Shown one piece after another: positions 1 to 64,000 of a stretch of 64,000 nt of DNA (the first letter of the stretch is position 1; each line of letters opens with the position of its first letter). A program made the position numbers and the translations under genes. The notes beneath the pieces are model-generated. The model was given only the letters and a program-made list of their open reading frames with translations, did not search any database and was not told the origin of the DNA. Origin of the DNA: Acanthococcus lagerstroemiae. Its lineage: Eukaryota; Arthropoda; Insecta; Hemiptera; Eriococcidae. The stretch is from assembly GCA_031841125.1 (NCBI GenBank), contig CM063114.1:12152001-12216000 (forward strand). The letters run 5' to 3'.

Positions 1-1101
1 AGGAATTAGGAATATTTGGAATCACTGACTCCAGTCTTATCCTGCCAGTATGGTTGTAGGGTTGTTGCGCCAACGGCACACCAACAAAACAGGTCCAAGC
101 TACCAGAAAAGACCGGGGTGGATCACAAAAGGGACTGAGAAACTTTCGTCCTTTTCTCCGAAAGGATAAGTCCGGGGAGACTGACCCATCCTTTAAGAAA
201 AAAGGACAATAATTTCCGAAGGGGGGCCATTCCAATTGTCTTCCCTGATTTTACGTTAGCCCATAGTAGGGCCCCAGACTCCACGAGACAACAATTAAGG
301 CCATCACAGCCAAAAACTGCAGCCCGCTTCTCCTGGCGCTAATCCCCAGCCGCCATATCCAGTACGCTCCACTCTGTTAAGGATCAGCCCCAAACCCTAG
401 TTAGAGGCAACGTAACAGAGAAGACGATTAGGAAGGACCTTGAGTTACTCTACGTACACCTATACGAACACACAGACCACTGACCCAGCACTGAGAGGGT
501 ATCGCCACCATAGACTTCCTCCACGGCGTTCTTGTGGCAGGAAAGTCTCAATCAGCGCCGGCCAAATCAATGGAAAAGAACCTATGGAATCAAGAATCAA
601 AGAATCTGGTCTCCACTACATTCGCCATTGATTGCCCGTTCACTGCAGGGGGGGGGGAAGTTCCCCACAGACATTACTGTTGCCTGTGTTAGTTTTCAAC
701 TAACCCAATGCTAGAACACAGCTGCAGATCAATGGGTTAAATAAGGGCTTGTAGGTATAAACATGCGGGGCTTAGAATAGAGTAGGGCGATAGGTGCAAA
801 AATGTGGGGGTTGGGGGACTTGACACCCCAAAAAGCACCCCAGATTTGCCAAAAATATAATAACATAAGCAGGTAAATTTTGTTGTTTCTAAGAAATTTT
901 CGGCCCCCACACTGGCTTTTTGCGCCTATGGCCAGGGCAAATAGTCTTATCGCTTCAATGAACCGCACTTTTCCACGGCCCTCTTGTCCGATAAAAAAAG
1001 TAGATTCATGGATGCGACAGCACTACGCAGGCCGGGAGAAGGCACAGCAACTTCTCCAGACCCTCGCTAACCCATGTCAACTCGAAATAGAACAAACGTG
1101 A
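1..1101 (+). repeat. Direct repeat R1, copy 1
   Basis: Nearly identical to 5190-6210 with a few indels, in the same orientation. Two such copies about 5.1 kb apart recall long terminal repeats, but no retroviral-type coding sequence was seen between them. ORFs inside are not conserved as proteins. Confidence 0.8.
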
Positions 1102-1103
1102 GA

Positions 1104-1580
1104 ATAATTTAGTAACTAGCACTATACTACGTAAAAACTAAAATAAGCTGGAAAACAAAGTTAGTTTTTAAAATACTTAAAAATAAGTCTAATCGAGAAG
1201 GTAGAGAATATTATATCGGCGAATCACGACAGGTTGTACACTGTAGCCAGCCTGCACAGCAAGCAAACCATTCAACCAATCGCGTTTGACCCAGAACAAA
1301 CAAAAGCAAAATTATTTACTCTTATTGTATGCTGGATGAAACAGGATTAGTTGATAGTTTGTTTACTATGCCGGCTACCTCCAGTCAACAAGCCCCTAGA
1401 TCGGACTGGATCCTGTGTTTTGACATACTGCAAAACCGAAATCTGAGCCTGAATTCTAATATTTTGGAGCTGCAGGTCTCACTAGCCAGTAAATTTCAAA
1501 TTACTTGCCAGCAAGGGTACTTTCAAGCCTAGGATTTTGCATAAACTAGATGAACACCTATTATAGTGACTCAAATGGTT
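1104..1580 (+). repeat. Repeat R2, copy 1
   Basis: Three diverged copies share CACAGCAAGCAAACC and CGTTTGACCCAGAAC: this one, 6215-6745 and 6955-7455. The first two directly follow the two R1 copies. Confidence 0.7.
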
Positions 1581-1899
1581 CATCGAGATTTTTGCCATTG
1601 AGCTATTCTAATTTATTGAGAAGCCTCGGTTATTGAAAGTATTCATTCGTCAGATTATATGATTGTAGTTATACTTCGAATACTGAATACGATGGCTCTA
1701 ATCATTTTCCCAGGGACCTCTCGTTTTCCATATTAATGATAAGTACTAATATTCGCAGTTATGATTAGAGATAGGAAAGAAAATGGACTGTAATCAAAAA
1801 ATTAACTTCGATATCAAATTCCTCACTGAGAATACATATAGAATCATACATCCTCATCTCACTGCTATTTAAAAAATTTCAAATTGTGTATTGTTATTT

Positions 1900-3460
1900 T
1901 TCTACACTGCTTAAAATCCTCGCTACCCAACAGACTTTTGTTGAATTCAAGTTTCCTTACTGTATTGGTCGCTAGTGAGCGACGATATTGAGAGACTGGT
2001 GCTGATTTTGCCACCAAAAGTGAAAAAGATGAATAACCACTAGATTGCTAATATCTTAACAACAAGAGAAATCTCTACAGACCGTAACTAATTCTTCAGC
2101 CTTTGGTTCAGCTTTATCCTTGCCACTAATACAAGTTGAACGACCTTTTGCAAACTGAAAATTCGTAAATTGAGGCCTTCATCTTCGGTATTTTCAGTTG
2201 TTTCGAACATATGTGGCGCTATGCGAATATCTGCAAATCAAAAGTCCACAGTTAATCGAAGTACTATAACATGGCGGAGGGGTGACTTTGCTCACGTTTT
2301 TCTGTTACTTTTACTTTTGATGTGCTCTACAGACCACAGAAACTGGTCAGAGAATGGGGATATTTTTTGTGATTTTGCTGCGACAATGCAGAATATAGTG
2401 CCCAAACGATTGTGACATCCCCTATCTCACAAATTTTGCCCCAGGATTGTGAAATACGCGAGCCAAGTAGAACTGCAGTGGAGGTGACACTGCACATGTT
2501 CATGCATGAATGGAGGAAAATGTTGCAGTGGTAGTGCTGCCTATCAACAATTCAAAGTAACCTCAAATTCCAAAAATTACAAGAAAATAAACACAAATGA
2601 GACCATTCTTTTGAAAAGCCGGGGCCTTAAAACACAAACGTATCTTCTCGGCTTCCAGAACATCAAAATGATCACTCACTGTCTTGAAGAACAAATAAAC
2701 AATTCTGTGTAAATTTACCCCCTCCCTCCACCTTTTGATAATGACCTAGAGCTATTATGTTTCGTCTATAACAATTTCCAATCGACCCCTCCCCCCGCCC
2801 TCTAAATTCTTTTCTGTAACCGTTCCTGCAATATATGCAGGTTCCTTTGATTTTTCACTCATTAGCTGAAACGATTTCTGCAATGTAATTTCTACACGCT
2901 TTTTGAAGCTCTGCACAAAGGAATGTCTGAAAATAAGCGAATTACACCGATTTGGTTGTACACGATAGCTAAACTATCCTACATTATGCGGAATTACACT
3001 TCAGTGTTGCCATACGTTCTAGTTTTTCACTTGCGCCTGTATGACTAATGAGAATATAATATGTGTGCCAAGTTATTCCATGACTTCAAAAGTCACTCTG
3101 TGTTATACAGTATAAAAATAAAATATCCAACTCGGGAATTTCAAAATTGAAATTCAATATACTGCCGTTCATTGACCGTACGTAATGACGTACTCTTGGA
3201 AGAAACTGTTGACTGAATCACATGATCATTCTATTGCTTACTTTTCTTATGCTGCAGTCAAGACCATCGGTTCCGTATCAGAGTTGAAATTCTGAGAACA
3301 CACTGAGAATCCGAAGTTCTCTACGCTGCTGCAATCGCCACACTTCATTCAACGGTACAAGAACGCATGGAAATTCAGGAGCTAGAATGGAGAGGGGAAA
3401 AAATTGTCAATTTGTTTGCTCTATCGTAGTACTGTTGCAGATATACAACCCTGTATGACG
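1900..3460 (+). repeat. Diverged repeat R3, copy 1
   Basis: Patches match 7560-8330 in the same order, e.g. GAAAATTCGTAAATTGAGGC against GAAAATTTCGTCAGTTGGCT, and AAATTCAATAT near 3150 against 8075. Extra sequence (about 2280-3080) is present in this copy. The reading frame is not conserved, so it is treated as non-coding. Confidence 0.5.
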
Positions 3461-5189
3461 TAGTTATACCAATTTGGGGGGGGGCAAGGTATAGCCCCCT
3501 AATGTTTGTGTACGTGTTCGCACGCCCCATGTAGTAGTGTATGTATAATGTATATACACAGGGACGAAACTATGAGGACCCCCACCCCCCATTTGGCATT
3601 TGAAACTGTTCATAGTAACACTCCCTCACTGTTGGCCAAGATCAACACCCCCCCCCTCCATCCGAGGCTGGCTACGCTACTGGACACAATAATTCTGCGA
3701 CAATCAAAATTAAGAGTTATGAGCGCGTCCAGATAATTGTGGTCGAACAACTGATAAGTTCTTTGAGACGAGATAATCACCTGTGGTTTCAAAGTTAGAG
3801 CGCGAATAATCGTTCTTGGAGCTGATTCTTCATTCATCCAGGAGTCAAAATGTTTGATGCTGACGGCAAGCATGCACAGATTGGAGTATCTTGGAGTACA
3901 GCCACATTACAGACCGAAAACAAAACAATAGATATAATCAAAACTACTGTTAGAAAACATAAATACCGAGTAGATTTGCACCACAAAATGCTGATATTCT
4001 TAGTACTGAGATACGTATTACCGCGGGATTCATTTCTTGTGTTACAGTCTTAAACCATCAGACCTGCTGAGTAAACAATGTCTTACACTATCCCTCCAGT
4101 CGCCCTACTGAGCGATCTACAGAGAAATGTTTCTACCTTTGATACGTACATACATAAATCCAGTGCCAGAGAAGTAACTGCTTCCTGTTAAGTCTATGAT
4201 CCGGCAATGATCAGGACAACTCAACCGCACACGGTTCACTATTGGCCGATTCACTGAAGAGACTGCCTCAAATCAAGGGAGAGCATAGATCTTCCAGGCA
4301 GTCTTACAGTCGAGCATTTCCTCACAGAGGATACAGAAATGACTGTTAGGAGGTGTAAGACCGTATGTATTATAACCGTGAAAAGCCACGAAGCTGACGG
4401 TTTTATGAGACTGTAACACTAGAAAAGAAAATTGGGTACTCTTAATATCTAACACCTGAATGTAGCAAGAACAGATTCCTTTTCGTTTTTCATTTTTTCT
4501 TTTTCGAGTACGTATAAGTAAAGGACTGAGAAAGAGGATGATTACACGTAAATCAGTTATCCTTTCGGATCCTTATGCAACTTTCAACACTGACCTATCG
4601 GGACTAAATAAGAATGAAACTAAAAGAAGCTTCTTGATCCACTCGATACTCATTTAACTCTTTAATGAGCACGCATCATACTGGGAGCAGGGGTGTCTAG
4701 AACCAGATCCGCTGATCACTCTTGGGAACCTTGCCCCCGGGCACGAGGACTCGCGAGAACAAGGTCTAGCCCAGAAGGTTTACATCGTGAGCCTCACTGA
4801 CCCTGACTTTTCCTATGCGTTTCTTTAGAGAGTTAATTGGTTCACAAGGAATCAAAACGCCAGACTGACATGACTATTGCTCGAGACTCTACCTACAGAG
4901 TAAGACTCCTTCATCTGCTGCTATCGAAGTTGCAATTGAAGTCTGAGAGAACTGAGACAGCTTAACTACTCTAGATAGTAGACCTATAAAAGGCTAGACT
5001 GGGGAAATACGATGACGGTTAGCATTTACAGTTCGCAGGATATAACAAGCTCAGCTGAAGCTAACTCTCCTACTTAGAACCTAGGGGGCTGCAGGCGGGT
5101 ATAAGGGGCACCTGCTTTACCCCTGGATCACGCCTGCAGCCGGTGTAATATGATTTTAAGGAATTCACAAATTGAGGAATAATTCGAAG
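3461..5189. other. No recognisable gene
   Basis: Read on both strands: short ORFs only, no splice-consistent exon and no domain motif. G/C runs at 3476-3483 and 3645-3656. Confidence 0.5.
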
Positions 5190-6210
5190 GAATTAGGAAT
5201 ACTTGGAGAACGAGTTTTCTTAAAGAACTCCACGGTGTGGATCACGAAAAGGACTTAGAAACTTTCGTACTTTTCTCCGAAAGGATAAGTCCGGGGAGAC
5301 TGACCCATCCTTTAAGAAAAAAGGACAATAATTTCCGAAAGGTGCCTTTCCCATTGTCTTCCCTGATTTTACGTTAGCCCATAGTAGGGTCCCAGACTCC
5401 ACGAGACAACAATTAAGGCCATCACAGCCAAAAACTGCAGCCCGCTTCTCCTGGCGCTAATCCCCAGCCGCCATATCCAGTACGCTCCACTCTGTTAAGG
5501 ATCAGCCCCAAACCCTAGTTAGAGGCAACGTAACAGAGAAGAGACGAGTAGGAAGGACCTTGAGTTACTCATACGTATACCTATGCGAACACACAAACCA
5601 CTGACCCAGCACTGAGAGGGTATAGCCACCATAGACTTCCTCCACAGCATTCTTGTGACAGGAAAGTCTCAATCAGCGCCGACCAAATCAATGGAAAAGA
5701 ACCTATGAAATCAAGAATCAAAGAATCTGGTCTCCACTACATTCGCCACTGATTACCCGTTAACTGCAGGGGGGGGCAGTTCCCCACAGACATTACTGTT
5801 GCCTGTGTTAGCTTTCAACTAACCCGATGCTAGAACACAGCTGCAAATCAATGGGTTAAATTAGGGCATATGGGTATACACATGCGGGGGATTAAAATAA
5901 GAGTAGGGCGATAGGTGCAAACATGTGGGGGTTGGGGGACTTGACACCCCAAAAAGCACCCCAGATTTGCCAAAAATATAATAACATAAGCAGGTAAATT
6001 TTGTTGTTTCTAAGAAATTTTCGGCCCCCACACTGGCTTTTTGCGCCTATGGCCAGGGCAAATAGTCTTATCGCTTCAATGAACCGTACCTTTCCACGGC
6101 CCTCTTGTCCGAAAAAAAAAAGTAGATTCATGGATGCAACAGCACTACGCAGGCCGGGAGAAGGCACAGCAACTTCTCCAGACCCTCGCTAACCCATGTC
6201 AACTCGAACT
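5190..6210 (+). repeat. Direct repeat R1, copy 2
   Basis: Second copy of 1-1101. The shared body includes a C-rich stretch with CGGCCCCCACACTGGC and the sequence AGGCCGGGAGAAGGCACAGC near its end. Confidence 0.8.
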
Positions 6211-6214
6211 ATAA

Positions 6215-6745
6215 GTAACATTATAACTATTTAGCAAACTAATACTACTGTAGATAAAACTAACTGAAAACAAAATTAGAATAAGAAAAAATGACTTTAA
6301 AATAAAAATTGGTTTTGAAATATAAATTCAATCAGGAATGCAGAGTAGAATGTGCTGCGAATCGGCGAATCACAACTAGTTGTACACTAGAGCCAGCTCA
6401 CACAGCAAGCAAACCTGTCAACTAATCACGTTTGACCCAGAACAAACAAAAGCAAAATTATTTACTTTTGCTGGTTAAGAATGAAACGGGATTGATTGGA
6501 TTGATTAATGGTTTGTTGGCTGCGCTAGCTGCCTCCAGCTACAGCACACCTAAGGGTCTCACCCCACTGCGGAATCTAACAAGTCTGAAATATTACAGCA
6601 CTGAAATCTGAGCCTAAAATACTAATGCACTGGAGCTGCAGGTATCACTGACCCGCCGTTCTTAGGTCACTTGCTATTAAGAGCATTGCCAAGCCTAAGA
6701 TCTAACACCACCTATGTCAACACCTGTTACAGAGACTTGATGTAG
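6215..6745 (+). repeat. Repeat R2, copy 2
   Basis: Diverged copy of 1104-1580; directly follows R1 copy 2. Confidence 0.7.
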
Positions 6746-6954
6746 AAAGAAAACGTCTCATTGTGAGACTTTTGTCTGATGAGCTGTAGATTTTTATTGC
6801 ATCTCTTCCCCCTCAAGTACGGTGACTATTAGCCACTATAATAAGCAGATACAGAAAGATTAGTCGCTCGATTGCAGTTTTGAAACTTCAAACACTAACC
6901 CAATACAAGAACAGTGCAGATTAATGGAACAGAGCAGGGTTGATAGGTACAAAC

Positions 6955-7455
6955 ATTAGAATAATTAGGTAACTAGCACTCTAGGGGGGATAAATTAGCT
7001 GGAAAACAAAATGAAGTTAAGAATTAATAACTTAAAAATTCGTTTTAAAACATAAATCTAATTAAGAAGGCGTAGAAGATTGCTTAATGGATCGGCGAAT
7101 TACAACTGGTTGCGCACTGGAGCCAGCCTACACAGCAAGCAAACCTTTCAACCAATCACGTTTGACCCAGAACTAGCAAAAGCAATATAATTTACTTTTG
7201 CTGATTGCCAGAAAACAAACAGGATTAGTTGAAAGTTCGTTGGCAGTCCTGGCTGCCTCAAGCTTACAACCTACTTATGGGCCAGACTAGAACCTGTGTC
7301 TGACATACTGTAAAATCAAAACCTAAACCTAAATTTTAATATACTGGACTGCAGGCATCACTAACCCGCCACTCATAATAATTATTTGCATCAAGCGAGC
7401 TACTAAGCCTCGGATCTTGCGCCACCTAGATCAATACCTGTTATAGTGACTCAAT
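6955..7455 (+). repeat. Repeat R2, copy 3
   Basis: Third diverged copy, about 740 bp beyond copy 2, without an R1 unit in front. Confidence 0.7.
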
Positions 7456-7559
7456 GTAGTAAAAACTGTCTGGTACGATATTCTGACAAAATAATACTGA
7501 CTGAGAACTCGTGGCCATTGAGAGTATTCATTTACAATTATTTTTTTCTGTACTAGATA

Positions 7560-8330
7560 CTCAAAATTCTCACTATTTGATAAGACCTTTATTGAACTTT
7601 TCAAAGTTCCTTCACCATTGGCCGCTAATACGCAAGTTATACTGATAGACTCCAGAGTCGAGTTTATAAAAAATGAATAACGTGCAACCATTTAACTGCA
7701 GTCACGTTTGAACATCAGCCTGAACATCGCAATCACGCCTATATGCGTATACATTACTCCAACAATAGCAAATTTCTGGCGACAAATATCAGTACATAAT
7801 ATATCTAATATGCTATCAATGAAGAGAAATTTCTACAGACCGTAAAATTCTTTGGAACTTGACTGAACATCAATCTTTACTTATTGCCTCTGCTATAGTT
7901 TTGTGTATTCTCCGGACACTGACTCCAGTTGAACGTTTGGCGAATTGAAAATTTCGTCAGTTGGCTCTCTCATCCTTGGTATCTATAGTTGTTCCATACG
8001 CGACCATTTGCAAATGAAAAATTTACAGTTAATTTCAAAATCGGAAAAACGGTTTCAGCTCAGAAATTATAAAATTAAAATTCAATATTCGTTGACTCAT
8101 GAAAAGTACCTAATGGAGTACCTTTGAAGAGAAGTGGCAGATTGAAATTACATGATCTGTTATTTTTCTCTCTCTTCTTGCGCCGTACACTGGACCATCA
8201 GATCCGGACTCAATTGAAAGTTCTGGATGCTGATAGTGTTACCATACTTCAAATGTACAAAACGTATGGAAGTTCGGGAGCTAGAACAGAAAACGAAATA
8301 GTTATGAAAGTTTGTTTGTTCAAGTGTAGA
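7560..8330 (+). repeat. Diverged repeat R3, copy 2
   Basis: Follows R2 copy 3, as R3 copy 1 follows R2 copy 1, so R2 and R3 were duplicated together. Confidence 0.5.
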
Positions 8331-9302
8331 ATTAGGTGACATTGTACACATGCGTTTTTCTATTAGCCTGTTTCACTTTTCAACTTGGGTTAGCTATAAC
8401 TGAATTAGTCGACAGCAGTCGACATGCCAATCAAGCCTTATTACTGTCACATCGATACACACGGAACACATAAAGGGTACTAATTTCAACAGTTTTTCAA
8501 CACTACAAAAGATGAATGATCCATTTACAGTACATTACGGACAATCGATTACTCCCGTGATTTTTGGGGTTACTCTTGTTGACAATAAATTTCTGAATTA
8601 TATTTCACACAACAATTTTAATCCAACAATATCTTCTATAGAACACACCATCAGTAGCGTATAGTTGCCTGCCGAAATGCAACTACGCACATCAATGAAT
8701 TCTTGAGCTAGCAAATTATTATAAATGGATCAGCTATACAGCCTATTATCTGTGAGTCTTAATTTTTCCCGGAGAAAGACAGGAATCAACGAAACTTCGA
8801 CTTCATGTTTACATATGATTCAGAAAGAAAAGTGAAAATGAAAAAAAACCACGACGCACCCCATTCAATTCATTGTTTATAGTGTTTCATTAAATTACAT
8901 ACCTAGGTACTTCGATTCAGGACACCGCAAGACATAGATAATTAATTTCTTACCGAGATTATTCGCACGTTGAACTGGCTGAATTCAAGCTAGATCGACG
9001 ACTTTCAATAAAATCCAAATGCTTTGTTCCACGCCATTGTAACATAAGCCCGAATACATTGAAACTTGAAAATATCATGAATTATATCCAATTGGTACAT
9101 TCGCAAACACACAGGCTAGTTACAGAAAGTTTGACGCCAATTACAAGCGAAAATTATGCGGCATTTGCAAGAAAACAGCAAAACATTCATTTCAAAGCCC
9201 GAAATCATGATTGCGCAATGTTAAAACATGAAATTGAAAATGGCGACGCAACAATTCTACAAACGCCGAAAAAATGGAACAAACAAACAACAAATGACGT
9301 GG
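8331..9302. other. No recognisable gene
   Basis: AT-rich, no motif seen. The last 90 bases (GCGCAATGTT and ACAAATGACGTG) recur just beyond the far end of the following element at 11917-11962. Confidence 0.45.
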
Positions 9303-11880
9303 CCAGTGTTGCCAGATTGAAAATCTGAGAATGTACTGGAGGTCTTGAAAAAATGTACACTGTACCAGATTTTGTCAAAATGTACCAGATGTTTGAAAAG
9401 TAATTTTGTATGACTGTAACAGTAACACCCTTGTTTTCTTTTGGAAACAAATTAGTGAACCATCAACTCAGTTAGAATTGCGTTTTTTATACATTGACAT
9501 GATCGGATCTACATTACAACAAGGTTGAAAATCAAAATTCGAACTCGAATAACTTATACTGATAAGGTGATAAAACAGAACAAAGTGGGATTGGGATGTG
9601 GAATGGAACGTAGAAGCGCTAATGTGCACTTCCTCGTAAAAGGTTGACAGGGCTTGGAAGTCAACTGAAAGCCGAAAGCTAAAAGCCAAAAAGCCGTATT
9701 TTTGAAGAAGCCAAAAGCAAAATCTGAATCCAAAAAATGTACTGGTGCTGGGAAGCTGAAAGCTAAAAGCAAAATTGTTTTCAGCTTCTTTTTGGCTTCT
9801 ATGTTTTAAATAAGTGATAACAAGCCAAAGCCAATAAACAACAACTTTGGTGCTCATCTGATACCAGTAGGCCAGTACAGTAAGCGGTAATGCCGGTAAA
9901 ACTGGTAAGCCTCCCCTGACACCCTGACTCAGTTTGTTTATAGAAGTTGAAAGTCAAAAGCCAAAAGCCACAAAAAAAACAACGTATTTTTGTGGAATCT
10001 GAAACCAGAATCCGAATCCGAAAAACCTGGCCGGGTACAAAAGCTAAAAGCTGGAAGCTAAAAATTCTTATAATTGGAAGCTAAGCTGAAAGCGTTAGTT
10101 TTATTGTTAGGCTTCCAAGCCTTAAAGGTTGAGTGATCAGGTGACTGAGTATAAATCTCCTGAAGAGATAGAAATCGGATTATTTACATTATACGAGCAT
10201 GGGTGGAACTGTAGAGCGCGCTATACCGTGTGACGCGTGCGTTTCTGTCATGCAAATGCCCCGTTGTAAAGCCAGGGCTTGAAAGCCTAACAATAAAACT
10301 TCTGCTTTCAGCTTAGCTTCCAATTATAAGAATTTTTAGCTTCCGGCTTTTAACTTTTATACCGGGCCAGGTTTTTTGGATTCGGATTCCGGTTTCAGAT
10401 TCCACAAAAATACGGTTTTTTATGGCTTTTGACTTTCAACAAATTGAGTCAGGGCATCAGGAGAGGGTATGAAATAATGTACAAAACTGGCCTACTGGTA
10501 CCAGATGAGCACCAAAGTTGTTGTTTATTGGCTTTGGCTTGTTATCACGTATTTAAAACAAAGAAGCTAAAAAGAAGCTGAAAACAATTTTGCTTTTAGC
10601 TTTCAGCTTCCCAGCACCAGTACATTTTTTGGATTCGGATTTTGGCTTCCTCAAAAATACGGCTTTTTTGGCTTTTAGCTTTCGGCTTTCAGCTGACTTT
10701 CAAGCCCTGTATGTAAACAAATGGATTGCCATTAGCTTTCATTAGCACCGATGGAGGGGGGAGGGGGCATCTGCATGACAGAAATACGCGCTCTACAAGT
10801 CCAGCATAGGAAACATGGTTTCTATCCCTCCAGGCCAGGGTCAGGTGATCACAGACGAAAATAACATTGCTGGAAATGGGAAATACAGGTTTTTCAAAAT
10901 ATCATTATAAAATTAAGAAATGACGGACATGCATCAAATTTGAACTGTAGGGAGCTACATATTCGAACTTGCGATTAAAAATTTAATATGTTAGGTAGCA
11001 AAATTAATAAAAGTGCGGTGAAGTAAAAAATGAGAGGTACGTTATCAGTTGCCAGCATGACCCGCGCGACCTATTTATTTTTTCTCCAAAATCACTCAAT
11101 GAGGGTTCGTAAAATATCCGCTAGATGTCAGCCACTTTGATTCCTAGTCCCAATTCCAATTATTAAGAAAAATCCCGAGAATGGTATCAACCTCAATTGA
11201 GACTGTAAGCGCGAAAGAGTCGCCCTCTACAATTTTAGGCACGTGAAAAAAAGTAACTACTGAAACACTACACATTTTTGAAAAATTTATCTGATTGAAA
11301 TAAAAATGGTCTCAATGGAAAGGAAATTTTATGTACTACAAATTTTGTTCTATTCATTTTTTTTTTAACGCTTTCGTTTTCATAATATTTTTTCTTCATA
11401 CGCCTATAAATGATCAATTCCCCTTGATCAGGGTTTCAGGGTAACCGACAACAGCGCGCCACCGTTTCCAACAGCCCCAATGTAACCACGCGACACGCGT
11501 CCCTATATTGTAGTCACGCAGTTACGGTTGCTCACGCTCATGCTCCATCCACTTGCGCCCAGTCAGCTGTCACCGACTCATCCTCATCCTAGTCGAGCCG
11601 GTCGCTCACCTGCTCATCCTATGCTGCTAAATGCTAACCCACTGTCAGGCTGTCACTTTTTGATAATTTTGAATTAATTTCCAGATTGATTTCAAAATTG
11701 ATAAATATTATAAGAAAAAAATTGAATATTTCTCTAAATTCTGTTAAAAAAGCTTCAAATTCCCTATTTTTTCATTTGTGCCCATTTTTGTACCAGAAAA
11801 TTCTGAATCACAGTAAAATGTACAGAAATTTTAAAATGTACCAGATCTGGTACAAAATCACCAAATCTGGCAACACTGGA
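9303..11880. mobile_element. TIR element, about 2.6 kb, with ends CCAGTGTTGCCAGATT
   Basis: The left end CCAGTGTTGCCAGATT is matched in inverted form by the right end AAATCTGGCAACACTGG. Both subterminal zones repeat GTACCAGAT-type motifs. Similar direct sequences flank both sides. The interior lacks a transposase and carries a large foldback, so it is non-autonomous if mobile. hAT-like by end sequence only. Confidence 0.5.
9648..10710. repeat. Large foldback: two inverted arms of about 450 bp
   Basis: The left arm 9648-10121 pairs with the right arm 10274-10709 around a loop of about 150 bases. Both arms consist largely of variations of AAGCTGAAAGC / AAAAGCCAAAAGCC and the stretch TTGGCTTTGGCTTGTTATCA. 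The ORFs within are low-complexity shadows of the repeat. Confidence 0.85.
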
Positions 11881-12413
11881 CATAGCTACAGCCGGGCAAG
11901 TGATGGACATTGAAATTGCGCAACGTTGAAACATGAACACAAACAGGACAGCCGAACAAATGACGTGTCAAATTACAATAGCCCTAGCTGGCTGTTAGGG
12001 CGAAGAATCATGTGATCAGCTGATCAGTCAGCATGTCATTCTCCGGCTCTGTTGTTCTCTCACTCGTTCGCTTTCTCGCTTGCTCATTTTCTTTCTCCAA
12101 GAACGGAAATTAAATGAACAGAGTGAATGGTTCCGGTCCTTACATAAAGACATAAACCAGAGGAACAAAATGGAGAGTGGAAGGGCTAACAGCATACTGG
12201 AAGTGTTAAGTCCGAGGACTCGCCAATACAAAAGGGTTGAGTCTGAAGTTCACTGATACTTTCGAAAACACTACAAGCACATGTTATAAAATCAGAGGTT
12301 AAAATTATTACCGATGTGGGGGTATTGGGTAAAATATAACTAACATTTCAGTGCCACAAAATTCCATATTGTTGATTAAAAAAAAAAAAAAAAGCCTTTG
12401 ATACCGGAATTTG
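11881..12413. other. No recognisable gene
   Basis: Short ORFs without motifs. An A run of about 15 at 12380. Confidence 0.4.
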
Positions 12414-12965
12414 CAATTCTAATAGCACACAATGTTGTATAGGTTGCATTTCTAGAATACTAGGGGCACATTCTTACATTCGTGCATTTGCACATATCAG
12501 TGAGGAAACTTTCACTTGCAACAATTTCATGCAAAATCGGAACATATTAAAAAGTATTCTTGGTATATGGTAATCAATTAAACATACATATGTAATAACT
12601 GTTATATAGCTTAAAAACTGATCGCAAGAAAGCTCTTACCAATACATAGGAAACAACGAAACGATTTTACATAAAAAAACATTATAACATTACAATATTA
12701 TGTACAAGAACTTCTTATATTTGCATATAAGACGAACTTGAAAGGTAAAAAACATTAAATTCATGATGAATTTAGGTAACTTCGTATTAAATTTACCTTG
12801 TTCTAGGTACATTTACGTCTCTCTAGTTTCAAAAATAGAACATAATAAATAATAAGATGTTACTTTAGAAATTAGGTACCATTAGTTTTCAACATAACAA
12901 AATTTACCTCAGTACTTATGAGTAACTATGTTAATTACATATAGTATCCTTCAACCAATTATGAA
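12414..12965 (-). other. Gene A 3' flank homologous to the gene B 3' flank
   Basis: Matches 29946-31176 over most of its length, e.g. TTTCTAGAATACTAGGGGCA and CTCAGTACTTATGAGTAACT occur in both. The B copy carries about 290 and 390 extra bases. Because the B copy follows the gene B stop codon, this is probably the old 3' UTR or downstream region of the duplicated gene. The match ends at 12965, where foreign sequence starts. Confidence 0.7.
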
Positions 12966-13320
12966 GGGAAAAAACTGAAAGAGAGAAGATATACGAAAGT
13001 TGCAAGAAGAAGCCAAGGATGAGAAAAAGAAAAAAACTGCCGAGTCAAGTTTGCAGAAATCAAAAAATAAAAAGGTACCTAAATAAAACATCGCGGGTTT
13101 TCTCATTTTTGATTCTGACAGCGAATCAGAAGACGATGGAAAGGCGATGAAGGATTTGTGCGACGATTCAAGCGAGTACGACGACGAAAATTTTGAAAAT
13201 CCTACGAATCCGAATGAGGTCTGTCTGTATAACCTGCGGTAAGTCGTCTCATGCCCTGTGTTCAGGATGGGACACTCCTAATGATTACATTTGCGACTTT
13301 TCTTCTTAATTTAGTCTGTA
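12966..13320 (+). pseudogene. DNA-transposase C-terminal remnant
   Basis: A lysine/glutamate-rich stretch (LQEEAKDEKKKKTAESS) is followed by an acidic segment (DSDSESEDDGKAMKDLCDD) and then, in a shifted frame, a cysteine-histidine tail (VCITCGKSSHALCSG, then YICDF). This order resembles the C-terminus of pogo/Tigger-type DDE transposases in insects. One stop and one frameshift show it is dead. It sits exactly where homology to the gene B 3' flank breaks off. Confidence 0.5.
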
Positions 13321-13782
13321 ATAAATACTTAGTTTGAATGATAATTTTTAGTTTTTTCTTATGGGAAAACCTTAGGACCCACCCGGTGGGTCAAGTGAAA
13401 CGAATTTTTCCAGCTCAGAAATAAATTCATAGCGTTCAAGTTTTTCGACTAAAATAGAAGAGCGGGGGAAATTTGTAGCCAAAAGATGAGGCTTTCCAAT
13501 GAGTCAAACACGGAATTTCTATCTATAATAGGGAGCTCACAATTTCAAGTCAAAGAAAAACCGTTCCACTTGAGCCTGCTACACCCTATTCTTACATCTG
13601 GGATTCTCAAACGAAAAACTAAGCTCGACATTCGCCAAGGAAAAACTAAACTAAACAGAAAATTCTTATCAAAATGCATATGTATCGTAGTAACACGACC
13701 GAGATCGCTCGAAGAAACGGGTACCGGTTAGAATAAGCTAGGTAAGCAAAACAAAACCGAATTGTTATCAAATAAAACAATC
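13321..13782. other. Unassigned DNA below the gene A stop codon
   Basis: No coding exon or kinase remnant was seen on the minus strand here. It could be part of the present 3' UTR of gene A. Confidence 0.4.
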
Positions 13783-13925
13783 TTAAACCATTTCTTTCTG
13801 AATCCTTGCTATCAGCCATTTGATTATGATACACGTTTTACAGACTGCTACTAGTAGTGTGCACAGTATCAGGATTAATATGTATCCATTTTTCTCACTT
13901 TTGTCAGAAATCGCCTTATTCTTGT
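13783..13925 (-). CDS. Gene A exon 8: transmembrane segment and stop
   Basis: Acceptor GCGATTGCAG. A charged stalk is followed by the helix YILILILCTLLVAVC, then WLIARIQKE, which is identical to the end of the gene B transmembrane exon (62364-62473). Gene B then has a donor GTAAGG; here the same place reads GTTTAA, giving Val and a TAA stop. The intron side also matches gene B for about 50 bases (13926-13975 against 62474-62525). Confidence 0.78.
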
Positions 13926-16900
13926 CTGCAATCGCAAGATGAATCATTTTAATTCAACCGACTTCGCATGAAAAGTAGCAGGTAAAATAGATATTTGGAA
14001 TTGTTTGAAGATGAGGAATGATAAACTAATGGGGCATAACTTGAGACACCCAGGAATAATATCACTCCTGCTAGAAGGAACGGTGGAAGGAAAGAACTGA
14101 GTACATCGGCAAAGATTACAGTATGTTCAACAGATAACCGAGAAGGCCAAATGTAAGAGTTATTTGGAAATGAAAGAACTTGCACAAGATAGGGAGAAAT
14201 GGGAAGCTGCATCAAACCGGTCGTTAGACTGATAACCTTCTTATCATCATCATCATCATATCATACTAAAGATGTTCTGGTTTTCTTTCGAATTTGTTTA
14301 GAAAGATCTATGCATGGTCATTATTATGTGGAATGTACGGAGCAAAATATGGATTTTTGTTGGTGTTTTCTTTTGACTAATGCTTTGGAAAAAAGGTTTT
14401 CAAACAGCCTTGAGCTTTTTACTTTACTTACTTTGGGCACTCTCATACCCAATTACCTTAGTCTTTTTCGTTATCAGTAGGATCACGATTAGGCTTCTCT
14501 ACACTCTTTATCTCTCGAAGAAATTGGAGGGTGATGGTATCAAACAAACTTAAACCAACTCACTTTAGCAAACTTACTTAAGCCAACGGTCATCTAGTCA
14601 TTTTATAACCCCCCTCAAAAAAAAAAATTGACGTTGGTTTTTTTCTTTGTAGTACTTCCTTTATAACGAGGGGGGGGGGAGAATGAAAGCACAATATCAC
14701 AAACGATAGTAGCGATACTCGTACAGTTTTACAATTTTTATTTAGGGGGGATAATTTTGAAACCGGGGGGGATTAGCCAACCCCAACCCCCTCTATTTCC
14801 GCCACTGTGCAAAACAGCTGTACAACTCATAGGCAACGCCAGAGAGACACATGGCGGATCTGATTATACTCTTCGTTTCTAATATATTATTTATTTTTGT
14901 TTCTCCTTTTCAGGAAATTTATTAAATTAAAATGGAACCATGTCTAGAATGATCTACTTTAGTGTAGGTAGAAGTCCCATGCAATTTCCAATTTCCAGCC
15001 GTAATATGGACGCTATTCAGCAAGAGGGAACCAACTAACATGTAACAGTTGTACATATTATGTGAGTACTGAGTATATATTGTAGCCGGTAACTCGCCGT
15101 TTACTCTCGCTGCAAATGAGAACCCCTGTAAAGACGGAGAAGCCCTTACAGTCCATTTTCTATACACGCAAAAAAGTAACAAACTGACAAGCGAGAGATT
15201 GAACGATTTTATGAATAGGCTGGGTCGCGTAAGGTGGATGTTACAAAAGTGTACATCCAGTTTGGTAATATAAAGGAGAAGTGGCATGAGAGGGCTGCTT
15301 TCTCCTAAGGGTCGTCGCAGCCTACAGCACGAGTTTATGCGACTATCACAATTGTTAAATGGTGTCCAGTGATTGGAGTTGGTCGGGTAGCTGCCGGATG
15401 ATGGAGCTATCATGCAATTCATGTAGGGAGGACGCCGTGCGAGACAGTCGGTGCTTCTGGTCAGGAGAGCCGGGCCAGGTGTACCGGGGGTCAGATTGGT
15501 CGGACCAGTGAGTGGGGCCTTGCAAACCCTGTCACGATTGGAGGCGGCCTGACTCTGTCATTTAGTGACACTGCAGGGAGAGAGTAGTGCTCTCATTGGA
15601 CCTGTAGCCAGAGTTGGGGACTCAGTGCTACCAAAGTAAGAGAACTCAGCTAGAAAATATTGGAATGGTCAGAGTCCTGGCAATCATCTGTGGTGTGGTA
15701 GTCTTCATTGCGTATGCTCGCACCAAGGGATTGGCCAGGGTCATCGGTAATGCTGGCGTGCATTATAGCTGAGAAGTGATAATTAGATGTTGGCGTGTGG
15801 TCCGCTAGGTAGATCAAGTTACGTACAAGTCTAGCAGGGTTCCTAGGGTACTCAAACGTGATTATTTCCCCTACATGTTACCTGATAAGAGGAGACTGAA
15901 TCCGGCCATTGTTCCTGTGAATGTGAGTCTACGTTGATGTTGAATTCTTACTAACTTTTAAGAGGGGTACACAGGGAGGGGCGATTCTGACTGGGTAATG
16001 GTTGTCCCCACCCCCTTGTTACAAACATTTGTAAACAAAATGAGTTATTAGTATTGTTGGAAAGGGCGTAAAAAGTAGAATTTTTTAAAAATTCGGCCCC
16101 GATTCAAAAATATGTACTCACGTAGAAAAAAGCTTATCAGTAAACGCTGTGTCATATATAGTTTCTACATGGCTCTTGAACTTCGAATCACGTGTTCTCA
16201 AGAAGCGGATTTTGCTAGTTTGTTCCCTCTCTTGCTGAATAGCGTCCATATTCACTTGTGGTCACCACTGAGAACCAAAAGAGGCTATTCCCAAAACTTT
16301 GAGCAGCTGTACCTGAGGTATTCTTGATTTTTTCACACTACCCTTTAAAATTGTCATCAAGGGGCGTGCAGATGGGGAGCCTCTCCCAAAGTCTTGACAA
16401 TTGGCTTCATTTGGAAAATGTGAAATTTCGTGACACATTTTTGCTGGTTTCTTGGACTTAAGACAGTAAATATCATATTGTTTTGATCTTCTTTTGTGGT
16501 TCTCTTTCACTATTCTAATCCATTTTTCTGACAAATTTTTGGTTTTTGTATAAATCAGTTTTTTTGCACCTCCTGAAGTGTGAAAAATGGACTAATCCCT
16601 TTTGGTTCTCATCTCTTCAAACTCTTCGTTTTACGGCTGTTGCATTTTATCAATCAATGTACTTCAATTATCAGTCATTGGTATTTTTGTACTTTAGCAG
16701 GAGATACAAAAATCGTCGCAAGCTTAACTGTAGCTATTTTGGTGCTACCCCGTCTTCGGCTTCAAAATTATTGTAATTTTGTTCGGGATTTGCGGATAAT
16801 TCGAAAAATGATGCTTAATTCCAATATGCCCCTCTTTGATGATCTAGCCGAGCCGGCTACAGCGTGCTATCATTTAAGAACAATATTTACTGAGTATTAT

Positions 16901-19900
16901 AACTAATAATGATAATTACGCAAAACAGGAAGGTAGAACGAAGATTCTGACTTCAATTTCACACGCGGATCAGTGACTTTGCATGTATAGTTTCCTTGGT
17001 CATATTTGGTTATATTCGGAATCGTGGTGGTTTTATAATTGACGATAGTATTTCCGATTTTGTCTTGTTCAAGATGCAGACTGCTTTCCACTGCTTTCTA
17101 CGGCATAGAGAAATAGAATATTTTAAAACAAACAAGTCCCCAAAATTACATAGATAACAGAACAATAATAATAAATAAAAAATAAATTAAAAAAAAATTA
17201 TTTTAAGAAACAGAAAACACACAGCTAGAGCCAGGAGTCAGTCGCGCAAAGCAAAATGGATAGGGAAACGTCGAAAGAGGTGGTTACACTGGACAGGGTA
17301 TGCTGAGCGGTAAACACATTCTCGCCATAGAAGGCATCGGGCTCAGATGGAATCCATCCAGTCTGCCTCCAGACAGGACTAGAGATCATCTAGGACCGTT
17401 CGTCAGGGTCCTCAGGGCATCAGTAGTCCTACGGCACATTCCAAAACCGTGGGGGTGTATGAGAGTGGTGGTTTTCCGTAAACAAGGCCGAGACCCTTGT
17501 CAGGCCTAATACTATAGGCCGGTAAGTCTCTCATCATATTCATGCTAAGAATCTTGGAAAGGCTGGTAACACAGGTACCTAAGAGAGATTACCTTGAAAA
17601 GGGGCCTACTGCATAAGAGCCAGTATGCACTGCTGCCTTCCTCAAGATAAATCTTGAGGTCTCAAGACTTTCAAGAAAATTTCAAGAATTCTCAAGAATT
17701 TACATAAAACTGAGTGAATATGCATTATTACTTTCTCAAATTTTTCATTTCCAGAATTTGGGAAATGGAAAATTCATCGCCTTACAGAAGTAATAAGTAC
17801 TCAGATTTTACGCAGCAATAGAAATGTAAAATGTATGTGTGACCTGTCAAAAGAAATGAGCCCTTAGTGGCATCGAAATGTTCTAAGAAAAAGGCGTAAG
17901 TAATGAACTTCTCTTCTCTCTTCTTCACAGTATTAGAGAACAAAAGTGAAAAGAAAAGGAAAATTTTGAGGATTCTCGGCAGAATTGAGGGTGGAGGGGG
18001 TAAAACAACAAATGTGGTGAGTCAGTAAACATTTACTTGTTGAGAAACAGAAAAGGCTAAAATTTTTGTTTCAAGATTTTTTGGGAAATTTCAAGATTTT
18101 CTACAAAGAATCTAGGGATTTTTCAATGGGCTACTCGCTTATTACGGCAATTGAGAGAGGGATGACTGACGGTAATTCAGGATGTCTACCAGATCAAAAG
18201 AATTGAAATCCGCAACTTTCCAAGATTTTTTTCTAAAACCAATATGGGTATCATTTTGCAGAGTTTATCATACCCAAGTCAATAATAAAAAATAAAAAAA
18301 ACATATAATGGATCTTTGAAGAATCAATGCCCAATAATACGGCCAAACAATATCTTTCCAAAAGCAAAACGAGAAAGAAATCAATAGGAGGGTAGCAAAT
18401 AGGTTGGAACAAATTTTGGAGTCTAAAAATGATCTTGAAAAATAACTTCCCGATTACGTATAAATCACATATCTTTCAGAACTGGGTCCTTCCAGGCATG
18501 ACTCACGGATGTCGAACGTGGACCCTATCAAGCCTTAATGAAAGAAAATTCCAGTCCGCCCAGAATTTCATTGAAAGAGCTATGTTAGGTTTGAAACTTA
18601 CAGACAGAACTAAAATAAATAAAAAATAGGGAAAGACTTTGGAAAAACAAAAACATAATTCACTTTATAAGAAGAATAAAATGGGACTGGGCAGACATCT
18701 AAGCAGACTGAACAATAGTAGGTGGGCGAAAAAAGTAACTTTCTGGCAGATGTGGGAGGGAGAAGGCTGGGCAAGCAGAAGTAGGGCTCTATAGTTTCAC
18801 CTGGGTATACTAAGCCACCATTTTGGTTCATACTGCGCCCGTCGATGCCGAATTGACTACGCGTTACGCTCCGCATAGTCGGATTCGGCATCCACGGGCG
18901 CAGTATGAACCAAAATGGCGGCTTAGTATACCCAGGTGAAACTATAGAGCCCTAGCAGAAGGCTAGGGGGTCAGACGACTTAAACAAAATGCTGTTGAAA
19001 CACCGCGCTTATTCCACAAAATTGCAGCTGACCGGACCGAATTGGAGAGGTTGAGGGAGGCGTTCACTTGACAACAGGGCAAGTGCGATGACTGATTTTG
19101 TAATAAATCGTAACTGAATAGCTGCGTCGTACTGAATAAACTCTATTATTATTTAGTATGACTATTTGGCTATATTTGTCTACTTCCATCCTGATAACGA
19201 GAAAGAAAAGGTCTATAATGAATTTTCCCTTTTCAGTACACTTTCTTTCGTCCTCTCTTCAAAATTGGAAATATGACACGGTGAAACCTCCAAATGTCAT
19301 GACTCGAGGGCATTTTCAGTTTTTAACTTATAATGGAAGGAAAAAATTAAAGGTGATAGGAAGGCGAAGGCAAGAAATATGCAAGAGGTAATTTTTTTCG
19401 GTGAAAGAATTATAGGATCAAGAGTGAAAGCATGAAAATGTGGATAAAACTTTTTCATTTTCTAAAGAGGTCAGCTAACATGTTCCACTGAGTTCGCCAT
19501 CATTGCAGTATGTAATCAAAAGCATACTCCGTCAGCATATTACAAAATAATCTGTCCAGGATACATACCTTCGATATCCTATCATCGGGGTACTTCCAAT
19601 TGATAAAAACAGCTTCTCCTACCGAAACAGGTACTGAGCAATATAAAACTACATTATTTCCTTCAACCGGATATGGATCGGATGCGTTGATATAAGGTTT
19701 CGATATTTTCATCTCAGCTGCAATATGTTTCAAAAATCAATACATCACAATGTACGATTCGGCATTATATGCACATCAAGGAATTTCATAATGCACAGTA
19801 ACTTACGTATAATATGCACAACACACACACACGCACACACCGGGATTAATAACATAATAGTAATCACAGGCGGTAAATTCTTTGACAGTTTGAACACAAC

Positions 19901-22900
19901 ACAATATCATCACTCCAAAAAATTACTCATATTTGAACTCACGATGTCTCATCAACATAAATGTGAAATTCTCGGGGCTGGTAAAGATTCTATTACTTAT
20001 TGCTTCGCACGTAACAGAAGCGCCAAAGTCTTCAGATTTTGGCGACTTCTTAATAAATCCTCTTTTTGAATCAAAGATGACATCAGTTATCTGTAATGAG
20101 AGATCGTCATACTATAATGTTGTCCAAAAAACAATTTATTGCCGCGAGCTTTAAATTCATCCACGTTCCAGTGCCGTTAACAAACAATTCCACGTATGCA
20201 AAATGCCTTTATCCAATACGTGCTCTGAAAGTACCCTATTATGGACGAATTTATAATACTAAAAATAGAGATTTATTGACATTCTAAGACTGTGCAAAAC
20301 CAGGTTAACTTTATTGCTGTAGGACAATAAAACTGATAATTTTATTGCTCTTGTGCAATAAAACTGATACTTTTATCGCTCTTGTGCAATCAAGTGTACT
20401 AAAAAGCAGTTGCAATGTAAGATTACATCGATCAAAGAATTCACACTCGGGCATAATTAAATTTCAATACGAAATACCTACGTAAAACTTATCAAAAATA
20501 TGACCAATGCTTTCATCGTTTTCGTTTTTGTTTACCTTGTCACCAATGTCACGGTTTTAATTTAAGGTTTAGTTTGATATTCTCGGTATTAAAAATATAT
20601 GAGCTACCTAATTATAACATTGGGATGTTAACCTGAGTTTCCGAAGTTGGTACCCCTGCCGGTAATAACGAGGTGATAAGGTATGAAAGGGGGATGGTTT
20701 CACGAAATCATCCCCCTTTCAATTCTCATCAGTTGTTCTCGTCATTGTCACCATACCACGATACTAGTGCTACCTATGTGAGGTTAATATCCCAATAGGT
20801 AATAGGTTATATGTTGTTAAACCAACCGAGCAAATAAAAAGTTATGTGTAATTAAGTAACTGACCTATGGACCTTACCTCATGTTTCTCTTCATTTCTTA
20901 GCGTTAGTTTTATGTCCGGAGATGTTGGTCTACAGGGTATCACAACGTCACCATCTTCGTTCACGTGAAGAAATGCTGGCTGAAATTTACCAATAGCAAG
21001 TAAATGATTTGGATCTGAAAAAAATGACATATCTACGACATGAAATTACTCGAACCATTTTCGTATGCATATTATGAAAATGTATCGGGAACTGGCGTTT
21101 GGCTTTTTACATTAATATTTAAAAAGGAAAAATAATTGATTTCAAATCATGCTCTGGAAGTTTTGGTCGATTTCAGAGCTGAAGTATTTTCTGAAATATT
21201 AAAGGGGTAATTTCTGGTTACATTTTTTTCATATAATAGCCGGAGTGACATAACGTTGGAGATATAGTTACTCTACATCTCTCATTCACCATCCTACATA
21301 CATCTTTGTTACTTTATTCTGTCTGTAACTGGTTGAACATTTCGTTACCGTTAATTTTATATTGCAACAATGCTACTAGCTACATCCTTGTAGCCATTAA
21401 TCATATATCACTCCCCCCTGTGATCAAGCCGCTCTATAATAAGCAGTATTTATGGACAGCTTGCTACCTTATTCTGCTATAGGTTCATAACGTTAGTGTT
21501 ATCTTATATGGATGTGATGAAACTTGGATCATAGAAACACCAGAGAAGAAAAGGATCGAAGCTTTTGAAATGTGGTGCTATAAGCGGATACTTTTAGCAT
21601 CAAATGGATAGATAAAGTAAAAATTGATGAAGTGCTTAACAGAGTAGGAGGTAAGGAGGATACTTGGAATTGTGTCTGAAGAGAAGGAGAGATAAACTAA
21701 TAGGGCATAACTTTAGTCACCCGGGAATAATATCACTTCTGTTAGAAAGAAGAGTGGAAGGAAAGAATTGAGTAGGTCGGCAAAGATTCCAATAAATTCA
21801 ACAGATGATCAAGAATGTCCAGTATAAGTGTTGTTACGAAATGAAAAAATTCGCACAAGGTAGGGAGACATGGAGAGCTACATCAAACAGGTACCTACTA
21901 AGACTGATAACCTTATCGTCATAGCGGTAATGACAAATATTTATCCATCGCTTGTAAATTACCTGTACAAAAAACTCTGTTGTAGTATTGATGGGAGCTG
22001 CAGTGATGAGAGACGTGAGAGCCTCTTAATGTAAACAAGCATTGCGGTATTGTCAAACCATTTTCCTTCAAATTTATTAGATTTTGACTCCATAATTTTG
22101 CAATGCACAAAACATGCGAAAAAATCTTATCTGGCCTACTGCACACATCACATAGTGCGGTACAGCTATTGGCTATTGGACTGATCAAGGTGCTTCAAAT
22201 GTGGCGTCACTGTTCAGCTAATTATAATTATTTTCTGTTGGGGTACTAGCTGAGTTAGGCAAGGCTTACTTCCTTCACAGAATCGACGAACTCTACTTCA
22301 GAATCAGCGATTTCTTTAGCAAAAGAATTTGTAACATCGGAATCATGACCTGGAAAGAACTATGGAGAACATGAATGTCCTGTTTTCATATTATGTATTT
22401 TTCAATGTCGCCATATCGTTATTCATCCTTTTTTTTTACCATTTAGCATACCCACGGTTATACAGCTCCATCCATGCTCATCAGTAAGCAAGATAGTGAC
22501 AACCATTTGTACGAATTTTGAAGTAACAAAATACTCATCGACACTTCAACAAACATTGAAAGTGTCTTCGGCAATAGACTTCAAAGTAATCCCCATGAGA
22601 TTTTTTTCTGGACATGGTGAAACGGATACGCATGATATGTAAATTAATTTTACTTTCCTAAATATCAATTCCATTTTTGGCGCTCGTATAAGGCATATAC
22701 AGGCGAAAACTGATTGATAAGAGCCGCCTGAAAGAATCACTACTAATGGATGGCAATTTTTATCGATATTAGAGCACCTCTGAAAACATCCAGTTATGGA
22801 CACATACCAAATATGTTTAGTGTTTCCATGCCTGATGATTTGAAATCCACTCCGAGGAATGTTCCAAATTGGGTGTCAGAAAGACTATAAATATGGCATA

Positions 22901-25900
22901 TATTCATACTTAGGGTGTTTTTAGGCGTCCTGTCAATATTAGATACCATTAACATACTAACCCTGGCCATTTTGACATGAGCTAAGGTGATATGAGATTC
23001 TCCTATAAACAAACATAGCGGTGTTTCCAGGCCATTCACACAAGTTCCTAGGAGATCTCCCTAATTTTTCAATGCTCAGAACATGAAGAGAAGATGATCA
23101 TACTGGGCGGTTGGGCCCATCATGGTGTTCGCAAATGCGGTGCCGTTCTTCAGCTACTAACATATTTAAATCTTACCAGTCACATAAATGTAAATGCTGC
23201 TGTATGGAGCAGATGGTCCTGTGAGGTTTTTCGACTGGCAACTGTAATACCCGGTGTCCATATAATACGCTGAGTGCACGGTGAGTTCGGAGATGAACCT
23301 TCCATCAGTAGTGTTTTCATCAACAACGGTTTTATTGGATAAATCGTCCTAAAATACAACAATTATTTTAGTTAATGTACGCTACCCATAAATTAGTTCA
23401 AAACCAGGTACTGCTTCTATAGTGACAACGGAAGTCGCACATCCTGTAATGTTCCAACAAGAATTCTTTTTCGGCTGGTAGTTTCAAATTTATTCCAAGG
23501 AACATAATATTTCAGCTTCTGCATCAGCTCTCCGTGAGATAAACAGCAGCTATATGACTATACTATAGAAATTGCATCGCATTGTGAAAATGCGAAGTTC
23601 CCCGCAGCGCGTGGAAAATTGACGATTACCTAATATCATTTCTGTCTCAGAATTCAAAATTTAAAAAAATTGACAGTTGATTCCTGTTATACCTGGATAA
23701 TGTAACGTAGTAAAAGAAATGTAAATATCATGACTGATAGGGATATCTAATTTTCATAAATCATCTTACTTTATAAACCGGAAAAGTCCATTTAACTGGG
23801 TTGTCGTCTTCGCAGGTTAATGTAAAGGTGGCACCAGATGTGTAAACTGATTCTGAGCTAATTGCAGTGATTTTCATACCTGTGAATGTGTGCATAATCG
23901 ATCGAATCGCATTAATACAAACAGATGTGATTCATAAACTATCAATAGATATGGGTTTCCGCTCCATGGCAGCTCTTCTCCGGGTAAATTAAAACGCATT
24001 GTCAATGTTTTGCAATAATTACGGCCGACAATTGATGTCTCATGATTCATTCCGACGAAACAACAGAACTATGCACATATACTTATTACACACATAAGAA
24101 ACCAGCTGATTGATATATAGGCGATGAACCACATGCCAAATCACATCACGGATTACAAGAAATTTGATAGGATTTTTAAAACATATAGATAATCATCATG
24201 TTGGACAATATTATGATCAGCATCGTTCACCAAGCCTCCATCCCAATTAATATATAATCCAGATTAGTCCCTAAAAGTTGATCACCTCTTCCCATTATTG
24301 ATTTTCTTCACGCAGGAGGTAGTGTACAATATTCGTACCTGTATATCTATTCCAGTTGACAGAAAAAAGTAATGTCGGATGTAGGAAACGAAGGTCATCA
24401 CAAGAAAACGGTACATATTTGTTTCATAACGCGCAAGCGGAAATCATTTCAATTAATCGAGTAAAAATATCATATCAGAAGCTGTAAATGATGAAGTTTG
24501 AAAAGGTAGAGGTAGCTAGGTACCTGATAGACAACATGTGTACGAAATAGGCGACACAAATTTGATAACAAATTTCATTTTCACAGATGATAAGATCGTG
24601 AAAATATAACTAACAGTAATTCCGGAAAAACCGATGATGTGTCAAACGGAACGGTTTTAATTCTCTTATCCGAGTTCCGAGACGAGCGCGTTATTCATCA
24701 CTCGGCCAACCAGACCCTTGCAATGCAATAGTGAAACTTCGAACTTTCAGAGCACTTTTAAAACCGGTAGAGTGCGTTCTGAAACCGTGAGTGGACGACA
24801 CTCAAGTGATCCGATATGCGTTCTGAAAGTATACTTGGGTGATCATTGGAGATCATGGACTTAAAAATATCTCCCAAGGCGTTCTGAAAGTGGTGAAGGA
24901 GTTCTGTCACACATGAGGTCATTCCGTCGCCCATGCTAATACGCTCGTTTTGGACGAGAGCTATGCAGAACGCCCTCCTATGTGATATCAACAACTTTTA
25001 TTTCTGATTTATCTGATTGACAACCAACATTGTTCCTCTTACTTATAATTTTCGTTTGACTGGCAAATCTGCAACCTAACTTTCATGAAAGAGAGGAAGT
25101 ACAAGGACAGTCTGGCAGTCTTCAAAACCCTAAGAAGGCATATCCGGGTCATCTTCCAGAAACTGAGAATATTTTGTTACCAGACAGAACAATTACCATA
25201 TTTTGAATAGAAAAAGCATAGGAGGTGTCCATCGCTGTGGATGTTACCATCATGTCTTAATATCCGTCATTTAAAAAAAATGTCTGTCAAGTATACCTGC
25301 CCCCCCCCCCAAAAAAAAGGGTAGCCTATTATTATTTAGAAAGATTGGAAGTAGGTACATGTCAATTAGTTCAACTTCCTTTCAGTGACTTCACATTTCT
25401 AGGAAGGATGGTGTAAAGTTCTCTTAGGTACCAGAGCGTTTTTAGCCCATTGTCGTGGTCAATTTTCTAACTGGTGCAATGATATGTTCCTTACAGGTAC
25501 ATTTTCCAGCACAACAAATAATAATACTGGTACAGTTTTTATCCCTGAATAGGATCTACGTGCCCAATCTTGGACATTCAGGCATAATTTTCAAATATTT
25601 CCCAGAAAAGGAAATTCTAAAAACTGATGTTTTGTCCACAGTCATAGATATCAGTGTTTTCACCATGGACAAGATGTCTAACATTGTGGACAAAAGTCAC
25701 CACCTCCCTAAATTTTGATGCTCCTGTTCTGCAAACTTGTTGAATATTCCCTATCACATATTAATTGAGTAATATGAAAGAAGAAAAAAAAAAAAGAAAT
25801 GCCTCCTTAATATTCTCAGTTTCTGAAGAATGATTCATGAATGTACATCTGTAAGGGTCCGATAGGTTCCTGTAAATTGATGTAAAATGGAACTCACCTT

Positions 25901-25976
25901 TTTTGCTGGGAGCTGTGAATGTACTGCCAGCCACGAGTAGCAAAGCGCCAACAATTTTACTGATTTTCAAACTCAT
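13783..25976 (-). CDS. Gene A: kinase-less PVR/VEGFR-like receptor (signal peptide, 3 Ig, TM)
   Basis: Exons in transcript order: 25898-25976, 23770-23879, 23177-23348, 20878-21014, 19943-20090, 19569-19717, 16920-17097, 13783-13925. All seven introns are GT-AG, phases agree, and the 1,116 nt give 371 residues plus stop. Residues 1-22 are a signal peptide. Each Ig domain is split over two exons: D1 (Cys49, Trp57, Cys100 in a DxGxYxC motif), D2 (Cys148, Cys194), D3 (Cys242, Trp256, Cys304 in DxGxYxC). Seven N-glycosylation sequons are visible (N68, N75, N104, N207, N226, N293, N301). A hydrophobic helix spans about 339-361, interrupted by two Lys, followed by ten residues and TAA. The domains match the ligand-binding end of VEGFR/PDGFR/PVR receptors, which normally have five to seven Ig domains and a kinase; neither D4-D7 nor a kinase was found. 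Inference: a cell-surface decoy receptor regulating the ligand of the neighbouring gene B. The open frame argues against a pseudogene; expression is unknown. Confidence 0.82.
13990..14265 (+). mobile_element. LINE 3' end fragment in gene A intron 7
   Basis: Homologous to 21640-21915 and, in reverse, to 63350-63605. Its translation carries the pattern LAQDREKW near the C-terminus of many non-LTR ORF2 proteins and ends in a short TCA repeat tail. Broken by frameshifts. Confidence 0.65.
15060..15870. other. GC-richer block of unknown nature in gene A intron 7
   Basis: Noticeably richer in G and C than its surroundings. A 166-codon minus-strand ORF (14922-15422) has no motif I recognise. The plus strand read in pieces gives segments such as LPDDGAIMQF, reminiscent of an old retroelement Gag-like protein, but with many stops. 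Not assigned. Confidence 0.3.
16028..16197 (+). repeat. Dispersed repeat, inverted copy at 28945-29110
   Basis: The reverse complement matches 28945-29110, e.g. CAAGAGCCATGTAGAAA and AAAATTCTACTTTTTACG. Confidence 0.7.
16920..17097 (-). CDS. Gene A exon 7: second half of Ig domain 3
   Basis: Acceptor TATGCCGTAG. It holds the F-strand motif YDQGNYTC. The donor is placed at GTAATT (16919), giving phase 1, which fits the transmembrane exon; the donor is weaker than the others in this gene. Without splicing here, the frame stops after six more codons at 16903, which would give a soluble three-Ig protein. Confidence 0.78.
17290..17615 (+). mobile_element. Non-LTR reverse transcriptase fragment in gene A intron 6
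   Basis: The plus-strand translation carries IPKPWG, VVVFRKQGRDP, then YRPVSL and LRILERLVTQV, the conserved RT block before and after the RPISL motif of Jockey/R1-type LINEs. A stop lies between the blocks. Confidence 0.7.
18460..19130 (+). mobile_element. RTE/Jockey-like LINE ORF2 C-terminal fragment, split by a hairpin
   Basis: Translation: LPGMTHGCRTWTLSS, then IKWDWAGHLSRLNN, then after the hairpin RTELERLREAF. This order is typical of the end of LINE ORF2. Frameshifts are present. A palindromic insertion (18782-18953) interrupts it. Confidence 0.7.
18782..18953. mobile_element. Hairpin element H1 with 8-bp target duplication
   Basis: A near-perfect palindrome of about 172 bp: the left arm starts TAGGGCTCTATAGTTTCACC and the right arm ends with its reverse complement. 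AGCAGAAG flanks both sides (18774-18781 and 18954-18961). The central sequence GTCGATGCCGAATTGAC... CATAGTCGGATTCGGCATC is shared with H2 at 31568-31730. Confidence 0.85.
19569..19717 (-). CDS. Gene A exon 6: first half of Ig domain 3
   Basis: Acceptor CATATTGCAG, donor GTATGT. Residues 216-265 include VEGNNVVLYC and INWKYP, the B-strand cysteine and core tryptophan of an I-set-like domain. Ends in phase 0. Confidence 0.85.
19943..20090 (-). CDS. Gene A exon 5: second half of Ig domain 2
   Basis: Acceptor CTCATTACAG, donor GTGAGT. It encodes FDSKRGF followed by a cysteine in GASVTCEA, the arrangement usual for domain 2 of this receptor family, where the F-strand tyrosine is often replaced. 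One sequon (N207). Confidence 0.84.
20619..20796. repeat. Palindromic element H5 in gene A intron 4
   Basis: Outer ends ATTGGGATGTTAACCT and AGGTTAATATCCCAAT are inverted copies; the inner stem is GAAAGGGGGATG / CATCCCCCTTTC around a short loop. About 178 bp, no coding capacity. Confidence 0.75.
20878..21014 (-). CDS. Gene A exon 4: first half of Ig domain 2
   Basis: Acceptor TTTTTTTCAG, donor GTAAGG. Residues 121-166, with GDVVIPCRPTSPDIKLTL typical of VEGFR/PVR Ig domain 2. The domain continues in frame into exon 5. Confidence 0.85.
21505..21915 (+). mobile_element. LINE ORF2 C-terminal fragment in gene A intron 3
   Basis: Reads YGCDETWIIET, then [14 protein letters not shown], then frameshifted pieces and a 3' end shared with 13990-14265. 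AFEMWCYRR is a hallmark of LINE ORF2 after the RT domain. Confidence 0.75.
23177..23348 (-). CDS. Gene A exon 3: second half of Ig domain 1
   Basis: Acceptor TATTTTAG, donor GTAAGA. The correct frame reads DDLSNKTVVDEN at the start and carries the DTGYYSC motif of an Ig F-strand. Three N-glycosylation sequons (N68, N75, N104) lie here. The longest ORF in this place is in a different frame and is not the coding one. Confidence 0.82.
23770..23879 (-). CDS. Gene A exon 2: first half of Ig domain 1
   Basis: The acceptor CACATTCACAG precedes it and the donor GTAAGA follows. It encodes residues 27-63, with the B-strand cysteine in LTCEDD and the core tryptophan in VKW. Its length is 110 nt, too short for a simple ORF scan to pick up. 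Confidence 0.82.
25722..25860. repeat. Block in gene A intron 1, shared with 63815-63950
   Basis: Both contain AAACTTGTTGAATATTC and CCTTAATATTCTCAGTTTCTG in the same order and orientation. Here it lies 40-180 bases inside the intron next to the signal-peptide exon. Confidence 0.7.
25898..25976 (-). CDS. Gene A exon 1: start codon and signal peptide
   Basis: ATG at 25976-25974, then a basic start, a hydrophobic core (VGALLLVAGS) and a likely cleavage site near TFTA. The donor GTGAGT follows at 25897. The exon ends in phase 1 with 26 codons plus one base. Confidence 0.8.
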
Positions 25977-27063
25977 CTTCGCTGTATTGTGTTATTGGAA
26001 GCTAATACAGAAAAAAGAGAACGACAGCAACAACATAAGAAGGCAAGAAATAGGAAAACGAAAACGAGTAAAATCTGTTTGGCGGAACTTATACCAACAC
26101 ATTTGCAAGGAACATTTCAACGCTATTAAAATGAATCATTCATTTCCAGAAACTGCCAAGAGCCACTTTCTCAAAATAAATTTTTTTAAAATCGATTCAC
26201 AAGTAGTCAAACGCGCAAAATTCAATAGTGCGTCTGTTTTGAGTCAAACGCAATAAGCTGTACATGTTTTAAATACACGCTATCAAACACTAGGGTTTGC
26301 GTCAGTGGTTTTTTGTGACAAAAACCAGCTAGGAGAAACCCAAGGGAGAAACCGCTACAAGCATGGCGGGTGATTCAAGAATCCATGAATAACACTACAC
26401 AACAAACATAAAAAAATGCTTTCGCTTATTTGCGAAAGCATCACCGACTTTTCGAAAAGCACTCGGAACTCGCTTCGCTCGTTCCTCGCAGTAGTTCGGG
26501 TTGTTCGGTCGAAATGTTTAAGGCCATTCATGTTTTTAACAAAAACCTAACTCTCGACAAGGAATAGTATTATAAAAATAGAAAACTACCCGGCTATCAA
26601 AATTAGAGTTCGTATAAATTTGAAATCGACACATTCAAGGCGGAAATGTGTAGACCGAAACATTTGTATAATACAACACAACTACGCGGCTATCAAAAAA
26701 TTTAGATTTTGTGTATCAATTAAATCCCAAAAAAATATCGAGTACTTCAGTCGTTTCGCGCTTCTTATGCTGAACTTAAATTGAGGAAACTCGTTAACAA
26801 CTCAACCGATTGTCATCAAACTTTCACCTGTAAAACTTCGAGTACTTCTCTATAATCTACCAAAATTTGGAATCAAATGATATTCAATAGTTCCTGATAT
26901 TTTTGTGCCACAAATTTTGTCCTCGAGGAAAACTCACGAACGGCTCGACCGATTGCCTTCAAACTCACTACTGCACAATTTCAAGTACTGCCTCATAATA
27001 TATCAAGATTTGGAATCAATTGATCCAATAGTTTTTCAGATTTTCGTGCCACAAAATTAGTGT
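25977..27063. other. Intergenic DNA upstream of gene A
   Basis: Contains the expected promoter side of gene A. TATTTAAAA on the minus strand near 26262-26270 is TATA-like but about 290 bases from the ATG, so unproven. ACTAC(C/G)CGGCTATCAAAA occurs twice near 26585 and 26680. No other gene seen. Confidence 0.35.
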
Positions 27064-28052
27064 GTACATATATATGTTATGTACAAAGTCCAAAATTGTA
27101 CATTTCGGGTATGGTACAGGTGATTTTGTACCAATCGCGAAATGCTCGGACCATTTGTAAGATTCGGACTTGGTACATACCATTCGTGATATGTACGTTT
27201 CATTTCGTACCATTCGCGTGACGTCCGGACCACGCGGCTACATGGTACAACTGTCTTGTACCAAGTTAGAAATAGATGCTTTACCGACCATTCATGAAAT
27301 ATAATGATTTGAAAGCTCAATACAACTAAACTAAAATTAAACTTTATTTAAATTAAATGACTAGATTGAAGAATCGCGTTGAAGCTCTCAGATACCAACG
27401 GTGGTAGATATTACTTATTTATTACAGCATGACATTGCATTATGACACCGAGAGTTACATAGAACATTTTTTTTCCTGCATACATATCTGCTTGTTAAGC
27501 ATTTTGTCAGGCATGAACATCTAAGGAAACCTTGCCCACCAGTCAGTCACAGATGATTTTGCATTAGCTTCTCGGACAGTAACCGTATCAGCGGGAACAT
27601 CGTCAATTTTTACAAAGCTGTTGGTACATGGTGCTATGTCTATTCCTCATATTATTCCTTATTCTGTTACATAAGGAACAGAGGAGATCAGTCTCATTTT
27701 ATGAATACTTAAATGCTCATTACGCTTACTGAAAGGAGCATGAATATAGATTCATTGGTGAAGATTGTCTCTTATCTCAAGTCAAGTTTTATGAATGATC
27801 GAATAGTAACCCCAAATCATACATGTAATTTCATGAATGATCGGTAAGTGATAACGCACCTATTTCTATCTTGGTACAAGCCAGTTGTACCATGTAGCAG
27901 CGTAGTCGCGAATGGTACGAAATGAAACGTACATATCGCGAATGGTATGTACCAAGAACGAAATCACACAAATGGTCCGAGCATTTTGCGATTGGTACAA
28001 AATCACCTGCACCATTCCCGAAATGTACAATTTTGGACTTGGTACATAACAA
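27064..28052. mobile_element. Inverted-repeat element with arms of about 230 bp
   Basis: The left arm 27064-27302 and right arm 27827-28052 are inverted copies (GTACAAAGTCCAAAATTGTA / TACAATTTTGGACTTGGTAC). The arms contain repeated CGAATGGTA and GGTACAA motifs. The roughly 520-bp middle has no coding motif. No target duplication was identified. Confidence 0.75.
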
Positions 28053-28311
28053 AGGAAATCTGAAATTCAGCCACTATTACAGTCGTGTTCTAAACACTCT
28101 GAAACGTAAAAAAAACATTGCCCCCGCCCCCATCTTGACAACTGTGACGAGTGTAATACCTCCCTTTTCTCCGAAAAGTCGGTAAAACAATGGAACGAGA
28201 TTACCTGATTTTAGCTGTTTTCTGAATGCTGAATACAATCTGATTTTAACCATTTTTCTTGACAACCTCTGGTTTTCCATAATCAAAATTAACATTATGA
28301 TCAAAATTTTC

Positions 28312-28580
28312 ACCTGTTATTCCTTTTTGTCATCCATGAATAGCTACACTCCAGAGTCCAGACTCTACACTGATACTGATAAAAATACTGAACACGCGCA
28401 TAGTTAGTTGTTTGATCAGTGGAATCATCTTGCTGATGCTAAAATTTGCATTTAAGATAGGACATTTTATTAAAATGTTCACTTTTTATTCCTTTTTATT
28501 GTCATCCAGGAATAGTAGTACACTCTATCCTGATACTGATAACAATACAGAACACGCACTGACGCGCATAGTTGTTTTTG
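28312..28580 (+). repeat. Direct repeat of about 90 bp, two copies
   Basis: 28312-28403 and 28483-28574 share TTATTCCTTTTT, CTGATACTGATAA and ACGCGCATAGTT in order. Confidence 0.6.
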
Positions 28581-28944
28581 ATTCGTGCTGGTCGAGGTGG
28601 TGGCGCGCAGTCATCGCCAACGTGTAGTAGTGATCATGTGAGAATATTCCATTAACATACGTACTTAATTTTCAGAAAATATCACAAAAATGAAAGAGTT
28701 GATCAAAAAATGAAGAGAACCAAATGGATAGCGGTTGAAATTCCCTTTCAGATGAGTCCATTTTCATTTCAATCAGAACAATTTTCTAAAATGATCACTT
28801 TTATAGCAGTTCATTTTCACACTATTGAAATTGTAGAGCGCGACTCTTTCGCGGCCCCAATCCGAATCGGTGAAATCATCTTGCTAATACCAAAATTTGA
28901 CGCTGTTAAGCATAACAGAACTAACCAACAAAACCTTTTTTTTA

Positions 28945-29110
28945 GACACGTGATTTGAAATCCAAGAGCCATGTAGAAATTATGACATAGCGGTTACTGA
29001 TACGCTTCTTAAACGTGAGTACACATTTTTGAATCGGAGGCCCAATTTTGAAAAATTCTACTTTTTACGTTCTGTCCAACGATAATAATAACTCATTTTG
29101 TCAACAAATG
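28945..29110 (-). repeat. Dispersed repeat, inverted copy of 16028-16197
   Basis: See 16028-16197. No ends or coding capacity were seen. Confidence 0.7.
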
Positions 29111-29509
29111 TCATTTAAGAGCTTTTTGTTTAACAGCATCCATTTGCGTTTGTGTTACCAGTCGTGCAATTGTGTTATTCAAGCTTTGGAGCAATGTGAC
29201 CCGTTTTACCATATCTCCCGCCCAGTATATCTTATTCGTAATAAATTATGGTTATTGATGAAGAATACTATGCGCATGCAGCCCCACTAGAAAGTAACTT
29301 CACTTCCAAACTCACTTTTTAAATTAGTTTTACACTGATATTAGATATTACATTATAAATGCCCCCCCCACCCTCGAAAAAAACTTTTAAGAAGTCGGTT
29401 ATTAGTGTTACAAGAATAATTCAAACCTCGTTTATTATTTTTAAGGTCGCAATATTCTTTAGAAATTAGTTTCACGTTATTATATTGACGAAAAATAATG
29501 TTTGTTATG

Positions 29510-29510
<1 letters not shown>

Positions 29511-29554
<44 letters not shown>
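29511..29554 (+). repeat. A homopolymer of about 44 bases
   Basis: An uninterrupted run of A after GTTTGTTATG. It may be the tail of an old retroposed copy, but nothing recognisable precedes it. The poly-Phe ORF on the other strand is an artefact of the run. Confidence 0.8.
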
Positions 29555-29556
<2 letters not shown>

Positions 29557-29945
29557 CCTGTCAATATTCTCAAGAGAAGAGCATTTCAGAATATATTTTA
29601 GCGCATTACTACAATAAGATGACCGGATATATATATATTGTAGCGACCACAACCCCCCCCCCCAGCCCCTGAATGAGACCTTCCACCGCTAGTGCATGAG
29701 TGCATCTACCCAGCAAGATCTAGAGGGCTATCTCCTGAAATATTGAAAGTTGAAAACGTGGGCGCGAATAATATCACGCATATTATAGTTTCTCGAATCG
29801 CTGAGTTCAATATTGAGGTTATTTCAGCTATAGCCTCAACCCAGAAGACTCCACATAGAGCAATAACCTCAGACCATGTATTTACCTCTCAATATTTTAA
29901 GGGGTAATTCCTTGTAGAGCCTTTGGCTTACATTCTTTTAAACGT

Positions 29946-31202
29946 TGAGCAATTCTAATATCATAAATGTTGTATAGGTTACATTTCTAGAATACTAGGG
30001 GCACGTGCATACCCAAGTGGGTTTCATATCAGCGGGTTTTAACCAAAAAAATACGTAATGCAACTTCAATTTTGGTTATAGCTAAAATAAAATATTTGCA
30101 AAAAAAAAGTGACAGTTAAATGTATTAATTCGTTTTCATTCAGATACTCCGATCAATAACAGCCAATAGCTGGACTGGAATGTTTAATTTGTTTCTAACA
30201 AGATTTTCGCAAATATTGCATTGCTCCGGTTTATTTTCGAAGTTTTACACTGAGATTCCAGAAACTAAGCCATTAAATTACGCAATGCAGTCTCACATTT
30301 TAACCCGAAAAGTGAGAAACACAGGAAACTTTCATCGCAACAATTTTATGTAAAATCGAAACATATAAAAAAGTATTCGTGGTACATGGTAATCAATTAA
30401 ACACAAATATGTAACACCTGTCGAATAGATTAAAAACTGATCGCAAGAAAGATCTTACCAATACTTCTTATAAAGAAAACAACGAAACGATTTTACATAC
30501 ATATAAAACACTACAACATTGTAATATGTACAAGAACTTATTATATTACATACAAGACGAACTTTAAGGGTAAGAAACATCAAATTCATGACAATTTAGG
30601 TAACTTCGTATTAAATTTGTCTTGTTCTAGGTACATTTACGTCGCTCTAATTTCAAAAATAAAACATAATAAATAAATAATGCTATACATAAGTTACCGT
30701 CAATTTCCAACATGACAAAAAATATACCTCAGTACTTATGAGTAACTAGTAGGAAATTACTATGAAGCTAATGCGCAGGAATGAGAATGTTTTCAGGAAT
30801 AACCACCTATAAAAAATAATATTAAATTTAAAATGGCAAAATGAGGCGAAATTTGGCACAAATATGCGGCACGAATGATCAACACGAATGGATGACTTAT
30901 TGGCTTATACATAGACATTATTCATAGCAAAATTCACCAATTACTTCGACGCAAGCTGTATAATACAAACACACTTATAATTTACGTATGGTATCCTATG
31001 ACCAGAAAGTTTAACAAGTGCATAGCAAGAAGTACCAAAAAAAAAAAGAAAAAAAAGAGAATTAATACTAGCAGCGAAGTATACGGTCAGCACCATTACC
31101 ACACATTAACAGTTTAGATGCAGCCTTTGAACGATAAACTATGTTAATCACATCACGGTATCCTCCAACCAATTACGCTATCGATAGAACCGATGTATTA
31201 GG
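29946..31202 (-). other. Gene B 3' flank, probable 3' UTR
   Basis: Starts at the stop codon of gene B and is homologous to 12414-12965 downstream of gene A. No poly(A) site was fixed. Confidence 0.55.
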
Positions 31203-31285
31203 TTATGCAGATCTTTTCGATCTGGTTAAGTCTGCGTAACTAGGATTTGAAAAGCTTATCGGTTTTCCATTCTCGAAGTTGTTGT
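31203..31285 (-). CDS. Gene B last coding exon: C-terminus with NPxY
   Basis: Acceptor TACTTAACAG after a 9-kb intron. In phase with 40358-40547, it encodes 26 residues including [10 protein letters not shown] (NPSY, Y574) and ends in TAA at 31205-31203. The homology of the following sequence with the 3' flank of gene A supports this as the true gene end. Confidence 0.72.
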
Positions 31286-34200
31286 CTGTTAAGTAAAAAT
31301 AAATTTTATTAGCTCGCGTGTAAATCTAGTTCATATTCGGAGAAGTTTCAAAGGCACTTCAGACAAAAGCCGCGAAACAGCCGGATTACCGAGAATACAA
31401 AAGGGCAGTAGCGAAATACGTGCGGGTTATCATCCTTATATAATCGATACCTTAGAGCAAATAGCGGTATGTCCATTTTTTGGAGGAAATAAGTTATTGG
31501 CATCATTGGAAAGTAAATTTCACGCTCGATCATATATGCAACACTGCATTTTGATGCTAGCAAAACTAAAGCGCTAGAATACACGAATGGGGACATACGC
31601 CATTTTGGATCCAAAAGCACCCGTCGATGCCGGATCCGACTATGCGGAGCGTACCGCCAAGTCAATTCGGCATCGACAGGCGCTTTTGGATCCAAAATGA
31701 CGTATGACCCTACTTTGTACCTATAGCGCTCTAGCAAAACTAGAGCACCCAGAAACACCCGAGAACTGACATCCACTATTTTAAGTCGCTTGGTGCCCGA
31801 CGATTCACAATTCGATACGCGAATCCATCCGCTTAGTGAACTGTGTATCATCGGGCACCAAGCGACTGAAAATTGTGGATGTCATAGCAAAACCAGAGAT
31901 GACCAGCTTAGTCATGAGGCTTAGCTTTAAGCCATTAGCAGAGCAATGTTGGTCAAGATCAGCTAGCCATGATTTTCATCACCCATGAGACAATACACAT
32001 TAGCAGTAACTTTTAAAAAATTGTCAAAAAAGGAATTTTTCATTTTTTTTTTTTAATGGGAATATTTTGAATTCAAGATTTGAAACATCCTCACATCATA
32101 AAAGAAAAACCACATTCATCCATCGAAGATTCGATTTTCGGTAAATGTTTTAAAACGGGACGAAAATACGATACAAATTTCGTATTCTGCAAGCTTCAAA
32201 TGTTAATTCCTAGGTTAATTTGATTCATTTTCGTATTGGTGGTCACCAACTATACTTAACTGATCAGAGATTTCAGTATTGCAAGAATATCAACTCATAA
32301 TTTCATTCTTCATGCCCTTGCCATGGCTATTATTAAATTAAGACAATGTTCAAATAGGACTACATCATTCATCTTAAAATTTTCCTACCTTTAACAATGT
32401 TGTTCTCAAATATCATTGTCTACCTTTTTCAAGCTTGAAACAAGAGTTGAATTGTTATCGATATTATCGAAGAATACGCCAGGTAAATCACGTAAAAATG
32501 AGACCTAATTAGTAGCAAATAAGCTTGTCAAAAATTTTTCAATAACTGGTTATTTCTTTAAGATTTTCTTTTTCTTGACCAGTTATAATTGACACAATAC
32601 GTCAGTTAACCGGTTAATTTTGGTTAATTCTTTTTTAAAGTTATCTTTACTTTAATTAAGTAACGCGCCTGGTATTTAAAAAAATAAAAATAAAAAATAA
32701 AATTTAAGTATTTTAAACTTTTTGAAATTTACACATTTACAGAATATATGTATGTAGTTTGACTGATAACGCAATGATGTTAAAATGATCAGATTTGAGC
32801 TGTAACATACCACAAATTATTTTTTGCATTTTCAATTTCAATGTAGAACTGTAGATGATTCCAGATTCAAAAGAATTTTTTATTTAGAAGTCGACACAGA
32901 TCTCCACTTTTCTTGATAATTTTAATCTCAAGTCAGAACTGATGCATATTACCTTAAAAGTAACACATGAGAACAGCCATGAGCCGCCATTTTCGTTCCA
33001 TCCCACCAATAACGCCACTACCACCCATTCTATAAAAATGAAATCGTTAAGAATTACAATCAGTGACGTTAGCCATAACAAAACAACTGACAATCTTAGA
33101 AATTTTGTCATATGACAAAATGGAAATGATATAGGTAACAAAAAAAAAAAAAAAAAAAAAATCAAATGACAAAAAATTTGGTCATGAAATTTTGTTATTA
33201 CGCGTCGGATAATAAATAGAAATAGAGATCATGAGTTCTTCTTTGTTGTTTTCTCTTATTAGAATATAAATGGTAAATATTAAATACTCAAAAAGACTAC
33301 ATATAATTTCATATTAATTGAACACAGTTCTGAACAGAAAGACAAGATGGCCTGAGCAACTGGAATTTTGTATGATTTCACGCAAGTCTGTCAAGTGAAG
33401 GTTAAGGATGAGTCAGCGAGTCAGCTTATAGAAGAACCTTTTTCTTCCATCACTTCATTCTCCTGTTAATGTTATATAGTATTCACCAGGCTTGGCAGGT
33501 AAAATACATTTTACATATAAAATAGTTGATATGTAAAATGACTTTTTACTATAAATTTTACATGCAAAATGAATAATAAAAAAATTATTTTAGGTTATAA
33601 AAATTTATGTACAAATTTATCTATAAAAATACTATTAATTTTATTTATGTTTTCAGATTTTTTTTTTAAACATTTTATTATATTAATTATTTTAAAATAA
33701 ATCAAAATGAGTTTTAATAAACATTGAAGTTCAATTTTTCAATTAAAATTTTTAAAACTTGCACCCAGCTGGAACTACAGTCAAAAATGTTCGACCTCTT
33801 TATTATTCTATTTCATAATATTTATATCCGCAAATTCACTATAGGTAACTCACAAGAAAGAAGAGTGTTTTATAGAAAGTGAATTATAAAAGACAAGTAT
33901 AAAACAATTTTAAAAACAAAATAGTCATTCAAGCCAAAACAAATTTTAACGTTTTTCGCCAAACTTCTCCAAATTTAAACTTAAAAATTGAAAATGAAAA
34001 TTTTCAAAGGACAAAAATTAACAAAAAATGATCATTAATAATTCTTATGCATTCCATTAAAGAAAAATCAAGTTAAAACTCGTCAGACTTTGTGGTATCA
34101 GCAATTTTTACTTAAACTACTTTATTTGTTTTATTTTACCGTCAAAATTTAATTCATTTCATCTCAATTATTTTTTTCGTAATTCCTTTTCAATTTTTTA

Positions 34201-37200
34201 TTCTCATTTCTTCTCATATCATCATCATCATCTATCAATATAGTTTTTTTTTCGCATTCCACATTGATTTTACATTTCATGTAGGTACATTTTACATTTT
34301 TTCAAACGTAAAAAGTAAAAGAAATTATGTTACATGTAAAATGCCAACCCTAGTATTTACCTTCTTGCTGTCTTACTTCTTTCATCCTTATCTTTTGCTC
34401 TTATTCTTACATTCAAAGGGAAACTCAGTAAGCTGCTATTGTTATTTGTTAGTTCATGTATTTTTTATTCTATCACATCCCTAAAAAGGTAATAACTAGA
34501 AGACCTTTCCTTGAAAACAACCGAAGTCAGTTTTCAAATTTCAACTTCACTGCCAGACAGCAGTATAACTGCTGCTGTTCTGCTGGATGCTTTAATGGGA
34601 AGTTCAAATTCTTTAATTTTCAAAATGCAGTTATTGAATACTATGCTACTTTTGATGGATCAACATTAGTAATTGTTGGAAATGGATTGTATACTGGGTG
34701 TCTCTTTTGCAACGACTCCCTTCCACCTGGTGAGTAGGCAACCTACCCCGATAATATGTAGATATGTTTGCATACTCTTACTTTCGAAGGGGCTGAGTTA
34801 TGGTCAAATGTTGAAAAGTTTTCTACCTTTGAATTTTGTTTCCTCCTCTCGACTGGAGATGGACAAAAAAATGGTACCAATAAGTAATAGTAGAGGGCAG
34901 TTGTGGTAACCACAGAAAAAAATGGTCGGAATCAGTTCAACAAAGTGTTCATAAAACCAATTTTAGTACAAATTATATCAGAAAATATTCACATTTTTTC
35001 AATTTCCCGTGAAACTTGGCCTCTAAGCTACTGTTTTTTTATTTACAATAGATTGAACATTAAGTAATTTTTTCAGTAGTATTGACCTACATTCATCGGC
35101 GTAGGTGGGTTTTTCAGGGGGTGGGTGGTCGTATGTTGTGTGCATACTGTGAGTTAAGTGTATGGCATGGTACTACTAAAACTGCTGTATCTCTCTCACA
35201 TAGTACTAATTCGTTTACAAATCTTTTATGAATATAAATTGGCAATTGAATTGGGGGGGGGGGGATTCTGATCATTTCTACCACTCTCAAAAAGAATAAT
35301 AATTAGGGGGAGGGAAGAGTATTACCCGTCTGCCCCTCTCAGCAACGCCCGTGAAAATGAGCAACACTGTTATCAATTTCAAATGAAATTTTCGAATAAT
35401 TTACAAAAGAACTTTGAAAATCTGCTTAATCGGAATTTAGAAATAACCATCGCTCCTTTGCTCTATAATTTTCTTAATTTCGCCACCTGTAAGTTATTCG
35501 TACTTTATCACTTCGAAATTTTTAGTATACAGGTTTCATCAGTGGATTAGGACGTCGAGGGGGTTCTGATTTTATGAAATTAATCTGTCATTAAGCGATT
35601 AAGGAGGGTAATTCAAAGCATAAAGTAAATTACGTACTCCTTCGAACGATGTATAGTTATTAGAAAAAATAAAATTTTGATACGATTATGGACCTTTTTT
35701 TTTTTTTTCATCTATCAGGAAATTTCTGATAATTTTCTTTTTGTACTTGACAGGTCCGACGTTTTTTTATGTAACTATTTATCACTGAACACAACTTATT
35801 TTTGTAATCAGCAACTAGGTAGCACTAATAATGGATGAAATATTAACGTGGTCGATATTGCCTGCTAAACGATATTAGGGCACTTTACCTTACGTAGGAA
35901 TTAATTTTGAAATCTAAAGATAAGTAAGGAAAGATGAATTTTTCCATTTTATAATAAATTAACAAATCCACTGTTATCAGTGATGTCAGACAAAACGATT
36001 TTTTGTCATTTTGTTCGCCGAGCATTTCATCTTTTTCCATTATGTCACGAGTTTTGCTTTTCTTGGAATTCTGTCATTTTGTTTTTTCATGGTTTTGTTA
36101 TGTCATGACAAAATTATGAGTATTTTGTCGTTTTGTCAAAATGTCAATACCTATATCAGTTTACAAGTATACAGAGTCTCTTTTGCAATGACCCTCCTTC
36201 CACCTGGTACGTACGCAACCTACCCCGACAATATGTTGATATGTTTGTACACACTTACTTTTGAAGGGGCTAAGTTATGGTCAAATTTTGAAAAGTCTTC
36301 TATCTTTGAAATTTTTTTTCTTCTCAAGACTGGAGATAGACAGAAAAAAGGTACCCGTAGGTAATAATAGAGGGTAGTTGTGCTAACCACAGAAGAAAAA
36401 AATAGTCGGAATCGGTTCAACCGATGTTCATAAAATCAATTCTAATACAAATTAGGTATATCAGAAAATTTTCACATTTTTTCAACTTTCCGTGAAACTT
36501 GCCCTCTTAAGCTACGGTTACTTTATTTGCAACAGATTATACATTAAATTTCGCATAAAAAGGTCATTAGCAATTTTCTTGTATCTGGATCCGAACTGCT
36601 CAAAATGAAGTTCAAGATATCCCCGTTAAGAATTATTACTTTTTAGCACAGATCTTATGAAGATAATAATCATCTTCTTCAGCTACTTTACCACTTCACA
36701 GAGTTATATCGTTTATGGGGCTCATTCAACTCCCTCCTTTCATCTATTTACCCCATATTCGAATTTGAGGCGCATGCAATGAGGGGAAGAGGTTCTAGTA
36801 TTTTGTAAAGTTTAATATGGTATCCAATAATTGGTTCCGAAGGTCGCTAAATTCGGTTTTGGTAACATTTTGGCCATATTCCCCGAACTCTGGCGCATAC
36901 CGATGGAAAGGAAGTGCAAGATGACAGTTACGGTAATCACATAGAAAACAATTACAGATCATGATTTTCATGAAATAAATTTCACTTAACACAAAATTAT
37001 TGATACATATTTTTTTACTGCCCATAACACTTGCTTTTTCAAGATACTGAATTTTAAATACGAGTATCAATAAATTCTTCTTGCATTTTTTCCCCACCCC
37101 AATATCTCACTTGCTTTATGGACAAAACATTTTTAATCAAAGGGATTTATTTTTATTTGTGCATTTAAAAATTTTACAAAGTAATAATTGTTTTCGAGGG

Positions 37201-40200
37201 ATATTTTGAACATTTTCAGAATCTGTCATAAAAATTGTTCAAACCGGTCTCTATTACGTTCTAAGCATATTTTGGCCCTTGAATTACTGAAATAGTAGAC
37301 GCTTCCAGCGCATATGTATTATATAAGAATTCGATTTGTGACTATTTTTCAGAAGTTACTAAAAATGCATCGTCTCTTACAGGCGAAAAAAATCTTTCAC
37401 TTAGTGACGTCATAACATTACAGGTTGCGTTCGAAGTGAGCAAACCTCTGTACCCATAATAACCTTGGCTTTATCCCTTAGGCTTATCAGTCAAGGTCAT
37501 TAGTTTTTGGCTGAAGCTTTAGTTTTTCTGAATAGCTTAATCAACTCTGGGCAAATCATTAACTTTATTTAAACATGACGTCATGATTTCGTAACATACG
37601 AGCAGAGTGCGGCATAATGTAAATGCATATTTGTGACGCGCCATGAGAAACCATACCTTCGGGTGAAAAAGTTGCTTTCAAGAAAAACGCCAAAACACGT
37701 TGAAAAATTGATTTTGATCAAAAATGACTTTTTGCCGGAAATGTGTTCTAGAGTATCTGAAGAATATTTGAGGCACCCACACTCGCTTGTTTCGTTGTTT
37801 ATTAGTTTGATTTTTATAATTTTTGTAAAAAAAAATTTTTTTTCCTGAATTTTTTTCTATGATAGATTTTTTTTATAATCAACGTCATTTACATACATCT
37901 TTTTTATAATAAACTTTATTTGCATACATTTGTCAGTTTTATTTTAACAAACCTGAAACCTACACCACTGAATTCTTCATAAAATTTTACTCGGGTGGAG
38001 GGGGAGGGGGGGGGGCTAATTTTCAATCATAATCCCTTCGAAGAACTTGGTAATTTAAGCAATGTCCGAACGAAAAACTTTAAAGCTGTTTTTCTCGAAA
38101 AGTACTTTTTAGTAGTTTCCAACTTCAAAATGGCATATCTCTGAGAATTTTGCTCCGATTGAGCTGCGGTTTGCGGCATTGGATTCTCCATACTTTTCTC
38201 TATTAGAATCAGTCAAAATTTCATTTTCGACCCTCTTCACCCAAAGGTATATGGTTTCTCATGGCGCGTCACATTTTTCAAATCATCTCTGATCCCAAAA
38301 GTGATAAAAAATATGTTTTCCTTTCAGAAAAATCCTTGCATTCTGAACCTCATTTCATTTTGCATATTTTACATATTTGGGGTAAAAATGCATATTTTTA
38401 CACAGTGGCCAGTTTTTTCTAAAAAAAAATCCCTGATTCTTTCCAAACATTTCCAGTTTTTTCCCCAGATTTTTCCAGTCCATTTTCCAACTTTTTCATA
38501 ACAAATTGTTTAAAAGAAAGAAAGTTCAATTGAATCTGACAGAGAAAATTGCACAATACTTTCACATCATTAAATTTTCTTTAAAATTCCCCGACTTTTC
38601 TCTGATTTCTCCAGCAGGGTTGCCACTTTTTTTCAGGATTGGTTTTCCCTGACTTTTCCCGGTTTTCCAGGCCAAATTTTTAATTTTTTCCATACCTTTT
38701 TTACAGGATTCCGAGAAAGCCCAGAGGGAGGAGAGTCACAGAAATTTTTTACAATACAAATAAAAAAAGTTTACTCTGATAAAATACGAACTCATTTCTT
38801 ATTTTCAGAAAATTTCCCTGACTTAAATGAAAATTCCCTGACTTTTCCCTGACTGACCAAATTCCCTGACTTTTCCCGGTTTTCCAGAAAGTGGCAACCC
38901 TGTCCAGGTGTGCTCATTTTCCCTGACTTTTCTCGGTCTTCCAGAAACTGGTCACCCTGTTTTACATACTTCGTGTTGTTCTTTGTTTTTGTTCTGAACA
39001 CAACATATTTTTTACATATTTTGGCAAATTCAAGAACATTATCCAAAATGCGGCTATTTTGCGTTTTATCCTATTGAAAAAATCGACTCATGTTAGAAAG
39101 AAAAAAAAAAGTTTAAAACATTTTTTCTAGCAAATTTTTTTTTGGCTGTTTGAGCATACTCAGGGCAATGTAACAGTGTTCTTCGTTTTACAATTCAATT
39201 TATTTACCAAATTAAAGGTTTTTCGCGATGTACTGCAGCAGAAAAATTCAACTTCGGCTTTTGGTATAAACTTTTGACCTTGAGAAAATACAAGGCTTAA
39301 TACAGTTTTCAGCTTTCGGCTTTTCACTGTCGCCATACATTTTCTCGGGATAACAAAAAGCTGACTTCTCGCTTCTGGCTTGATAGAAAATTTGGCTGAA
39401 TACAACTTTCAGCTTTCGGCTGGCTGCAATACACTCGTTTTTCGAGATGATTGTCTCTTTTATTATTTTTTAATATCCCAGTTTTATTCAATTTTCTTAT
39501 GCGTTTCACGTTAAAATAAAATTTGAACAACAATTATGAATGGGGCAGTTAAAAAGCTGTAAAATGATACCTATAATGATTTTATATATTTCTACATATT
39601 TCTAGGAAAAACGCATACTACATATTTTAGCAATACTTGGGGTAAAAAAAAGTCATATTTTATGCATATTTGGGTAATTTTTTTTGGCATATTATGCCGC
39701 ACTCTACATAGAAGTGATACGCTATTGAAAACTTTTCCCTCCCTCGCCAGTTTCAATACAATAATAGCACTACTTTGCTCCAAGGTATCGACATAGAACT
39801 GAGAAACAGAAATTGCTGTGACTGATCCGACTCTGATCGACAGACATTGGTAGTCTTGATAAGCTTAAAAATGACATTTTCAGCAAGCTCTGGCAGGTAG
39901 TCTGGCGGATATCTCAGCCAGCTACAGAGCCAACACTCTGAGACTGGTAGCACTTAATACCTTGCAATGCAGAGTACAAAGCTAACACTTCAGCTAGAAT
40001 GTCATTTCGACATTTCTGGGCAGCGAAGCTTAACAAAAGCTATTCTGCGGATCAGACTGATACTCATTTATCACAACTGATTAGCATAAATAATTATTAC
40101 CTATAACCTATAATATACTTAGTGCTGGTTGTAATAGATCGAATACAAAAGTAGTCTGAAGAAGTGCAACGAAACAACAACACAAACACACGAAAGACAG

Positions 40201-43200
40201 AAAAAGAAGAACTTTCTTCACTGAATAATATCGCTAGAAAATTTTCAACTGAAAATTATTCAAAGCGGTTGTCCAAATACCGCCGCATCAAACGTTATTT
40301 GTCACTGTAACGACCAAATACAACAGTGATTAGTGTTGAAATAGACTAATTACGCACCTGCATACTGGAGCATTGGTTTCAGTTCGACATCCTCCTCCAA
40401 TTCCGGAGATTCTCTCGACGGTACATTAACATACCGTGGTTCTTCGCCGGCCGAGTACACAGGAGGATTGAGTAACGCGAGGTAGTCAACGGAATTGTTC
40501 ATGTCCGCGTTCATTTTAAGGTACATTTCATTTAGATTAGTATAATGCTGACATGAAAAAGAAAACAGAAAATAATAAATCAAAATCAATTCATAACTCC
40601 TATACATCCGCTTTTGATCTATGATGTGAGTAAACAACCAAATGTGGATCACTATTCCATTCATCGAATTTCATTACTCTATATAGACAACTCGCTGTGT
40701 GGCTAATTGGTAATTGCCCGCTTCGCAATCCTTGCGTTTCGGGTTCGAGTCCCACCAACGCCGGAAAACTAGTGATATTCGAATACCCTATCCTAGCGAA
40801 CATATAGCGACTACAGTATCAATCGAAGTGGAAAACATAGCGCGTCCTGTAACTCCAGCAAGGCATTACGATCGCAGGGCGTGTTACAACCAGATCAGAA
40901 AGATCGGTACTGTGCGTGTGCATACCGTGAACAGCTCAGCCAACGTTGTGAAACAGGTGGCTAGTAAGCGTACTACCGCTGCATACTTCGACACACAGAA
41001 GGAAAACTCTAACGCAACAAAACCGTGGGGATAGCAACGGCAAACTACTCTGGCAACGGCCGAATTGCGCCAAATATAGTCTGAATTGCGCCTACTTCGG
41101 ATAATACGATGGACCGAATTGCGCCGCGATTAATCGGAACGCCTTGTAGAAGAATCATTCTTCTCATCACACTGTATGCAGACTTCGAACCGCAATAAGC
41201 ATAGCACGATATGCTGGAGGTCCGGGCACGCACCGAAACCAGAAACACACCTATCGAGCAGGAGCTGGCGGCAACAATCTACGCTCGTGACATGTCCTTC
41301 GTCAGGGCGAATTGAAACATTACAAACGGTACTCGTTCGCCGAACAATAAGTCGCCTCCGTAGTGGAGAAGAGGAAGAAACCTCGATCCACATCATATGT
41401 CAATGCCCAGCAGTAGCCGGGACAAGACGCGAAGCACTGGGACTAGAGTATCCAGCACCCAGTGAAGTCAAAGGAATAGAACTCAGCAAAATTCTCACTT
41501 TGGCTATAAAAGTGAGGCTACTGAGCCCGTTGTTCAAGGCATACCCTTCCAAGAAGGAGATAACCCCATCGAAGTTGCAATAAGCGCTGGCGAATTGGTC
41601 GGCGTTAATCTGGATCCAAGGGACATTGACGACACCGGCAGGCCTGAAGAGAGTGGGGTAAGTGCGTATTTTGTCCGAGGGCCCGGGAAAGCTGGGAGCC
41701 CGGCAGAGAGGAAAAATTCTACGAAAATTTCCCTCGCTAAAGTTTGTTATGAGAAAAGGGGCCTCTTTTATTTCTAGCCTCAGGCCCAGACGAGGCTCTC
41801 TACGGGCCTGTTGGGCTCAAGAGCAAGAATGAAAAGACACCACCGCTGTTTCAGTCATTTATTTTCAACTGACTCTTCGCTCTTGCGTTTTTCTGGTACT
41901 GACACCGCATCAGCCTGTGGCCGATTAAAGGAACGCGGCTGCCGGTCTGCGCATTCTGGCCTGCCTCGGGCTCTTAATTTCTTCCTGAAGGTCAAATCCT
42001 TGCATTTTCTGTCCTCTGTAGGCCTAACACCAGCAGGTTCCTCCTCGCGGACATCAGCCGTACGCGTATTACTTGGAGAAGAGGGAAACATGGCGCAATG
42101 TTTGTATCAGGAACTTTTTATTTTTCATTACCTTCTTCATCCACGAATTTCACTTTTACTTTCTTCCTCCGCGCACGATCTCCTCCACCTTTTTCAAGTT
42201 CTGCTAAGTATAACAGACTGAGCAGGGGAGGAGTCCAGCCCAAAATTTGATAATTCGCCCTCATAGTGGGGAGGCATTTGTTACCTCCCACATGAGTAAA
42301 TTATGCAATTAGTAATTGGCCATGCCTTCGGCGTCCTGGGGTCTTTCCCCCTTGGTGCGTGGAAATTTATCCGTTCCGTGGCTGGCAGCGAGGGTTTCAA
42401 TGCTGAGGAGGACTGGCAACATTCGATTGTATTTCTCTCTGCTACTCAGCGTTCTCTTCATGGTACATTCCTCATCTCTACTCAAGTCTGCTTCTGCCGA
42501 CACTGTGTCAAGGTTCTGTTGTCGCCAGAGAAGCCGTGAGATTCTCGCTGGTACAATTTTTACGATAGCGTGAATGAAATAGAGACACTTGGAATATGCA
42601 CGTATTAGTCGTGTTCTCGTTTGAGTAGGATATGGCGGCATCGAGATTGGTTATTACAGAAGAAAGTACAGGTACAGGTTGTTATAAGAGATAATACTGA
42701 AGTGAACTATCATCCAGTCCGTAGAACTGTACCGACAAATATCACCAACCTTCAAACAATGTGCAGTACACCTGCAGATCATGCTACTTACGATTCTCCA
42801 CTTGAAGAAGACCTCATTTTCAACTGGAACTTCCCAAAATTTGAAATTATTACAGATCACTATTGCAGGACCGGATTAAGAGATTTCGGCTGGGGGGCCA
42901 GCGGTGGTGGGGGCCCTAAACGCGACGGCTTCGTAATATAGTTTTTTTAAAATTCGATTATATTGGGCAAATACAATACGAGCAACTATCGTCACGTCGT
43001 AAATGTAAAAACAGGAGTAGTTTATAGGCACACGCAATTAATAGTTATATTTATCTTCCGTGGAAATGATGGTCTGCATTCGCACTGTTGTGCCGTCTTC
43101 CGACTCTTAAGCGCGCACCAGAGGGCCGTCACTAACGCGCAGCGAATCCCACTGAGCCCATAGAGCTTTCAGCTCGCGTGACTGATTCAAAATTTCCTGC

Positions 43201-46200
43201 CACGGTGGTCTTTCGCCTGCTTGCTTGGCCAGTAGCATCCGACCAACGACTTCATCCCCTAGCTGATCTTTCTTCAGTGCATCACTGGACTGCAGCGATA
43301 CCCGCTTAACGGACGCAACTTCCTTCTCCAGTCGCTGACAAAACCGACAGTCTGCAGGCCACGGTCGCCTCGACAGTCCGTCCGCGTTTCCATGGCTTTT
43401 GCCTTTCCGGAACTGCATTTCGCAGGAATACTTCTGTAACTGCTGAAGCCACCTCGCGATCTGTCCCTCAGGATATCTGAAAGACAGGAGCCACTGTAAT
43501 GCCGAATGGTCAGTCCGGAGAATAAATTTCTGGCCATACAGATACTTGTGAAATTGGCGCAAAGTTTTGACCACAGCGAGGAGCTCTCTCCTAGCGACAT
43601 AGTAGTTCCGCTCAGGCAGCGAAAGAGACTTGCTGTAGTAAGCAATGACGCGCTCATTCCCATCTTCCAGCTGGGCGAGTACACCTCCAATGGCTGTGTC
43701 GCTGGCGTCTGTGCCCACAATGAATGGCTGCTCCGGCTTTGGAAAAGCCAAAACAGGAGCTGTACACAACAGATTCTCCAATTTCTCAAAGGCTTCTGTG
43801 CACTTATCTGTCCAGACAAAATCCCGGCGATCTTTTGTTAGCTGATGCAGCGGTCGGGCAATACCAGCGAAGTCTCAGATGTACCTTCGGTAGTACGAAC
43901 AGAATCCGAGGAAGCTCCTGGTCTAACGCTTGTCCACTGGAACTGGCCACTTTTCCACTGCAGATAGCTTATCTGGGTCGGATCGGATTCCTTCATTGGA
44001 GATGACAGGGCCCATAAATCGTACCTCCTTCTGGGCCAGGGAACACTTCTTGGGTGACAGCTTCAACCCGGCACTCTGGAACCTGGAGAAAACCTGCCTG
44101 ACCTTATCTACGTGTGGCTGCAGGGTAGATCCTCCGAAGATGACGACATCATCGAGGTACAATAGGCAGATCTTGCCTAGTAAGCCTCGCAGGACTGTCT
44201 CCATCAAACGCTCGAATGTAGTTGGCGCATTACACAGTCCAAAGGGCATCACTGTGCACTGCCAGAGTTCGGAACCAGTTGAGAACGCTGTCTTCTCTTT
44301 ATCCTCTCGGTGAAGGATCACTTGGTGGTAACCACTCTTCAAATCCCCTGTGGTATACCACTCGCTTCCACCTAGTAGATCCAGTGTGTCGTCGATCCGC
44401 GGCAATGGGAAACCGTCTTTCTTCCCGTGCAACCTCTAGCTCCAGGGCTTGCGTCAAAGCAGTCCGAGAGTTTCGGTGGTTGCCAACTCTCACCATCATC
44501 TGGATTTGTTCATTCTTGATTCCATCGATGAAGGCTGAGACCGCAATCTCCTCTTTGAAATCTTCAGAGGATGTCGGATAAGCAGCATTGGGGAGGCGAA
44601 CTACCTCTGGCTGAAAAGCTTGAAGCGACTCACCCGGCCTCTGTGACCGCCACTTTAATGCCCGCTGGTGCACTGGCTTCATATGGGCTTGGCCATATCG
44701 GCGTTCCAAGGCTTCCACCAGCTTCTGGAGATTTCTCTGGCCCTCGGTTGGAACTGTTTTCAGCACGTCCATTGCGACTCCTCGCAGGTTGACGACCAAT
44801 GCTGTGGCCTTCGTCGCCTCATCCCAGCCATTATTGGCAGCCGCTGCCTCGAACTGAACCAGGTAGGTCTCCCATGAATACTGCCCATCGAACGTCGGCG
44901 TTTTCACTTTCATTGAGCCACTACCACTCGTAGCTGAAACCATTTGGTATGGTTGACTGACTGGAGCCTCCACTGACGATGCACCAGCGGCTGAATCCAT
45001 CTGGGTAGGCTGCTGGTTACCTGGAGGTACTGCTACTGAAGCTGTGGTGCGGCCAGCCCGCAGTTCCTCCAGTTCTTTCTGTAGTTGAGCCACAATTTTC
45101 TTCTGGTCTTCCACCTCCCTCGACTGATCTTCTATTTTCTGGGCCAAAGGCTCGATTTTCTCATCTATCTTCTTATCCAGTCCTTGAACGATTACCTGTG
45201 ACTATTCTTCCATTCTCTTGGCCTGATCAGTTTCCAGGTCATCCATCTTCTTGGCTTGCTCAGTCTTCATTTCTGCCATTGTCGAAACGCGTCGATCTTT
45301 CTTCGCTCATCTCGAATGTTCGGGATTATTCACCACAGTATAGTTAAATTTAAATTCTAAATTATTACAAGTACTACGCCCTATAGTAACTTATTTGTAA
45401 AAGCTTATCCGTGTGGCAATAACAAACTGCACTATAGAAATACGTTTTCGGTTTTTTTTTCTTCACTTCTGCCCTTTTTTTTCTCCCCCCCCCCTAATGT
45501 GGTGGAGGCCCCATTTTGGTGGAGGCCCAGGGCCATGGCCCCCTGGCCCCCTCCTTAAACCGGCCCTGCTATTGGCTTGCCTTTCTTGCTTACACCACAT
45601 TGCACTTCCACTTTTACGAGTACGAGGTGAAATGTATCTCAATCGACAGATCACTCAACATAAAAAAGTGAAATGAGAGAAAGGTATAGGCTACAAACCC
45701 ATAAACAGTATGAGCCTACGAACTGATAAGATGGCTAAGAATTAATGTATGTACTGGCATGCCTGAAGCAGTTGGACGTGTCTCATAGTCTGCAAGGCGC
45801 TACGGAAATTTGTGGTCTTCAGCATTGAGCTATTCAACACTCACCAGGGTCGCTGGTGTCGTTCACATATACACACCATTACTAACATACAAAGAAACCT
45901 GATATGAAATGCGTGCTGATAACAAACATGGGGGGGACTCGGAATTCGTTTCATGGAGTTTTCTGAGAAAATTCAAAATTATGTGTATTTGTAGTTCATT
46001 GTATGCCAAGTCGATGAACTTAATCAGAATCTTCAATTCAACTTTCATTATTCGAAAATCTCGATGCAATCCAAATTCCTTAAGTAAAACGAGCTCCACA
46101 TACCTCAATTCAGTTAGTTAGTAAAACTTGTATCAGATGTCAGCCACTCTGCTTTCTCGTTCTTGCGGGCGTATGAATCGTTCGCGGCGCAGTTCTACCG

Positions 46201-49200
46201 GAAAAGCTTACATACCTCTGCGTAATTTGACCTATACCTTTTCTGTTGCTAGGCGCAATTCAGCCTACATCTTTTTTACTCTCCAGCGCAATTTGGCCTA
46301 TACTTTTTCGTTGTTCGACGCAGTTGATAGCTCAAACCCGGAACTATAACAAGCATAACTCATCGCTTGCGGACCTAACACATTAGATCTATGATCTACA
46401 GTTGAAGGGTAAAAAATCAAAACTCACATTTGCCATTATACTTCAAGGGCGCAAATAGGCAAAATACTGTACAGGGGTGCAGGAATATCTTTGCTGCGCC
46501 TGTGAACGTGGAGTATGTTATACGTTTAGGTGCACCCGTGTACAGTGTTTTGACTATTTGCGCTCTTGAAGTAAAATATGAGTTTTGATTTTTTTACTCT
46601 TCAATTGGTAAGTTCTGATAAGGTTTCAAAAGCATCTCACATACACTTGTACATGATCTATTTCAAGTGGATGTAGTAGACTGATCCACTATTGGTACTT
46701 TTATGAAAGCCTATTCCCCTCACAATTCATATGGGCTTGGCCATATCGGCGTTCCAAGGCTTCCACCAGCTTCTGGAGATTTCTCTGGCCCTCGGTTGGA
46801 ACTGTTTTCAGCACGTCCATTGCGACTCCTCGCAGGTTGACGACCAATGCTGTGGCCTTCGTCGCCTCATCCCAGCCATTATTGGCAGCCGCTGCCTCGA
46901 ACTGAACCAGGTAGGTCTCCCATGAATACTGCCCATCGAACGTCGGCGTTTTCACTTTCATTGAGCCACTACCACTCGTAGCTGAAACCATTTGGTATGG
47001 TTGACTGACTGGAGCCTCCACTGACGATGCACCAGCGGCTGAATCCATCTGGGTAGGCTGCTGGTTACCTGGAGGTACTGCTACTGAAGCTGTGGCGCGG
47101 CCAGCCCGCAGTTCCTCCAGTTCTTTCTGTAGCTGAGCCACAATTTTCTTCTGGTCTTCCACCTCCCTCGACTGATCTTCTATTTTCTGGGCCAAAGACT
47201 CGATTTTCTCATCTATCTTCTTATCCAGTCCTTGAACGATTACCTGTGACTATTCTTCCATTCTCTTGGCCTGATCAGTTTCCAGGTCATCCATCTTCTT
47301 GCTCAGTCTTCAAGTCATCCATCTTCTTGGCTTGCTCAGTCTTCATTTCTGCCATTGTCGAAACGCGTCGATCTTTCTTCGCTCATCTCGAATGTTCGGG
47401 ATTATTCACCACAGTATAGTTAAATTTAAATTCTAAATTATTACAAGTACTACGCCCTATAGTAACTTATTTGTAAAAGCTTATCCGTGTGGCAATAACG
47501 AACTGCATTTTAGAAATACGTTTTCGGTTTTTTTTTCCCTTCACTTCTTCCCTTTTTTTTCTCCCCCCCCCCACTAATGTGGCGGAGGCCCCATTTTGGT
47601 GGAGGCCCGGGGCCTTGGCCCCCTCCTTAAACCGGCCCTGCTATTGGCTTGCCTTTCTTGCTTACACCACATTGCACTTCCACTTTTACGAGTACGAGGT
47701 GAAATGTATCTCGATCGACAGATCACTCAACATAAAAAAGTGAAATGAGAGAAAGGTATAGGCTACAAACCCATAAACAGTATGAGCCTACGAACTGATA
47801 AGATGGCTAAGAATTAATGTATGTACTGGCATGCCTGAAGCAGTTGGACGTGTCTCATAGTCTGCAAGGCGCTACGGAAATTTGTGGTCTTCAGCATTGA
47901 GCTATTCAACACTCACCAGGGTCGCTGGTGTCGTTCACATATACACACCATTACTAACATACAAAGAAACCTGATATGAAATGCGTGCTGATAACAAACA
48001 TGGGGGGGACTCGGAATTCGTTTCATGGAGTTTTCTGAGAAAATTCAAAATTATGTGTATTTGTAGTTCATTGTATGCCAAGTCGATGAACTTAATCAGA
48101 ATCTTCAATTCAACTTTCATTATTCGAAAATCTCGATGCAATCCAAATTCCTTAAGTAAAACGAGCTCCACATACCTCAATTCAGTTAGTTAGTAAAACT
48201 TGTATCAGATGTCAGCCACTCTGCTTTCTCGTTCTTGCGGGCGTATGAATCGTTCGCGGCGCAGTTCTACCGGAAAAGCTTACATACCTCTGCGTAATTT
48301 GACCTATACCTTTTCTGTTGCTAGGCGCAATTAAGCCTACATCTTTTTTACTCTCCAGCGCAATTTGGCCTATACTTTTTCGTTGTTCGACGCAGTTGAT
48401 AGCTCAAACCCGGAACTATAACAAGCATAACTCATCGCTTGCGGACCTAACACATTAGATCTATGATCTACAGTTGAAGGGTAAAAAATCAAAACTCACA
48501 TTTGCCATTATACTTCAAGGGCGCAAATAGGCAAAATACTGTACAGGGGTGCAGGAATATCTTTGCTGCGCCTGTGAACGTGGAGTATGTTATACGTTTA
48601 GGTGCACCCGTGTACAGTGTTTTGACTATTTGCGCTCTTGAAGTAAAATATGAGTTTTGATTTTTTTACTCTTCAATTGGTAAGTTCTGATAAGGTTTCA
48701 AAAGCATCTCACATACACTTGTACATGATCTATTTCAAGTGGATGTAGTAGACTGATCCACTATTGGTACTTTTATGAAAGCCTATTCCCCTCACAAATT
48801 GTGGCACTTATTTGTGAGCGTCGCCTTGGACACTGAAAATTCCACAAAGAGTCCTAATCTATTTTGGTCATCTGGGATTCGCCTGTACTCAACACCCAGT
48901 CGACTAACTTCTCAACCAGGTCTGATCATTTTATTAAACGTGTTAACATAGAACTTCCGCTTAGTCTCCGCTAGGTACGAGTGCGTCGTCTCAAAATATA
49001 GTTTCCACTTTGATTTATATTTGTATCAGACCATACGCACTTCATTCAGGGTTACTCCTGCGACTGGTGGTTCTTGATTGCTTCTAAGGACATTCGTTCC
49101 ATCGGCTCGAACCTCAATAGTCGTGAAATGAAATCTTTTGCCAGATGTATAATAATCGCAGGCCATTTTACATTCACTTTTTTAATTTCTTCAAACATCA

Positions 49201-52200
49201 ATTTTTCTGACGTAGATTAGAAGGGGTGTAGAACATCTTTGCAGGAGAACTCATTTCTTGCTTGCTCCATCCTTATTAATTGAAAGTCCTCCAATCCGGC
49301 CGTGTTAAACCGACCTTATTTGTAAGCGTCCCGCGTTAAAGGTCATCTCAGACCCCCTATACCACAAGATTCATGTGAATTTGAAAATCGTGTAGGTGGT
49401 TCAGATTTAGTAGTTACCAAATGCGAATAATGTAGCGCATCCAATCAGTAATAGCCAGGTCCAACAGAAGGGAAACTTTAGCCATCCACTTCAAAGGCCA
49501 TACACAAGATTTAATCTCAAGGGGGATCACCTAGCCACTGATTCGCCAACTTCAGTTCGCGAAGTAGACGAAAGGGATATAATTTCGTTAGGTGATTCAG
49601 CACCAACCACCTCCCCTTTGTACGGTTCCGTATACGCTCCTGCGACCCTTCAAAAGGTAAAGTCGCCTAATATCGCCTACTTTTTTTTGAAATGACAATA
49701 AAATTTCACCTATTTGAGCTATCAACCTTGAAAATAGCTCAAAGTGTTCGTACATCCTTCTGCTACAAAAGAATCACGCTAAAGTGGAGGGGGGGGGGAA
49801 AGGTTCGTTGATTTTACATGAATTTTTAAAGCAGAATAGTCAAAATCGGAAAATTTATTTTTGGGTTCCTAATATCGCCCACCAAAATTACATGTAAAAG
49901 TCGATTAGCGTAATATCGCCCAGCTAAAAATCAAAAAAATTGACATTTTACGTTACTTAGAATTAAAATAAAAGAGATTTTGACTTTATCCGTTCAAACA
50001 ATTTGAACAAATGTACTTTTTTTTTTTGTTTGAGACTTCGCCAAAGATGGCGTCGCCAACCTCCTGCGCCCACACAGAACACTTTGAACAGGAGTGATAA
50101 CAGTTTACAATATGTGGTTCCTAATAACGCCTACAAGTGGGCGATATTAAGAATTCGCGAGTGGGCGATATTAGGGAAAACGGTACTCACTTCCTTCGAC
50201 GCCATACTCTGCTTAATTATTTATAAATTCTGGAACTTTTTATCTAAAACTACAATTTGAACGTTTCTCATCACAACACTATTCGATTTGACATCCAGCA
50301 TGCATCTCATCAGTCACAAGCGCCATCCAAAGACAACATTTAAAAAGTTTTCAGGTCCTCGATTTCTTCTCCCAGCTCTCACTCTGGTTTTTGGCTTCTG
50401 GAACCCAACTTTTCGCATGTACTACTGTTCTGCGATACCAAACATAAACATTTTCCCCCCGCCAGATCGCGCCATTACAAGGCGAAATGAAGTGGTAGGC
50501 GATATTAGGAACTGGGCGATATTAGGCGACCTTACCTTATTCATTCTGTAATATTAGTGTCTATGTTGGAGTGTGAGTGAACTTGGTAAATTCTGTATGT
50601 AGGGTGTTGCCGATTCACAATTTCTTCCTTTCATAGTCCAGAGCGTTTTCGGCTGTTGCGAAGGAACTGTGAATAATTGCCACTTACATACAGAATTTAT
50701 TCAGTAAAACCGATTTCGAAAAGTGATCCACGTAAGTATGGTAATTTTCTCTGCATTTTATGTACTTCGATGATAATTCACTTACAGATCGAACGCCCTC
50801 TTCCAGTAAAATTCCTAGCCTTTCGCTGATCTCGTGGAATGTTGGCCTCAGCGTGGGCCTGGCATGCCAGCAATCCATCATGATATCGTGTCTAAAATCA
50901 AGGAAGTTCAGGTTGAATTGAACGAGTCTAGATGGTTATCATATGTGCAGTACGTGAAGGGGAAGATAATAATTGACTCTTCTTACATTTCTTTGGTCGC
51001 GTACGCTGGTTTTTCTAGTCTGTAGTCCGCCGCCAATTTATTGTACAGCGTCTCGAGATGTTCCACACCTTAAAAAACAGAAAAATTCAGTTCATGAATT
51101 CGTGCAAATGGATTCTTACGTATGCAAAATGTGAAATATAATCTAGTTTGTATGATGGATTCTAACAGTTATAGAGTAAATACAATCTTCCTTCATAGAC
51201 TTTGGACAGGTGGCTGGGTCAACATGTCAAACAGGATGTCCACCACTGAGTACGTTCTTCGATGGTGTGCAAAATTTGTCCTTTCCCAAAAGTTCGAAAC
51301 ATACATCAAAAGTTTCACATAAGGAAATATAGGTACGCCTTGACATAGTTATCGACAATAAGGCAGAGTCGCTTCAAATTCGAAACAGGAGATAGTCGGA
51401 AATTTTCCCGCTCCACTTCTAGAGCGTCGAAACGACTGTGACTAAGTGATGGTACCATTTAAAAATTTTCGATATCGATATTTCTGAATATCAATGTTTC
51501 AATATTTTATAAGGCTGTCAAAAAATCGATCCTAAATCGATAAGCTTGTCTCTTATCAATTATCGATAAGAATTCTCAAGTTATCGATTTAATCGATTTT
51601 CTTTCATGCATCATAACACTGAAAATTGAAATAAAGAATCTGGAAAAATGGTCTTACGCTTCCCGGACTAAAGAGCCTATTTCACTGATCGTGTCAAGTA
51701 TCCAGGGACGTAACGATAGGAGGGGCTACCCCGGTAGGAATTTTTTACTCAACAGTTGGAAAAATTCATTATTTTAGTAAGGAGGAGTTGGGAAAATCCA
51801 ACAAGTCAAAAGGTTTTATTTTCCTTTGATACTTGGGAATTGAGTTAAGACGTTGAGAAAACCCAACAAATAAAACGGTTTTTCTTTTGCTTTGATAATA
51901 GAGAATTTTGAGTTGAGTCAGTTAAAAAAATCCTACAAGTCAAAAGTTTTTTTTTTTTTCGTTTTCATTTTTTGCTTTGATACTTGAAAAGTCTGAGTTG
52001 AGTCAGTTGGGACTTTCAGTTTTTACCTCCCCCCCTCCCCTCCCCCCAAAAAACTTTTCGATACGTCCCTGTAAGTATCCAATAGCCCTGTTCTGTTTCC
52101 TTGCTTTTTAAAAAGAGAAGTGAAAACCACACGGCTGACCGACTGACCGCGTGCAGTTAGTTCTGTTATCAGTTATCTGTTCTTAGTTTAGCCTTTTGTT

Positions 52201-55200
52201 CAGTCTTCAGCCTTGTGTTGTCTGGCTGGAGTACAGTGGCGGATCTATTGGGGGGAGGGGGACACCCCCTTCGGGTCGAAGAAGAAAAAACATTGCGAAT
52301 TTTGAGTTTTTCTCCTGTTTTTGCGTATCTGCAGCACTCTACAGTCTACAATGTTCATTTTGAAACGATTTAATCACATTATGAAACGTATCTTTAGAAA
52401 TTATTTAAAATGACATCCATCTCAGTTTTTTAGGGGGCGGAGGTGGGAAAAAGTTTCATTTTCAAAACCCCCTCCTTCGAAAATGTCTAGATCTGCCACT
52501 GCTGGAGTGTGTTTGTTCTTCAGATTACTGAAAAACAAAAATTGAATCTGAATGTCGAAGTTGATTAACTTCTCATATGATGAGTTATGCCAATAATAAT
52601 ATCGTAATGAAAGAAAGAGAGCCAGAAATTTCGATTCCACTAGTTTCAGCGCCAATCTTTCAACTTCGAGTACAAGTTCTAAAGTACGAAGTCCAAGTCA
52701 TACCCTTTAAGAGTCAAGGTTAATTTTAGAATTTTACTTCTCTCTTAAAAATATTGCAAATTGTGAATGCAGTGTTCCACCTCGCGTTTTCCCATCATCC
52801 AGAGCTAGTTTGTAAGAAGAACATGATCAGCATTTCGACTCTGATTTCCCATTTGCGTGTATGTATATTTGGCTCCTGTTCACAATACCGGATTACCAGG
52901 CTGCAGGAGTGCAGGCTACAGAGGCTTCAATTAAGAGAACGTAGCTTGAAAAATTATTGAAATATCGATTCAAATCTACGTAAATTGATAAGAAGAATTT
53001 TCGATTTTCAACAGCTCTAGTATTTTATCGGTTTTTGGCCATCACTATAGCTCCTTATATCAATAATAATTGATAATATCGATACTTCTCATTTCAAGAT
53101 CGATATTGGTTTGATATTTTCGAACATCGATATTTTGATATTTTATTGATATATTGCCATCACTACTGTTCTCTAGTGATGGCGATATTTGAAAATTTTT
53201 AAATCAATAGTAATAGATGATATCGATATTTTTTAAATATCAATATTGGTTTGATATTTTTGAATATCGATATTCTGCCATCACTCTATATAGCTTTCTA
53301 GTGAAGGCAATATCTAAATTTTTTATTTGAATATCGTTTGATATTTTGCCATTACTACTGTGACTGGGCGAAACAGGCTCGACTGGACATTCGAACAACT
53401 GCCAAAAATAAGGTATTCTAACGAAGACGGATTTTAGGGTAAATTTGAACTACCAAGTACTCAATTCCCTTTGAAACTAATTCCTGTCAATTAACGAAAA
53501 AAAAGTGGGACGTATTTAATCAGGTCTTTTCGCAGCCCAATCCCCTGGCCGCATCGTATCGGCCACGGGATGTCCTTTTGAGGACCTTCGGTACGATTCA
53601 ATATTTTATACCCAGATACGTTCGACAGAAATTGACTGTTCGCACATACCAGGATACGGAGTCACAGACAAGGAAAATAATTCCCACATGGTGATACCAA
53701 ACGACCAGACGTCGGACTGTATTGAAAACACTCGATCACGTATCGATTCCACAGCCATCCATCTAACAGGCAGCAGTTCCTGCAGATAAAACATGTTCGA
53801 TAAATTTTCTTGCCTTAACAAGTATGAGCAAACAAGGACGCCTCGGGACTGTGCGTCTGACAGCAGTGAACTTACGTGTTTTCTTCTTTGGTAATTTTCG
53901 TTATTGTACATACTTTTGGCTAAACCAAAATCACATATTTTAACGATGTTGTCGTCCGCAAGCAAAACGTTTCTGGCGGCCAAATCACCGTGTAAGACCT
54001 TCAAAAAATACAAAAAAAACAACAACATAAAATCAGTTTTATAATCACTGGTTTATCAACTGATTACTCATTTGTATGATATGAATATCATGTTTATTTA
54101 CCTTACGACTAGCTAAGTAATCCATTCCCCGGGCTATCTGGAACGACCAACATATCAAATCGGAAGTCTTTATTGGCCGGACGATCGTGTTCCGATAATC
54201 ACCGCGATAATTCGAACGCCAGTCCGGCTCCGAGTCTTTACTTATGAGATACCCGTCCGAACCTGGTCAGAGAGAGGTGAAATTAGATCACTCACTGAAT
54301 TTGCATTTGATTACGAAGATTAGGAAGGACGACATCCTCACCAATTGGAGTGTCTTCGACAGTAACACTTTCAGAGTTATTCGTGCTGCTAGTGAACGCG
54401 CCGTTGATCATGGCTGCGTATTTGCTATTTCTGTAAGAAATTGCGCATACGATTTAAATTGACAAACTGTATTCTAATCACCCCCTCAATTAGTGCCACG
54501 TTGGCATGGCAAGGGGGATTAAAGAACTCAAGGCAAATAGGAGAAGGAAAACGCGGACAGATAAAGCCTGATAAAAGCCAGGGGGACATCAGTATTCTTC
54601 TCTGGAGATGCGGCTCCACCGCCACAATTATGATGGCAGCTCACAAAGTAAATAATAATCCCGGAAGCAAAAATCTCCTATTCCGATGTCCGGGAGGAGA
54701 CTGTCTAGTGAGAAACTATCGGGGAGTGAAATGAAGGAGAGTTGAGGCTCACAGACTTTTGTATTACCGGAAGAAGATATAAAAATCAAATAATGGATTG
54801 TAAGATATTCCTAGAAGCGGATTGAGATAGTGACGGCAACTTATTAGAAATGAATCATAAGATACGAATACAATAATTATTAATTTCGTTTTACGCATGA
54901 CCGTTCATATCATTGGGATGTGGAATAAAAATTCAGATGATATGAAGAATTTCTGGGAAGATGGTAGCTAAAGAACTATGTAAATACTAGGATCCTGAGT
55001 TTCATTCATTGTCCATTTTTGTTTCTTGGTATGCGATAATGTATCATCCGCCATTTTTGTTCACTGTCATGGGATAACGCAATGACCAATGAGGTGACAA
55101 CCTACTTAGTACGATTATTCAATAATTTTAATTTCATTTTACGCACGTCAGTCCACATCATTGGGACGTGGAATGAAAATTTTGATGAATTTCTGAGACG

Positions 55201-56051
55201 ATGGTGTAGAGAGCTACGTAAATATTAGGTTTCTGAGTCTAATCATTGGCCATTTTTGTTTACTCATATGTGATAGTTAGAGTTGTCAAAAATATGCTTG
55301 AAAAACAGGCGAAATATACGCACATTTTATGCTTTTTTGATTCCTAAATATCCAAAAAATATTCCCTAAAAAGTATATAAGAAAATATTCTGCTCTAATA
55401 TGGGTATCATTTTAGATGGGAAAATGAGCCGATTACAATGGCAGCATCGTTTCAATGAGTTTTACCAATTAGCGCATATATTTTGAACATTTTTAGTTGA
55501 ATGTGGAATGAAGAAGAGGATTCTTAAATTACAGGCACACCATATACATGTGTCACCAGTGATACTCACGTTGCTTAGTAGAACACTTGAAGAAGTAAAA
55601 ATAAAATAAAAACTAGAATAGAACAAACTATGAGAGCTTCTTTTCAAAAAGAAGACATATTTAGGAAAATTATAAATTTGGAAGTAAAACTGAGATTTCT
55701 TCGAACGTATATTTAGAGTATAGCATATTGTATGGATCCTAGACCTGGACAACAGGAACATAAGAAAGACAGAAGATAGAAGCTTTTGAAATGTGGTGTT
55801 ATCGGAGAATGCCGAAAAATCAAACTAATAGAAAAGATCAGGAATTCGGAAGTATTGAGGCGAATAGAAAGGGGAAGAGGAATTCGAAATGTCATTGTAA
55901 AGAAAAGAATTAAAATAGGTAAGTCATGAAATAAGACATCCAAGGATATTGTTATTACTAGTAGACACAATGGTTGAGGGAAATAACTCGAAAGGAAGGT
56001 AAAAAATGAACTATGCAGAGCAGATGATAATTGATAAAAAATGTAAAATCC

Positions 56052-56082
<31 letters not shown>

Positions 56083-59000
56083 GCACAGGAAAGAAAGTGG
56101 AGACGTAACCTACCAGTCGAAAAGACCAAGGAATATCATCATTATCATCATTCTAATATAACATATATATGGAGCGGCAGAATTCCGCTCCCTCACCATA
56201 ATGGAACCTGAGATCCACTAGTGAATGAACTTGATCATGGAAAATGTCCGAGCGCCGGGAAAATCTCAAATGACACGAGTATGCCAACGTTCCGAAGCAC
56301 GTTCTATCATTCGATTTTGACAGCACTTGGACACGATTTTCATACTAGCGTCTATTATCAGTGTCACATTTCTGAACGCTATGTTTCTTTTCTCACTACC
56401 CCATACTTGAAGTCATAAATACAGGGTATCCACTGGATTTGGGAAACAAAATATTGTAACGGTATTCGCACAGAAAAAGTACGAAAACACGTAATAACGA
56501 CTTTAATTCCACACTAAAACATCACAACACAAAACAGCAGTTAAATCGCTTTGAAAACGCACGATTTATCGCATACAAAACTAGACCGTATGGCGACGAC
56601 CAGCGGCCTTTATATACTCAGGCATTATCGGCGAAGCTCCTTTTCGCTTTCGTTATCGATCTTCATTCTGTAGCTCGAAACGAGTCAATTGTTCCTTACT
56701 ACTCTCGAATGTTTAAGAGCGTTTGTCACAATATCATGACTTTTCATGACATTTTTTCATGACTATCATGGAGGATATAAAATGGAAATGGAGGCCGGGG
56801 GGGGGGGTAAACTCGGTGTTTCGCGCCTCACCGGGGGCCCAATAGCACGCTAAACGTCCATAATAAGTATTCACTCAATATTTTTCTCTCATTAAATGAA
56901 TAAATTTTGGTAATGGAAATATTGTGACCCATGACATGATGAAATATCATGACTTTCATGACAATTTTTTGAAATCATGACTTTTAGGGCCAGTAGACAC
57001 CCTGAAATAATGACGTACGAATTACAACTCTTACGAAAAAACGTACTTGTTCACGTTGTCGATGGAAAAATCAAGTTGTCCAGTTTTCTCGTCAATCTGG
57101 TTGATGAAATTATTTCGTTGCTTGAGGAGAAAGTCGTGCAGATTACCATATTTACAGTACTCCACAATGACCACCAATTCGCCTGCAATATCAGAAACAT
57201 GAACGTGAAATTATTACAAAGAATGACCGATTAAGTCATCAGGCCATTTACTTACACAATTCTCATTGATAGGTATACATATCAGAAGCAGCGCGGCCAA
57301 AGGATGAAAAAGACTTTCAAAAAGATTTCAAAATTGCTATCAGTAGGAGAAACTGAAAGAGCAGGGCCGTTGCAATGGAGACCTCTCCTAATAATTTGGT
57401 ATAATATTGAAGAGTTGGTAAACTGACCACCTGCTTTTGGAGAAATTCAAAACATTGTAATCTTCTTCTTTTTTTCCTTTTTTGGTCATCGACTTTGAAA
57501 TTTTACATGTATTTCGTGCTGTGAGGTGTTACAGAGGTTCAAGTTAACTAATCGATAAAGTACCATTTATTCATTATTTCAGTAGTATTTTGGCAAAAAC
57601 AGTAATCAGTTGTCTTATAACTCCGGTTACATTGCAGAGCATGGCTTATACAAGTAATACCGCATGGTAAGCTGTAATTGTCTGTGTTCCTATTGGTCGT
57701 TTGGTAGATAATACTTATCCAACGTCTTGTTGTTGTGATTAGGTGCAATGTCCGTTTCTACTGACTTGTTAACTTTTTGTTTTTTGTCCAATGACTTTTA
57801 GGTGATTATACTAAGAGGGATTCATTGTTAATGCGTGTTATCACATCTACAAAATTACTGTTTTGTCCTGTTTCTCATTTATTCTTTCCATTAGTTTTTG
57901 CAGTTTTCCTATTCTTGTGTTGCATTCTGTCAGTATTTGAATCTGTCAATCAAGTTTGCGATGTCACGTATACACCCATTTGAATGTCTTCCAGATAGTG
58001 ATTGTCATCTCTCAGTTTTTGGGATATTTCATGTTCCTTTATACTTGTCATGAACTTCCAGCTCGTTTTCCAATGCAAGTTATCAAAAAGTTCACAGTCC
58101 ACTCTGTTAACTCCACTACAATATGGTTCCAGTACTTTTTTATTTTATTACTGTTCATCTGTTTTGTCGTTAAAAGTCGTAACTATTTGATTGGTGTGTT
58201 GTCTTACATGTGGTATGGCAACTCAGTGTTCCCATTTTATTATTTTACAAATATGTTTTTCCTTTTCCTGTCTTTTTTATTTGACGCTTGTAATGGTGCC
58301 ATGAGTCTTTTCGTATTATTGCATCTGTATGGGTTGGTTCCTGTGTATAATGCCACATATTTTGTTATACTCAAGCGTCTGTATTATCAAGCTGGTACGG
58401 ATATGAAACATGAACCATCAAAGCGGACGGTCGCTGACGGATAGACGCGTTGGAACTGTGAATATATCGACGAATGCTCCTAATACCCTGGACAGAGAAG
58501 AGAACCAATGGGTCGATACTCAATGAATTGACTGTGAGGAACCGACTATCGTCCACTTGCTATCACTGGATACTTCAGTTCTTCGGGTATATCGCGAGAA
58601 GATCCGGTGATAATATAGAGACGCTGGTGGTGCAGGGAAAGCTCGAAAAAAATCGTTCGAGGGGGAGATCCCCGAACAAGGTGTCTACAAGAATGGAAAA
58701 ATATAAATTCCTGACTTTTTCCAAACTTTTTCTTTCTCTTCCTACCTTTACAGTATATAGACAGTATATATTTATGTTTATACTACTAGACGCTATGGTT
58801 AAAATGAACTGAAATTTTAAGTTGATTTTTGGGTGAAAGTATTAGGAAGGTGTTCACAGATATACATAAAAACAAACAAAGCGATGAACTAAGTTATGAA
58901 TTATACTTCTTCAAGTATTTCATTCTGTAAAACTTTACCAAGGAGATGAAAAATTCCAAACTTCTTAAAAATATTGTTCAATTTCCTGACTATTTCCAAA

Positions 59001-62000
59001 CTTCCTGACCTACTTTTCAAATTCCTGACTTTTTCCAAACTTTCCAAATTTTCCAAACCTGTAGACACCTTGCCGAAGAGGTGAACTGAACAGATGGAAG
59101 TCAATACGGCTACCGATACACCGACCCACTAGACAGGCGGAGGACAGAGAGGCCTGGAGAGAAATGGTGGACGCAGTTAGAGACGGCTCACCAATACTCA
59201 GGCATAAGTGAGTGACTGATAATGATTGTGGTTCTGTTTCCTTCTTCATTATGAATTCTATTTTATAATTTAAATTGTTCGTTCATGTTAGGAATTGGTT
59301 CAGTTATCAGTCAGTCCATATAAGAAAAATGTCATTTACACATTTTTGCCATAATCTAACGTTTTACATATTTACTTTTGTTCATTATATCATTTTCAAA
59401 ATTGTTGATGTATATGCGCACGAGTATTAGTGATAAGAGAGATCATGTTGCTAGTCTTCTTGTCAGTTCAAATTGTATGCTGTTGAACCTACAGTCGTTC
59501 TGGTTGATGATTTCTTTTATGCTGGCACATTTCATCATCTGTGTTGCCGTTGTAGTCATTGGTTCATCTTCAAGTGTTCTTAAACGTGTTGGCAACTTTC
59601 AATGACACCAGTTTGTCACTGTTATTCATTGTTATTGACTCCAGTCCTCCTGTTTAATTGTTGACACCAGTACGTTCGATACAAAAGCTAGTCAACTCAC
59701 GTTTATTGATGTCCCGAGTGCAGGCACCCAACAAATTTACAACATTTAGGTGCCGGCCCAGATGTATCATTATCTTCAGTTCGGTGGCCAGCGCTCGTAT
59801 GTGGAGGGGATCGGCGCCACGTTTCACCATCTTCACAGCCACGGTGGTGGTGGTGTTCTCATCGATTATGCCATCCGCTTCGGCTTTCATGACCACGCCA
59901 AACGCGCCGGATCCCAGTTGTTTTCCTGTAAAACGAAGACACGCTTGTTAATTCGATATCACTCGCCACTTCGGAAACATTAGTTTTTCTTCCACGATCT
60001 TCTATACTTCCACTAACCGAATTTCAATTTTTCTCTTGGGAACTCCCACCGACGATCATACGGCAAGAGGTCGGCTTGATCTTCGACTCCTAGTTCTGGA
60101 TTGAGACTTCCAACGGCGCCTTCCTCGAAATTCAGTAGACCCGTGTCGGCGAGTTCCTTCCGCAATTTCTACGTCAGAGGACAGTCGATTAGCTCGCGGG
60201 AATATCATTCCAAAATAAAATTAAAACATAATTGCTGGAAGTTGATATGGCCAATCGAAATCAACTTCATTTGAAGGGCTGACGACCTCTCCAGGCTTGA
60301 GACCTGAAGGCAGGGGTACCAAAAATAAATGTAGATGAAATACTCATCTCGTCTTGGAGATCTGATTATATTCATATTTTCAAGTTTGGGTTCTACACAG
60401 CACTCAATAAATAAGTGAGGGAGAACAGTGTCTCTGTTTGAAACAATCAGAACACAGAATAACACTCAGCGTGAGGCAGTTTTGTGACATTGAAGGGGCT
60501 GGGGCTAAGCATTATTTCGCCACAAATCGCAAATGAGAGGGGGGGGGATAGCTTCAGCGAGATGTTTCGTCAATCGAACCCTACTGACCAACTTTATCAA
60601 AATTCAGCTTTGCTACATTTTTGCAGAACTTTTTCCTTTCATTTCCAGGAATATTACGCGCTATCGTAAGTAGCAGTTGTTGAGAGGAAAGTGGGAAATT
60701 GAAATTTCTAGATTAAAATCGTGGTTTTTTTTTTTAGTAAGAAACGGAATGAGCGAAAATGTTTGGCGTTTTCAACCAATTAAAATGGAAAAATCCGCAA
60801 TTTTTAATTTTTTTTTGGAGGGGAAAGGGAGAGGTGTCTAGTATCTTCTGGTCTTTTATTTTCACCATTGATACTAGACGACTCTCAATTCAATAGCTTC
60901 GTTCATTAGCAGTGTTACCACCAGGAATCACGTGCAATTTGAATCAACATATTGAAGAACGTTTTAAAAAGCCCAAGGAGTTCCACTGGAACCTCGCTCT
61001 CTAGGGGGTAAAACACCAAAAGAACTGGTTTTTGATTACAAGTCAAAAATTAATGATTACATCAGAAAATATTTCACACAATAACGCCTTCAAACTAAAT
61101 TTTACATAAAAATGGCCCCCTGCAATCTTCTTACATAGGTCACCAGGATATCCTGAAAGGGGGGTTCAAAACCTTTCTGCACACGACTATACATTAACCT
61201 AGGCCTGATGGGTGGAAATGTAGAATTTTTGATATGAACTCTATTTCAGTTGTTGTGTGGCTAAGTGGTAACGTGCCTGCTTGGCAATCCTTGCGCCTTG
61301 GGTTGGGGTACTACCACCCCCGAAAGCTAGTGGACATTCAAATACATGGTGTCTACCAGTTTCAGAAAATGAAAACTCTAGCTATTTTCTCGATTTCTTA
61401 GGCCATTTTTATAGTTCAAGTTTTCTCTGAAAAGTATCTCCCCCCCCCTCCCATTTGTGTATACTTGTTTTGTAGGAAATTTCATGTGCTTTTTTGGCAA
61501 TTAATGTGTAATTATTTTTTAACTTTAAATTGAAAATATTTTAAGAGTTAAAATGTCAAAAATTGATGCTTTTACGAAGAAATTGTAAAAAAGCATGCCA
61601 TTTTCATGCTTTCATGTAACTTTGAGCACAAATCATGCCGTTTTCTGGTTTTATGCGTTTCCATGCCCGGTAGACACGCTGAAATACCCCCACTAATATC
61701 CTAGCGAACACATCGATTACAATATCAATTGAGGTAGAAACCTTTGAAAAAGTTCCGATGAGATCTCTTGGGACTTTTGGAACATTTGTCAAACAGGGTA
61801 TCTACCGGATTTGAAAATGGAAAATACTGAATTTTTCTCGGACCATTTCATACGTCTGATTACAACTAGAAAAAGCGCGTCTATGCAACATTTTAATCAT
61901 TTTACGGATTAATTACTACTAATTTTTTTTAATCGCAGAAGGGATTTTCTCTCTCTTGACCCTTTCTCAAATAATGTATCCAGTCAAGTTTTCCACAACA

Positions 62001-63154
62001 TTAAAAGTATCATTACACTTATTTCTTCATATTTCAATTTTTTTTATTGGATCAATATTAAAATTATTGGACTTTTATTTGACTTATTGGACAGGTAGAC
62101 ACCCTGTCAGAAAGCCTTACTACACCAAAATTCAGCTTGGAGATAATTTTATCGAATTTTGTTTCAATTTCATTTGATTTTTCCAGAGAGTCAATAACAA
62201 AGGGTGGACGTGAAACAGAATTACTGCCAAAAGGTCAACGACCTATGTAGTTGGAATAATGCGAGTACACGGTTCACTGTTTTGAGAATTGACTGAAGTA
62301 CTATTTTAGTCACCAGTTCTTTAGTTGGATCTAGCAGTACAATAAAACCGCAAGGAGCCTTACCCTTTCTTTCTGAATCCTTGCTATCAGCCAGCCGATA
62401 CACGTTACACAGATTGCCGTTGGTACTGCACACAGTATCAGGATAAACATGTGTTCATGTTCCTGAATCTTGTCTGAAAATGCAAGATGAATCATTTTAA
62501 TTCGACCGTCTTCACATGAAAAAGTTTTCCAAGGATTGAGTGCGACCACAAGACACAGACAAGTGAATCAGTACACGCATAATCAGTGTCACTTTTTCAA
62601 TTCAACCTAAAGTGAAATAAAAATGTGAGAAATGCCAATACTGGGCAACCAGACTGGACAAGTGAATCTACAAATTATGTGAATTCACTAGCCGAAACTG
62701 GTAGCTCAATATTAACAAACTTTACAGTTTAAAGTTTTATTTCGATTACCTACACGTTTATTAGATTGAAAAAGTGACTAACGATGATTGTGCATATGCA
62801 GATTCAAATTAAAATAGGTACCGAAAGGCGATTTCTGTCACTTGTACGATACTTATCTCACAAAACAGCGTACATTTCAGTAGAAGATCATTCATATGTA
62901 TGAAGAGAAACGACAGCCTTATAAAGATGCTTCAATAGGATATTTTGTAAGATATGAAATAAAAGCAAAATGAACGTGATCTTACTCGTCAGAACTAAAG
63001 TTTCAGATGCTGACACGTTACCGGCCTTGTTGCTACCCATGCATGTATAAACGCCGTCATCTTCTGCCGCCGCATACTTTATGGTTAGATTCATACGGGA
63101 TCTGGATAAATGTATCCGAGAATTATTGCGAGGCAGTTGAAGAGGTTTTCCATC
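31203..63154 (-). CDS. Pvr: Gene B: PVR/VEGFR/PDGFR-like receptor tyrosine kinase, 5' partial
   Basis: Thirteen exons: 62986-63154, 62364-62473, 60018-60168, 59701-59925, 57047-57182, 54342-54430, 54102-54262, 53876-53998, 53650-53779, 50987-51068, 50786-50891, 40358-40547, 31203-31285. All twelve internal introns are GT-AG and in phase; 1,755 nt give 584 residues plus stop, numbered here from the first codon in the window. Domains: C-terminal half of an Ig domain (1-56), transmembrane helix (about 65-87), juxtamembrane (94-143), split kinase (144-494) and tail (495-584). Catalytic features: GSGAFG loop (148-153), VAVK lysine 175, HGDLAARN (350-357), DFG (370-372), activation-loop tyrosines 378 and 383, and a kinase insert (about 250-315) as in class III/V receptors. 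Ig domains 1-6 and the signal peptide must lie above 64,000. Family role: PDGF/VEGF-like ligand receptor driving cell migration, haemocyte survival and growth. The gene symbol is by family only. Confidence 0.9.
31568..31730. mobile_element. Hairpin element H2 in the last intron of gene B
   Basis: A palindrome of about 165 bp with arms ending in AGCGCT and containing CCATTTTGGATCCAAAAG. CTAGCAAAACTA stands on both sides (31556-31567 and 31731-31742). The core GTCGATGCCG...CGGAGCGTACCG...CGGCATCGAC matches H1. Confidence 0.8.
31743..31886. mobile_element. Hairpin element H3 adjacent to H2
   Basis: Arms GACATCCACTATTTTAAGTC (from 31769) and GACTGAAAATTGTGGATGTC are inverted copies, with the stem GTCGCTTGGTGCCCG in both. 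TAGCAAAAC recurs at its far end near 31886, so H2 and H3 lie side by side between copies of the same target word. The core differs from H1/H2. Confidence 0.65.
31887..33486. other. Intron DNA without recognisable element
   Basis: AT-rich. TGACAAAAT motifs around 33100-33210 resemble those at 35983-36160 and may be remains of the same small element. A run of about 23 A at 33139. Confidence 0.35.
33487..34353. mobile_element. MITE with ends like (C)AGGxTTGGCA, about 865 bp
   Basis: The left end CAGGCTTGGCAGGTAAAATA and the right end (reverse CTAGGGTTGGCATTTTACAT) are inverted copies; ATTTTACAT repeats fill the ends. AGTATTCACC and AGTATTTACC flank it. No ORF. hAT-like by ends. Confidence 0.65.
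34697..35072 (+). repeat. Direct repeat, copy 1
   Basis: Matches 36177-36556 closely (GCAACCTACCCCGA, TTATGGTCAAAT, GGTAACCACAGAA). Not coding in a conserved frame. Confidence 0.75.
36177..36556 (+). repeat. Direct repeat, copy 2
   Basis: Second copy of 34697-35072, about 1.5 kb away in the same orientation. Confidence 0.75.
37633..38272. mobile_element. Nested MITE with ends GTGACGCGCCATGAGAAACC
   Basis: The last 40 bases (CTTCACCCAAAGGTATATGG then TTTCTCATGGCGCGTCAC) are an inverted copy of the first 40, with few mismatches. Total 640 bp, no ORF. Confidence 0.75.
38615..38904. mobile_element. MITE with ends CAGGGTTGCCAC
   Basis: CAGGGTTGCCACTTT on the left and AAAGTGGCAACCCTG on the right, with many TTCCCTGACTTTTCC repeats inside. 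A further end-like CTGGTCACCCTG follows at 38947-38958. Confidence 0.7.
39230..39440. repeat. Short relative of the 9.6-10.7 kb foldback
   Basis: Repeated TTCAGCTTTCGGCT words, as in the foldback arms. Confidence 0.4.
40358..40547 (-). CDS. Gene B exon: cytoplasmic tail with docking tyrosines
   Basis: Acceptor TTTTCATGTCAG. Encodes MYLKMN (Y503, a YxxM PI3-kinase-type site), VDYLAL (Y516) and PRYVNV (Y533, YxN type for GRB2-like adaptors). The donor is GTGCGT at 40357. If it is not used, the frame stops two codons later at 40350. Confidence 0.85.
40693..40835 (+). mobile_element. tRNA-derived SINE in a gene B intron
   Basis: Contains an A-box-like TGGCTAATTGG (40700-40710) and a perfect B box GGTTCGAGTCC (40742-40752), followed by a non-tRNA body (ATCCTAGCGAACATATAGCG) shared with 61690-61740. 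It does not fold as a clean functional tRNA. Confidence 0.7.
41176..41600 (+). mobile_element. Non-LTR retrotransposon C-terminal fragment
   Basis: The translation includes HAPKPETHL and [20 protein letters not shown] followed by REALG, the cysteine/histidine pattern after the RNase H region of Jockey/I-type ORF2 proteins. Open for 135 codons but without the upstream domains. Confidence 0.65.
41855..42091 (-). CDS. Hypothetical charged ORF, possibly retroelement-derived
   Basis: 78 codons, Arg/Glu/Lys-rich, on the same strand as the Gypsy fragment and 1 kb beyond its truncated end. It could be the tail of its polyprotein or chance. The opposite strand is open as well. Confidence 0.2.
   Translation of the reverse strand: MFPSSPSNTRTADVREEEPAGVRPTEDRKCKDLTFRKKLRARGRPECADRQPRSFNRPQADAVSVPEKRKSEESVENK
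43055..44430 (-). pseudogene. Ty3/Gypsy pol fragment: reverse transcriptase and RNase H
   Basis: RT core with [33 protein letters not shown] and the catalytic YLDDV (44432-43923), continuing in the same frame through the RT/RNase H linker (SYYRRY) to RNase H ([41 protein letters not shown]). Two premature stops fall in the linker near 43922 and 43880, and another at about 43105, beyond which only a few codons of the pre-integrase region remain. Protease, the RT N-terminus and the integrase core are missing. Dead copy. Confidence 0.9.
44428..45279 (-). pseudogene. Ty3/Gypsy gag fragment, copy 1
   Basis: Starts at ATG 45279 with a coiled-coil-like region ([15 protein letters not shown]), has an in-frame TAG at 45204-45202, then continues from MAQKIEDQ to a capsid-like region ([33 protein letters not shown]). 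At about 44428 it is fused out of frame to the RT sequence, so nucleocapsid, protease and the RT N-terminus are deleted. Confidence 0.85.
45494..45570 (-). mobile_element. MITE end GCAGGGCCGGTTTAAGG, possible partner at 42865
   Basis: Reverse of CCTTAAACCGGCCCTGC at 45554-45570, repeated in unit 2 near 47625-47641. GCAGGACCGGATTAAG at 42865-42880 is in the opposite orientation with a similar G-rich interior. The Gypsy fragment lies between these two ends. Confidence 0.45.
46402..46604. repeat. Hairpin H4, copy 1
   Basis: Arms of about 80 bp: TTGAAGGGTAAAAAATCAAA ... and its reverse near 46604, with GGGCGCAAATAG and TGTACAGGGGTGCA in the stem, around a 45-base loop. Confidence 0.85.
46726..47355 (-). 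pseudogene. Ty3/Gypsy gag fragment, copy 2, truncated
   Basis: Second copy of the gag 5' part, cut off at YGQAHM by the tandem-duplication junction. A 28-bp extra repeat unit near 47291-47320 shifts the frame at the start. The TAG of copy 1 is also present. Confidence 0.85.
48474..48676. repeat. Hairpin H4, copy 2
   Basis: Duplicate of 46402-46604 within tandem unit 2. Confidence 0.85.
48798..49655. other. Intron DNA without recognisable element
   Basis: No exon, ORF or repeat identified on either strand. Confidence 0.4.
49656..50535. mobile_element. TIR element with repeated CCTAATATCGCC motifs
   Basis: The left end GGTAAAGTCGCCTAATATCG and right end CGATATTAGGCGACCTTACC are inverted copies. 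GGCGATATTAGG or its complement recurs about eight times inside, in both orientations. No transposase. A similar end (GATATTAGGGCACTTTACC) stands alone at 35870. Confidence 0.6.
50786..50891 (-). CDS. Gene B exon: end of kinase domain
   Basis: Acceptor GATTTTAG, donor GTAAGT. Encodes [18 protein letters not shown] with the CW...RP motif that ends tyrosine kinase domains, then [12 protein letters not shown]. Confidence 0.92.
50987..51068 (-). CDS. Gene B exon: kinase C-lobe, alpha-G region
   Basis: An 82-nt exon between acceptor TTTTTTAAG and donor GTAAGA. Reads [20 protein letters not shown] and then AYATKE. It joins PYPG upstream to IHDIMMDCW downstream, matching the family consensus. Confidence 0.88.
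51445..53164. mobile_element. TIR element with ends AGTGATGG and TCGATATC-rich termini
   Basis: Left AGTGATGGTACCATTTAAAA and right (reverse) AGTGATGGCAATATATCAAT, both followed by ATCGATA repeats. Contains a smaller element (52233-52503). No transposase seen. Confidence 0.5.
52233..52503. mobile_element. MITE with ends CAGTGGCGGATCTA, about 270 bp
   Basis: CAGTGGCGGATCTATTGG on the left, CTAGATCTGCCACTG on the right. G-rich next to the left end. A lone end of the same kind (TTTCCGCCACTG) lies at 14805-14816. Confidence 0.6.
53175..53285. mobile_element. Short MITE with ends AGTGATGGCGATATTT / ATATTCTGCCATCACT
   Basis: A 111-bp palindromic copy of the 51445-53164 termini, ten bases after that element. 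A worn third piece follows at 53299-53355. Confidence 0.65.
53650..53779 (-). CDS. Gene B exon: P+1 loop, alpha-F
   Basis: Acceptor TTATCTGCAG, donor GTATGT. Encodes [16 protein letters not shown] and [17 protein letters not shown], then PYPG. The intron before it (53780-53875) is 96 nt with no stop in frame, so reading through it keeps the frame. Confidence 0.93.
53876..53998 (-). CDS. Gene B exon: catalytic loop and activation loop
   Basis: Acceptor TTTTTTGAAG, donor GTAAGT. Encodes [16 protein letters not shown] and [11 protein letters not shown], plus activation-loop tyrosines in YNNENY. The usual HRD arginine is glycine here. Confidence 0.93.
54102..54262 (-). CDS. Gene B exon: end of kinase insert and alpha-E helix
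   Basis: Acceptor TCTGACCAG, donor GTAAAT. Begins [14 protein letters not shown] and ends [15 protein letters not shown], the helix directly before the catalytic loop. Confidence 0.9.
54342..54430 (-). CDS. Gene B exon: kinase insert
   Basis: An 89-nt exon between acceptor TTTCTTACAG and donor GTGAGG. Polar Ser/Thr/Asn-rich sequence with no fold motif, as expected for the insert that splits class III/V kinase domains. Identified by phase continuity with the exons on either side. Confidence 0.78.
55718..56165 (+). mobile_element. LINE ORF2 C-terminal fragment in a gene B intron
   Basis: Carries [11 protein letters not shown], then QERKWRRN after an A run of about 28 (56057-56082), and ends in an ATCATC tail. 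Frameshifted. Same family as 21505-21915. Confidence 0.7.
56422..57004. mobile_element. MITE with ends CAGGGTRTCYAC, 42 bp from a splice donor
   Basis: CAGGGTATCCACTGGAT on the left and CAGTAGACACCCTG on the right. Internal TCATGACTTTCATGAC repeats. The right end is 42 bases from the donor-side edge of exon 57047-57182. Confidence 0.6.
57047..57182 (-). CDS. Gene B exon: kinase hinge and start of the kinase insert
   Basis: Acceptor GATATTGCAG, donor GTACGT. Encodes [18 protein letters not shown] (hinge and alpha-D) and then a polar stretch that begins the kinase insert. Confidence 0.9.
57545..58440. other. Low-complexity intron DNA with one long ORF
   Basis: A 162-codon plus-strand ORF (57956-58444) is rich in Phe, Leu, Tyr and Val. 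No transporter motif or codon bias supports it, and the minus strand reads as a stop-ridden basic sequence. Probably an old transposon remnant. Confidence 0.25.
58470..59230 (+). mobile_element. LINE ORF2 C-terminal fragment split by a MITE
   Basis: Reads [43 protein letters not shown], then after the insertion [15 protein letters not shown]. This is the usual order at the end of insect LINE ORF2. Confidence 0.8.
58678..59071. mobile_element. MITE with ends AAGGTGTCTACA inserted in the LINE
   Basis: AAGGTGTCTACAAG on the left and CTGTAGACACCTT on the right, with TTCCTGACTTTTTCCAAACT repeats inside. About 394 bp. Confidence 0.8.
59701..59925 (-). CDS. Gene B exon: kinase N-lobe with ATP loop and catalytic lysine
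   Basis: Acceptor GTTTTACAG, donor GTGAGT. Contains [13 protein letters not shown] (ATP loop), [10 protein letters not shown] (catalytic Lys175), an alpha-C helix with TELKIM and the [12 protein letters not shown] segment. Confidence 0.92.
60018..60168 (-). CDS. Gene B exon: juxtamembrane segment
   Basis: Acceptor TGACGTAG, donor GTTAGT. It reads [17 protein letters not shown] and ends [14 protein letters not shown], the typical juxtamembrane of PDGFR/VEGFR kinases leading directly into the nucleotide-binding loop. Confidence 0.87.
61250..61745 (+). mobile_element. tRNA-derived SINE split by a MITE
   Basis: The head resembles 40693-40765 (TGTGTGGCTAAGTGG, CAATCCTTGCG), but its B box is mutated. 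The body (ATCCTAGCGAACA) resumes at 61690 after the insertion 61346-61680. Confidence 0.65.
61346..61680. mobile_element. MITE of the GTGTCTACC type inside the SINE
   Basis: GGTGTCTACCAGTTTCAG on the left and CCCGGTAGACACGCTGAAA on the right, about 335 bp. Confidence 0.65.
61795..62106. mobile_element. Second MITE of the GTGTCTACC type
   Basis: CAGGGTATCTACCGGAT on the left and CAGGTAGACACCCTG on the right, about 312 bp, AT-rich interior. Confidence 0.7.
62364..62473 (-). CDS. Gene B exon: transmembrane helix
   Basis: Acceptor TGCATTTTCAG, donor GTAAGG. Encodes [20 protein letters not shown] followed by the basic stop-transfer sequence ARIQKER. Paralogous to gene A exon 8. Confidence 0.88.
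62986..63154 (-). CDS. Gene B exon: C-terminal half of the membrane-proximal Ig domain
   Basis: Acceptor TGTTCCATAG, donor GTAAGA. It starts in phase 0 at [16 protein letters not shown] and contains [16 protein letters not shown], a typical I-set F/G-strand region. The first half of the domain must be on an upstream exon beyond the window. Confidence 0.87.
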
Positions 63155-63349
63155 CTATGGAACATAATCAAATAAGTCATGAGATTAAACATTAACAGTT
63201 CCTGATACATTGAAACCAACTATCAGAATGATACACGTTTATCTATAGAAAGATGTTCAGTACTTATTTTCCGAATAATTATGAGGTGTAACGAAGAAAG
63301 CGTCCTTAATGCAAGAAGCAGTTAGCACAGCTTACTATCGTCATTGATG

Positions 63350-63745
63350 ATGAGGTTATCAGTCTTGCGACCGGTTTGATGCAGTTCTCCATATCTCCCT
63401 ATCTTGTGCAAGTTCCTTCATTTTGTAATATTACATTTGACATCCTTGATTATCTTTGAACATACTGGAATCTTTCCGATCCACCCAATTCTTTCCTTCC
63501 ACTCTTCCTGCTAGTAGCAGTGATATTATTCCTGGGTGCCTCAAATTACGCCCTATTAGTTGATCTCTCCTTCTCTTCAGACAAATCCAAATATCCATTT
63601 TACTTCCTACGCTGTTAAGTATTTCCTTATTTCTTATACCTTATCCGTCCATTTGATGCTACGTATCCGCCTACAGCACCACATCTCAATAGCTTCCATC
63701 CTTCTTTTCTCTGGTTTTCCTATCGGCTCAGTTTCATATCCATAC
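63350..63745 (-). mobile_element. LINE 3' fragment upstream of the first visible gene B exon
   Basis: The reverse complement matches 13990-14265 and 21505-21915, including AGGAATAATATCACT and GTGGAAGGAAAGAATT. Same direction as gene B. Confidence 0.7.
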
Positions 63746-63814
63746 AAGGCTACACTCTAAACATGAGTTTTCAAAAACAATTTTTTGATTTCCAGACATA
63801 TTTTTGATTTGAAA

Positions 63815-63950
63815 AGATCACTGCTCCATAAACTTGTTGAATATTCTCTACTACATATAAACTATATGCACTATGAAAAGGAAAATGTCCAACAAAAAAA
63901 GGAATGCCACCTTAATATTCTCAGTTTCTGGTGAATGACCCATCTCACAT
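63815..63950. repeat. Block shared with gene A intron 1
   Basis: Copy of 25722-25860. Either part of the tandem gene duplication, or a mobile repeat. Confidence 0.65.
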
Positions 63951-64000
63951 GTTTCAGTCAAGCGGGAATGTCTAGATTATAAATAAATCAAATTCCCAGG

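Follow-up and report, generated by a model that had tools for sequence, protein, structure and literature searches.

A putative kinase-less PDGF/VEGF-receptor-type gene combining a partial tandem receptor copy with a JHBP/takeout-like signal exon

The minus strand of the window (the entire 64-kb stretch of DNA analyzed here) carries a predicted gene, gene A, between positions 25976 and 13783. Gene A is probably a chimera made by recombination, which would code for a membrane-anchored, kinase-less PDGF/VEGF-receptor-type ectodomain acting as a ligand trap. The encoded protein likely functions at the membrane, either to trap ligand or as a co-receptor. If the trap reading is correct, a growth factor decoy receptor would have arisen from parts of two unrelated genes.

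Gene A comprises eight in-phase exons with 371 codons followed by a TAA stop codon, and all seven introns are GT-AG (phases 1, 0, 1, 0, 1, 0, and 1). Exon 1 (25898..25976) contains the start codon, the signal peptide (MSLKISKIVGALLLVAGSTFTAPSKK), and a phase-1 donor. The first Ig domain (D1) is split between exon 2 (23770..23879) and exon 3 (23177..23348), which show 72% and 91% amino acid identity, respectively, to the neighboring kinase receptor, gene B. D2 is encoded by exons 4 (20878..21014; 66%) and 5 (19943..20090; 58%), and D3 by exons 6 (19569..19717; 76%) and 7 (16920..17097; 61%). Exon 8 (13783..13925) codes for a stalk, a transmembrane (TM) helix, and a tail of 12 residues, and ends with the TAA. 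The Ig domains contain the cysteine pairs 49/100, 148/194, and 242/304. Three additional cysteines were found in the TM segment (Kyte-Doolittle mean of 2.84 in the best 19-residue window), and a lysine is present inside the helix. Two Pfam models matched above their cutoffs (Ig_3, 2.3e-16; VEGFR-1-like Ig of D2, 9.1e-11), while the VEGFR N-terminal Ig model scored 1.9e-6, which is below the cutoff of that model. Among PDB structures, the ectodomain matched VEGFR1 D1-D3 (E = 1.2e-26, residues 34 to 312) and PDGFR-alpha (3.4e-22). These domain and structure matches are far beyond chance. A protein homology search covered 2256 word-sharing candidates from a collection that may contain few insect proteins, and none of them matched at E <= 0.001. 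Gene model and domain matches reproduced the description in the first-pass annotation of eight in-phase GT-AG exons with 371 codons, encoding a signal peptide, three Ig domains, a TM helix, and a stop. The predicted protein thus has the D1-D3 homology and Ig cysteine pairs of VEGFR/PDGFR/PVR ectodomains, and lacks both the membrane-proximal Ig domains D4-D7 and the split intracellular tyrosine kinase. As a predicted gene model, it has the layout of a kinase-less decoy, i.e., ligand-binding domains in a separate coding unit without a signaling domain.

Gene B, a PVR-type kinase gene, is located upstream on the same strand, with 14 kb between its tail exon and exon 1 of gene A. Its D1-D3 exons, five further Ig exons, TM exon, three kinase exons, and tail were found; all Ig exons except the last lie beyond the 64-kb window. 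Within the window, we located the last Ig exon, coding for the second half of a domain (62987..63154), the TM exon with an intact GTAAGG donor (62364..62473), the kinase exons of the N-lobe (59696..59935), of the catalytic loop and DFG (53879..53998), and of the C-lobe (53648..53779), and the C-terminal tail exon (40353..40553), all on the minus strand and, apart from the TM exon, with approximate edges. The earlier claim that gene A stands in tandem with a full receptor was borne out, with not every Ig half-domain exon of gene B recovered. Since some of these exons were not found, we only infer that gene B has seven Ig domains. A scan of 27 kb upstream of D1 revealed no signal exon of gene B; one candidate near C9:12250094 was rejected, as its frame had no usable start codon or donor.

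Exons and introns of genes A and B were colinear and shared the same intron phases, the introns being about 13% diverged, and the splice sites of gene A exons 2 to 7 were retained. Alignment shows the D1-D3 and TM exons of gene A to be a tandem copy of those of gene B. Gene A ends where the TM exon of gene B has its splice donor: this donor is gone from exon 8, and the frame continues into the TAA, so that the predicted protein terminates 12 residues inside the cell. At E <= 0.05, peptides of the later Ig exons, kinase, and tail of gene B matched neither gene A nor the 33.8 kb that follow it downstream, and kinase and later-Ig queries matched only gene B within 144 kb. Likewise, a genome-wide kinase search revealed none in or downstream of gene A among the matches listed.

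Exon 1 has a different relative. Among the matches listed, exon 1 and its 5' flank had one other copy (C9:10662445-10662726, 85% identity), which corresponds to the first exon of a JHBP/takeout-like gene located 1.5 Mb from gene A. The two exons are identical at 75/79 positions (94.9%) and the flanks at 82%, the shared flank covering 25977..26126 on the minus strand (122/149 aligned bases identical). Exon 2 of the partner gene alone scored 8.8e-5, below the cutoff, and exon 3 alone 1.4e-9, whereas both joined with exon 1 matched PF06585 at 8.2e-20. Neither of these two exons had a credible match within the 144 kb that surround gene A. Gene A shares exon 1 and the 5' flank with this one gene of the JHBP/takeout-like hemolymph carriers (PF06585), but not the JHBP domain. 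Both copies of exon 1 end in a phase-1 donor, and the splice phases of the two unrelated source genes are compatible. Since exon 1 is related to the JHBP-like gene and does not derive from a PVR, the gene A model is a chimera. Exon 1 is expected to join exon 2 in the transcript, and the shared 5' flank may represent 5' untranslated or promoter-proximal DNA. The JHBP-like counterpart of exon 1, as well as three more PVR-type kinase genes ∼5 Mb away, had been missed in the first-pass annotation because they were outside the window.

Over 3626 aligned bp, the introns of genes A and B differed by 68 indels, and the lengths of 60 of these were not a multiple of 3. From this, 14.8 frameshifting indels would be expected in the 894 bp of exons 2 to 7 over both lineages, while the net number observed was 0; gaps of 1 and 2 bases in exon 5 cancel out, and exon lengths differed by multiples of 3 only. 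Because about 15 frameshifts were expected and none remained, gene A does not resemble a pseudogene: its frame is unbroken, and the one donor lost lies at the end of the gene model. A dN/dS comparison with gene B, suggested earlier as a check, yielded an omega of 1.90 for D1-D3 by likelihood (2dlnL 5.63), compared to 0.25 and 0.12 for kinase controls analyzed by the same method; split by domain, no single test was significant. The signal of omega above 1 depends on this likelihood test, with weaker results from simpler ones: the nonsynonymous rate (103/680 sites) was not clearly higher than the intron rate (470/3626; p = 0.12), and comparing Ka with Ks by a Fisher test gave p = 0.077. Polarization by paralogs assigned 10 changes to gene A and 10 to gene B. 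The comparison shows an intact predicted frame in which amino acid replacement has proceeded at a roughly neutral rate or faster. Rapid change within a preserved frame suggests that gene A is a functional ligand trap and not a dead duplicate.

Divergence between genes A and B was greatest in D2, near segments that contact VEGF in VEGFR1. Differences affected 15/23 D2 positions inside these segments versus 21/66 outside (p = 0.007), in an exploratory test that was devised after the alignment had been viewed and in which the first range was shortened by the analyst; three definitions of the segments gave p values of 0.007, 0.02, and 0.057. Names and ranges of the contact residues were taken from excerpts of a paper on metal-induced D2 dimers (PMC5152890). 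Given the D2 differences near contacts together with the likelihood omega above 1, the ligand of gene A or its affinity may differ, and binding of the same ligand as gene B appears doubtful. Of the earlier proposal of a dedicated decoy or co-receptor for the ligand of gene B, the kinase-less, membrane-anchored architecture with D1-D3 and frame kept stands, but a dedicated decoy for this shared ligand was not established.

In the origin that we favor, part of gene B would have been copied in tandem, the later Ig exons would have been lost from the copy, loss of the TM-exon splice donor would have removed the kinase and set the stop, and the signal exon would have been captured from the unrelated JHBP/takeout-like gene. 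Expression would then be driven from JHBP-derived 5' sequence. The protein would be displayed on the cell surface, bind a PVF-type ligand via D2-D3, possibly with a preference of its own, and, unable to signal alone, sequester ligand or form dead complexes with kinase PVRs. More tentatively, and with less than even confidence, we propose that capture of a JHBP promoter-proximal exon brought new regulation to the ligand-binding half of a PVR, giving rise to a dedicated surface trap whose ligand face diverged under positive selection against the parent receptor.

Alternatively, gene A might serve as a co-receptor or receive a ligand of its own, its D2 reshaped by selection for another PVF or a foreign protein, as the omega estimate above 1, the D2 differences close to contact segments, and the presence of five PVR-type genes versus two PDGF-domain matches in the genome would allow. 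The matches to PVF-type ligands lie at C9:7.84 Mb and C3:56.1 Mb. The equal number of polarized changes on genes B and A speaks against this, and we regard it as unlikely. In this reading, the TM lysines or short tail would recruit a partner chain instead of ligand being trapped: lysines occur within or beside the TM of gene A and are absent from gene B, but the tail, inspected by eye only, has no recognized motif, and the candidate partner is hypothetical.

Slightly less credible still, gene A could be a partial duplicate that is decaying or unexpressed, with an accidentally or recently open frame. It has lost the kinase, the later Ig exons, and a splice donor, its nonsynonymous rate is close to that of introns, as would be seen under relaxed constraint, and no canonical poly(A) signal (AATAAA/ATTAAA) was found in 1.8 kb past the stop. 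However, ∼7 frameshifting indels (half of 14.8) would be expected on the gene A lineage against zero net observed (Poisson chance of about 6e-4, assuming an equal split between A and B), the splice sites of exons 2 to 7 are intact, and exon 1 is conserved far above its flanks. That the exons belong to gene B as alternative or read-through exons is highly improbable: strand, the 14-kb distance, and identical phases would fit, but gene A carries its own signal exon, and the kinase and tail exons of gene B lie upstream, so that a kinase-bearing product cannot use the gene A exons in order.

Compared to PVR/VEGFR/PDGFR kinases such as insect PVR and gene B, the putative trap shares D1-D3 homology, with the intron phases and TM exon of gene B, but is devoid of later Ig domains, juxtamembrane region, and kinase, and has a JHBP-like signal exon. 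Known VEGF receptor decoys are splice forms or constructs. Insect insulin decoy receptors are reportedly kinase-less derivatives of receptor tyrosine kinases, and we know of no insulin-family decoy with an exon from an unrelated gene. The intracellular part of FGFRL1 is longer than that of gene A. FGFRL1 belongs to the FGF-receptor family, whereas gene A copies part of its neighbor and has a 12-residue tail; according to excerpts of PMC12026108 and PMC3820611, FGFRL1 resembles gene A in its three Ig domains, membrane anchor, and missing kinase, and was initially seen as a decoy. Soluble VEGFR1 (sFlt-1) and its truncated mouse form sFlt-1(1-3) (excerpts of PMC4230935) likewise have a kinase-less VEGFR-type ectodomain with the first three domains, but are soluble and derived from splicing or a construct, in contrast to a separate, membrane-anchored gene product. 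In C. elegans, DAF-2B is described as a kinase-less receptor tyrosine kinase product that sequesters ligand as a decoy (excerpts of PMC7041946). DAF-2B and the insect insulin decoys resemble gene A in lacking a kinase and deriving from a receptor tyrosine kinase, but unlike gene A belong to the insulin receptor family. A search of open-license PMC literature, mostly at listing level, revealed no precedent in insects for a PVR trap that is membrane-bound and has a gene of its own. If it is a trap, gene A would apparently be new as such a gene in an insect-like genome, and its origin would be readable stepwise from tandem copy through Ig exon loss and donor loss to signal exon capture. PVR signaling in flies controls hemocytes, wound repair, and growth, and therefore ligand choice and expression tissue of gene A are directly testable.

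Intron 2-3 of gene A mismatched that of gene B at 7.4%, compared to 7.7 to 16.4% in the other five aligned introns. As this intron is close alongside the highly similar exon 3, gene conversion of the exon 2-3 block is possible.

The genome searched comprised 658 Mb in 438 contigs, and the window (C9:12152001-12216000) was extended by 60 kb on its upstream and 20 kb on its downstream side (144 kb in all). Exon-by-exon rebuilding of gene A, the kinase-less PVR/VEGFR-type gene on the minus strand (window positions 25976 to 13783), yielded 371 codons plus a TAA stop in eight exons with intron phases 1,0,1,0,1,0,1. Together with Pfam searches, which revealed Ig domains and matched the second of them (D2) to a VEGFR-1-like Ig model (9.1e-11), this confirmed the first-pass annotation of eight in-phase exons encoding Ig domains, a transmembrane (TM) segment, and a stop. 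The closest solved structures were VEGFR1 (1.2e-26) and PDGFR-alpha (3.4e-22), with the alignment spanning the first three Ig domains (D1 to D3). The predicted protein has a single strong TM segment and seven N-x-S/T motifs. Within the TM segment (window 13783-13925), lysines (CKTC, IIIKW) occupy positions at which gene B, the neighboring PVR-type receptor tyrosine kinase gene, has V and G, and the stalk carries a 7-residue insert relative to gene B.

Gene A had been described as adjoining a full kinase receptor, and this proved correct: gene B lies upstream on the same strand. Its D1-D3 exons match those of gene A, and beyond these it has a further five Ig exons, followed by a TM exon, three exons of the kinase, and a tail. 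Exon order and family membership suggest a seven-Ig layout for gene B, with some Ig half-domain exons not found. Exon and intron order are colinear between the two genes, and their introns differ by 470 mismatches (13.0%) and 68 indels in 3626 aligned bases. Homology extends beyond D3, then skips ∼13 kb of gene B containing the later Ig exons, and restarts at the TM exon. Judged from sequence, gene A duplicates part of gene B. Since a repeat common to gene B is present at this join, and further intron repeats are common to both genes, formation through repeat-mediated recombination is a fair guess. The gene A protein, searched against the genome, gave 27 matches, comprising all eight of its own exons, seven places in gene B, a second copy of exon 1, and weak matches, several of them in a distant cluster of PVR-type kinase genes ∼5 Mb away. 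The gene B intron between the D2 exons (C9:12231804-12244402) measures 12.6 kb versus 787 bases in gene A, and contains a stretch resembling the first intron of gene A (C9:12233323-12233758), a sign of additional rearrangement at the locus. Ty3/gypsy-like gag and reverse-transcriptase frames in two partial copies, named by eye, sit at window 43107-47249, within gene B, in the intron that separates its tail exon from the last of the kinase exons found.

In gene B, the TM exon ends in AAAGG followed directly by GTAAGG. The matching position of gene A carries ATGGTTTAAG, where no donor consensus remains and the frame runs straight into TAA. Because BLAST homology to gene B ends at this exon edge, it may represent a small insertion or the duplication boundary. 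Peptides of the gene B kinase, later Ig domains, and tail had no match in gene A or 33.8 kb downstream (E ≤ 0.05).

The intron indels predict 14.8 frameshifts over 894 exon bases for the A and B lineages combined (∼7.4 in gene A if evenly split). No net frameshift was present in the 894 aligned bases: exons 4, 5, and 6 differ in length by 3, 12, and 6 bases, respectively, exons 2, 3, and 7 are of equal length in both genes, and 1-base and 2-base gaps in the exon 5 alignment cancel each other. As unconstrained exons would have collected frameshifts, this argues for coding constraint on gene A. The dN/dS analysis proposed for gene A was run against gene B. Across D1-D3, nonsynonymous changes numbered 103.2 in 680.3 sites and synonymous changes 18.8 in 189.7 (NG86; Ka 0.170, Ks 0.106), and pairwise maximum likelihood yielded an omega of 1.90 (2dlnL 5.63), or 2.10 (8.72) with the TM exon included; single domains were each nonsignificant alone (D1, 2.16 [1.32]; D2, 2.52 [3.50]; D3, 1.56 [1.38]). 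By the same method, PVR kinase exons gave 0.25 and 0.12. Counting against positive selection, however, were Fisher's test of Ka versus Ks (p = 0.077) and the comparison of Ka with the intron rate (p = 0.12). Ectodomain exons of two other paralogs gave 0.75 (2dlnL 0.71) and one short exon pair 1.00, so loose ectodomain constraint extends beyond genes A and B. We read gene A as a coding gene with rapid amino-acid change, which is probably adaptive.

PMC5152890 names the VEGFR1 D2 residues forming the core of the VEGF-binding surface. In an exploratory test, chosen after the A-B alignment had been inspected, genes A and B differed at 15 of the 23 positions that fall within segments 139-147, 197-204, and 221-226, versus 21 of 66 elsewhere in D2 (p = 0.007); A, B, and VEGFR1 were aligned, VEGFR1-gap positions dropped, and gaps in B scored as differences. 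With the ranges as printed in that paper (the first being 139-151), the counts were 16/27 versus 20/62 (p = 0.02), and for the eight core residues 6/8 versus 30/81 (p = 0.057). Polarization by two other PVR paralogs, covering the exons of D1 and D3 and the first D2 exon, assigned 10 changes to each gene. Both genes have thus moved, and a ligand shared with gene B should not be taken for granted. The earlier decoy or co-receptor reading is partly supported.

The first exon appears to have a different origin. In a genome search that leaves out very common words, 283 bases around exon 1 had two places among the matches listed, gene A itself and C9:10662445-10662726 (85%). The latter copy is followed by two exons that singly match the JHBP (takeout-like) family at 8.8e-5, which falls below the curated cut-off, and 1.4e-9; joined with exon 1, they match PF06585 at 8.2e-20. 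Identity between gene A and this JHBP-like gene was 75/79 in exon 1, 122/149 in the 5' flank, and 295/361 in the intron, and all four exon 1 differences alter amino acids (by eye). Exons 2 and 3 of the JHBP-like gene had no credible match anywhere in the 144-kb region containing gene A. Since the exon was not seen in gene B, as far as that gene was traced, or in the PVR cluster sequence, gene A exon 1 likely derives from the JHBP-like gene, and the common 5' flank could carry a promoter. A dispersed repeat follows exon 1 of gene A (window 25146-25838), lies beside its JHBP-like counterpart (C9:10660001-10662500), and is also present in gene B introns; it may have aided transfer of the exon.

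Taken together, gene A most likely encodes a chimeric protein, anchored in the membrane, that would act as a ligand trap or co-receptor. Insect decoy insulin receptors are reportedly kinase-less receptor products. With C. elegans DAF-2B as a further case (PMC7041946), such products do occur among invertebrates. The best architectural analogue is FGFRL1 (PMC12026108 and PMC3820611); truncated sFlt-1(1-3) has been employed in preeclampsia studies (PMC4230935). Among the papers listed by searches of open-licence literature for PVR decoys or duplicated PVR genes, none was on a gene of this kind; PMC10328876 concerns VEGF ligands. Three further PVR-type kinase genes are located at C9:6.82-6.99 Mb, and the PDGF/VEGF ligand domain had two genome matches (C9:7837123 and C3:56114739) in a search that scores exons and that diverged ligands may escape. 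The excess of receptors over ligand matches would be in keeping with a trap or with a division of roles. In the middle PVR-type gene of the cluster (C9:6830001-6990000), later Ig exons apparently form three successive cassettes (∼6.894-6.909, 6.917-6.925, and 6.928-6.933 Mb), the third without its first exon, followed by a single TM and kinase; these may represent an unusually long receptor, alternative cassettes, or remnants.
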